DNA of 64,000 nucleotides. Origin: Nocardia sp. NBC_00565 (GTDB taxonomy: Bacteria > Actinomycetota > Actinomycetes > Mycobacteriales > Mycobacteriaceae). Shown one piece after another: positions 1-64,000 of this stretch (the first letter of the stretch is position 1; every line of letters begins with the position of its first letter). Made by a program: the position numbers and the translations under genes. The DNA is taken from assembly GCF_036345915.1 (NCBI RefSeq), contig NZ_CP107785.1, forward strand, positions 5,704,001-5,768,000, written 5' to 3'. The notes under the pieces are model-generated. The model had not been told where the DNA came from, searched no databases, and saw nothing but the letters and a program-made list of their open reading frames with translations.

Positions 1-2
1 TC

Positions 3-155
3 AAGGAGGTCATTTGCAAGAGCACCGTCTGGCAGCTGTCGTACGAAGCACGCAAGCCCGGTGCGCGCACCTGGTGGGCCAAGGATGACAAGCGCCAGGA
101 ACTGCTGCAGGCCGAGCGCGGCGAGGCGCAGACCACCGCTGAACTGGCAAGTTGA
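3..155 (+). CDS. C-terminal end of an unidentified protein (5' end outside the window)
   Basis: An open frame runs from the window edge to a TGA at 153-155, giving 50 residues. Nearly all third codon positions are G or C, the normal pattern for real genes here, and the other two forward frames lack this bias. The tail is charged and tryptophan-rich (WQLSYEARKPGARTWWAKDD) and ends in a Gln/Glu/Ala-rich stretch. I do not recognise the family. It lies upstream of the sigma factor on the same strand. A perfect 15-bp inverted repeat follows it and could end its transcript. Confidence 0.55.
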   Translation, partial: KEVICKSTVWQLSYEARKPGARTWWAKDDKRQELLQAERGEAQTTAELAS

Positions 156-193
156 CGCATCGGTGTCCGGTTGACCAGCAACGGATCTGGGCT

Positions 194-244
194 GCATGTC
201 GTGCGGCGGGGCACGTTATCGCGGCGTGTCGCCGCACGACATGC
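194..244. promoter_or_regulatory. 15-bp perfect inverted repeat upstream of the sigma factor gene
   Basis: GCATGTCGTGCGGCG (194-208) is repeated exactly as its reverse complement at 230-244, with a 21-base spacer. No T-run follows. It could be an operator for the sigma factor gene starting at 373, a transcript-end structure for the preceding gene, or both. Arms this long and perfect are not expected by chance in 200 bases, but the role is unknown. Confidence 0.5.
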
Positions 245-372
245 GGCGATCGGCGGTCCTATGGGCAACGGATCGCCGTCGACTCGGCGTGTGCGCCGGG
301 TGGTATCTCATGATCCATCGCACCGAACAGGTGTGGTCGAATCGAACGGCTGCCAACAATAAGGACCCTGCT

Positions 373-1275
373 GTGGACGCACGCGAACACGCCACCAACC
401 CGGCGACCGAGATTTTCGTCGCCCACCGCAACCTGCTCTTCACCGTCGCCTACGAGATGCTCGGATCGGCGGCCGATGCCGAAGACGTCCTCCAGGAAAC
501 CTGGCTGCGGTGGGTGAAGGTCGACTTGGGGCAGGTAAGCGACGAGCGCGCCTACCTGGTCCGGATCACGACCCGGCAGGCGCTCAACCGGCTGCGCACA
601 ATGAAGCGCCGCAAGGAGTCCTACGTCGGCCCCTGGCTGCCTGAGCCGCTGCTCACCGCGCCAGACGTGGCCGAGGACGTCGAGCTCGCCGAGAGTATGT
701 CGATGGCGCTGATGCTCGTCCTCGAGACACTGTCGCCGACCGAGCGGGCGGTCTTCGTGCTACGCGAGGTCTTCGACCTCGGCTACGACGAGATCGCGGC
801 CGCCGTCGACAAGACCCCGGCGGCCGTCCGCCAGATCGCGCACCGCGCCCGCCAGCACGTCGATGCCCGCCGCCCGCGCTCGGTGGTCTCCCCGAGCCAG
901 ACTCGGGCGGCGCTGGAGTCGTTCCAGCGCGCACTCGAAACCGGGGACCCGCAGGGCCTGCTCGACGTGCTCGCCCCGGAGGTCGTGCTGATGAGCGACG
1001 GCGGCGGTATCAAGCAGGCCGCGCTGCGGCCGGTCATCGGCGCCGAGAAGGTGGTCCGCTTCATCATCGGCGGTACCGCCAAGTTCGGAATCACGCTCAC
1101 CACGGCCCCCACCGTGGTCAACGGCAACCCGGCACTCGTCCTACACGTGAACGGCGAGATGGACGGCATCTTGGCGTTCCGTTTCGAGGACGCCCGCATC
1201 ACCGGCCTCTACTTCGTCCGCAACCCGGAGAAGCTGACCCGCATCGCATCCGAGACCTCGCTCACCCTGCGATGA
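373..1275 (+). CDS. ECF41-group RNA polymerase sigma factor with C-terminal SnoaL-like domain (SigJ-like)
   Basis: A 300-residue extracytoplasmic-function sigma factor. Region 2 (about 10-75) and region 4 (about 110-165) are followed by a SnoaL/NTF2-like domain (about 175-290). Three landmarks of the ECF41 group are visible: WLPEPL in the linker (W88), DGGG near residue 207, and NPEKL near the end (N284). In this group the C-terminal extension takes the place of an anti-sigma factor and tunes activity (family knowledge). The GTG at 373 is chosen because AAGGA sits 8 bases before it and homology begins there; the frame is open further upstream but without sigma-like sequence. ECF41 genes usually sit beside an oxidoreductase, epimerase or carboxymuconolactone-decarboxylase partner. 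None is adjacent here, though a possible target promoter lies at 18022. Confidence 0.92.
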   Translation: MDAREHATNPATEIFVAHRNLLFTVAYEMLGSAADAEDVLQETWLRWVKVDLGQVSDERAYLVRITTRQALNRLRTMKRRKESYVGPWLPEPLLTAPDVAEDVELAESMSMALMLVLETLSPTERAVFVLREVFDLGYDEIAAAVDKTPAAVRQIAHRARQHVDARRPRSVVSPSQTRAALESFQRALETGDPQGLLDVLAPEVVLMSDGGGIKQAALRPVIGAEKVVRFIIGGTAKFGITLTTAPTVVNGNPALVLHVNGEMDGILAFRFEDARITGLYFVRNPEKLTRIASETSLTLR

Positions 1276-1391
1276 CGTGGACGGTCGCTCAGCCGACCGC
1301 CGAGCGCAACGCCGTCCAAGAGCGTGAGAAGAGATCACTTCGGTAACGACGATGAATCGTCGACCAGCTCGAACGCGCTATAACTGCGGAC

Positions 1392-1723
1392 GTGACGCAA
1401 TTGCCGACGCTTGTTGTCATCAGCGGCCCGCCCGGGGCGGGCAAAACGACACTGGCCCATACCATCGCCACCGAAGTGGGATGCCCGGCGATCTGCCGAC
1501 CTCGGAAGTGGCCGCGCGGCGAATCCGCCAGCGCCACCGGGACAACCCACTGCGACAAGCACATTCGGATCCGCAATCGAGAACGTCCATACCACCTGCG
1601 CACGCCTTCGACCGAGTATCGGTCGACGCCCCGTCGCTCGACGTCGACACCACCGACGGCTACCACCCCACGCTCGACGAGATCGTGGCATTCATCAACA
1701 ACCGAATGCCGTCGCGGCAGTGA
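1392..1723 (+). pseudogene. Broken P-loop (AAA-type) kinase
   Basis: From the GTG at 1392 the frame encodes a typical kinase start with a perfect Walker A (VISGPPGAGKTTLAHTIA) and the family-like GCPAICR. Homology then stops in that frame. A plausible C-terminus (SLDVDTTDGYHPTLDEIVAF) appears in another forward frame and ends at 1723. About 80 residues of a normal single-domain kinase of this type are missing between the two parts. The locus therefore looks like a gene with an internal deletion and a frameshift. A sequencing frameshift alone would not restore full length. Confidence 0.6.
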
Positions 1724-1991
1724 CGTACGGCACCACAACAACCATCGCGAGAATACGAGCGGGATTCATAGCGGAGATCTCCTGCAACGCTGGGGGACCC
1801 GACCCGAACGGTGCCGGACATGACCCGCGGGATCTGAGCCGTATCGCCGGCGCTCGTCGTAGTGCTCGGGCACAATCGCATCGGACCGATTTCAGTACCG
1901 TGTGGAATTATCTGGAAGCGCCCGCGATCCCGCTGCCGAGGTACCTACAACGGCGGCGGCTCCCGGCCGATGACCACTAGCATCGTGAGCT

Positions 1992-5146
<3,155 letters not shown>

Positions 5147-5150
<4 letters not shown>

Positions 5151-6316
5151 GACCCTCCGATCGGCAGGGAAACCCTGGTGTGCCAACGGTTTTCCGCCCG
5201 GTCGAGCCCGAATGTCAGTTCGCCGCCGAATAATTCGGCGCGCTGGCGGATCCCGCTCAGACCGCGGTGTTCGGCCGCACCGGCCACGTCGACGGTATCG
5301 GCGAGGGGATTCGTGGACTCGAGCACGACCCGGTTCGGCTGGTAGTCCACCAGTAGCTCGGCGTGCTCGCCGTCGCCGTGGCGCAGGGCATTGGTCAGCA
5401 GCTCCTGCACGATGCGATACAGCGTCAGATTCAGCGAATCCGGCAGCTCGACCGTGACGCCACGCACGGTGAATTCGACGGCCAATCCGGCTGCGCGCAC
5501 CCGCTCCAGCAGGTCGTCGATATCGGCGAGTCCGGGCTGGCGCTGGCCGTCGTCCTCGCGGCCGTGCAGCAGATCGAGCTGGCGGCGCAGGTCGACCATG
5601 GCCGCCCGGCTGCTCGATTCCACCGCCGTCAACGACCGGGTGGCGGCGGCATTACCGGTGTCGGCCATGGCGATTCGGGCCGCGCCCGCATGGATGCCGA
5701 TGGCGCTGACGTGATGGGAGATCACATCGTGCAGATCCCGGGCGATGGCCGCGCGCTCATCGGTGACGGCGCGGGCCAGCGCGGCCCGCTGCTCCTGTGC
5801 ACGGAGTTTGGCCTGCTGCTCGAGATCGGCGATGTAGGCGCCCCGCGCCGCCGTGTACCGACCGACCAGCCACGGCACCACCCCGACCGACACCGTGGTC
5901 GCCACCAGTAACCGCCAATCGTGTGAGGTATTGCTGCCGACGAGCAGATGCGCGGCCGCGAAGCCGGTGCACAGGGTGACGACTGTCGCCACCGATTTCG
6001 GTCCGACCATCCAGGCTCCGGCCCGATATCCGGCCACCAGAAATCCGACATCGGCGAACCGGGCGGCGAAGCCGTGCCGGTGCAGCATCACGGCTTCGGC
6101 CAGCCGCAGCACCACCTGGGCAACGGCCACCGTGCCCGCGGTGCGCGGCGGGGCGGCCAGCGCGAGATCGGCCGAGACGATGCCGATCACCACCGCGGTG
6201 GCCTGCCACGGCGCCACCGCGAAGATCCCGTTCAGAACCAGCATCGCGGTATCGACCGCCGCGGCCACGACGGCGACCACCAGCGATTGGCGGGCCAGCG
6301 ATCTGCTCACATCCAA
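5147..6316 (-). CDS. NarL/DesK-type sensor histidine kinase
   Basis: A 389-residue membrane kinase. The N-terminal half carries about five hydrophobic segments (residues 10-150) with little extracellular sequence, followed by a coiled coil (about 160-185). The HisKA_3 dimerisation box is ERAAIARDLHDVISHHVSAI, with the phospho-acceptor His at 196. The ATP-binding domain shows the N box (QELLTNALRHG) and a G box (GLSGIRQRAELFGG). It should phosphorylate the regulator encoded directly downstream. The frame opens with TTG at 6316 after AGGTGG; GTG 6310 is an alternative start. The lack of a sensory loop suggests it senses membrane state or an intramembrane cue, which is typical of the DesK class but unproven here. 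Confidence 0.92.
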
Positions 6317-6535
6317 CAGTTCGCCACCACCTTCGCATCGTTTCGACAGTCGGGGACGAGCCGTCCGGGGGCGATCCTACCCAGCGCGAACCGCGGCGCC
6401 CGCGATCTCACTGTGCCCGGGCGCGCGGCGCGGCGCATCCCCCGCCCGGGGGACCGCCGATCCCCCGGCAGCGCGATGTTTTCGCAGGCCAGCGCCCGTA
6501 ACGTGGCGGTACGGAAGTTGATCGGAGGAGCCATT

Positions 6536-7438
6536 GTGAATGGTGCGCAGTTGTTCATCTACGCCATACCGGCGTTCGCGGTACTCATGTTCGTGGAGTG
6601 GATCGACTACCGGCGCGATCCGGATCGCCCGGCCAACGGCCACTCCGGGCGAGATATGGCCTCGAATATCACCACCTATCTGCTCGGCCGATTCCTCAAG
6701 CCGGTCTTGCAGTATCTGATTCCGTTCTCGGCGGTGGTGCTCGCCGCCGCGATCACGCCGCTGCACCTGTCGCCGCGGAGCTGGTGGGTGTGGGTGCTCG
6801 GGCTGGTGGTCACCGATTTCTGCTACTACTGGGCACATCGCGCCGACCATCGGGTCCGGCTGCTGTGGACCGCGCACAGCGTGCACCACTCCAGTCAGTA
6901 CTTCAATCTCTCCACCGCCATCCGGCTGCCGTGGGTGCATCCCGCAGCTACCATCGTGCGCGGATTCGCTTGGGTGCCAGCGGCTCTGATCGGCCTGCCG
7001 GCGTGGATGATCTTTCTGCTGCAGACCATCGGGTTGCTCTACCAGTTCCCGATCCACACCCAGCGCATCCGGACCCTGCCGCGCCCCATCGAGTTCCTGT
7101 TCAATACGCCCGCGCACCACCGGATCCATCACGGCTCGAATCAGCCCTATATCGACAAGAACTACGGTGGCGTGTTCATCATCTGGGACCGTGTGTTCGG
7201 CAGCTTCGCCGCGGAGAGCGAACCGATTCGCTACGGCCTCACCAAGAACATCGGCACCGACAATCCGCTGAAGGTCAACTACCACGAACTCGGCGCACTG
7301 ATCAGCGATGTGCGCCATGCGAATTCATGGAAGGGCCGTCTCGGTTACGTCTTCGGTCCGCCGGGGTGGACCGAGCAGGCGCGCACCGACGACGCGGTCA
7401 TCCCCGAGTCGGCGCCCGAGCGATCGGTCGTCGGGTAG
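6536..7438 (+). CDS. Sterol desaturase / fatty acid hydroxylase superfamily protein
   Basis: A 300-residue integral membrane di-iron enzyme. The histidine clusters that bind the two irons are present: HRADH (about residue 100), HSVHHSS (about 115) and HRIHH (about 198). Hydrophobic segments lie near residues 5-25, 55-80, 85-95 and 145-180. Members hydroxylate or desaturate sterols, fatty acids or other lipids using O2, usually in the cytoplasmic membrane. The GTG at 6536 has an ideal GGAGGA 6 bases upstream. The gene is divergent from the two-component pair across 219 bases and ends 6 bases from the convergent SnoaL-like gene. The exact substrate cannot be read from the sequence; a KstR-like operator 0.85 kb away makes a steroid-type substrate worth testing. 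Confidence 0.9.
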   Translation: MNGAQLFIYAIPAFAVLMFVEWIDYRRDPDRPANGHSGRDMASNITTYLLGRFLKPVLQYLIPFSAVVLAAAITPLHLSPRSWWVWVLGLVVTDFCYYWAHRADHRVRLLWTAHSVHHSSQYFNLSTAIRLPWVHPAATIVRGFAWVPAALIGLPAWMIFLLQTIGLLYQFPIHTQRIRTLPRPIEFLFNTPAHHRIHHGSNQPYIDKNYGGVFIIWDRVFGSFAAESEPIRYGLTKNIGTDNPLKVNYHELGALISDVRHANSWKGRLGYVFGPPGWTEQARTDDAVIPESAPERSVVG

Positions 7439-7444
7439 CCGCGC

Positions 7445-8254
7445 TCAGGCGATCGGGTGGGTGTAGATGCGGATCGCGATGATTCGGCGGGAGTCGGCGG
7501 CGAATTCGATGAATGCGACACCGTAGGCCGAGTCGAGTCGGACGCTGGCGCTCACCGTCCGACCGGCGGCGATCAGCTTGTCCCACTGCATATTTCGGGC
7601 TCGATTGGTGAACTCTTCCAACGAGATCCGGGTGCCCGCGGGCAGTTCGATGATCGTGCGGTCACTGAGCAGTCGCCGCACGCGCGAGATATCGGTGGCC
7701 GCGGCGGCCGAGAACACCTCGGCCGCAGCGCGTTTGCCGGTCCGGCCGATGCCGCGCAATGCCCGCATCATGCCGAGCATGCCGCCGAAGCCCTGGTTGG
7801 CGATCAGTTGCGGACCCAGTTTCAGCGCCGCGCCCAGCCCGGGGATTCCGGTGCGCAGTAGCTGCACGATCATCGCGGCCAACTCCCAGTGCGCCGCCAG
7901 CCGCGTGATCTGCCAGGTGCCATCGTCCTCGACGAGGTCGTAGCGCAGATGCATCGGCACGGCCACGGCGGCGCCGGTCGACATGGTGGTCCGGATCAGC
8001 AGGTCCCGGACCACCGTCGGCGGGGCGATGAAGTCGTGCTCGACCTGGAAGGCGATGGTATTGGGGCCGATGAAGGTGTCGTAGAACCGTTCGATCGCGG
8101 CGCGGCCGATATGCGGACGCGAACCGACCGGATCGTTCACGGTGGCATCGGTGGCGAACAGCCCCACCCAGGCCGCCTTGTCGTGCGCCGCCACCGCGCG
8201 CGGCGACGCCCGGACGGCCGCGAGCAGGTCCTCGGCGGTGGAATCCAGCGGCAT
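7445..8254 (-). CDS. SnoaL/NTF2-like (ketosteroid-isomerase-fold) protein
   Basis: A 269-residue protein with an NTF2-like domain at the N-terminus (about 10-135; DPVGSRPHIGRAAIERFYDT is typical). A linker rich in Gly and hydrophobic residues follows, then what looks like a second, degenerate NTF2-like half (about 175-265). This fold is used by ketosteroid isomerases, polyketide cyclases and many uncharacterised enzymes. The start ATG has a very strong AGGAGG 6 bases upstream. A palindrome matching the KstR consensus sits 32-45 bases upstream, over the likely promoter, and is shared with the divergent amidohydrolase gene. A role in sterol or steroid metabolism is inferred from that site only. 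Confidence 0.8.
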   Translation of the reverse strand: MPLDSTAEDLLAAVRASPRAVAAHDKAAWVGLFATDATVNDPVGSRPHIGRAAIERFYDTFIGPNTIAFQVEHDFIAPPTVVRDLLIRTTMSTGAAVAVPMHLRYDLVEDDGTWQITRLAAHWELAAMIVQLLRTGIPGLGAALKLGPQLIANQGFGGMLGMMRALRGIGRTGKRAAAEVFSAAAATDISRVRRLLSDRTIIELPAGTRISLEEFTNRARNMQWDKLIAAGRTVSASVRLDSAYGVAFIEFAADSRRIIAIRIYTHPIA

Positions 8255-8285
8255 GACAGTTCCTCCTTGCTACTGCGTCACATAG

Positions 8286-8299
8286 TAGAACATGTTCTA
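8286..8299. promoter_or_regulatory. KstR-like operator palindrome
   Basis: TAGAACATGTTCTA is a perfect 14-bp palindrome and matches TnnAACnnGTTnnA, the published binding consensus of KstR, the TetR-type repressor of cholesterol catabolism in mycobacteria and rhodococci. It lies between two divergent genes, 32 bases before the SnoaL-like start and 133 bases before the amidohydrolase start. Confidence 0.6.
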
Positions 8300-8431
8300 A
8301 TTTCGACGCTGCGATTCGATGCTACGGGCCTTCGCCGCCCACCGGCGGTACCGGGAGAAGGTCGCCGTTATCGGCCGATCGAAGGCGTTGATTCCCCTCG
8401 CTATCCGAGGCGGCGGTCATACAGTGGCGAT

Positions 8432-9259
8432 ATGGCGATCATCGATGCGTGGGCCCAGCATCCGACGGTGCGACTGCTCCAGCACGAAATGCTCGACTCG
8501 CTGCGCCGCTGGACCGGTGACACCATTCCGGACCAGCCGCCGCCGGTAGCATCGACGCTCGCGGCCATGGACGCCGGCGGTGTCGACACCGCATTGATCA
8601 GCGCCTGGTACGGGCCGGAGGGTGTGCTGATCTCCAATGACCAGGTGGCCGGTTTCGTCGCCGAATCCGGCGGCAGGCTGGTCGGCGTCGCATCGGTCGA
8701 CCTGCGCAAGCCGATGGTCGCGGTGCGCGAGCTGCGACGTGCGGTCACGGAATTGGGCATGAAGGCGCTGCGGATCGTGCCGTGGCTGTGGGGACTGCCG
8801 CCCAATGACCGGCGCTACTACCCGCTGTACGCGGAATGCGTCGAGCTGGGAATCCCGTTCTGCACGCAAGTCGGGCACACCGGCCCGCTGCGCGCGTCCG
8901 AGACCGGCCGCCCCATCCCCTATCTCGACGATGTCGCGCTGGAGTTCCCGGAGCTGGTCATTGTCGGTGGCCACATCGGTTACCCGTGGACCACCGAGAT
9001 GATCGCGGTGGCAACGAAATACCCGAACGTCTATATCGATACCTCCGCCTACACAGTCCGCCGGTATCCACCGGAGCTGGTGGCGTACCTGAAATCCCAC
9101 GGACGCGGCAAGGTCCTGTTCGGCACCAACTTCCCGATGATCGCGCCGCAGCGAGCATTGGCGGGGCTCGACGATCTCGGCTTGGACGACGAATGCCGCG
9201 AGCTATTTCTTTCCGGAAACGCCTGCCGCGTCTTCGGTTTGGCGAAGTCGGCCGAATAA
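8432..9259 (+). CDS. Amidohydrolase-2 (ACMSD-like) family protein
   Basis: A 275-residue TIM-barrel protein of the amidohydrolase-related family. Features are an IDAWAQHP start, GGHIGYPW around residue 180 and KVLFGTNFPMI around 230. Typical metal-dependent members start with a DxHxH or similar motif and have a catalytic Asp in FGSDYP. Here the first motif lacks the HxH pair and the Asp position is Asn (GTNFP), so metal binding and chemistry may differ or be lost. The ATG at 8432 is where homology begins; the frame is open far upstream without similarity. It is divergent from the SnoaL-like gene across the KstR-like site. A convergent terminator-like hairpin follows at 9318-9354. Confidence 0.8.
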   Translation: MAIIDAWAQHPTVRLLQHEMLDSLRRWTGDTIPDQPPPVASTLAAMDAGGVDTALISAWYGPEGVLISNDQVAGFVAESGGRLVGVASVDLRKPMVAVRELRRAVTELGMKALRIVPWLWGLPPNDRRYYPLYAECVELGIPFCTQVGHTGPLRASETGRPIPYLDDVALEFPELVIVGGHIGYPWTTEMIAVATKYPNVYIDTSAYTVRRYPPELVAYLKSHGRGKVLFGTNFPMIAPQRALAGLDDLGLDDECRELFLSGNACRVFGLAKSAE

Positions 9260-9317
9260 CCAGAGGCCGAGGTCCCGGTAGACCGGCCACAGCGCGTCCG
9301 ACCGAACGTGCGACAGC

Positions 9318-9354
9318 GGTATCGGCCGCCGGCGCGAAGCCGGACGCCGATACC
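9318..9354. terminator. Bidirectional terminator-like hairpin
   Basis: GGTATCGGC (9318-9326) pairs exactly with GCCGATACC (9346-9354). Inside it, CCGGC and GCCGG close a GCGAA loop, so nearly the whole element is base-paired. A further GACA/TGTC pairing lies outside. It sits between the convergent amidohydrolase and DUF2231 genes, the expected place for a shared terminator. Confidence 0.65.
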
Positions 9355-9418
9355 TGTCACGTCAGGCCGGTAACGTGCCGACGCGGGTGCGGGGCGGGGC
9401 CTTGTTGGGTTCGGGGCG

Positions 9419-9880
9419 CTACGGAGCTTGTGCGCCCCATACCGCGTGTGAACCGGAGTCCCCGACCCGGTAGACCTGCACGAGTGCGGCACCGCCCGCG
9501 AGGATCGCCAGTGCCGCGACGAGTGCGGTTATCGCTCGCCCCAGCGGCTTCCCGCGTTCTGCACGCAGGTGGACGACGATGAGCATGGCGGTCACGAGCA
9601 GTAGGCCCACGACGAAGTAGATCATCGTGTTGCCGAGGTCGGCGTGCTTGTCGATGGCAGGGGATCCGCCGAGTTTGTGCTCGAGCCACTCGCCGGCGTC
9701 GGTTGTGATCGGTGTCAGTGCCACGGTGATCGCGGCCAGGGCGGTGATCAGCCAGATCAGTCGACGACGGGCGGCGGGCCATAGTGCCGCCATGATCAGC
9801 AGCACTGCGGTCAGTGGTACGAAGACGACAATGATGTGGACCAGCAGTACGTGGGCAGGTAGACCGTTGATCATCGACAT
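9419..9880 (-). CDS. DUF2231-type small membrane protein
   Basis: A 153-residue protein with four hydrophobic segments (about 10-32, 40-58, 80-102 and 118-140). It opens with the family-like INGLPAHVLLVHIIVVFVPL, where the first-helix His residues are conserved and could bind a metal or haem (family feature; function unknown). ATG 9880 is chosen for AGGAG 8 bases upstream; GTG 9889 is in frame but overlaps that site. It lies 97 bases downstream of the PucR regulator on the same strand and may be co-transcribed with it. Confidence 0.75.
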   Translation of the reverse strand: MSMINGLPAHVLLVHIIVVFVPLTAVLLIMAALWPAARRRLIWLITALAAITVALTPITTDAGEWLEHKLGGSPAIDKHADLGNTMIYFVVGLLLVTAMLIVVHLRAERGKPLGRAITALVAALAILAGGAALVQVYRVGDSGSHAVWGAQAP

Positions 9881-9977
9881 GGGGCACACTCCTGGCGTTC
9901 GCGACCGCCGCGGCGGTCGCGGCCCGAGTATCTCTTCCCACTCACGGTTTACCGCGCCGAACGGTTCATCCGAGCAG

Positions 9978-11240
9978 TTACGTCCGGTTGGCGGCCGCGA
10001 TGTAGTCCGCGTCGAGGACCTCCGTCGCCTCGGCTACCGGGTAGAAGCGATGCACGGTGAGCGCCGCGGCGAGCAGACGCGAACCCTTGGGTTCGCTCGG
10101 ATCGATGCCGGTGAGTTCGGCGATGCGCTTGAGCCGGTAGCTGAAGGTATTGGGGTGCACGTGCACCTCGGCGGCGGCCGCCTTGCGATCGGATCCGTGG
10201 CGCAGATGGGCGTCGAGCGCCTCGAACAGGTGCGGGCGCAACAGCAGTGGGGCGATGCGGTCGGCCAGGCGATCACGGGCCGGGCCGGGGCGGGTGAGCT
10301 GGTATTCGAGCAACAGATCGTCGAGATCGTAGACGCCGCTGGGCCGGTTGAGCAGCCGGGCGAGTTCGGCCAGGTCGGTCGCCTCCTGAACCGCGTGCGG
10401 GAGCACATCGCGTTCGGCGGCGCGACGCTCGGCGAGGAAGACCTCGACGCCGAATTGTTCGGTGAGTTCGGTGGCCAGCCACTGATACTCGGTAGAGTCG
10501 GATCCGCTTGGTAGCAGGGCGATTCCGGTCGTGCCGTCGAAGGTGCTCAGCGCCTTGGCACCGGCGATGCCGTCCAAGGCCCGCTGCAGCACCCGGATGC
10601 GACGCCGGGTGAGCAGATCGGCGACCACGATCGGGTGGTCGTCCGGGCGGATGTGGATGGCCAGCACCGTATAGCGTTCCGCGAGTACGACATCCGCGCG
10701 CGCGGCCAGTTCCTCGGCGGGCCGACCGCGCAATAGCGCCGAACACAGTGCGCGGCGGGCCTCCCGCTCCGCGTGATAGATCGACTGCTCGACGTCGGTA
10801 TACGCCTCCACCACAGCGACATTGATGTCACGCAGCAGATCGAGCAGCCGACCGCCGAAGGCGATCAGATCATTCATATCCTCGGGCGTGGCCACCGCCG
10901 CCGCCTGCAGGATCGCCTGACCCGAGCCGTGCACGGCCTGCAGCAACAGCCCCAACGGGATTCGGTCCTCGGCGTGCCGCTCGGCCACCGGGCCGACGAA
11001 TTCGACCACCTCCGCACCGGTGAAGGCGCGCTGCTCCTGGATCGCACGGAAGAAGGCTTGGCCGCACGCGGCGATCGCCGGAAGCACCTCGTCGGTGAAA
11101 TGCCCGTCCGGCAGATCGGCGGCCGGCGGTGTCGATCCCAGGCCCGCCGCGAGCATGCGTTCGGCGATTTCGGGTAACCGACGGACCAGTCGGGCGATTA
11201 TCGGAGCGTCTCCGGACAGCGGGGGTAGGGCAACGGGCAT
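9978..11240 (-). CDS. PucR/CdaR-family transcriptional regulator
   Basis: A 420-residue regulator. The N-terminal two thirds is a sensory region with a GGDEF-like segment typical of the family (about 140-290; ERYTVLAIHIRPDDHPIV). The C-terminal PucR-type helix-turn-helix (about 340-395) contains LFEALDAHLRHGSDRKAAAA and VHPNTFSYRLKRIAELTG. Such proteins usually activate catabolic or stress genes in response to a small ligand. ATG 11240 is the start of conserved sequence. The gene is divergent from the secretory lipase across 324 bases, making that gene a reasonable target, and precedes the DUF2231 gene. Confidence 0.9.
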   Translation of the reverse strand: MPVALPPLSGDAPIIARLVRRLPEIAERMLAAGLGSTPPAADLPDGHFTDEVLPAIAACGQAFFRAIQEQRAFTGAEVVEFVGPVAERHAEDRIPLGLLLQAVHGSGQAILQAAAVATPEDMNDLIAFGGRLLDLLRDINVAVVEAYTDVEQSIYHAEREARRALCSALLRGRPAEELAARADVVLAERYTVLAIHIRPDDHPIVVADLLTRRRIRVLQRALDGIAGAKALSTFDGTTGIALLPSGSDSTEYQWLATELTEQFGVEVFLAERRAAERDVLPHAVQEATDLAELARLLNRPSGVYDLDDLLLEYQLTRPGPARDRLADRIAPLLLRPHLFEALDAHLRHGSDRKAAAAEVHVHPNTFSYRLKRIAELTGIDPSEPKGSRLLAAALTVHRFYPVAEATEVLDADYIAAANRT

Positions 11241-11564
11241 GACGTGCACGCTACCAATGATGGCATTTATCAATAAATCTCGTAGCCCCCGGTTCGTTGT
11301 CTCCGGGCACAAGATTTCGGCGGATTATTCTCGTCCGCGTGCAGTGACAACAGACTTCCGATGACCCTGCTCACCTGCGTGTTCCACGCCCACTACCGGT
11401 GACACGGGTCACGGTCAACTCCATCCACGGGAGAAAAACACTAAGCTCAATTGTGTTTCGGGACAATTAATTTCCCCGACCCGCGTTGCTATCTTCAAGA
11501 AGGATTCCGGCGTCATTTCAAATAGAACACCGTGCCGGTGTGCCGTTCGAAAGGATGTACAGGA
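11241..11564. promoter_or_regulatory. Divergent regulatory region between the PucR regulator and the lipase
   Basis: These 324 bases hold no gene that I can support. The stretch is more A/T-rich than its surroundings, especially 11255-11285 and 11435-11480. AATTGT (11449-11454) and ACAATT (11463-11468) form a perfect 6-bp inverted repeat with an 8-base spacer, about 100 bases before the lipase start. This is a candidate operator for the divergently encoded regulator. Confidence 0.4.
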
Positions 11565-12947
11565 ATGAGCATGCAGGCCGACACCGGGATGGAATCGGCG
11601 CGCCCGGTCGCCGAAATGTTCCCGTCGGGCCGACCGCCGCGGCCGGAACTGGATCGGTTCTATCGGCCGCCCCCGGGTTTCGCCCGCTTCGCCCCCGGCA
11701 CCATCCTGCGTTCCCGCAAGGTCGAGCTGGCGCTGTTCGGGCGTGTGCCACAAAAGATCTCGGCCTGGCAGCTGCTCTACCGCACCAACAACCTGCACGG
11801 CAGCGCGGAGGCGGCGGTGACGACGGTGCTGCTGCCGTGGGGAGCCGATCCGGACGAGCCGCGGCCGCTGGTCTCGTTCCAATGCGCGATCGACGGCGTC
11901 AGTTCACAGTGCCTGCCCTCGTACGCACTGCGGCGCGGCGCGCGGGCGCTCGGCTCGATTCCCCAGGTCGAGCTGCCGGTGATCGCGTACGCACTGGCCA
12001 GCGGCTGGGCGATCTCGGTGCCCGACCACGGCGGGCTGTCCGGACACTTCGGCGTGCCACGCGAGCCCGCGTATCGGTCCCTCGACGCGATCCGCGCGAG
12101 CCTGAACTTCACCCCGCTCGGCCTCACCGACTCGACACCCGTTGCGCTGTGGGGTTATTCGGGCGGCGGCCTGGCCACCGCCTGGACCGCGGAGCTGGCC
12201 GCCGAATATGCTCCGGAGCTCGATATCGTCGGCGCGGTCGCCGGTTCACCGGTCGGCGATCTCGGCGCGGCCTTCGCGCGATTGAACGGCACCTTCTTCG
12301 CGGGCTTCGCGACGGTATGCGTGGCGGGACTGCGGCGGGCCTACCCGGATCTGGATCACATCCTGCGCGCACATCTGAAATCCGAATTCCTCGACCTGCT
12401 CGCGGATGCCGAATCGCGCACCACGCTGCACCTTCTGTTCCGGTTGATGGGCAAGAACATCGACAACTACAGCCACAGCAGCTTCGCCGACCTACTCGCC
12501 GAACCCGGTCTGCAGCGGATCCTGGCCGATATCCGGCCCGGCACGCGGGCGCCCGCCATGCCGATGCTCGTCATCCAGGGCGTCAACGACGAACTCATCG
12601 CCGTCGACGATATCGACCACCACGTGGCCCGGTACGCGATCCGCGGTGCGCACGTGCGCTATCTGCGCGACCGCCTCAGCCTGCACATGCCGCTGCAGTT
12701 CATCGGCGCACCGGTCACCATGCACTGGCTCGCGGACCGATTCGACCAGCGCCCGCTGCCCGCGGCGGGCACCGAAACGGTGTGGTCGGTCGCGTTCACG
12801 AAGCGAGAAGTGTTGGGCCACTGGCGTTTTGCCCGACTGTTTGCACGCATGCTCGCAGGCAGGCCGATCCGGCGGTGCTCACCGGCCTCGGCTACAGCGA
12901 TTTCGCCGGACTGCTCGTCGGAACCCTGTTCTCGGGTGCGGTCCTGA
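11565..12947 (+). CDS. Secretory-type lipase (LIP family), altered C-terminus
   Basis: An alpha/beta-hydrolase of 460 residues in frame. The nucleophile elbow is GYSGGG (about residue 200), and candidate acid and base are VNDEL (about 347) and LSLHMP (about 373). The family hydrolyses triacylglycerols or other esters and is often secreted. No convincing signal peptide is visible here. ATG 11565 follows AAAGGATGTACAGGA. From about 12860 the reading continues only as low-complexity sequence (RRCSPASATAISPDCSSEP), while the correct coding frame shifts to a membrane protein. The last 25-30 residues are therefore probably not native. A natural stop was likely lost together with the start of the next gene. 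Confidence 0.75.
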   Translation: MSMQADTGMESARPVAEMFPSGRPPRPELDRFYRPPPGFARFAPGTILRSRKVELALFGRVPQKISAWQLLYRTNNLHGSAEAAVTTVLLPWGADPDEPRPLVSFQCAIDGVSSQCLPSYALRRGARALGSIPQVELPVIAYALASGWAISVPDHGGLSGHFGVPREPAYRSLDAIRASLNFTPLGLTDSTPVALWGYSGGGLATAWTAELAAEYAPELDIVGAVAGSPVGDLGAAFARLNGTFFAGFATVCVAGLRRAYPDLDHILRAHLKSEFLDLLADAESRTTLHLLFRLMGKNIDNYSHSSFADLLAEPGLQRILADIRPGTRAPAMPMLVIQGVNDELIAVDDIDHHVARYAIRGAHVRYLRDRLSLHMPLQFIGAPVTMHWLADRFDQRPLPAAGTETVWSVAFTKREVLGHWRFARLFARMLAGRPIRRCSPASATAISPDCSSEPCSRVRS

Positions 12948-13414
12948 TCATCGAGACGATCCGGTCCCGACGCCTCGAACCCTTCGCCGCGATCATGCTC
13001 GGCGTCTTCGCCTTCGGCTTGATCGGCTCGCTGATCAGCGGCGATGCCCGCGTGATGATTGTCAAGGATTCCGCGGGCACCGCGATCGTCGGTATCGCCT
13101 TCCTGATCAGCACGATGGTCGGCAAACCGCTGACCTATCTGTCCGCGCGCAAGGCGCTCGCGGCCGCCGGACCGGCCAAGCTCACCGAATTCGAGGACTC
13201 CTACCGCACCGACCCGGCCAAGCGCCGCGGCTTCACCACCCTCGCGGCGGCCTGGGGCGTCGGTCTGCTCGCGGAGGCGTCCGTCCGGATCCTGCTCGCC
13301 TACCAGCTGCCCATCCACACCATGGCCTGGCTGTCCCCGGTTCTGTCGATCGTCTTCTTCGCCCCGCTGATCGCCCTGAGCGTTCGCTTCGTCAAACGCG
13401 CCCGCCGCGCCTGA
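12875..13414 (+). CDS. VC0807-type membrane protein, N-terminally truncated
   Basis: From the GTG at 12875 the frame encodes VLTGLGYSDFAGLLVGTLFS and three further hydrophobic stretches, ending RFVKRARRA: 179 residues. Full-length members of this family normally have one more N-terminal helix and about 220-240 residues. Here that part is replaced by the 3' end of the lipase gene in another frame. Start codons further upstream in this frame exist only inside lipase coding sequence. Function of the family is unknown. It converges on the PadR gene with 5 bases between stops. Confidence 0.55.
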   Translation: MLTGLGYSDFAGLLVGTLFSGAVLIIETIRSRRLEPFAAIMLGVFAFGLIGSLISGDARVMIVKDSAGTAIVGIAFLISTMVGKPLTYLSARKALAAAGPAKLTEFEDSYRTDPAKRRGFTTLAAAWGVGLLAEASVRILLAYQLPIHTMAWLSPVLSIVFFAPLIALSVRFVKRARRA

Positions 13415-13419
13415 CTCCC

Positions 13420-13974
13420 CTACTCGCGCTGCCGATCCCGGCCTTCGGGATCGGCGGCGAGGTCTTCCCAGAACTCGACGTAGGCCTGCTCGTGCAGGAT
13501 GCCGAGCCGCAGGATGCGGGCACGCGAAACGCCGCGGATCTTGTCGGTGGGATCGCTCTCGGCCCGCAGTCCGCGGTAGAGCTCGAGCAGACGACGATGC
13601 TCCGCGGCCTGACTTTCGGCCAGCGCGACCACATCGCCCGGGTCGCCCAGATCGGCGAAGAAGAGTTTGAGCTGCGCCGGGTCCCGGGTTTCGGCGGGCG
13701 GGCTGTGCGGATCGGCGAGCCAGCGCCGCAACTCGGCCCGGCCGGTATCGGTGAGATGGAAGAGCCTGCGCCGCCGCCCGCCCTGTTCGGCCTCCTCGTT
13801 GAGCAACCCCTGCTCGGCCAGGCGCACGGGAATCCGATAGAGCTGCGCATGCGGCACCGGCCAGAAGTAGTCCACGCTCTCTTCGAGTCTGGCCTTCAAC
13901 TCATAGGGCGTGAGCGGCCCGTGCCTGGCGATCAGCCCCAGCACGATGTGGTCCTGCGGCCCGAGCTCCGGCAT
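13420..13974 (-). CDS. PadR-family transcriptional repressor
   Basis: A 184-residue regulator. The winged helix-turn-helix occupies about residues 5-85 (LGLIARHGPLTPYELKARLE, then LYRIPVRLAEQGLL, then RRLFHLTDTGRAELRRWL). A C-terminal helical dimerisation part follows (about 100-175). ATG 13974 has GAGGAGG a few bases upstream. It is divergent from a SnoaL-like gene, and two 13-bp palindromes with 36-base spacing fill the space between them. Autoregulation plus repression of the neighbour is the likely scheme, as in other PadR pairs. Confidence 0.88.
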   Translation of the reverse strand: MPELGPQDHIVLGLIARHGPLTPYELKARLEESVDYFWPVPHAQLYRIPVRLAEQGLLNEEAEQGGRRRRLFHLTDTGRAELRRWLADPHSPPAETRDPAQLKLFFADLGDPGDVVALAESQAAEHRRLLELYRGLRAESDPTDKIRGVSRARILRLGILHEQAYVEFWEDLAADPEGRDRQRE

Positions 13975-14000
13975 GCCGCCTCCTCGCTCGCATTGACACC

Positions 14001-14049
14001 GTCTCACTGAGACTATAAGTTAGTGCCAGCGAGACCGTATCACTGATAC
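14001..14049. promoter_or_regulatory. Twin PadR-type operators
   Basis: GTCTCACTGAGAC (14001-14013) and GTATCACTGATAC (14037-14049) are both perfect 6-1-6 palindromes. They are embedded in two near-identical 20-base direct repeats and start 36 bases apart. The two differ by a compensating pair of changes (C/G to A/T in both arms), so symmetry is preserved by selection. They lie in the intergenic space of the PadR/SnoaL-like divergent pair and likely cover both promoters. Confidence 0.65.
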
Positions 14050-14064
14050 TATCAAGGAGTGAGG

Positions 14065-14466
14065 ATGCGCGACTTCGGCATCGACCTGTTCGACCAGTGG
14101 ACCGCGATGTGGAACGGCGAGCTGGCGCTCGCGGACAAGATCATGGCCCCCGAATTCACCCTCCGCTACGCCCAGCCGGGCACCGACGTCTACGACGACA
14201 TCCACGATCCGCGGGCCCTCGCCACACGGATCGCCGCGCACCGCGAGTCGGCTCCCGGACTTCGATTCGAACCGCAAGGCGAGGCGGTCATCGAAATGGA
14301 CGACGCCCGAACGGGATTCGTGGCACACCCATATGGGGCGGAGTTCACCGGACCGGATGGCCGGACGGTGTCCGTGAGCGGCACCGATATCCTGCGCACC
14401 GTCGCGGGTGTCATCACCGAGGTCTGGTCGGCCTCCGGCGGGCGCGGCGGCCGCAGCTACTACTGA
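14065..14466 (+). CDS. SnoaL/NTF2-like small protein
   Basis: A 133-residue single-domain protein of the NTF2-like fold: an N-terminal helix (LFDQWTAMWNGELALADKIM), then APEFTLRYAQPGT and a C-terminal sheet (VSVSGTDILRTVAGVITEVW). Relatives act as polyketide cyclases, isomerases or stress proteins; no catalytic residues can be named with certainty. ATG 14065 has AAGGAG 5 bases upstream; GTG 14059 overlaps that site. It is controlled from the palindromic region shared with the PadR repressor. Its end overlaps the convergent membrane protein gene by 7 bases. Confidence 0.75.
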   Translation: MRDFGIDLFDQWTAMWNGELALADKIMAPEFTLRYAQPGTDVYDDIHDPRALATRIAAHRESAPGLRFEPQGEAVIEMDDARTGFVAHPYGAEFTGPDGRTVSVSGTDILRTVAGVITEVWSASGGRGGRSYY

Positions 14467-15887
14467 CCCAGGCCCATCGGTGGGAGGTATTCACCCACCA
14501 GGGTGCGGTGCCACCAGTTTCGGTCATGCCGTAGTTCGGCGCGGGTTGCGAAGCGGTACAAGTAGATTCGCGCCCGCACGTAGCGGGGCGGGGAGTCGGG
14601 GAAGGGGCACCGGCGCAGCAGTCGCAACGTCGCCGGATCGTTGCGCAACAGCCGCTCGACAAAGGCGAGCAGCCAACCGCGGGCATACGTCGGTGAGATC
14701 GCGGCGAACCACATCAACCAGTCCAGCCGCAAATGGTATGGGGCCCACTGCCTCGGCAGTCGACGCGGGTCGCCCGGTTTGCCCTTGAACTCGTACTCCC
14801 GCCAGCGCGTCCGCTCAGTGATATCGGCTTCGTCGGTGCCCTCGAACACCACCTCCTCGCGGGTCCGGCCGATATTGCCGAACGCACCGTAGGTGTTGAC
14901 GAGGTGCAGCGGATTGAAGGACACGTTCATGCGCTGATGCCGGGAGATCAGGTTGCGCGCGGGCCAGTAGCTGAGGAACACCACGGCGACGGTGAACGCG
15001 ATGATCAGGCCCGCGAACCACGGTGGCGCGGCGGGCAATGCCGGCGGGTCGGGTACCGGCAGCACCGCCGCGGCCGACGATCCGGCGATCGCGGTGGCGG
15101 CCAGCAGGATCGTCATCCAATTCAGCCAGGCGAAGTTCCCGGACAGCACCAGCCACAGCTGAGTGACGATGAGGAACGCCGCGGCCACACTCGCCACCGG
15201 CTGCGGCGCGAAGAGTCCGAAAGGCACGACCAGCTGCGCGAAGTGGTTGGCCGCCACCTCGACTCGATGCAGCGGCCTGGGCAGTCGGTGGAAGAACCAG
15301 CTCAGCGGACCGGGCATCGGCTGGGTCTCATGGTGGTAGTACAGGCAGGTCAGATCCCGCCAGCAGGCATCCCCGCGCAACTTGATCAGCCCGGCGCCGA
15401 ACTCCACCCGGAACAACAGCCACCGCGCCAACCACAACACCAGCACCGGCGGTGCGACCCGATCGTTGCCGAGGAAGATCGCGAGGAACCCGGCCTCCAG
15501 CAGCAGGGACTCCCAGCCGAAGGCGTACCAGGCCTGCCCAACATTGACGATCGACAGATACAACACCCACAGCACCGCCCACAGCAGCATCGCCGCCCAC
15601 AGGGGTACCAGATGCGGCGCACCGACCGCCATCGCGGCCGACAGCAGCACGCCACACCAGGCCACGGCGGTGAAGAACCGATCCGAGAAGTGGAACTGGA
15701 AGATGCTGGGCGCCGAGCGGAACGAAACCCGCCGCACGAAACGCGACACCGGCAACATTCCCCGCTCCCCGATCAGCGCCGGGAATTGCCGCGCCGCCGC
15801 CAGGAACGCGATCAGGTAGATGACGCCGAGGCCGTGCTGGAAAACCAGCCTGCCCAGCCAGTACTCGGAGTCGGTGAAGGACATCAT
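14460..15887 (-). CDS. Lipase maturation factor (LMF1) family membrane protein
   Basis: A 475-residue polytopic membrane protein with roughly eight hydrophobic segments between residues 15 and 310. The family's conserved core is visible: FGWESLLLEAGFLAIFLG, then RVEFGAGLIKLRGDACWRDL and CLYYHHETQPMPGPLSWFFH, and in the C-terminal part LVNTYGAFGNIGRTREEVVF and PYHLRLDWLMWFAA. In vertebrates LMF1 helps lipases fold in the ER; the role of actinobacterial homologues is not established. A secretory lipase gene 1.5 kb away gives a tempting but unproven link. The start is ATG 15887 or the adjacent ATG 15884, after GGGGGAG. Confidence 0.85.
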   Translation of the reverse strand: MMSFTDSEYWLGRLVFQHGLGVIYLIAFLAAARQFPALIGERGMLPVSRFVRRVSFRSAPSIFQFHFSDRFFTAVAWCGVLLSAAMAVGAPHLVPLWAAMLLWAVLWVLYLSIVNVGQAWYAFGWESLLLEAGFLAIFLGNDRVAPPVLVLWLARWLLFRVEFGAGLIKLRGDACWRDLTCLYYHHETQPMPGPLSWFFHRLPRPLHRVEVAANHFAQLVVPFGLFAPQPVASVAAAFLIVTQLWLVLSGNFAWLNWMTILLAATAIAGSSAAAVLPVPDPPALPAAPPWFAGLIIAFTVAVVFLSYWPARNLISRHQRMNVSFNPLHLVNTYGAFGNIGRTREEVVFEGTDEADITERTRWREYEFKGKPGDPRRLPRQWAPYHLRLDWLMWFAAISPTYARGWLLAFVERLLRNDPATLRLLRRCPFPDSPPRYVRARIYLYRFATRAELRHDRNWWHRTLVGEYLPPMGLGQ

Positions 15888-16083
15888 TGTCCGCTCCCCC
15901 GTACCACCCCCAGTGCCACCGAGAGCGAATCCGACGCGGCAGCGGCACCCCGTCGATCACCGAAGGGCGTCATACCGAAGCGGTACCCGACAGCCACGTG
16001 GGCAAACAGGCCCCGCTCAGCGCTACTCGAACAACTGGTCGTCGAGGATATCCGTATCGCCGTCGACCGATTTCAATCATGAC

Positions 16084-16500
16084 CTAGATCGACACCGCCG
16101 CCGATCTTTTTTCCACATCTCGAGAGGTGGCCTTCGATCTATCGCCTTCGAGGACGGCCGCGAGGTATTCGGAAATGGCGTCGCGGTTGCGAATGAGAAC
16201 CTCGATGCGGCGGGTCATCCGGTCGCGCTCGTGCTCCAACGTCGCGATCATCTCCGGAGTGGCATCCGAGAAGTGGATGACGCGGGGCTTGTCGAGACAC
16301 GGCAGGATCTGCTTGATGATCCGGGTGGGCAGACCGGCATCGAGCAGCCCGCGAATCTGGCGGACCCGGTCGACGAACGCGTCGTCATACGCGCGGTAGC
16401 CGTTCGCACAGCGTTGCGAGACGATCAGGCCCTGCTCTTCGTAGTACCGCAGGAGTCGGCGCGAAGTTCCGGTACGTTGCGACAGCTCTCCGATGCGCAT
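16084..16500 (-). CDS. MerR-family transcriptional regulator
   Basis: A 138-residue MerR protein. The winged helix-turn-helix spans residues 1-70 (MRIGELSQRTGTSRRLLRYY, YEEQGLI, NGYRAYDD), followed by the long dimerisation helix (about 75-115). No Cys cluster for metal or redox sensing is present, so it is probably a drug- or ligand-responsive type. ATG 16500 is preferred, with GAGG 8 bases upstream; GTG 16509 is in frame but has no ribosome-binding site. It is divergent from an MFS exporter, and a 22-bp perfect palindrome lies between them. Confidence 0.9.
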   Translation of the reverse strand: MRIGELSQRTGTSRRLLRYYEEQGLIVSQRCANGYRAYDDAFVDRVRQIRGLLDAGLPTRIIKQILPCLDKPRVIHFSDATPEMIATLEHERDRMTRRIEVLIRNRDAISEYLAAVLEGDRSKATSRDVEKRSAAVSI

Positions 16501-16530
16501 GTGGGCCACCTCATAGGACGGGACAGCTTG

Positions 16531-16552
16531 ACCCTCACATTAATGTGAGGGT
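16531..16552. promoter_or_regulatory. 22-bp perfect palindrome, MerR operator
   Basis: Arms ACCCTCACATT and AATGTGAGGGT meet without a spacer. A -35-like TTGACC (16528-16533) overlaps the left arm on the + strand. This is the classic placement of a MerR site within an over-long promoter spacer. The MFS start is only 14 bases after the palindrome, so the transcript may be leaderless or very short. Confidence 0.7.
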
Positions 16553-16566
16553 TCGAGCATACGTGC

Positions 16567-17817
16567 ATGGTCAATCGCACAGCACACTCGAACGACTCTC
16601 CGATAGCGAAAGATCGCCCGCGACTGCCGATTTCGGCATTGCTGGCGCTGACGACCGCCGCCTTCCTCACGGTGCTCACCGAAGCCCTGCCTGCCGGTGT
16701 ACTGCCGGGCATGAGCGCCGGCCTGCACGTCAGCGAGTCGGCGACCGGACAACTGGTGACGGTCTACGCGATCGGCACCGCGCTGTCGGCGATTCCGTTG
16801 TCGGCCGCGACGGCAGGATGGCGGCGCAAACACCTGCTACTCGCCGGGGTGGCGGGCTTCCTGGTGGCGAACACGGTGACCGCGGCATCACTGGTGTTCG
16901 CACTGACGCTCATGGCCCGGTTCGTCGCCGGGATCGCGGCCGGGGTGGTGTGGGCCCTGCTGGTCGGCTACGCCCGCCGGATGACGCCGGAAGCATTGCA
17001 GGGCAAGGCGATTGCGATCGTCATGGCCGGTATTCCACTCGCCTTGTCGCTGGGAATTCCGGCGGGGACGTTCCTGGGCGCGACGCTCGGCTGGCAGATC
17101 ACCTTCGGCGTGATGTCGGTGCTCGCGGTGCTGCTGATCGGATGGATCGCGGCGACCGTACCGGATTTCCCGGGACCGGGCCGGGCCGGGCGCATCCCGA
17201 TCGTGGCGACCGCGAAAGTACCGGGCGTGGCTGCGGTGCTCTTCGTGACGCTGACATTCGTGCTGGCGCACAACATTCTCTACACCTACATCGCCACCTT
17301 CCTCGACGAGGTCGAGCTGGGCGGGCAGGTCGGTCCGGTGTTGTCGGTCTTCGGCATCGCGTCGATGGTGAGTATCTGGTTCACCGGAGCGCACATCGAT
17401 CGCCGATTGCGCGGATTGACCGTTGCCGCAACGATTCTGGTCGCGATTGCGGTAGCGATATTGGCTGCGCTGTCCGGTAGCGCGGCGCTGGTGTTCGCGG
17501 CGGCGACACTGTGGGGCCTCGGCTGGGGTGGTGTACCCACGCTGCTGCAGACCGCCGCGGCCATCGCGGGCGGCGAGGCCGCCGATACCGCGCAAGCCAT
17601 GCTGGTCACCCTCTGGAACGCGGCAATGGCAGGCGGCGGCGTCATCGGCGGCATCCTGCTGTCCGCATTGGGACCACGGGCCTTCCCGTGGACCGTGCTG
17701 GCATTGCTCGCCGTGAGCTTGCTCGCGATCATGACCGCCCGGTCGCGTCCGTTGGCGCGGGCGGCACGTCCCATGCGGCAGGGGTCTGCGTCGCGCAATG
17801 GCGTGCTTCGTTCATGA
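16567..17817 (+). CDS. MFS transporter, DHA1/AraJ-like exporter
   Basis: A 416-residue major facilitator with about 12 hydrophobic segments and a central cytoplasmic loop (about 195-215). The motif A region between helices 2 and 3 reads LSAATAGWRRKHLLLAG. The N-terminal helix has the DHA1-like LTEALPAGVLPGMSAGLHVS. Such proteins export drugs, sugars or nucleosides by proton antiport. Together with the divergent MerR regulator and the shared palindrome it forms a typical inducible efflux unit. ATG 16567 has no clear ribosome-binding site, which fits a leaderless message. Confidence 0.9.
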   Translation: MVNRTAHSNDSPIAKDRPRLPISALLALTTAAFLTVLTEALPAGVLPGMSAGLHVSESATGQLVTVYAIGTALSAIPLSAATAGWRRKHLLLAGVAGFLVANTVTAASLVFALTLMARFVAGIAAGVVWALLVGYARRMTPEALQGKAIAIVMAGIPLALSLGIPAGTFLGATLGWQITFGVMSVLAVLLIGWIAATVPDFPGPGRAGRIPIVATAKVPGVAAVLFVTLTFVLAHNILYTYIATFLDEVELGGQVGPVLSVFGIASMVSIWFTGAHIDRRLRGLTVAATILVAIAVAILAALSGSAALVFAAATLWGLGWGGVPTLLQTAAAIAGGEAADTAQAMLVTLWNAAMAGGGVIGGILLSALGPRAFPWTVLALLAVSLLAIMTARSRPLARAARPMRQGSASRNGVLRS

Positions 17818-18139
17818 GAGCGCGCGCGGGTGGGGTGAGGTGGCTTCGGCGACGGACCGCGGCGACCGCAAAAGGCGCCGACCCTGCCGCGACCCAGTAC
17901 CTCGATGCCGGACTGGTCATTTCGTCGAGGTCCTCACCCGCAGCGGCTATCCCGAGGCCCGGGCGATGGCGAACTCCGCCGGAGCGGGCAGAGATCGGTG
18001 GCGCACGTCACATCACCGTGCTGTCACACGGGCACAGGCACCGGCATCTTGTGTTCGTCCAGGTACCGAGTGGGCGCAGGCGGCCCGCCGCGCGCAGCTT
18101 CCCGGACCGTTTACCAGTAACCAGTGAAGGACAGTCGTC
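17818..18139. other. Intergenic stretch without a recognised gene
   Basis: These 322 bases lie between the MFS gene and the NAD(P)-binding protein. Open frames are present, as everywhere in this GC-rich DNA, but none resembles a known family. The only feature noted is a sigma-factor-like promoter at 18022-18048. Confidence 0.5.
18022..18048 (+). promoter_or_regulatory. Possible ECF41-type promoter
   Basis: TGTCACA (18022-18028) is followed after exactly 16 bases by CATC (18045-18048). This is close to the ECF41 consensus as I recall it (TGTCACA, 16 bases, CGTC), with one mismatch. It lies about 90 bases before the start of an NAD(P)-binding oxidoreductase gene, a typical ECF41 target class. 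The only ECF41 factor in the window is encoded at 373-1275. Confidence 0.35.
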
Positions 18140-18835
18140 ATGCGAATCACCGTCTTCGGAGCCAATGGCCCCACCGGCCGCCTGCTCACCGGCCAGGCAC
18201 TTGCCGCCGGACATCGGGTCACCGCGGTCACCCGGCAGCCGGACTCGTTTCCACTGCACCATGATCGGCTCGAGGTAATCGGTGCCGATGTGCTCGATCC
18301 GGAGGCCGTCGACGCAGCCGTGGCGCAGCGGGATGCGGTGCTTTCGACGCTCGGGGTGCCCGCTGGAAAGGAACCGATCAGCACCTATTCGCGTGGTGCG
18401 GCCAATATTGTCGCCGCGATGCAACGGCATCGGGTGCGCCGGCTCGCCATGGTCAGCTCGAGCGGGGTCGACCCGCACCCGTACTCCGATGGCGGGTTCC
18501 TGTTCAACCGAGTATTCCTGCCATACGTGACGCGGGTGCTGGGTAAGACGCTGTACGACGATATGCGGCGGATGGAAGCGCTGGTCCGGGCCAGCGATCT
18601 GGACTGGACGATCGTGCGCCCGAGCGGGCTCTACCACCTGCCGTCGGTCACCGGCTACACCCTCGTCGAGGGCCACGCCGACGGCAGGTTCACCGCCCGT
18701 GCGGACCTGGCCGCGAGCATGCTGGCCCTGCTGGACGACAACCGCTACCGCCGTAGCACCGTCGGCATCATCACCACCGTCGACAACCCCACCTTGCTCC
18801 AGTGGATCCGCCGGGAAGCACTCACCAAAAGCTGA
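18140..18835 (+). CDS. NAD(P)-binding oxidoreductase, atypical SDR (NmrA-like)
   Basis: A 231-residue Rossmann-fold protein. The nucleotide-binding motif sits at the very start (ITVFGANGPTGRLL, a GxxGxxG type), then GADVLDPEAV around residue 48, MVSSSGVD around 108 and DWTIVRPSGLY around 155. The usual SDR catalytic Tyr-x-x-x-Lys is not clearly placed, as in the a5/NmrA-like branch. Members reduce quinones or biliverdin or act as redox sensors. ATG 18140 follows AAGGA at suitable spacing. An ECF41-like promoter lies upstream. Confidence 0.85.
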   Translation: MRITVFGANGPTGRLLTGQALAAGHRVTAVTRQPDSFPLHHDRLEVIGADVLDPEAVDAAVAQRDAVLSTLGVPAGKEPISTYSRGAANIVAAMQRHRVRRLAMVSSSGVDPHPYSDGGFLFNRVFLPYVTRVLGKTLYDDMRRMEALVRASDLDWTIVRPSGLYHLPSVTGYTLVEGHADGRFTARADLAASMLALLDDNRYRRSTVGIITTVDNPTLLQWIRREALTKS

Positions 18836-18961
18836 GCCGCCGACGCCGCGATCGGCGTCTCCCGCATCACCGCCTGGCGCAACCTGGGGAAACTGGCCGG
18901 GCGCCGCGCCGATTACGGCAGGGCGGGGCGGCCGAAGACCCGGTATCGCTGGAAGGGCTGA
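18836..18961 (+). pseudogene. C-terminal winged-helix remnant, possibly of a Fic-family gene
   Basis: Directly after the reductase stop, an open frame without a start codon reads GVSRITAWRNLGKLAG and ends GRPKTRYRWKG before a TGA at 18959. This resembles the winged-helix tail that closes many Fic-domain proteins. Only 41 codons remain. It may be the relic of a gene removed by the rearrangement that placed the reductase here. The assignment is weak. Confidence 0.3.
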
Positions 18962-18977
18962 GCGCCCGTCCCAGGTG

Positions 18978-20315
18978 TCAGCTGCCGGGCATGCGGTCGC
19001 CGGATGCCATGGACGGGACAACCCGCGCACCCGCCGGTCGCCCCAGCCGGGCAGGCATGTGCTCGTAACCGTGCAGGGTGGACAGGCCGCGGCGGCGTGG
19101 TTCGCCGTCGAGGCGCAGGTCGGGGAAGCGTTCGAACAGGGCGGGCAGCGCGTGGGCCGCTTCCAGCCTGGCCAGGCTCGCGCCGATGCAGGCGTGGATG
19201 CCGGAGCCGAACGAGAGGTGCTCCTTGGCGTTGGCACGGGTGATGTCGAATCGATGCGGATCGGGGAACTGCGCGGGATCACGGTTGGCGCCTGCCAGGG
19301 ACACGATCATCGACTTTCCCGGCTGAAGGTGAACGCCCGCACCGAGATCCACCGGTTCCAGTACGCGGCGAGCGGTCATCTGCACCGGCGGGTCGAACCG
19401 CAGCACCTCCTCGATCGCGCCGGGCCAGCGCTGCGGCTCGGCGCGCAGAAGGTCGAGCTGGTCGGGGTGGGCCAGCAGGAGTGGGATCGCGTTGCCGATC
19501 AAGTTCATCGTGGTCTCGAAGCCCGCGCCCATCAGCACGTTCGCGCTGGCCATCAGCTCGGGGGTGCTCAGTCCACCCGAGGACACCAGGACGCTGAAGA
19601 TGTCCTCGCGGGGTTCGCGGCGCAACTTCTCGATGTGGGCGGCGAGATAATCCTCCATCGCCGCCGTCGCGGCCATCGCGCGCCGGTGCGCCCGCCAGGA
19701 GATCCCGACGTCCAGCAGCGGGGTGACCACGTCACCCCAGCGCAGGAACAGATCGCGGTCGGCGGCGGGGAAACCGAGCATCTCGGCGATGACGGCGATA
19801 GGGACTTGCGCGGCGAAATCGCCGATCAGGTCGGCCGATCCGTGCGCGGGCATGGCGTCGAGTAGTTCGGTGGTGACCTCACGCACCCCGTCGCCCAACC
19901 GGGCGACGGCGCGCGGGGTGAACGCGGAGGCGACCGGCTTGCGCAACCGGCCGTGCTCCGGCGGGTCTTGCATGAACATCGACGGCGCCTCGATCGGGTT
20001 GGGCGGCAACACGACTCGCTCGGCGTAGCGGCGCAGCGGGCCGGGCACAGTGGGGTCGATCGGGGTGCGCACGCCGAATCTTCTGTCGCGCAGGACCTCC
20101 CGGCACAGCTGGTAATCGTAGATGGCGTATCCGGTCCGCGTGATCTGCACCCCGCCCCCCGCACGCAGCTGCTCGATCAGCGAATACGGATCGTTGCGGC
20201 CTTCCTCGCCACTCAGCAGCCGGGCGAACGGGTCGCCCGAGCGGTGCATCGCGCGCAACCCCAGCCGCGGCAACCCGTGCTCGGCTGCCCACCTGACCGC
20301 GTACCGTGCGTTCAT
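18978..20315 (-). CDS. Cytochrome P450 monooxygenase, CYP140-like
   Basis: A 445-residue soluble bacterial P450. Key elements are the I-helix GAGFETT (about residue 262; Glu-Thr replaces the common Asp-Thr variant), the ExxR in EEVLR (about 300), and the haem loop FGSGIHACIGASLARLE with ligand Cys376. The sequence around the I-helix and beyond (GFETTMNLIGNAI, FDPPVQMTARRV) recalls mycobacterial CYP140. The substrate is unknown. It would need a separate ferredoxin and reductase, and none is encoded nearby. ATG 20315 begins homology (MNARYAVRW); the open frame extends to 20378 without support. It sits 1 kb from the PKS locus, divergent from a methyltransferase, so a tailoring role is possible but not shown. 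Confidence 0.9.
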   Translation of the reverse strand: MNARYAVRWAAEHGLPRLGLRAMHRSGDPFARLLSGEEGRNDPYSLIEQLRAGGGVQITRTGYAIYDYQLCREVLRDRRFGVRTPIDPTVPGPLRRYAERVVLPPNPIEAPSMFMQDPPEHGRLRKPVASAFTPRAVARLGDGVREVTTELLDAMPAHGSADLIGDFAAQVPIAVIAEMLGFPAADRDLFLRWGDVVTPLLDVGISWRAHRRAMAATAAMEDYLAAHIEKLRREPREDIFSVLVSSGGLSTPELMASANVLMGAGFETTMNLIGNAIPLLLAHPDQLDLLRAEPQRWPGAIEEVLRFDPPVQMTARRVLEPVDLGAGVHLQPGKSMIVSLAGANRDPAQFPDPHRFDITRANAKEHLSFGSGIHACIGASLARLEAAHALPALFERFPDLRLDGEPRRRGLSTLHGYEHMPARLGRPAGARVVPSMASGDRMPGS

Positions 20316-20413
20316 CAAAGCCCCCGTGTCCCGCGGCAAAACTCCATTGAGTACCCAGTCTTCCACGCCCGCAACCATTGGGCGGCGTTTCGTTTGCTGT
20401 GCAAGACTGCACT

Positions 20414-21283
20414 GTGGCCGAGACCGCTGAACTCATTACCAACGTTTCCGACACCGCCCGCTGGGTGGCCGCCTACCGCGCCGTCGAATCCGCCCGCCCC
20501 GATGCCCTCTTCCACGATCCCCTCGCCGACCGAGTGGCCGGGGAGCGGGGCCGCGCCATAGTCGGCCACGGACCGCGCTTGATGCACAATGGCTGGAACC
20601 TGATCACTCGGACCAAACTCATCGACGACCTGATCATGAAGACCATCGCGCAGGGCTGCGATCGGGTGCTCAATATGGCCGCGGGTATGGATACCCGCCC
20701 GTACCGGCTGGATCTGCCATCCGAATTCCCTTGGATAGAGGCCGATCTCCCCGAATTGGTCGCCGAGAAGAACAAGCTGCTGGCCGGGGAGTCGCCGCGC
20801 TGCGCGCTCACCCGCACGGCGGTGGATCTCGCCGATCCCGAGGCGCGGCGGCAGTTCCTGGACGAGGCCCTCGCGGGTGCGCGGCGGGCGCTGGTGCTCA
20901 CCGAGGGTCTGGTCTACTACCTCACCGACGACGATGTCGTCAGCTTGGCCGCCGCGCTGAATCGTCCGGAAATCGCTTGGTGGGCAGTGGATGTCAATAA
21001 CCAGGCGCTTGTGAAGCGAATCAACAAATCCACCACCGAACTGCTGGCCAGCGCCCCCTGGCGGTTCGGTCCGGTCGATCCGCTGGGCTTCTTCGCCGAC
21101 CTCGGCTGGACGGCCGACGAGGTGGAATCGCTGGCCTGGGCGGCGCACCGGTACCACCGGCTGCCCTGGTTCATGAAGCCGTTCACGCTCTTCCCGCAGC
21201 CGGATCCCCGCAAGGCGGTCGAAAAGTCGTGGATGCCTTGGAGTTCGGTGGTGCGGCTCACGCGCACAGCACCGAGCCTTTAG
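20414..21283 (+). CDS. SAM-dependent methyltransferase, PPM/LCMT-like family
   Basis: A 289-residue methyltransferase of the mycobacterial type. Landmarks are VSDTARWVAAYRAVESARPD, then LFHDPLADR, the SAM-binding NMAAGMDTRPYRL (about residue 95), then EADLPELVAEKNKLL and VLTEGLVYYL. These proteins O-methylate small molecules or leucine-type carboxylates; many are uncharacterised. The GTG at 20414 starts the conserved part (VAETAELITNVSDTARW), although no strong ribosome-binding site is seen. It is divergent from the P450 across 98 bases and precedes the type II thioesterase by 51 bases on the same strand. It could be co-transcribed with the thioesterase and act in the polyketide pathway. Confidence 0.85.
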   Translation: MAETAELITNVSDTARWVAAYRAVESARPDALFHDPLADRVAGERGRAIVGHGPRLMHNGWNLITRTKLIDDLIMKTIAQGCDRVLNMAAGMDTRPYRLDLPSEFPWIEADLPELVAEKNKLLAGESPRCALTRTAVDLADPEARRQFLDEALAGARRALVLTEGLVYYLTDDDVVSLAAALNRPEIAWWAVDVNNQALVKRINKSTTELLASAPWRFGPVDPLGFFADLGWTADEVESLAWAAHRYHRLPWFMKPFTLFPQPDPRKAVEKSWMPWSSVVRLTRTAPSL

Positions 21284-21334
21284 TACGCACGCCCATCGCA
21301 TACAGCTGCCCGTAAACGAAAGGCTCTCCACCCT

Positions 21335-22093
21335 ATGGGTAATGGCTGGCTACGTCCCCTGTCCCCCGCGCCGAGGGATGGATCTCATACATTGGTTTGC
21401 TTTCCGCACGCCGGCGGCTCCGCCATATCTTTCGGGCCATTGGCCGAATGCGTCGGGTCAGAATATGAGGTACATGCCGTCCAGTATCCGGGGCGACAAG
21501 ATAGACGACGTGAACCGCTCGTGGGGAATATTTCGGACCTCGTCGATGGCCTGCTTCCCGAGCTGATAGAAGCAGTTGGGGGTGCCCAGGAGTTTTCCTT
21601 GTTCGGGCACAGTATGGGATCTGTCGTAGCTTTCGAGGCATGCAGGCGGCTCGAGCACGAAGTGGGAGCGAGCGCGCGGGTCCTGTTCGCGTCCGGTCGG
21701 CGCGCGCCTTCGGCGCCGCTACCTGAGCTGCGAATGCACCTGCTGAGCGATCGAGAACTCGCTGAGCATCTACTGCGGTTCGGCGGTACACCATCGGCGC
21801 TGCTCGAGGATCCTGAATTTCGAGAGCTGATCCTGTCGATCGTCAGGAACGACTACCGAGCCATCGAGACTTACGAGTGCAGTACGGACGCGATGGTCAG
21901 CAGCCCTATCGTCGCAATTGTCGGCGATCGTGACCCCGATGCAAGTCTCGCGGAAATCGAGGTATGGGGCTCGCACACCTCTAGAAGCTTCTTTGCGAAA
22001 TCATTCCCAGGCGGTCACTTCTTCATCGATTCGAATTGCCGGCCGGTAGGGCAGCTGATCCGCGATCATTGCGCTCGAGCGCTGTCGAGCTAG
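21335..22093 (+). CDS. Type II thioesterase (PKS/NRPS editing enzyme)
   Basis: A 252-residue alpha/beta-hydrolase of the external thioesterase family. It carries the CFPHAGGSA oxyanion region near residue 25, catalytic Ser93 in FGHSMGS, an acidic residue in GDRDPDA (about 195) and catalytic His228 in GGHFF. Such enzymes remove stalled or wrongly primed acyl groups from carrier proteins of modular synthases. It converges on the last PKS gene, the partner it would serve. Codon choice is less GC-biased than in its neighbours (several ATA, TTG and AGA codons, A/T third positions), suggesting separate ancestry. ATG 21335 precedes the conserved WLRPLSPAP start. Confidence 0.92.
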   Translation: MGNGWLRPLSPAPRDGSHTLVCFPHAGGSAISFGPLAECVGSEYEVHAVQYPGRQDRRREPLVGNISDLVDGLLPELIEAVGGAQEFSLFGHSMGSVVAFEACRRLEHEVGASARVLFASGRRAPSAPLPELRMHLLSDRELAEHLLRFGGTPSALLEDPEFRELILSIVRNDYRAIETYECSTDAMVSSPIVAIVGDRDPDASLAEIEVWGSHTSRSFFAKSFPGGHFFIDSNCRPVGQLIRDHCARALSS

Positions 22094-22098
22094 GCCGG

Positions 22099-22133
22099 AA
22101 CGACCGGGTGAGCACGTCGCCCACCCGGTCGTT
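22099..22133. terminator. Bidirectional terminator between the type II thioesterase and PKS-C
   Basis: AACGACCGGGTG (22099-22110) pairs perfectly with CACCCGGTCGTT (22122-22133) across an 11-base loop. The element lies exactly between the stops of two convergent genes, 5 bases from each. The right arm is followed on the + strand by GTTCC rather than a pure T-run, common in actinomycetes. Confidence 0.8.
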
Positions 22134-22137
22134 GTTC

Positions 22138-22900
22138 CTAGCTCTCGAGCCAGCCCTCGATCGCTTCGGCAGCATCCGCTGAGCCGTCCTCCAGGATCGT
22201 GAAGTGGTCGGCCTGTAGCGACACAACGGTATGCGTTGCATCCCACGGTTCGGCCTGCCAGTCCATACGATCCGATGAGCTCCCCAGGAATGACTGGGCG
22301 CATTGGATGAACAGCGTCGGCGTGACTACGGAGCTGGGCGCCATCTCCTGTAGCAACTCCACATACCGGCCCATGCCGGTCAACCGGGCCGGGTCGAAGC
22401 GACCGAACGTAGCTTCGTTCGACACCATGTGTTCAGCCATCGCCCGAAGCAGCCATTCGCCATCGTCGTGCACCTTGTAGGTGTCCAACATGACCACGCC
22501 GGCGGGCGCCGGGCCACCAGCCGCTTCCAGGTACTCGGTGACCAGGTAGGCCAACAGGCCGCCCGAGGAATACCCGAGGAGAACGAACGGATCGCCCTGC
22601 GCCGCCTCGAGGACGCAGCGCGCCAATCCTTCCAATGCCGCCGTCGGCGTCGTCGGCACTGGCTCCCCCGTACTGAAACCGATCGGCGGCAGCGCCAAAA
22701 CGTCACGGGCCGTTCGCAGGTGCGATGCGATCCTGGCGTACTGATGTGCGCCGCCGGTGGCCAGTGGCGGCGTGAGGCAAATGATTCGCGGCAGGGCGGG
22801 GCCCGCGGCGAGTCGCGCAGGCACCGGCAGCCGGTCCAGTTCATGTGCCGCGGAGAACTGCTCGCGCAGCTCCGCCGCCGCCTTCAACAAGGCGAAGCCC
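22138..22900 (-). other. Chain-releasing thioesterase domain of PKS-C
   Basis: The last 250 residues form an alpha/beta-hydrolase thioesterase: LTPPLATGGAHQYARIASHL at the front, catalytic Ser5308 in GYSSGG, Asp5336 in VMLDTYK and His5429 in QADHFTI. Its place after the last ACP makes it the release domain, giving either a free acid or, more often in this family, a macrolactone or macrolactam. The sequence alone does not decide which. Confidence 0.88.
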
Positions 22901-25900
22901 TTGCCGGCCTGGCCATTCGATACCGCGCCACGGAACATCCCGTACAACGAGTCGTCGTCGCCAACGTGCTCATGGCCCCGTGAGTCTGCGGTGAGCTCCT
23001 TCTGCAGATATCGGGCCAGCGCCGCCGGCGTCTTGTGATCGAAGATCGCGGCGGTCGGCAGCGTCAGGCCGGTGGAAGCGTTGAGCGCGGTTCGCAACTC
23101 CATGGCAGCCAGTGAGTCGAACCCCGATTCGAGGAAGTCCCGCTCGGGGTCGAGTGCATCAGCGCTCTCATGTCCCAGCAGTCTGGCAGCGTTCTCGAGG
23201 ATGTGCGTCCGAAGCCACTGTTCCTGTTCGGACTCCGAGAGTTGTGCCAGTCGCCTGCGGAGTGCACCCGCATCCTGTATTCCGGTGCTCTGCCGCCGCC
23301 CGGCTCGCTTGGCCAAGTCACTGAGCAGCGCGGGCACCGCGTCCCGAGCACGCAGTGCGGCCAGGTCGATCTCGACCGGTACGTGCACCGGACGCTCCGA
23401 AGACAATGCCGCATCGAACAATTCGAGCGCCTTGTCCGCAGCCAGTGGCGGCAGACCTTGGCGACGCATACGCTGCCGGTCGGCCTGGCTGAGCCACTGC
23501 GAGAGGCCGGTGTCGATATCCCACAGGCCATAGGCGAGCGAGGTGGCCGGCAAACCTTCGGCGTGACGGTAGGTCGCGAGCGCGTCGAGGAACAGGTTGG
23601 CCGCCGCATAGCCGCCCTGACCCGCTGGCAGTATCGAGCCTGCCACCGAGGAGATCATCACGAAGGCGGACAGCCCGGCTGCACGGGTGAGCTCGTGCAG
23701 GTACCAGGCGGCGTCGGCCTTGGCACCCAGGGAGTAGTCGATCTGCTCCGGCGTCAAGGTGTCGACCAGTCCGTTGTGGGCAACGCCCGCCACGTGGACG
23801 ATCGCGCCCAGCGGATGCGCCGCGGGTATCGAGGCCAGCAGGTCTCGCAACGAATTACGGTCTGTGACATCGCAGGCGGCTACGCGAACCCGGGCACCGA
23901 GAGCGTCGAGTTCCTCGATGAGATCCGCGGCCGCGGCAGGTCCGCGTCGGCCGACCAACATCAGGTGTCGCACACCGTGCTCGCTCACCAGGTGCTTGGC
24001 GAGGTGGCTACCGATCCCGCCGGTGCCACCGGTAATCAACACAGTCCGTTCGGAATCCCAGGGTGCCGGCCGCTCCGATTCGGGCGATCCGGCGCGGACG
24101 AGCCGCGGCACCCGTGTCCCCTCCGCATGGACAGCCAGTTCCGGCTCCCCCGTATTCGCCGCGGCGACAAGATGATCCGTCGTTATCGCTGCAGGGGCCT
24201 CGATGAGCACAATCCGCCCCGGGTTCTCCGCCTGCGCCGCGCGCACCAGACCCCACACCGCAGCCGCGGCCGGGTCGGCCGTGCTGTCGGTGATCACAGC
24301 CAGAGTGCGTGTGGCGTAGCGCTCTTCGCTCAGGAACTCCTGGATGACGCCGAGCGTGGCGTGCAAAGCTGTCCGCAGGCGGACCGGCACTTCGACGCCG
24401 TCGACCGGAGGCCGGAAGAGCAAGACCGAGGACGACTCCGCCGCGCTCCACTCGGCCCACGAGACTCCTGCCACGGATCGCAGCTCCGGGCCGGGCCGCC
24501 AAGTGATCTCGTACAGCGCGTCGTGCCCGGACCGGGTTGAAGCCGAGAGCAGTTCGAGGGACAACGGGCGCAACGCGAGGGACTGTACCGACAGCACTGC
24601 CGCGCCACCGGAATCGGCCATTGTCAGGGCGACCGTCCCCGGATTCAGCCAGGTCAACCGAACCCGCACCCGCCGGGCGCCGTCGGCGTGCACACGCACC
24701 GAAGACCAAGCGAATGGCACGAGGGTCGGCCGCTCGGCGTCCTCGTCCACGCCCTGGGGAAGGCTGAAGGACAGTGCGTGCATGGCCGCATCGAGCAGCG
24801 CCGGATGTACGCCATAGCCTCGGGTAGAGGTCTGCTCGGGCAGAGCGACCTCAGCGAAGATGTCCTCGCCGCGGCGCCACACGGCTACCAACCCTTGGAA
24901 AGCAGGCCCGTAGTTGTACCCGTTGTCGGCGAGTGTGTCGTACGCGCCATCCAACCTCACCGCCGCGGCACCGACCGGTGGCCACTGAGCGAAGTCGGCC
25001 CAGCCTTCCGGTTGGTCGGTCTCCCGGCCCGGGCTCACCGCACCTTCGGCATGGTGCGTCCACGGGAACGACGGATCGTCGTCATCCTTGCGCGAGTAGA
25101 TGTCGAGCCGTCGGCGACCGGTCTCGTCACCGTCACCGAGGATCACTTGGATCTGCACTCCGCCATGCCCCTGGAGCACGAGCGGCGCACGAAGAGTGAG
25201 TTCCTCCAGTTCCGGACAGTCGACCTGATCTCCGGCGTGAACGGCCAGCTCGACGAATCCGGTGCCGGGCAGCAGCACGGTACCGAGCACGTCATGATCG
25301 GCCAGCCAGGGATGGGTGGCCGTGGACAGGCGGCCGGTGAATCTGACGCCCCCGCTCTCCGGCTGCGCCACCACCGCGCCGAGCAGGGGGTGTTCGGTGG
25401 ACCGCAGACCGAGCGTGTATGCCTCTCCTGTGTGCAGTTGGCCTGTTGTCCAGAAGCGGCGGTGCTGGAAGCTGTATGTCGGTAGATCTGTCTTCGTGGC
25501 TCCGGTGCCGGTGTAGTAGCTCGTCCAATCCACCGTCGAACCTGTGACGTGCAACCGGGCGAGGCCCGTCAGCAGGGTCGCGGGGTCGGCGTTGTTTCGT
25601 CTGGTCAGAGGGATTGTGGTCGCGGTTTCGAGCGTCTGGGCGATCATCGGGGTCAGTACGGCATCGGGGCCGACCTCGGCGAACCGAGCCACACCCATCC
25701 CCGCCATCGCGGCGACGGCATCGGCGAACCGCACCGTGTCACGGACCTGACCGACCCAATACGACGGCTCCGACATCTCGTGCTCGACCCGGGCACCGGT
25801 TACCGTGGACACCAACGCAATGCGCGGACGGGTGAACGTCAAACCCTCGATCGCCGAAGCGAATTCGGCCAGCATCGGCTCCATCAACGCCGAATGGAAA

Positions 25901-28900
25901 GCATGCGACACCCGCAACCGATGCGTACGCCAACCACGCTCGACGCACGCCTCGACGACAGCGGCGACATCGTCCTCGACACCGGAGAGCACCACCGACG
26001 ACGGACCATTGACCGCCGCGACCGACACCCCACCAACCAGCAACGGCAGCACATCGGCCTCCGACGCACCGACAGCCACCATCGACCCACCCGTCGGCAG
26101 CGCCTGTATCAACCTGCCCCGCGCCGCCACCAGCACACACGCGTCCGCCAGCGACAACACGCCCGCCACATGGGCGGCAGCGATCTCGCCGATCGAATGA
26201 CCCGCCACGACATCCGCACGGACACCCCAGGATTCGAGCAGCCGGAACAACGCCACCTCGAACGCGAACAACCCCGCCTGCGCGAACACCGTCGCATCGA
26301 CCAGATCCTCGGTCGACAACGCCGAATCCAGCGAAACCGACTGCCCCAGCAATGGATTCAGGCGCGCGACGATCCCGTCGAAATGCTCGGCGAACACCGG
26401 GAATGCCGCGCGCAACTCGGTGGCCATACCGGCCCACTGCGCGCCCTGACCGGAGAACACCAGACCCGTCGAACCCAACACCGCGCGGCCGGTCACCACG
26501 CCCGGTGCTTGCACACCGTCAGCCAACGCCCGCACACCCGTGAGCAGACCATCACGGTTGTCGGCGACGATAACCGCGCGATGCTCGAACACAGCACGCG
26601 TGGACGCCAGCGAGAAACCGATATCGATCGGATCGTGTTCGCCCACATGCGATGTCAAACGGTCAGCCTGACCGGTGAGAGCCGCACCGCTACGCGCCGA
26701 AACCACCCACGGCAGCAATTCACCGGCCGGGACAGTCTCGGCCACCGGCTCCGGAGCCACCACCGGCATCGGGGCCTGCTCGATGATGACGTGAGCATTC
26801 GTCCCGCTGATACCGAACGAGGACACACCCGCACGTCGCGGCCGATCTGTCTCCGGCCACGGCACCGGCTCGGTCAGCAATCGGATGTGCCCCTCGGTCC
26901 AGTCGACCTTGGTGCTGGGCTGATCCACATGCAGCGTCCGCGGCAGCACGCCGTGCCGCATCGCCATCACCATCTTGATCACACCACCCACACCCGCCGC
27001 GGCCTGGGCGTGACCGATATTGGACTTCAACGACCCCAACCACAGCGGGCGGTCCGGGGCACGGTCTTGGCCGTAGGTGGCCAACAGGGCTTGGGCTTCG
27101 ATCGGATCGCCGAGCGTGGTACCCGTGCCATGGGCCTCCACCGCGTCGACCTCGGTCGGTGCGACTCCGGCGTTCGCCAGGGCCTGCCGGATGACCCGCC
27201 GCTGCGACGGACCGTTCGGAGCAGTCAAACCATTCGACGCGCCATCCTGATTCACCGCCGAACCGGCGATCACCGCGAGCACCTGATGACCGTTGCGCCG
27301 CGCGTCGGACAGCCGCTCCAATACCAATACGCCGGCACCTTCGGACCAACCGACACCGTCGGCCGCGTCGGCGAAGGACTTGCACCGACCGTCCGGCGAC
27401 AACCCGCGCTGCCGGCTGAATTCCACAAACGTCTCCGGGGTCGCCATCACCGCCACACCACCGGCCAAGGCCAGATCGGATTCACCCGACCGCAAGGACT
27501 GCGCGGCCAGATGCATTGCCACCAGCGACGACGAACATGCCGTATCCACCGAGACAGCCGGGCCTTCCAACCCCAGGGTGTAGGCGACCCGCCCGGAGAC
27601 CAAGCTGCCGGTAGCGCTGCTACCGCTTCCCTGGGCGTAGTCGTGGTACATGACACCGGTGAAGACTCCGGTCGAACTGCCACGCAGCACCGCCGGATCC
27701 ACACCGGCGCGCTCCAACGCCTCCCAGGTCGTTTCCAGTAGCTGCCGCTGTTGCGGATCCATCATCGTGGCTTCGTTCGGGCTGATCCCGAAGAATTCCG
27801 CGTCGAAGTCGGCAGCAGTGTGCAGGAACCCACCTTCCCGGGTGTAGGACTTGCCCGCGCGGCCGGGTTCGGGATCGTAGATGCCGTTGATATCCCAGCC
27901 TCGGTCGACCGGGAGCGTCGATACCGCATCCTCGCCGATACGGACCAGTTCCCAGAGTTCCTCAGGGGAGGTAACCCCGCCGGGGTAACGGCAGGCCATT
28001 CCGACCACAGCGATCGGGTCGTCGTCGACAGATCTGCTGGCGGTGACCACGATGTCCTGGCTGGTGCCGGTGAACTCGTCGGCCAGATACTTGGCCAGAG
28101 CCTGCGGTGTCGGATAGTCGAATACCAGAGTCGCGGGCAACCGCAGACCCGTGACGGTGTTGAGGGCATTGCGGAACTCGACGGCGGTGATCGAATCGAA
28201 GCCCAGCTCGTTGAAGGCCTTGTCGGCAGCGATGGCGCTCGCGTTCTGGTGACCCAGAATCGACGCGACCTGACCACGGACGATCTCGACGAGAACGCCG
28301 AGGCGTTCGCTGTCGAGAGTGTTCGTCAACCGAGCGCGTAGTGCCGTGGCGGCAGCCGAGGCCGCTTTACGGCGAGCAGGGATCAGACCAGCGAACAGCG
28401 GCGGCACGACGACCCCTGGACTGCGCATGGCGTTCAGATCCAGACGGGCGAGCACGAGCGTCGCCGTGTCCATCCCTGTCGCGGCGTCGAACAGCGCGAG
28501 GCCTTGTTCCTGCGAGAGCGGCAACAGGCCCGAACGAGACATGCGGTGCCGGTCGACATCGCTGAGTTCCCCGGCCATACCGCCGTCCCACAGACCCCAG
28601 GCGAAAGACTGACCGCTCCGGCCCGAGGCCCTGCGGTGTGCCGCCAGGGCATCCAGGTAGGAGTTGGCCGCGGCATAGTTGCCCTGCCCGGCGTTGCCGA
28701 ACGCACCGGCCGCCGAGCTGAACAGCACGAACGCTTTCAACGGCAGATCGGCGGTCAGTTCGTGCAGGTGCAGGGCAGCATCTACCTTGGGCCGCAACAC
28801 CGTGTCCATCCGATCCGCGGTGAGCGAACCGATGGAACCGTCATCGAGCACGCCGGCCATATGGAACACACCGGTCAGCGGATGACCGGCAGGCACGTTG

Positions 28901-31900
28901 GCCAGCACCTGCGCCAGTCCATCACGATCGGCGACATCGCACGCGACGAACTCGACCTCGGCACCCAGACGCTGCAACTCCATTCGCAATTCGGCAGCAG
29001 CAGGACCGGACTCGCCGCGCCGGCTCAACAACAACAGGTGCCGAACACCCTGTGTGGCGACCAGGTGCCGGGCGAACAACCCACCGAGCAGACCACTGGC
29101 ACCGGTGATCAGAACAGTATCGTCCGGGTCGAAAGAGATAGTCGCCGAAGCGGTTTCGGTGGAGACAGCCGAGGTGGAATCGACACGGGCCAGCCGCGCG
29201 ATGTGTACTTGCCCATTACGCACGGCCACCTGAGGTTCGGCCGCGGCCACGATCGCGCCCAGCGGCGCACCGAGTTCGGAATCGGTGTCGAGCAACAAGA
29301 TTCGGCCAGGATTTTCCGCCTGTGCGGAACGAACCAGACCACACACCGCCGCACCGGCCAGGTTCGTGATGTCTTCCCCGGCTACCGAGACAGCACCGCT
29401 GGTGCGGATTACGAGGACCGATTCGGTGCACCGATCCTGCGCAGTCCAGGACTGGAGGACCTCGAGAACCTCGTGCGTCGCAGCGTGGATGGTGGCGGGA
29501 TCATTACCCGACGGGCAGTCCAGAACCACGACCTGTGGAACCACCTCGTCACCGAGATCTGCCCATCCCACCACTGACCCTTTCGAGCGACCAGACAAGT
29601 AGTCGCTAGCGGCGGTTTCGGCCTCGGACACCGAGATCGGCGTCCAACCGACCTGGAACAGAGCGGTACGGGCAATGGGTGTGCCTGCCGTGAGTTGTGC
29701 GGGATCGATCGGCCGGGAAGCCAGCTGCCGCACGGTCGCCACCGGGGCGCCCGTCGGGTCCGCGAGATCCAGAGCGACACCGTGTTCACCGATACGGGTG
29801 AGCCGAACACGCAACGCGTCGGCCCCGGCCGCATGCACGGTGACACCGGACCACTCGAACGGCAACGCCGGCCCGGCCCCCGCCGCAGGCTTGTCGTCGG
29901 CGAATCGCAAGGCATGCAAAGCGGCGTCGAGCAGCGCCGGATGCACACCGAACCGTTCCGCCTCGGATCGGGCCTGCTCGGGCAATTCGACCTCGGCGTA
30001 GACCCCGTCCGCTGCGCGCCACACCGACCGCAGCGCCTGGAACACGGGACCGTAGTGATAGCCCTGCGCATCGAGGGAGTCATAGACACCATCGATATCG
30101 ACCGCGGTCGCTCCGACCGGCGGCCACTGCACCAGATCCACAGCCGCGCTATCAGATCCGGACGCGAGCACGCCTTCGGCGTTCAGCGTCCACGACCGCG
30201 ACGAATCGACATCATCATCGGGGTGGGAGAAGATTCGCACCCCGCGACGGCCCGCGCTGTCCTCGCCACCGACGACAACACGCACCGCGACCCCTGCCGA
30301 CTCCGACAGCACCAGCGGCGCCCGCAGAACCAGCTCATCCAGGACCGAGCAGCCCACCCGCTCCCCGGCGTGCATGGCGAGTTCGACAAGACCGGTGCCA
30401 GGGAACAACACGGTGTCCATAACCCGGTGATCGGCCAGCCATGGATGCGTTTGCAGCGACAATCTGCCACTGACAGAGACCACATCGGAGTCCGGCTGCG
30501 ACAGCACCGCCGAAACCAAGGGATGTCCGGTAGCCACCAGGCCCATCGCCCGAGCGTCACCACTACCAGCGGACCCTTCGGCCATCCAATAGCGCCGGCG
30601 CTGGAAAGCGTAGGTGGGCAAGTCGATTCGCTGGGCTCCGGTGCCGGCGTAGCAACCGGCCCAGTCCACCTCGGCGCCGGAGACGAACAACCCGGCCACC
30701 CCACCCAACACCGTGGACGGATCGGCATGGCCTCGACGCGCCAGCGCCACCACCGCCGCAGTCGCGGCCGCCGCCCTGTCGTCGAGGGTCTGGGCGACCA
30801 TCGGGGTCAGTACCGCATCGGGCCCGACCTCGGCGAACCGGGACACACCCATACTTGCCATCGCGGCGACCGCATCGGCGAACCGCACCGTGTCACGGAC
30901 CTGACCGACCCAATACGACGGATCACGCATCTCATCGGTGACGCGGGCACCAGTCACCGTGGACACCAACGGGAGGCTCGGCCGAGCGAACGCCAAACCC
31001 TCTATCGCCGAAGCGAATTCGGCTAGCATCGGCTCCATCAACACCGAATGAAAAGCATGCGACACCCGCAACCGATGCGTACGCCAACCACGCTCGACAC
31101 ACACCTCGACGACAGCGGCGACATCGTCCTCGACACCCGAGAGCACCACCGACGACGGACCATTGACCGCCGCGACCGACACCCCACCAACCAGCAACGG
31201 CAGCACATCGGCCTCCGACGCACCGACAGCCACCATCGACCCACCCGTCGGCAGCGCCTGCATCAACCTGCCCCGCGCCGCCACCAGCACACACGCATCC
31301 GCCAGCGACAACACCCCGGCCACATGGGCAGCAGCGATCTCTCCAATCGAATGACCCGCCACGACATCCGCACGGACACCCCAAGATTCGAGCAGCCGGA
31401 ACAACGCCACCTCGAACGCGAACAACCCCGCCTGCGCGAACACCGTCGCATCGACCAGGTCATCGCTCGCCAATGCCGAATCCAGCGAAACCGACTGCCC
31501 CAGCAATGGATTCAGGCGGGAGACGATCCCGTCGAAATGCTCGGCGAACACCGGGAATGCCGCGTGTAGCTCAGTAGCCATATCCGCCCACTGCGCACCC
31601 TGACCGGAGAACACCAGACCCGTCGAGCCCGCCACCACACGACCGCACACCACACCCGGAACGGACTCGGCGCGACCCAGCGCTTGTGTGCCGGCCCGAA
31701 GGCCGTCGCGTTCGGGTGACAGCACCACTGCCCGGTGGTCGAACAACACTCTCGAAGTTGCGAGCGAGAAGCCGATATCGATCGGGTCGTGGTCGTCGGC
31801 ATGCGATGCCAGACGCCCAGCCTGATCAGCAAGAGCCTGCTCACTGCGTGCCGAGACCACCCATGGCAGCACGCCACCGGCCGGGACGGTCTTGACCACC

Positions 31901-34900
31901 GGCACCGGAGCCGGGTCCGCTACCGGGGCTTGTTCGACGATGAGGTGGGCGTTGGTGCCGCTGAGTCCGAAGGAGGACACACCGGCACGACGCGGTCGAT
32001 CCACCTCCGGCCACGGCACCGACTCGGACAGCAACCGGATGTGGCCTTCGTTCCAGTCGACTTTGGTGCTGGGCTGATCGACATGCAGGGTTTGGGGCAG
32101 CACGCCGTGCTGCATCGCCATCACCATCTTGATCACACCACCCACACCGGCGGCGGCTTGCGCGTGACCGATGTTGGATTTCAACGATCCCAGCCACAAC
32201 GGACGATCCGGGTCACGATCCTGGCCGTAGGTCGCCAGCAACGCCTGCGCCTCGATCGGATCACCCAAAGTGGTACCGGTGCCATGGGCTTCGACCGCAT
32301 CGACGTCCACCGCCGAGACCCCGGCGTTGGCCAAAGCCTGTCGGATCACCCGCCGCTGCGAGGGACCATTGGGCGCGCTGAAACCATTGGAGGCACCGTC
32401 CTGATTGACCGCCGAACCGGCGATCACCGCGAGAACCTGATGACCATTGCGGCGAGCGTCGGACATCCGCTCCAACACCAGGACACCGGCACCCTCGGAC
32501 CAGGCGACACCATCGGCCGCATCGGCGAAGGATTTACACCGCCCGTCCGGCGCCAATCCCCGCTGCCTGCTGAACTCGAGGAACATCTCCGGTGTCGCCA
32601 TCACCGCCACGCCACCGGCCAACGCCAGATCACACTCGCCCGACCGCAATGACTGCGCGGCCAAATGCATTGCCACCAACGACGACGAACACGCCGTGTC
32701 GACGGTGACCGACGGCCCTTCCAGGCCGAAGACATACGACACCCGGCCGGAGACCAAACTCCCGGCGGCCCTGCCCTGCGCGTAGTCGTGGTACATCACA
32801 CCGGTGAACACGCCGGTCGAACTGCCACGCAACACAGCCGGATCCACACCGGCACGCTCCAACGCCTCCCACGACACCTCCAGCAACAACCGCTGCTGCG
32901 GATCCATCACCGCGGCCTCGTTCGGGCTGATCCCGAAGAAGTCCGCGTCGAACTCGGCCGCCGAATACAGGAACCCGCCGCGACGTGTGTAGGTCTTGCC
33001 CGCCTTACCGGGTTCGGGGTCGTAGATGCCCTCGATGTCCCAGCCTCGATCCACCGGCAACTCACCGGTGGAATCGGCCCCCGAGACGACCAGACGCCAC
33101 AGATCCTCCGGCGACGCGACACCACCGGGGAAGCGGCAGCCCATCGCCACCACCGCGATCGGCTCGTCGTCGGCTCGGACCCGGCTGACCGCGAGCTCAT
33201 CGACGGCCCCGGTGCCGGTGAGCTGGGAATCGATGAAGTCGGCAACGATCTGCGGGTTGGGTTGATCGAAAATGAGGGTGGCGGGCAATTGCAGACCGGT
33301 CGCGGCATTGAGCTTGTTGCGGAACTCGATAGCGCTGAGCGAGTCGAACCCGAGCTGCTGGAACGCTTGATCGGGTTCAACCGCATCGACGGAGGCGTGC
33401 CCGAGGATTTCGGCAGCTACCGAGCGAACGAGGTCGAGCAGGGCGCGCTTGCGATCGGTATCAGAGAGGCCGGCCAGCTTCTGCGCAAATGCCTGACCTG
33501 CTGGGGTTCGAGTATTCCGACGCACAGGGATCGGTGCGATCGCGCGGACCAGGGCCGGGATCTGCTCGCCCCGGGTTCGAAGCACGGCAGGCTCGATCCG
33601 TAGCGCCACCAACTGGGCGGTATCGGTGGCTATCGCCGCGTCGAACAGCGCCAGACCCTCGGCCTCGGACAGCGGCGGGAAGCCCTGCCTGCGCATCCGA
33701 TCGAAGTCGTCCTCGGACAGCTCCGCGCCGAGCCCGCTCGATCTCGCCCAGAGTCCGTAATCCAGGGAGGTCGCGGGCAGTCCCAGGCTGTTTCGATGGG
33801 CGGCGAGGGCGTCGAGGAAGACATTCGCCGCGGCGTAGTTGGCTTGACCGGCGGCCAGAACCAGCCCACCCGCGGAAGACACCAACACGAACAACGACAA
33901 CGAGTGATCGCGGGTGAGTTCGTGCAGATGCCACGCCGCATCGACCTTGGGCCGGAACACATGATCGATCCGGTCCGGCGTGATCGACTCGATCACGCCG
34001 TTATCGGCGGTTCCTGCCGCATGCACCACACCCACCAGCGGACGCTGGGCCGGGATGGTATCCAGCAGTGCCGCCAGTGCGTCCCGATCGGACACATCGC
34101 ACGCGGCAATGGTGACCTCGGCACCGAGCTCGACCAACTCCGCACGCAGTTCTGCAGCGCCAGGAGCATCGAGGCCACGGCGAGAGGTCAGAAGTAGATG
34201 GCCCACACCGTGTTCGGTCACAAGATGGCGAGCGATCACCGCGCCCAGACCACCGGTACCACCGGTAATCAGCACGGTGCCAGGCTCGGACAGCCGAACG
34301 ATCGCGCCGGGTGCGTGACGGGTCAAGCGTGGCACGAACACGCTCGTACCCCGCAGCGCAGCCTCCGGCTCCGCCGCAGCAGCCGCTGCCACGGTCGCGA
34401 CAGAGACCGGGTCACGGTCCTGATCCAGGTCGTCCTGATCGAGGTCGAGAAGCTGGAATCGCCCCGGGTGTTCAGCCTGCGCGGCACGCAGCAGCCCCCA
34501 CACCGGCGCCTGATCCAGGCGCACCTGCTCGGAGTCGGCAGTGGTCACCGCTTGTCTGGTCAGCACAACCAAACGCGAACCGGCGAAACGAGTTTCAGCC
34601 GCCCAACGCTGGACGGTGTCGAGGACCTCGGCTACGACCTGCCGCGCGGCCTGCGGCGGCGGACCGTCGTGGCGGGAGCACTCGAGCAACACGATGTCAG
34701 GAACAACCGAATCGGGAGTCGCATCGAGATCGATGATCAACGCCGCGAGATCGCGATAGTGCCGCACTCCAGCAGAGCTCTGGTCCCCACCGAGCACCGC
34801 CACGCGGTGCGGCTCGACACTCACCGACGACGACAACGAAACAGCGACCCAATCGACACCGAACAAGGCCTGCGCTACCCGGTCGGCGCCCAGACGCTCG

Positions 34901-37900
34901 GCCGACACCGGCCGCGTAACCAGAGCGCCTACCGACAGCACCGGCCGGCCCTGCTCATCGGCCATCTGCACGGCGAATCTGTTGCCTTGCAGCACGATAC
35001 GAACCCGCACCGCGGCGGCACCGGCCGAATGCAGCACCACCCTGTTCCAGGTGAACGGCAGCGCCGGGAAGCCCTCGCCACCGCCGCGAAGACCGTGAAC
35101 TATCCCGGCATGCAAGGCCGAGTCGAACAATGCCGGGTGGATCCCGAAATCCTCGGCTTCCCGCGCATCGCTCAGAGCGACCTCGGCGAACAACTCATCG
35201 CCGCGTTGCCACGCCGCCTGCAAACCCTGGAAGAACGGGCCGTACCCGTACCCGACATCGAGCAGCTCGTCATAAACCCCATCGATGTCCAGCCGTTGCG
35301 CACCGGCCGGAGGCCAGGAAGTGAGGTCGAAATCAGCCACCACCTCGCCCGGGGCGAGAACACCCTCGGCGTGGAGAACCCACGGCCCCTCGCTCGCCTG
35401 CCGGGAATGGACACTCAACCGTCGACGACCAGCCTCATCGGCGGCGGCCACCACGACCTGTACCGAGACACTGCCGTCGGACGGCAAGGTCAACGGGGTG
35501 TGCAGAACGAGCTCGTCCACCACAGGGCAGCCCAGCAGACCACCGACGTAACCGGCCAGCTCGACAAACCCGGTGCCCGGCAGCAACACGGTGCCGAGCA
35601 CGCTGTGGTCGGCCAGCCATTCCACCGAGTCCACCGACCAACGGCCCGTGAAACTCACTCCACCCGAATCCGGGTGCGGCACAATCGCACCCAGCAACGG
35701 ATGATCCACCACATCCAGCCCTACAGCGGTGACCCCACCCAGCTCAACTCCCAGCCACGACTGGGCCAGCATCTGCCTGGCATCGAGCCAGAACCGCACG
35801 TGTTGGAAAGCGTAGGTGGGCAAGTCGATTCGCTGGGCTCCGGTGCCGGCGTAGCAACCGGCCCAGTCCACCTCGGCGCCGGAGACGAACAACCCGGCCA
35901 CCCCACCCAACACCGTGGACGGATCGGCATGGCCTCGACGCGCCAGCGCCACCACCGCCGCAGTCGCGGCCGCCGCCCTGTCGTCGAGGGTCTGGGCGAC
36001 CATCGGGGTCAGTACCGCATCGGGCCCGACCTCGGCGAACCGGGACACACCCATACTTGCCATCGCGGCGACCGCATCGGCGAACCGCACCGTGTCACGG
36101 ACCTGACCGACCCAATACGACGGATCACGCATCTCATCGGTGACGCGGGCACCAGTCACCGTGGACACCAACGGGAGGCTCGGCCGAGCGAACGCCAAAC
36201 CCTCTATCGCCGAAGCGAATTCGGCTAGCATCGGCTCCATCAGCACCGAATGGAAAGCGTGTGAGACCCGCAATCGATGCGTGCGCCAACCACGCTCGAT
36301 ACATGCCTCGACGACAGCGGCGACATCGTCCTCGACACCCGAGAGCACCACCGACGACGGACCGTTGACCGCCGCGACCGACACCCCACCAACCAGCAAC
36401 GGCAGCACATCGGCCTCCGACGCACCGACAGCCACCATCGACCCACCCGTCGGCAGCGCCTGCATCAACCTGCCCCGCGCGGCCACCAGCACACACGCAT
36501 CCGCCAGCGACAACACGCCCGCCACATGGGCAGCAGCGACCTCACCGATCGAATGACCCGCCACGGCATCCGCACGGACACCCCAGGACTCGAGCAGCCG
36601 GAACAACGCCACCTCGAACGCGAACAACCCCGCCTGCGCGAACACCGTCCGATCCACCAGGTCATCGCTCGCGAATGCCGCGCTCAGCGAAACCGGTTGT
36701 GCCAGTAGCGGATCCAACTCAGCGACGATCGCGTCGAAATGCTGGGCGAACACCGGGAACGCATTGCGTAGCTCGGCGGCCATACCGGCCCACTGTGCAC
36801 CCTGACCGGAGAACACCAGACCCGTCGAGCCCGCCACCACACGACCGGACACCACACCCGGAACGGTTTCGGCGCGACCCAGCGCCCGCACTCCCGCGAG
36901 CAGACCATCACGACCCTCGGCTACGACCACAGCACGATGCTCGAAAACACTGCGTGTGGACGCCAGCGAGAAACCGATATCGGCCGGGTCCGCGTCGTGA
37001 TCGTCCACATGTGACGCCAGGCGGACAGCCTGACCCGCAAGAGCCTCACCACTACGCGCCGAAACCACCCACGGCAGCAACCCACCGGCCGGAGCGGGCT
37101 CGACCACCGGCAGCGCAGCCTGCTCCGCCACCGCAGCCGGTGCTTGTTCGACGATGACGTGTGCGTTGGTGCCACTGATACCGAACGACGACACACCGGC
37201 ACGTCGCGGCCGATCTGTCACCGGCCACGGCACCGGCTCGGTCAGCAACCGCACATGCCCGTCGGACCAGTCGACCTTGGTGCTGGGCTGATCCACATGC
37301 AGCGTCCGCGGCAGCACGCCGCGCCGCATCGCCATCACCATCTTGATGACACCGCCCACGCCCGCTGCGGCCTGGGCGTGACCGATATTGGATTTCAACG
37401 ACCCCAGCCACAGTGGACGATCCGGATCTCGGTCTTGGCCGTAGGTGGCGAGCAGCGCTTGGGCTTCGATCGGGTCGCCGAGGGTGGTGCCGGTGCCGTG
37501 GGCCTCGACGGCGTCGACCTCGACCGGTGTGATTCCCGCATTCGCCAGCGCCTGCCGGATGACCCGCCGCTGGGAGGGACCGTTGGGCGCGGTCAAACCA
37601 TTCGAGGCACCATCCTGATTCACCGCCGAACCGGCGATCACAGCGAGAATCTGATGACCGTTGCGTTGGGCGTCGGACAACCGCTCCAACACCAATACAC
37701 CGGCACCTTCGGACCAGCCGACACCGTCGGCCGCGTCGGCGAAGGACTTGCACCGACCGTCCGGCGACAGCCCCCGCTGCCGGCTGAATTCCACAAACGT
37801 TTCCGGCGAAGCCATCACCGCCACACCACCGGCCAACGCCAGATCACACTCACCCGACCGCAATGACGCCGCGGCCGAATGCATCGCGACCAGCGACGAC

Positions 37901-38490
37901 GAACATGCCGTATCCACGGTGACCGACGGCCCTTCCAGGCCGAACACATACGACACTCGACCCGAAGCGATAGATCCTGAGTTCGCATTGGCCGGATAGT
38001 CGTGGTACATCATGCCGACCCATACACCGGTCCGGCTTCCCCGCAGCGAACCAGGATCGACACCGGCGCGCTCGAACGCCTCCCACGAGGTCTCCAACAA
38101 CAGAAATTGTTGCGGATCCATCATCGCGGCTTCGTTGGGGCTGATCCCGAAGAACGCAGGATCGAACTCGCCCGCAGAATGCAGGAAGCCACCTTCGCGG
38201 GTGTAAGTGGTGTTCGGTGTTTCGCCGGTTCGATCGTAAAGACGATCGGTATCCCAACCTCGATTTATCGGGAACTCCGACGTCGCGTCGGTCCCATCCG
38301 AGACCAACTTCCAGAGGTCCTCAGCAGAGCTGACACCACCCGGGTACCGACACGCCATACCCACGATCGCAATAGGTTCGCGAAGGGCTGCGTCGAGCTT
38401 GCGGTTGCGGGCACGCAACCGCTCGGTCTCTTTGAGTGAGACACGTAGCGCCTGGGCGAGCTTCTGAGTATTATCGTCGGGCTTCGTCAT
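22138..38490 (-). CDS. PKS-C: three-module type I polyketide synthase with terminal thioesterase
   Basis: A 5450-residue giant enzyme that performs the last three extensions and release. It starts with a coiled N-terminal docking helix (residues 8-35; KLAQALRVSLKETERLRARN) that should bind the C-terminus of PKS-B. Three KS-AT-DH-KR-ACP modules follow (about 37-1760, 1775-3475, 3492-5160), then a thioesterase (about 5200-5450). Active-site residues: KS Cys 196, 1934 and 3652; AT Ser 647, 2381 and 4099 (GHSIGE) with malonyl-type HAFHS; DH His/Asp 962/1123, 2688/2855 and 4399/4567; KR Tyr 1552, 3272 and 4961; ACP Ser 1717, 3433 and 5126; TE Ser5308-Asp5336-His5429. There is no enoylreductase. 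The 36-bp repeat is inserted once, at about residues 2961-2973. The start ATG has GGAG 11 bases upstream, 16 bases after the PKS-B stop. DNA near both ends of the gene is somewhat less GC-rich. Confidence 0.96.
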   Translation of the reverse strand: MTKPDDNTQKLAQALRVSLKETERLRARNRKLDAALREPIAIVGMACRYPGGVSSAEDLWKLVSDGTDATSEFPINRGWDTDRLYDRTGETPNTTYTREGGFLHSAGEFDPAFFGISPNEAAMMDPQQFLLLETSWEAFERAGVDPGSLRGSRTGVWVGMMYHDYPANANSGSIASGRVSYVFGLEGPSVTVDTACSSSLVAMHSAAASLRSGECDLALAGGVAVMASPETFVEFSRQRGLSPDGRCKSFADAADGVGWSEGAGVLVLERLSDAQRNGHQILAVIAGSAVNQDGASNGLTAPNGPSQRRVIRQALANAGITPVEVDAVEAHGTGTTLGDPIEAQALLATYGQDRDPDRPLWLGSLKSNIGHAQAAAGVGGVIKMVMAMRRGVLPRTLHVDQPSTKVDWSDGHVRLLTEPVPWPVTDRPRRAGVSSFGISGTNAHVIVEQAPAAVAEQAALPVVEPAPAGGLLPWVVSARSGEALAGQAVRLASHVDDHDADPADIGFSLASTRSVFEHRAVVVAEGRDGLLAGVRALGRAETVPGVVSGRVVAGSTGLVFSGQGAQWAGMAAELRNAFPVFAQHFDAIVAELDPLLAQPVSLSAAFASDDLVDRTVFAQAGLFAFEVALFRLLESWGVRADAVAGHSIGEVAAAHVAGVLSLADACVLVAARGRLMQALPTGGSMVAVGASEADVLPLLVGGVSVAAVNGPSSVVLSGVEDDVAAVVEACIERGWRTHRLRVSHAFHSVLMEPMLAEFASAIEGLAFARPSLPLVSTVTGARVTDEMRDPSYWVGQVRDTVRFADAVAAMASMGVSRFAEVGPDAVLTPMVAQTLDDRAAAATAAVVALARRGHADPSTVLGGVAGLFVSGAEVDWAGCYAGTGAQRIDLPTYAFQHVRFWLDARQMLAQSWLGVELGGVTAVGLDVVDHPLLGAIVPHPDSGGVSFTGRWSVDSVEWLADHSVLGTVLLPGTGFVELAGYVGGLLGCPVVDELVLHTPLTLPSDGSVSVQVVVAAADEAGRRRLSVHSRQASEGPWVLHAEGVLAPGEVVADFDLTSWPPAGAQRLDIDGVYDELLDVGYGYGPFFQGLQAAWQRGDELFAEVALSDAREAEDFGIHPALFDSALHAGIVHGLRGGGEGFPALPFTWNRVVLHSAGAAAVRVRIVLQGNRFAVQMADEQGRPVLSVGALVTRPVSAERLGADRVAQALFGVDWVAVSLSSSVSVEPHRVAVLGGDQSSAGVRHYRDLAALIIDLDATPDSVVPDIVLLECSRHDGPPPQAARQVVAEVLDTVQRWAAETRFAGSRLVVLTRQAVTTADSEQVRLDQAPVWGLLRAAQAEHPGRFQLLDLDQDDLDQDRDPVSVATVAAAAAAEPEAALRGTSVFVPRLTRHAPGAIVRLSEPGTVLITGGTGGLGAVIARHLVTEHGVGHLLLTSRRGLDAPGAAELRAELVELGAEVTIAACDVSDRDALAALLDTIPAQRPLVGVVHAAGTADNGVIESITPDRIDHVFRPKVDAAWHLHELTRDHSLSLFVLVSSAGGLVLAAGQANYAAANVFLDALAAHRNSLGLPATSLDYGLWARSSGLGAELSEDDFDRMRRQGFPPLSEAEGLALFDAAIATDTAQLVALRIEPAVLRTRGEQIPALVRAIAPIPVRRNTRTPAGQAFAQKLAGLSDTDRKRALLDLVRSVAAEILGHASVDAVEPDQAFQQLGFDSLSAIEFRNKLNAATGLQLPATLIFDQPNPQIVADFIDSQLTGTGAVDELAVSRVRADDEPIAVVAMGCRFPGGVASPEDLWRLVVSGADSTGELPVDRGWDIEGIYDPEPGKAGKTYTRRGGFLYSAAEFDADFFGISPNEAAVMDPQQRLLLEVSWEALERAGVDPAVLRGSSTGVFTGVMYHDYAQGRAAGSLVSGRVSYVFGLEGPSVTVDTACSSSLVAMHLAAQSLRSGECDLALAGGVAVMATPEMFLEFSRQRGLAPDGRCKSFADAADGVAWSEGAGVLVLERMSDARRNGHQVLAVIAGSAVNQDGASNGFSAPNGPSQRRVIRQALANAGVSAVDVDAVEAHGTGTTLGDPIEAQALLATYGQDRDPDRPLWLGSLKSNIGHAQAAAGVGGVIKMVMAMQHGVLPQTLHVDQPSTKVDWNEGHIRLLSESVPWPEVDRPRRAGVSSFGLSGTNAHLIVEQAPVADPAPVPVVKTVPAGGVLPWVVSARSEQALADQAGRLASHADDHDPIDIGFSLATSRVLFDHRAVVLSPERDGLRAGTQALGRAESVPGVVCGRVVAGSTGLVFSGQGAQWADMATELHAAFPVFAEHFDGIVSRLNPLLGQSVSLDSALASDDLVDATVFAQAGLFAFEVALFRLLESWGVRADVVAGHSIGEIAAAHVAGVLSLADACVLVAARGRLMQALPTGGSMVAVGASEADVLPLLVGGVSVAAVNGPSSVVLSGVEDDVAAVVEVCVERGWRTHRLRVSHAFHSVLMEPMLAEFASAIEGLAFARPSLPLVSTVTGARVTDEMRDPSYWVGQVRDTVRFADAVAAMASMGVSRFAEVGPDAVLTPMVAQTLDDRAAAATAAVVALARRGHADPSTVLGGVAGLFVSGAEVDWAGCYAGTGAQRIDLPTYAFQRRRYWMAEGSAGSGDARAMGLVATGHPLVSAVLSQPDSDVVSVSGRLSLQTHPWLADHRVMDTVLFPGTGLVELAMHAGERVGCSVLDELVLRAPLVLSESAGVAVRVVVGGEDSAGRRGVRIFSHPDDDVDSSRSWTLNAEGVLASGSDSAAVDLVQWPPVGATAVDIDGVYDSLDAQGYHYGPVFQALRSVWRAADGVYAEVELPEQARSEAERFGVHPALLDAALHALRFADDKPAAGAGPALPFEWSGVTVHAAGADALRVRLTRIGEHGVALDLADPTGAPVATVRQLASRPIDPAQLTAGTPIARTALFQVGWTPISVSEAETAASDYLSGRSKGSVVGWADLGDEVVPQVVVLDCPSGNDPATIHAATHEVLEVLQSWTAQDRCTESVLVIRTSGAVSVAGEDITNLAGAAVCGLVRSAQAENPGRILLLDTDSELGAPLGAIVAAAEPQVAVRNGQVHIARLARVDSTSAVSTETASATISFDPDDTVLITGASGLLGGLFARHLVATQGVRHLLLLSRRGESGPAAAELRMELQRLGAEVEFVACDVADRDGLAQVLANVPAGHPLTGVFHMAGVLDDGSIGSLTADRMDTVLRPKVDAALHLHELTADLPLKAFVLFSSAAGAFGNAGQGNYAAANSYLDALAAHRRASGRSGQSFAWGLWDGGMAGELSDVDRHRMSRSGLLPLSQEQGLALFDAATGMDTATLVLARLDLNAMRSPGVVVPPLFAGLIPARRKAASAAATALRARLTNTLDSERLGVLVEIVRGQVASILGHQNASAIAADKAFNELGFDSITAVEFRNALNTVTGLRLPATLVFDYPTPQALAKYLADEFTGTSQDIVVTASRSVDDDPIAVVGMACRYPGGVTSPEELWELVRIGEDAVSTLPVDRGWDINGIYDPEPGRAGKSYTREGGFLHTAADFDAEFFGISPNEATMMDPQQRQLLETTWEALERAGVDPAVLRGSSTGVFTGVMYHDYAQGSGSSATGSLVSGRVAYTLGLEGPAVSVDTACSSSLVAMHLAAQSLRSGESDLALAGGVAVMATPETFVEFSRQRGLSPDGRCKSFADAADGVGWSEGAGVLVLERLSDARRNGHQVLAVIAGSAVNQDGASNGLTAPNGPSQRRVIRQALANAGVAPTEVDAVEAHGTGTTLGDPIEAQALLATYGQDRAPDRPLWLGSLKSNIGHAQAAAGVGGVIKMVMAMRHGVLPRTLHVDQPSTKVDWTEGHIRLLTEPVPWPETDRPRRAGVSSFGISGTNAHVIIEQAPMPVVAPEPVAETVPAGELLPWVVSARSGAALTGQADRLTSHVGEHDPIDIGFSLASTRAVFEHRAVIVADNRDGLLTGVRALADGVQAPGVVTGRAVLGSTGLVFSGQGAQWAGMATELRAAFPVFAEHFDGIVARLNPLLGQSVSLDSALSTEDLVDATVFAQAGLFAFEVALFRLLESWGVRADVVAGHSIGEIAAAHVAGVLSLADACVLVAARGRLIQALPTGGSMVAVGASEADVLPLLVGGVSVAAVNGPSSVVLSGVEDDVAAVVEACVERGWRTHRLRVSHAFHSALMEPMLAEFASAIEGLTFTRPRIALVSTVTGARVEHEMSEPSYWVGQVRDTVRFADAVAAMAGMGVARFAEVGPDAVLTPMIAQTLETATTIPLTRRNNADPATLLTGLARLHVTGSTVDWTSYYTGTGATKTDLPTYSFQHRRFWTTGQLHTGEAYTLGLRSTEHPLLGAVVAQPESGGVRFTGRLSTATHPWLADHDVLGTVLLPGTGFVELAVHAGDQVDCPELEELTLRAPLVLQGHGGVQIQVILGDGDETGRRRLDIYSRKDDDDPSFPWTHHAEGAVSPGRETDQPEGWADFAQWPPVGAAAVRLDGAYDTLADNGYNYGPAFQGLVAVWRRGEDIFAEVALPEQTSTRGYGVHPALLDAAMHALSFSLPQGVDEDAERPTLVPFAWSSVRVHADGARRVRVRLTWLNPGTVALTMADSGGAAVLSVQSLALRPLSLELLSASTRSGHDALYEITWRPGPELRSVAGVSWAEWSAAESSSVLLFRPPVDGVEVPVRLRTALHATLGVIQEFLSEERYATRTLAVITDSTADPAAAAVWGLVRAAQAENPGRIVLIEAPAAITTDHLVAAANTGEPELAVHAEGTRVPRLVRAGSPESERPAPWDSERTVLITGGTGGIGSHLAKHLVSEHGVRHLMLVGRRGPAAAADLIEELDALGARVRVAACDVTDRNSLRDLLASIPAAHPLGAIVHVAGVAHNGLVDTLTPEQIDYSLGAKADAAWYLHELTRAAGLSAFVMISSVAGSILPAGQGGYAAANLFLDALATYRHAEGLPATSLAYGLWDIDTGLSQWLSQADRQRMRRQGLPPLAADKALELFDAALSSERPVHVPVEIDLAALRARDAVPALLSDLAKRAGRRQSTGIQDAGALRRRLAQLSESEQEQWLRTHILENAARLLGHESADALDPERDFLESGFDSLAAMELRTALNASTGLTLPTAAIFDHKTPAALARYLQKELTADSRGHEHVGDDDSLYGMFRGAVSNGQAGKGFALLKAAAELREQFSAAHELDRLPVPARLAAGPALPRIICLTPPLATGGAHQYARIASHLRTARDVLALPPIGFSTGEPVPTTPTAALEGLARCVLEAAQGDPFVLLGYSSGGLLAYLVTEYLEAAGGPAPAGVVMLDTYKVHDDGEWLLRAMAEHMVSNEATFGRFDPARLTGMGRYVELLQEMAPSSVVTPTLFIQCAQSFLGSSSDRMDWQAEPWDATHTVVSLQADHFTILEDGSADAAEAIEGWLES
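22990..28025 (-). other. PKS-C module 3: KS-AT-DH-KR-ACP, last extension module
   Basis: KS about 28025-26770, AT 26465-25450, DH 25410-24540, KR 24050-23440, ACP 23215-22990. DH motif HDVLGTVLLP and Asp4567 are intact. The KR reads VAHNG in place of LDDG and GQGGYAAAN in place of xNYAAAN, so it lacks both B-type markers while keeping Ser and Tyr4961. The post-AT linker differs from other modules (TATTIPLTRRNNADPATL), indicating a distinct ancestry from modules 1 and 2. Confidence 0.85.
29573..29608 (-). repeat. 36-bp in-frame repeat, single copy in PKS-C
   Basis: One copy of the 36-base element seen three times at 58034-58141. It is translated [12 protein letters not shown]. On the coding strand AGCGAC and GTCGCT form a 6-bp stem around a 10-base loop. 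Compared with the tandem copies it differs at only about four positions, two of them in the loop. Module 3 of PKS-B, otherwise alike here (TPISVS ... WADLG), lacks it, so it was added in frame. Confidence 0.8.
30602..31040 (-). repeat. Near-perfect internal duplication, copy 1 (post-AT region, PKS-C module 2)
   Basis: These 439 bases match 35804-36242 with no difference that I could find by eye, while sequence on both sides diverges quickly on the left and to a few per cent on the right. They encode the C-terminal third of the AT and its linker. Confidence 0.75.
33230..38380 (-). other. PKS-C module 1: KS-AT-DH-KR-ACP, KR without LDD motif
   Basis: KS about 38380-37150, AT 36820-35795, DH 35705-34880, KR 34280-33700, ACP 33430-33230. 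The DH motif is HSVLGTVLLP, complete. The KR keeps TGGTGGLG, catalytic Ser and Tyr1552 (GQANYAAAN), but the segment that is normally LDDG reads TADNG, and the residue four before the Asn-Tyr pair is Ala rather than Pro. Stereochemical type (A or B) therefore cannot be assigned by the usual fingerprint. It is closely similar to module 2 of PKS-B. Confidence 0.85.
35804..36242 (-). repeat. Near-perfect internal duplication, copy 2 (post-AT region, PKS-C module 1)
   Basis: Partner of 30602-31040 at a constant offset of 5202 bases. Synonymous positions are identical too, so the match is recent and not due to protein-level selection. Confidence 0.75.
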
Positions 38491-38506
38491 TGTTGTTCTA
38501 GCTCCG

Positions 38507-54348
<15,842 letters not shown>

Positions 54349-54352
<4 letters not shown>

Positions 54353-57300
54353 GCTGGGCCAAACTCCTCGTCGATCAGATCCAAAAGTTCACTGTCGGAC
54401 TGGAATTCGAGATCGTCGTATTCACTGTCCGACCACTTGCCGCCCAGGTAGCCGCGCAGGCGCTCGTTGACGCCCCGCAATCCGGCGACGGTTTCGTCGT
54501 TGTCGGCGCCGCTCGCGATAATCCGCTCGAGCAGGGCCTCGAGCCGCGCGATGTCGTCGGGCACCGTCGATGTCGGTTGCGCGGGCGTCGTCACCACGGT
54601 CTGCGCCAGCAGGTAGTCGGCGGCGTCTCCCGCGGTGGGGTAGTCGAATACCAAGGTCGAGGGCAGCGACAGCCCCGTCGACTTCGACAACCGGTTACGG
54701 AACTCGATTCCACCCAGGGAATCGAAGCCGAGTTCGGTGAAGCCGCGTTCGGGTGCGACGTCGTCGGCCGACGCGTAACCCAGCACCGCCGCCACCTGTT
54801 CCCGCACCAACTCCAGGACGACTCCCCGCCGCTTCGCCTCCGCCACACCGTGCAGACGCTCCCCGAGCGAAGGTTCGGCACTCGATGTCGTGGCCGACCG
54901 GGCGCGCGCGCGAACGAACCCGCGCAGCACCGCCGGTACCGGACCGGTATGCGCTTCCAGGCGCAGTTTGTCGGTATCCAGCTGCAACAACGCCGACACC
55001 GGTTCGGCCGTGGTCAGCGATTCGTCGAACAACCGCAGGCCGTCGGTGCGGTCCAGCGGGGCCAGGCCCATTCGGTCCAATCGACCCATGGCACTGCGAT
55101 CCAAAGCGCCGGTCATGCCGATGTCCTGCTGCCACGGACCCCAGGCGAGTGCGAGTGCCGGTAGTCCGTCAGCGCGGCGTTGCATCGCGAGGGCGTCCAG
55201 GAAGCTGTTCGCGGCAGCGTAATTCGCTTGCCCCGGTGAACCGATCATTCCGGCAATCGACGAGAACATCACGAACGCGGACAGATTCATGTCGCGAGTG
55301 AGCTCGTGCAGATACCACGCCGCCTCGGCTTTGGGAGCGAACACCCGATCGACCTGGTCACCGGTGAGCGTGTGGAACGTACCGTCGTCGAGCACGCCCG
55401 CGGTGTGCACGACACCGGTGAGTGGGTGCTCCGCGGGAATGCCCGACAGCAGATCCCGAAGCGCGTCGCGGTCGGTGACATCGCAGGCGGCGATCCGCAC
55501 CTCGGCGCCGGATCGAGACAGTTCCGCCGCGAGTTCCGTTGCGCCGTCCGCACGCTCGCCACGGCGAGATACCAGCAGTAGCCGTCGCACACCGTGCGCG
55601 GTGACCAGGTGCCGGGCCAGCAGCGCGCCCAGTCCCCCGGTCCCGCCGGTGATGAGCACGGTCCCGGACCCGAACGAAACCTTCTCGGCCGCAGCGGATG
55701 TCACCGCCTCCAGCCGCGGTGCCAGGACGCGGTCGCCCCGCACTGCCACCTGCGGCTCTCCGGTCGCGATCGCGACTCGGATCGCCTCGGCCGAAATATG
55801 CTGCGCACCACCGGATTCGTCGACGTCGAGCAGCACGATCCGCTCCGGATATTCGGTCTGAGCGCTACGCAGCAGCCCCCATACCGCAGCCGATGCGGTA
55901 TCCGGTGCCTCATCGGCCAGGGCCGCGGCACGTCCGGTCACCACAACGAGCTGCGACCGTGCGAATCGCTCGTCGGCCAGCCAGCCGTTCACCGTGTGCA
56001 GGGCGGCCTTCACCCGATCACTCGCGGACGGCATCGAATCATCGTGCAGCGCAGCGGCTTCGGACCAGACGATAACGTCCGGGACGGTCGGAGCCGAAGC
56101 GAGCGCCGCCAGATCCGAATACCGCTCGTCGATTCCGGCCACGTGCGCGGCTCCGAGCACGGCCGCACTCCCGGTCGGGGTGAATCCGTCGGGTATCCCG
56201 ACCGCCGCCCAGCGCAACCCATACCGCGCCGCACGTCCACCCGCCAGATTGGCGCGGAACTGCTGGACGTCGTAGGAGCGCATGACCACTTCGTCGATCG
56301 AAACCACCGGAGTTCCGTCCTGGTCGACGGCCACGACACTGATCGCCTCACCGCTGCGCTGGATGGCCATCACCCGCAACGTCGTGACCTTGGACGTGGT
56401 GTGGAATTGCGTTGCGCCCCACCGGAACAAGAGTTTGCCCTCAGCGGGATTGCGCTTGTCATCGGTCCACACCAAACAGACAAGTCCGGCATGTAGCGCC
56501 ATATCGAACAGCGCCGGATGCAGCTGGAACCGATCGGCCGGGATTTCCTGGTTCAGGGTGATCTCGGAGAAGATCGTGTCACCACGGCGCCACGCGGCGT
56601 CGATGCCGATGAACGAGGCACCGTATTCCAGTCCGGCGACACGCGCCACCTGGGCCGGAATCCAGTCGGGGTCCACTGGTTCGGCGTCGACCGGCGGCCA
56701 CGGCTCGTTGCGCAGCATGTCCACGAGTCCGATGTCGATCAGCTGTTGACCACTCAATACACCACTGGCGTTGCGCGTCCACTCGCTGTCGGCGGCGCCG
56801 GTGAGGCGGTAGTGGAACGTGAACGATCGACGTCCCACGGGGTCCGGTTCCCGCACCAGTACTTGCAGTTCGACATCGCCCTGCGCCGGAGGGAGGATCG
56901 GCGCCTCGAGGGTGAACTCTTCGACAGCGTCGCATCCGATCCGCCGACCCGCGACCAGCAGCATCTCCATGAGCGCGGCACTCGGGACGAGCACCACACC
57001 GTAAGTGGTGTGGTCGCTGATCCATGGATGGGTGCGCAGCGAAAGCCGCCCCGTGAACAGCCACTCGTCGCGGTCGGCCACTCGCACCACATCGGTGAGC
57101 AGCGGGTGTTCCGACGCATTCCGGGGCTCCCCGAGGCCGGGTTCGAGCCAGTACCGCCGATGTTCGAAGGCATAGGTGGGCAAGGCGACTCGTGACATCC
57201 GGTCGGTGAACAGCCCATCCCAGCCGACAGCCACCCCGGCCGTGTGCGCCTGGCCGAGCATCGTGAGGAACTGCTCGACCTCGTCGTGCTCCCGGCGGGC

Positions 57301-60300
57301 CGCCGCGGCGACCACGGATCGAGCCTCGATATCCGCGGGCAGCGTGTGCCGCGTCATCGCCGCGAGCACCGCATCGGGTCCGACTTCGAGGAAGCGCCGC
57401 ACACCCGACGCCACCAGCGTCTCGACACCGGGCGCGAAACGCACCGCGGCGCGCACCTGCGATACCCAGTAGCCGGGATCCAGGATCTCGTCACCGGCGA
57501 TCCGGCCGGAGATGTTGGATACCAACGGAATCCGTGGGGCGTGGAATGTTACTCCCGCCGCCGCGGTCTCGAACTCGGCCAGCATCGGCTCCATCCGATG
57601 GGAATGGAACGCATGCGACACCCGCAGCCGGCTCGTCTTGCGATCCGACTCGGTGAACTGCCGATCGATTTCGTCGATGGCGTCCTCGTCACCCGAGACC
57701 ACCACGGCCGCAGGCGCATTCACCGCTGCCAAGGACACCCGATCACCGAATCCGGCCATCGCCGCGCCGACTTCGGCCTCGGACGCGGCGATCGCGAGCA
57801 TCGCGCCGCCCGCCGGCAGCGCCTCCATCAGCCGTCCTCGTGCCGCGACCAGCGCGCAGGCGTCTTCCAGTGACCACACACCGGCCACATATGCCGCGGC
57901 GAGTTCACCGATCGAGTGCCCGATCAACACATCCGGGACAACTCCGAATGACTCCAACAGCCGATACAACGCCACTTCGAACGCGAACAGCGCGGGCTGG
58001 GTCAATCGTGTCCGATCCAGAATCCCGGTCTGCGCTGACCCATTCGAGCGACCTGACAAGCAGTCGCAAGCTGACCCTTTCGAGCGACCTGACAAGCAGT
58101 CGCAAGCTGACCCGTTCGAGCGACCTGACAAGCAGTCGCTAGCGGTGACTCCCTGATCGTCGATCAGCTGTCCGGTAAACATGACTTGCTTCAGGGAACA
58201 TCCGAGTAGCGGATCGAACTGGGCACACACCTCGTCCAGTGCCGCGGCGAATACCGGGAAGGCCTCGGCGAGACCCGCGCCCATACCGACCCGCTGCGCG
58301 CCCTGACCGGTGAACAGGAAGGCGGTCTTCGCGGAGCCCACCTCGCCGGAAACCACTCCGGCCGAGGAGGATCCGGCGACCAGCTTCGCCAGCCGCGCCA
58401 GCAGTTCGTCGCGATCACCACCCAGGACCGCCGCCCGCGACTCGTGCTGCGCACGGGTCGTCGCGAGCGAATACGCCACATCCGCCGGATCGGCGTCGGG
58501 GTGATCGATGAGCCACTGCTGCAGTTTCGCCGCCTGTGCCCGGAGGGCGGTCTGATTCTTGGCCGACACCAGCCAGGGCACCACCGTGCGTGGGCGGTCG
58601 GTAACCGGTGCCGAGACGACCGACCGTAGGGCGGGCGCTTCCTCGAGGATCGCGTGCGCGTTGGTGCCGCTGACACCGAACGACGACACGCCGGCTCGAC
58701 GGACCCGTCCGCCGGTCGGCCACGGCTGCGCCTCGGTCAACAGCTGGACATCGCCCGAGGACCAGTCCACGTGTGGGCTCGGCTCGTCCGCATGCAGTGT
58801 CTTCGGCAGGGTTTCGTATCGCAGCGCTTGCACCATCTTGATGACGCCACCGACACCCGCCGCGGCCACGGTGTGGCCGATATTCGATTTGATCGATCCG
58901 ATGCGCAGCGGTTGTTCCGCACGGTCCTGCCCATACGCCGCGATCAGCGCCTGGGCTTCGATCGGATCACCCAACGACGTCCCGGTACCGTGCGCCTCCA
59001 CCGCGTCGATATCCGACGGCTCGAGCCCGGCATTCGCCAACGCCGCCGCGATCACCCGCTCCTGTGACGGACCATTCGGCGCGGTCAAGCCGTTACTCGC
59101 GCCGTCTTGATTCACCGCCGTTCCGCGCACGAGGGCGAGGACATTGTGCCCCAGTCGCCGGGCGTCGGAGAGCCGCTCGAGCACCAGCACACCGACGCCC
59201 TCGGAGAAGGCGACGCCATCGGCCGCCGCGGAGAACGCCTTGCACCGTCCATCGGGCGAGAGACCGCGCTGCCGCGCGAAATCGACGTAGAGATAAGGAC
59301 TGGCCGCGACCGTCACACCGCTCGCCAGCGCCAGCGCGCTCTCCCCCTGGCGCAGCGCTTGGCAGGCCAGATGCAACGAGACCAGCGACGACGAACATGC
59401 GGTGTCCACGGTGACCGCCGGGCCTTCGAGACCGAGGACGTAGGCCACCCGTCCGGAAATCACGCTGCTCGTGGTACCGGTGAGCCGGTAGCCCTCCAGG
59501 TCACCGGCCACCCGATCGACGTAGCCCGAGTAGCCCGCTCCGGCGTACACCCCGGTGTCGCTGCCCCGCAACGACGTCGGGTCGATGCCCGCGTCCTCCA
59601 GAGCGTCCCAGGACACCTCCAACAGCAGACGTTGCTGCGGGTCCATCGCGGACGCCTCGCGTGGACCGATCCCGAAGAATCCCGGGTCGAAATCGCCTGC
59701 GTTGTAGAGGAATCCGCCGCGTCGGGTGTAGACGGTACCGGGCTTGTCCGGATTCGAATCGAACAGCCGCTCCAGATCCCAGCCCCGATCCGATGGGAAA
59801 TCGCCGGTCGCGTCGGTTCCGGAGGCAACGAGATCCCACAGCTGGTCCGGTGATTCGACGCCGCCGGGGAACCGGCAGGCCATGCCCACGATCGCGATCG
59901 GCTCGTCCGCCCGGACTCGGCGGACAGCCTTCTTGACGGGTTCGCCCGCCGTCGGCTCGACGCGGGATCGCACCAGCTTCGCCACCGCCGCCGGGGTCGG
60001 ATGATCGAATACCAGCGTCGACGGCAACTGCAGGCTTGTGGCCTTGCCGAGCCGGTTCCGGAATTCCACGCCACCCAGCGAATCGAAGCCGATCTCGTCG
60101 AAGCGCTGGTCCGGCCGGATGTCGGCGGCCGAATCATGCCCCAACACCGCCGCCGCCTGTGCCAGTACGACCTCCAGCACCACCTCGTTACGCCGTGCTT
60201 GCGGCACACTCGCCAACCGGGCGGCCAGCGAGCCCGCCGCCGCGGCGACCGCCGCCTGTTGCGTCGGGCGCGTCGAGCGCCGCACGAATCCGCGCAGCAC

Positions 60301-63300
60301 CGCCGGAACCGCGTCGACCTCGGAGTCGCGACGCAGGACACTCGCGTCGAACCGGATCGGAGCCAGACGCGCATCCGAGTGGATGAGCGCCTCGTCGAAA
60401 AGGCGTGTCCCTTCAACACTTTCGAGCGGACCCAGACCCAAGCGATCCCACCGCGCGAGGGCGGCGCGGTCCAAGCCACCGGTCATACCGCTGCCCTGGT
60501 TCCACGGCCCCCACGCCAGCGATGTGGCGGCCGATCCCGCGGCCCGTCGCCGCTGCGCCAACGCGTCCAGGAAACCGTTCGCCGCGGCGTAGTTGCCCTG
60601 CCCCGACGACCCCAGCACCGTCGCGATCGACGAGAACACCACGAACGCGGACAGATTCAGCCCACGAGTCAGCTCGTCCAGATGCCAGGCCCCGTCGACC
60701 TTCGGTGCCAACACCCGATCCACCTGGTCACCGGTCAGCGACTCGACCGTGCCGTCGTCGAGAATTCCCGCGGTGTGCACGACAGCGGTCAGTCCGGCGT
60801 CGGGATCGATCGTCGCCAGCAGGTTCCGCACCGCGTCGCGGTCGGCGACATCGCACGCGACGACCCGAGCCTCGGCCCCGGCCTGCGCCAATTCGGCAAC
60901 CAGCTCGGCGGCGCCGGGTGCTTCGGGTCCCCGACGCGACGTCAGTACCAGACTGCGCACACCGTGCTCGGCGACGAGATGACGGGCGAACAACGCACCC
61001 AGTCCACCCGTACCGCCCGTGATCAACACGGTCCCTTCCCCGAACGACGGCCCCATCGCCGGGTCCGCGGAGGCGGACGCGCGCACCATCCGAGGAACCA
61101 GAATCTCCTCGCCACGGACCGCGGTCTGCGGCTCGCCCGATCGCACCACCGCCGCGATACGGTCCGCATCGAGCGGCCGGGCCGGATCCTCGTCGACGAG
61201 GACGAATCGTTCCGGATGCTCCGACTGCGCACTGCGCACCAATCCCCACACCGCCGCCGCGGCCGGATCCGGAGCCTCATCGGGCAACCCCACGGCGCCT
61301 GTCGTCACCACGACCAACCGGACATCGGACAGACGTTCCTCGGCCAGCAAGGACTGCACCGTCGCCAACGCGCCGTGCACGCTTGCCCGCACCGATTCCG
61401 GACCACCGACGGCCGAACCTGCCACGATTGGCTCGGTCGCCCGCCACACCACCACACCGGGAATACCTTCGGCCACAACGACATCGGCGACCGACGCGTA
61501 TTCCGTGTCTATCCCCGCCACTGCCGTGTTCCCGAGTACCGCCAGGGACGGTCGACCGACTCCCGCGGCCGACTCCGCGGTGGGCTCCCAGCGCACCTGG
61601 TACAGGCCCGCCTCGTCACCGACGAGACTGCTCCGGAATTCCTTCACGTCATATGGACGCATCACCACCGCGTCGACCGACACGATCGGGTTGCCGTCCG
61701 GATCGACAGTCGCGACCGAGACGGTCTCGGGTCCGGTCGCGACCGCAATGACCCGAAGCGACGTCACCTCGGCCGGCCACTGGCCGCCATCCGTTGCCGA
61801 CCTGTGGAAACGGGCACCACCCCACCGGAACAACAACCTGCCGGTATCGGGATCGGAATCCGCATCGCGCCACAGCAAACCGGAGAACCCCGCGTGCATG
61901 ACCATATCCAGCAGGGCGGGGTGCAGGTCGTGCCGTCCCAGCTCCGGCGCCGCCTCGGTGTCCAGCACGATCTCGGAGAAAACCGTGTCGTCGCGTTGCC
62001 ACGCGGCACGCACACCGACGAACGCCGGACCGTACTCGAGCCCGGCGAGCTTCGCAATCCGCTCCGGAAGCCCCGCGCTGTCCACGACCTCGGTATCGAC
62101 GGGCGGCCATTCCTCCTCGCGCAGCCGCGACAACAACGCCGAATCGCCATCCCACTCGGCCCCGAACGCACCGGTGGCGTTGTGGATCCATTCGGCATCT
62201 GAGGACTTGCGGAAATAGAACTCGAACGGACGCCGCCCGGACTCGTCCGCCGCCTGCACCAATACCTGCAACTCGACCTCGTCGTCGGCGGTCGGCAGAA
62301 TCGGCGCTTGCAAGGTGAGCTCCTCGACCACCCCGCAACCGATCCGACGGCCCGCGACGAGAAGGAACTCGATGAACGTCGCGCTCGGCACAACCACCAC
62401 GCCATGGGTCATGTGATCGGCGATCCACGGATGAGTCCGCAACGAGAACCGGCCGGTCAACAACCATTCGTCGGTACCCGCCAACCCGACCACGCCCGTC
62501 AGGATCGGATGATCCGTCGACGGCGAAGCGTCCACGGCGCCCGACAACCAGAAACGGCGATGCTGGAAGGCATAGGTAGGCAACGGAACCCGACGCGCCT
62601 CACGACCCGCGAACCACGAACGCCAGTCCACCCGCGCACCCGCGACATGAACCTGCGCCAAGGAAGTTACGAACTGCTCCACCTCATCGACCGACCGCCG
62701 CGAAGTGGCCGCCACCGACGACACCGACTCGACTTCCGGGTTCTCGGCCAGACATTGGCGAGTCATCGCGGCCAGCACCGCATCCGGTCCGATCTCCACG
62801 AACCGCCGCACACCAGCCTCGACCAGGACATCGATCCCCGGCGCGAACCGGACGGACCCTCGCACCTGCTCGACCCAGTACTCGGGATCGGTCAGCTCGG
62901 CAGCGACCACGACCGCCGAAACATTCGACACGATCGGCAACGATGGCTGCCGATACGTCAATCCTGCTGCGACAGACCGGAACTCGGCCAACATCGGATC
63001 CATCCGCGCCGAATGAAAGGCATGGCTGACCCGCAACCGGTTCGTCTTCACACCCTCGGCGGACAGCAGCCGCTCGATCTCACCGATCACATCGACGTCC
63101 CCGGACAACACCGTCGACGACGGACCGTTCACCGCCGCGATCGACACACGGTCGGCGAAATCGGCGACGATATCGACAACTCGTCCTGCACCGATCGCCA
63201 CCGCGAGCATCGCGCCGCCCACCGGCAATGCGCCCATCAACCGGCCCCGGGCCGCCACCAGCGCACACGCATCCTCGAGCGACCACACCCCGGCCACATA

Positions 63301-64000
63301 CGCCGCCGCCAACTCACCGATCGAATGCCCGATCAGCAGATCCGGTGTCACACCGAATGACTCGATCAACCGGAACAACGCCACCTCGAACGCGAACAAG
63401 GCCGGTTGGGTGAATTCGGTCCGATCCAACACACCCTCGGCGTCGGCGAACATCAGCTCCTTCAAGGACAGCGCGGAGCTCCTCGAGGGGTGGTGGTCAG
63501 GCGACGGGTGGACCCGGCCCAACAACGGATCGAACTCCGCACACACCTCGTCCAACGCGGCCGCGAACACCGGGAACGCCCGATACAGGCCCGCACCCAT
63601 ACCAACCCGCTGCGCACCCTGACCCGTGAACAGGAACGCCGTCCTGTCAGAACCCGCCGTCCCCTCGATCGTGCCGTGCGAACCGGCGGCCACATCAGCC
63701 AGACCGGCCAGCAGTTCGTCCCGGTCACGCCCCACGACCGCACCGCGCCGGTCCAACTGCGCCCGCGACGTCGCCGAGGAATACGCGATATCCCACACAT
63801 CTACGTCGGGATCGTCGATCAACCACTGTCGCAGTCGATCCGCCTGGACACGGAGGGCTGCGTCGGACTTGGCCGATATCAACAACGCAACGATATCGGC
63901 CACCACGGTTTTCGCGGCCGGTGCCTGCTCGGCCCCGTCTGCGGACGTCACGATGACCGGATGGGCGGGCGCTTCCTCGAGTATCAGGTGGGCGTTGGTA
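54349..64000 (-). CDS. PKS-A: type I polyketide synthase (5' end outside the window)
   Basis: The frame is open to the window edge. Its first visible codons read [11 protein letters not shown], the end of a ketosynthase, so the GTG at 63951 is not the true start. Visible parts: end of KS, AT, DH, KR, ACP (module X), then a complete KS-AT-DH-KR-ACP (module Y) and a C-terminal docking tail ([20 protein letters not shown], then [14 protein letters not shown]) for handover to PKS-B. Key codons: AT Ser 63322-63324 and 57913-57915, DH His 62413-62415 and 57010-57012, KS Cys 59395-59397, KR Tyr 60589-60591, ACP Ser 54718-54720. Both ATs have HAFHS, predicting malonyl-CoA. The second AT contains three tandem copies of the 36-bp repeat. 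The stop overlaps the PKS-B start by ATGA. Confidence 0.95.
54610..59915 (-). other. PKS-A module Y: KS-AT-DH-KR-ACP, AT interrupted by a repeat array
   Basis: KS about 59915-58650 (DTACSSS, EAHGTGT, NIGH), AT 58330-57150, DH 57110-56260, KR 55670-55070, ACP 54810-54610. DH motif [10 protein letters not shown] with Asp in LFDMALHAG. The KR has LDDG and [10 protein letters not shown], the full B-type set. Between [11 protein letters not shown] and [13 protein letters not shown] the AT carries 36 extra residues from three tandem repeat units. Confidence 0.87.
58034..58141 (-). repeat. Three tandem 36-bp in-frame repeats inside an AT domain
   Basis: Units at 58034-58069, 58070-58105 and 58106-58141 differ at two or three positions. 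The coding strand translates as (C/S)DCLSGRS(N/K)GSA three times. Each unit contains GCGAC and GTCGC as a 5- or 6-bp stem around TGCTTGTCAG. Five of the six reading frames through the unit are free of stops, which lets it enter genes without breaking them. The same element is found once at 29573-29608. The equivalent AT region in PKS-B module 1 has only a short loop. Confidence 0.88.
59960..64000 (-). other. PKS-A module X: (KS)-AT-DH-KR-ACP, ketosynthase mostly outside
   Basis: AT about 63650-62560, DH 62510-61640, KR 61040-60430, ACP 60180-59960. DH motif [10 protein letters not shown] with the second-motif Asp in LLDMVMHAG. The KR has LDDG, with [11 protein letters not shown]. The AT has an extra loop of about 14 residues ([15 protein letters not shown]) before SLKELMF that the other ATs lack. 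Confidence 0.85.

Follow-up and report, generated by a model that had tools for sequence, protein, structure and literature searches.

The 36-bp repeat of the window (the whole stretch of 64,000 nucleotides analysed here) very probably belongs to a mobile repeat, non-autonomous, dispersed and about 38 bp long, which inserts at new sites in the genomes of Nocardia and Rhodococcus, grows into arrays and is selected against when it lies inside genes. Movement of an element too small to hold any gene, and its absorption by proteins, are open to direct test in this system. Filled and empty sites are available in relatives at varied distances, and the hosts include phosphoglycerate kinase (PGK), PanC and the ribosome factor RimP. 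The window contains the following features, two of which are modular polyketide synthase (PKS) genes.

58034–58143, plus strand: the three-unit array (3 × 36 bp and 2 bp more), read in frame within the acyltransferase (AT) domain and antisense to the PKS gene
58034–58069, plus strand: unit 1, with left end GCTGACC and core ATTCGAGCGACCTGACAAGCAGTCGC
58070–58105, plus strand: unit 2, from the direct-repeat finder
58106–58141, plus strand: unit 3, with terminal TCGCTA; the sequence that follows, GCGGTGAC, can be aligned to the empty sites
54349–63951, minus strand: modular PKS gene with the three-unit array (ORF, translation and Pfam matches)
29574–29610, plus strand: single unit of the same family that adds a net 36 bp to the second PKS gene without breaking its frame, with the PS-DH match on one side and the SpnB_Rossmann match on the other
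22138–38490, minus strand: modular PKS gene with the single unit (ORF and Pfam matches)

The first-pass annotation of this DNA had described three head-to-tail 36-bp units in the AT domain. Tandem Repeats Finder bears this out (58034–58143, period 36, 3.1 copies, 95% matches), and a direct-repeat finder gives three copies at a spacing of 36, the units being 95–100% like the first. The array falls within a match to Pfam Acyl_transf_1 (E 1.1e-48) and is read in frame in the ORF at 54349–63951, each unit giving 12 residues and the array 36 residues altogether. An AT paralogue was correctly said to be free of the repeats: at the paralogous site in the window, with flanks about 70% alike, the flank matches are separated by 23 nt that contain no unit. 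The count of five stop-free frames out of six has to be revised, as four frames are stop-free between 58034 and 58141, with a single stop in another and six stops in the last. The unit at 29574–29610 in the other PKS gene has the same 36-bp form as the units of the array, and its net length of 36 bp was measured against a paralogue in the window. The best-matching site in the relative G159 is empty of this unit; around the PKS genes, matching between our genome and G159 extends over the cluster only.

Alignment of 30 AT loci (L048–L077) reveals three units in our genome, two units at L049 and L050, one unit at L051 and L052, and none at the other 25, although the orthology of the weaker matches is uncertain. 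The annotation had taken three repeats at the same site in distant orthologues as the sign of an old family feature; among these 30 loci, three units are found in our genome only. The series of zero, one, two and three units would most simply be read as a gain followed by multiplication, with one unit in the ancestor, then two and then three. The array itself is tandem, which would suit an expansion confined to this spot or a long-standing feature of the AT domain. However, with no unit at 25 of the 30 AT loci and many sites elsewhere in the genome, we give this explanation practically no credence.

Our genome (9,711,624 bp, one contig) yields 47 listed matches at E 0.001 or better when searched with the array by BLAST. 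The core of the repeat, TTTCGAGCGACCTGCAAGCAGTCGC (a 25-mer), is found with up to three mismatches at 214 sites, 121 on one strand and 93 on the other, against none for the reversed pattern. Further copies, for which a genome-wide search had been proposed, do therefore exist, and simple local expansion is ruled out by these 214 sites. At least one site is present in 54 of the 150 genomes of the Nocardia sample at the same tolerance. The richest genomes are our own (214 sites), G158 (152), G159 (148), G009 (49), G052 (34), G090 (19) and G141 (19), with fewer sites in G132 (16) and G395 (12). In the sample of the order the core occurs in 5 of 397 genomes (our own, three of the genus and G395), and in the sample of the class, with up to two mismatches, in 2 of 394, both of the genus. 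At least 120 stretches were found in named genomes, and among the matches listed are Nocardia vinacea, N. pseudovaccinii, N. anaemiae, N. vulneris and N. brasiliensis and, outside Nocardia, Rhodococcus maanshanensis and R. oryzae. An origin in phages or plasmids was considered and set aside, as one four-unit array has no match in either collection. Four loci searched against Rfam gave no match at E up to 0.1. Among 61 loci of our genome with the exact core, density drops away from the origin (dnaA at 7.80 Mb), with 27, 13, 14 and 7 loci by distance quarter.

The consensus of the element is about 38 bp long and reads GCTGAYCN-TTTCGAGCGACCTGCAAGCAGTCGC-TAGCG(G). Across 201 arrays, conservation starts at position -12 (GCTGAYCN TTTC), with background to the left of it, and on the right drops from about +7, some six bases past GTCGC (TAGCGG). 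The element contains an imperfect palindrome, GCGAC-c-TGCAAGCA-GTCGC. The unit had been described as hairpin-forming. A short stem of about 6 bp (AGCGAC/GTCGCT) is indeed present, but the consensus folds no better than its shuffles, with z of -0.37 and -0.12 when its strands are folded as DNA and of 0.07 and 0.14 when they are folded as RNA. Little compensatory change is seen among 32 distinct core forms from 295 units. The hairpin, which had been proposed as the driving feature, is not supported in that role and was rejected as a selected feature on the same two grounds. No terminal inverted repeats are present at the ends GCTGACC and TAGCGG.

Orthologous loci with and without the element, a comparison suggested earlier, were both found: at the AT site, in PGK and panC, and at further loci where filled and empty related sites were paired automatically. 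Outside called genes, the net gain per single unit is mostly 34–38 bp, with other lengths of 31, 32, 39 and 43; some net lengths are near zero or negative because the compared site held a decayed copy or a different, longer sequence. For six in-gene arrays (five sites in all, as two of the arrays are in panC) an empty site was available for comparison, and the net lengths are 36, 36, 36, 108, 108 and 144 bp (L017, 36; panC of L027, 108; rimP of L044, 144; panC of L095, 36; the window, 36 and 108). A PGK query with the insert has some match in all 150 genomes, in G131 a marginal one only; in the best 30 matches, which were translated, a 12-residue insert follows directly after NVPLD in 6 and is absent from 24. 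For panC, the best 30 matches include three units in our genome, one in G158 (L351) and none in 28. G159 is close to G158 and its panC lacks the unit, which therefore points to a loss or to two separate insertions. In the panC tail (L350, L351, L353) the unit of G158 is slightly displaced from those of our genome, and separate insertions at one spot are possible.

A unit may stand alone or form part of an array, in which the period is 34–38 bp. After merging, 135 of 216 arrays are single units and the largest has about 11 (11 as counted), the numbers including repeat fetches of one locus. Linkers are near-uniform inside most arrays and often different between arrays, and some are shared by several arrays; TAGCGGCCCCTTTC, for instance, is found at four loci. 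The size of an array differs by up to eight units between close relatives: compared with G159, unit numbers are 5 vs 1 at L158:4319, 9 vs 1 at L170:4063 and 1 vs 5 at L170:6033, within flanks that are 96–98% alike. This pattern of linkers and unit numbers suggests local copying after insertion. Such arrays could also serve as typing markers.

How the element reaches new sites was approached through its target sites. The array linkers had first hinted at a general target-site duplication. For 134 single copies, one measure puts the likeness of left and right flanks at 4.35 against 4.17 after permutation (SD 0.068), about 2.6 SD higher but still exceeded by the highest of 500 permutations, and a second measure shows hardly any difference (3.60 against 3.51, SD 0.074). 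Direct repeats are present at two junctions only, 11 bp at L108 compared with L107 and an 8-bp target repeat at L024. A general duplication is unsupported, although the small excess is there and the two junction repeats are of a kind that duplication could leave. This bears on the explanation of the repeat as a MITE, that is, a miniature element moved by a DDE transposase. The filled and empty sites, the patchy copy number and the two junction repeats fit such an element. However, the ends lack terminal inverted repeats, a general duplication of the target is unsupported, and about 38 bp is less than the roughly 100–200 bp of the elements described in excerpts from PMC2229807, so that we consider a MITE unlikely.

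A second explanation is that a Y1 transposase (TnpA-REP, IS200/IS605) mobilises the repeat in trans through single-stranded DNA, as a REP- or REPIN-like element. REP elements are short, high in copy number, mostly intergenic and imperfectly palindromic. The Nocardia element resembles them in being short, abundant, mainly intergenic (140 of 196 arrays) and an imperfect palindrome, and the lack of support for a general target-site duplication would agree with this route. The Y1_Tnp profile (PF01797) matches in 8 of 20 genomes searched, our own and G159 included, and both of these have open, IS200-sized Y1 genes. In contrast, none of G052, G090, G132, G395, G048 and G095 matched PF01797, as judged with one profile on mostly draft genomes. 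The linked REP-type transposase that the first-pass annotation had proposed to look for was thus not found: the first four of these matchless genomes have 34, 19, 16 and 12 sites of the element. The element also differs from the REP system in its stem of only 6 bp with a fold at shuffle level (z about 0), and in its in-frame gene copies and direct tandem arrays. Its orientation relative to the replication fork shows no significant bias in the 61 loci of our genome with exact matches (36 with, 25 against, p 0.20); an earlier test of replication strand, also non-significant, had used arbitrary cut points. Taken with its supporting points, this evidence leaves a Y1-driven element quite improbable. 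At L218, L219, L220 and L226, open IS200-sized Y1 genes were seen in G019, our genome and G159, and several fragments besides. A gene carried between paired copies 1.8 kb apart was a further candidate, but the genes there belong to a ribosomal operon, judging from their first residues. Copies lie between genes of what we take, from first residues, to be the rplK-nusG-secE region (L199:5558 and 7360, and L200) in G043 and G142.

Because several high-copy genomes gave no Y1 match and no matches were obtained from the phage, plasmid and Rfam searches, we lean weakly towards movement that either needs no enzyme of its own or uses one still to be named. Short single strands might be patched in at replication or repair through very short end homology (GC or GGC). 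Pairs of high identity at L110, L195 and L091 show small losses of target sequence relative to their relatives, GC or GGC is found at the insertion point of several empty sites, and GC stands at both ends of the element. However, GC is common in this DNA anyway, and patching leaves the multiplication of one sequence to 214 sites unexplained. Patching with no dedicated enzyme is therefore a serious possibility, albeit one on which we would not rely. The small target losses and the lack of support for a general target-site duplication may hint that insertion proceeds by patching in a short single strand and not by a cut-and-paste transposase.

The annotation had pictured a multiplied small element colonising coding DNA. 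Its dispersal and its in-frame copies in genes are confirmed, but the copies are mainly intergenic and PKS genes are not the sole hosts. Genes were called with a codon-usage-based caller written for this analysis, which gives a coding fraction of 84%. Once 9 arrays at locus edges had been set aside, 196 remained, of which 140 are intergenic, 30 lie at gene ends and 26 are inside genes. The set consists of loci fetched for holding the element, in which the PKS AT site is counted five times and other orthologues are included, and the 26 arrays represent about 17 distinct sites. Genes are thus avoided (26 of 196 inside, against 84% coding), and a stricter score with unique flanks gives 24 of 193. 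The caller reports only open ORFs and therefore cannot show out-of-frame insertions as inside.

According to family models, in-gene hosts include, besides the PKS AT domain and the PKS region between PS-DH and SpnB_Rossmann, an NRPS, RimP, NuoF, NuoH, a CobW-like GTPase, a lysine/ornithine monooxygenase-like protein, a BTAD regulator, a HadA/ChsH2-like protein, PanC, Lnt, an MmpL3-like transporter and PGK. The in-gene ORFs of L017 and L020 have no Pfam family match, and two in-gene rows (L095:3218 and L172) fall in low-scoring ORFs. Many in-gene positions are termini, linkers or loops, such as the PanC tail and the C termini of RimP and NuoF. The PGK insert, placed against solved structures, is in a loop, and the residues neighbouring it presumably bind substrate; such enzymes are essential in many bacteria. 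Copies with the left end GTGTTG, which are 36 bp long, are inside genes in 10 of 28 cases compared with 14 of 145 for GCTGACC (p 0.001). The copies in PKS and NRPS genes form a natural record of tolerated insertion positions.

The strongly conserved core and the mainly intergenic location could also be expected of a regulatory motif or binding site that is kept by selection and recurs without movement. However, whole units are inserted relative to empty sites, in-frame copies are present within enzymes and arrays reach about 11 units. Divergent spacers hold 55 of 158 copies against 32% of spacer length, which is no clear preference. We therefore regard a stationary regulatory motif as very unlikely. 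Between co-directional genes, 50 copies are oriented against the direction of the genes and 34 with it.

Returning to the mobile repeat, its spread would begin with insertion at a new site and a net gain of mostly 34–38 bp, as the filled and empty sites, the defined ends and the high, patchy copy number indicate. The founder unit would then be copied head to tail on the spot, giving arrays of up to about 11 units; slippage or unequal exchange may be the process, given the arrays and their differences in copy number. Selection would remove most copies that fall in genes, to which the depletion inside genes and the in-frame lengths at the compared sites point. Those whose net length is divisible by three, at 36 per unit, would survive in loops, linkers and termini, each adding 12 residues. 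The PKS array would be one such insertion, most simply with a single ancestral unit and two later steps.

Rickettsia is the best-known host of mobile repeats that lie in frame in conserved proteins; Nocardia offers an actinobacterial case. Excerpts from PMC10969869 and PMC2229807 describe Rickettsia palindromic elements (RPEs) as in-frame insertions of 105–150 bp, those from PMC2229807 add long stem-loops and terminal inverted repeats, and those from PMC10969869 deem an RPE-like process in other prokaryotes conceivable. The comparison with RPEs made in the first-pass annotation holds in part. Like the elements in these excerpts, the Nocardia repeat is small and mobile and lies partly in spacers and partly as in-frame insertions within genes for conserved proteins, of which some orthologues lack it. 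It does not share the size and structure: it is about 38 bp, G+C-rich and tandem-forming, without a strong fold or terminal inverted repeats. By analogy, it acts as a much smaller, tandem-forming counterpart of RPEs without being a member of them. The PARCEL repeats, described in excerpts from PMC2996958 as palindromic repeated coding DNA spread among genes, involve a 25-residue amphipathic motif in ORFs of unassigned function, whereas the Nocardia insert is one of 12 codons in enzymes. In the literature consulted, by titles and abstract openings and mostly without subscription papers, no description of the Nocardia 36-bp element was found, and none by its sequence letters.

The MIRU of Mycobacterium are about 46–101 bp long and occur singly or in variable tandem arrays. 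On this general description, they resemble the Nocardia element as actinobacterial interspersed units, single or in tandem, and differ from it in being longer than about 38 bp.

Taken jointly, these observations allow a broader reading, which we offer tentatively and hold at somewhat short of an even chance. The repeat would be an actinobacterial, protein-invading micro-element, several times smaller than those reviewed, whose 36-bp form is a ready cassette of 12 codons. It would have placed the same few peptides, such as SSDLQAVAS and ASDCLQVAR, in about 16 unrelated genes of the loci fetched, grown in tandem there and moved by short-strand patching without a dedicated transposase, and the 36-bp GTGTTG form would be becoming a coding-adapted subfamily.

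A second repeat family was also seen. It is a long imperfect palindrome, GTTCGCGGCCC...TCTCGCGTCCGAG...CTCGGACGCGAGACGGGCCGCGAAC, present at L107:5363, L281:8277, L294:17796, L300:1841 and other loci. Its hosts are N. vinacea, N. anaemiae, G052, G159 and, judging by the flanks of L034 and L045, our own genome. The 36-bp unit lies inside 11 of 26 distinct copies found by seed and is absent from 15; in the copies compared, it occupies two nearly adjacent places.
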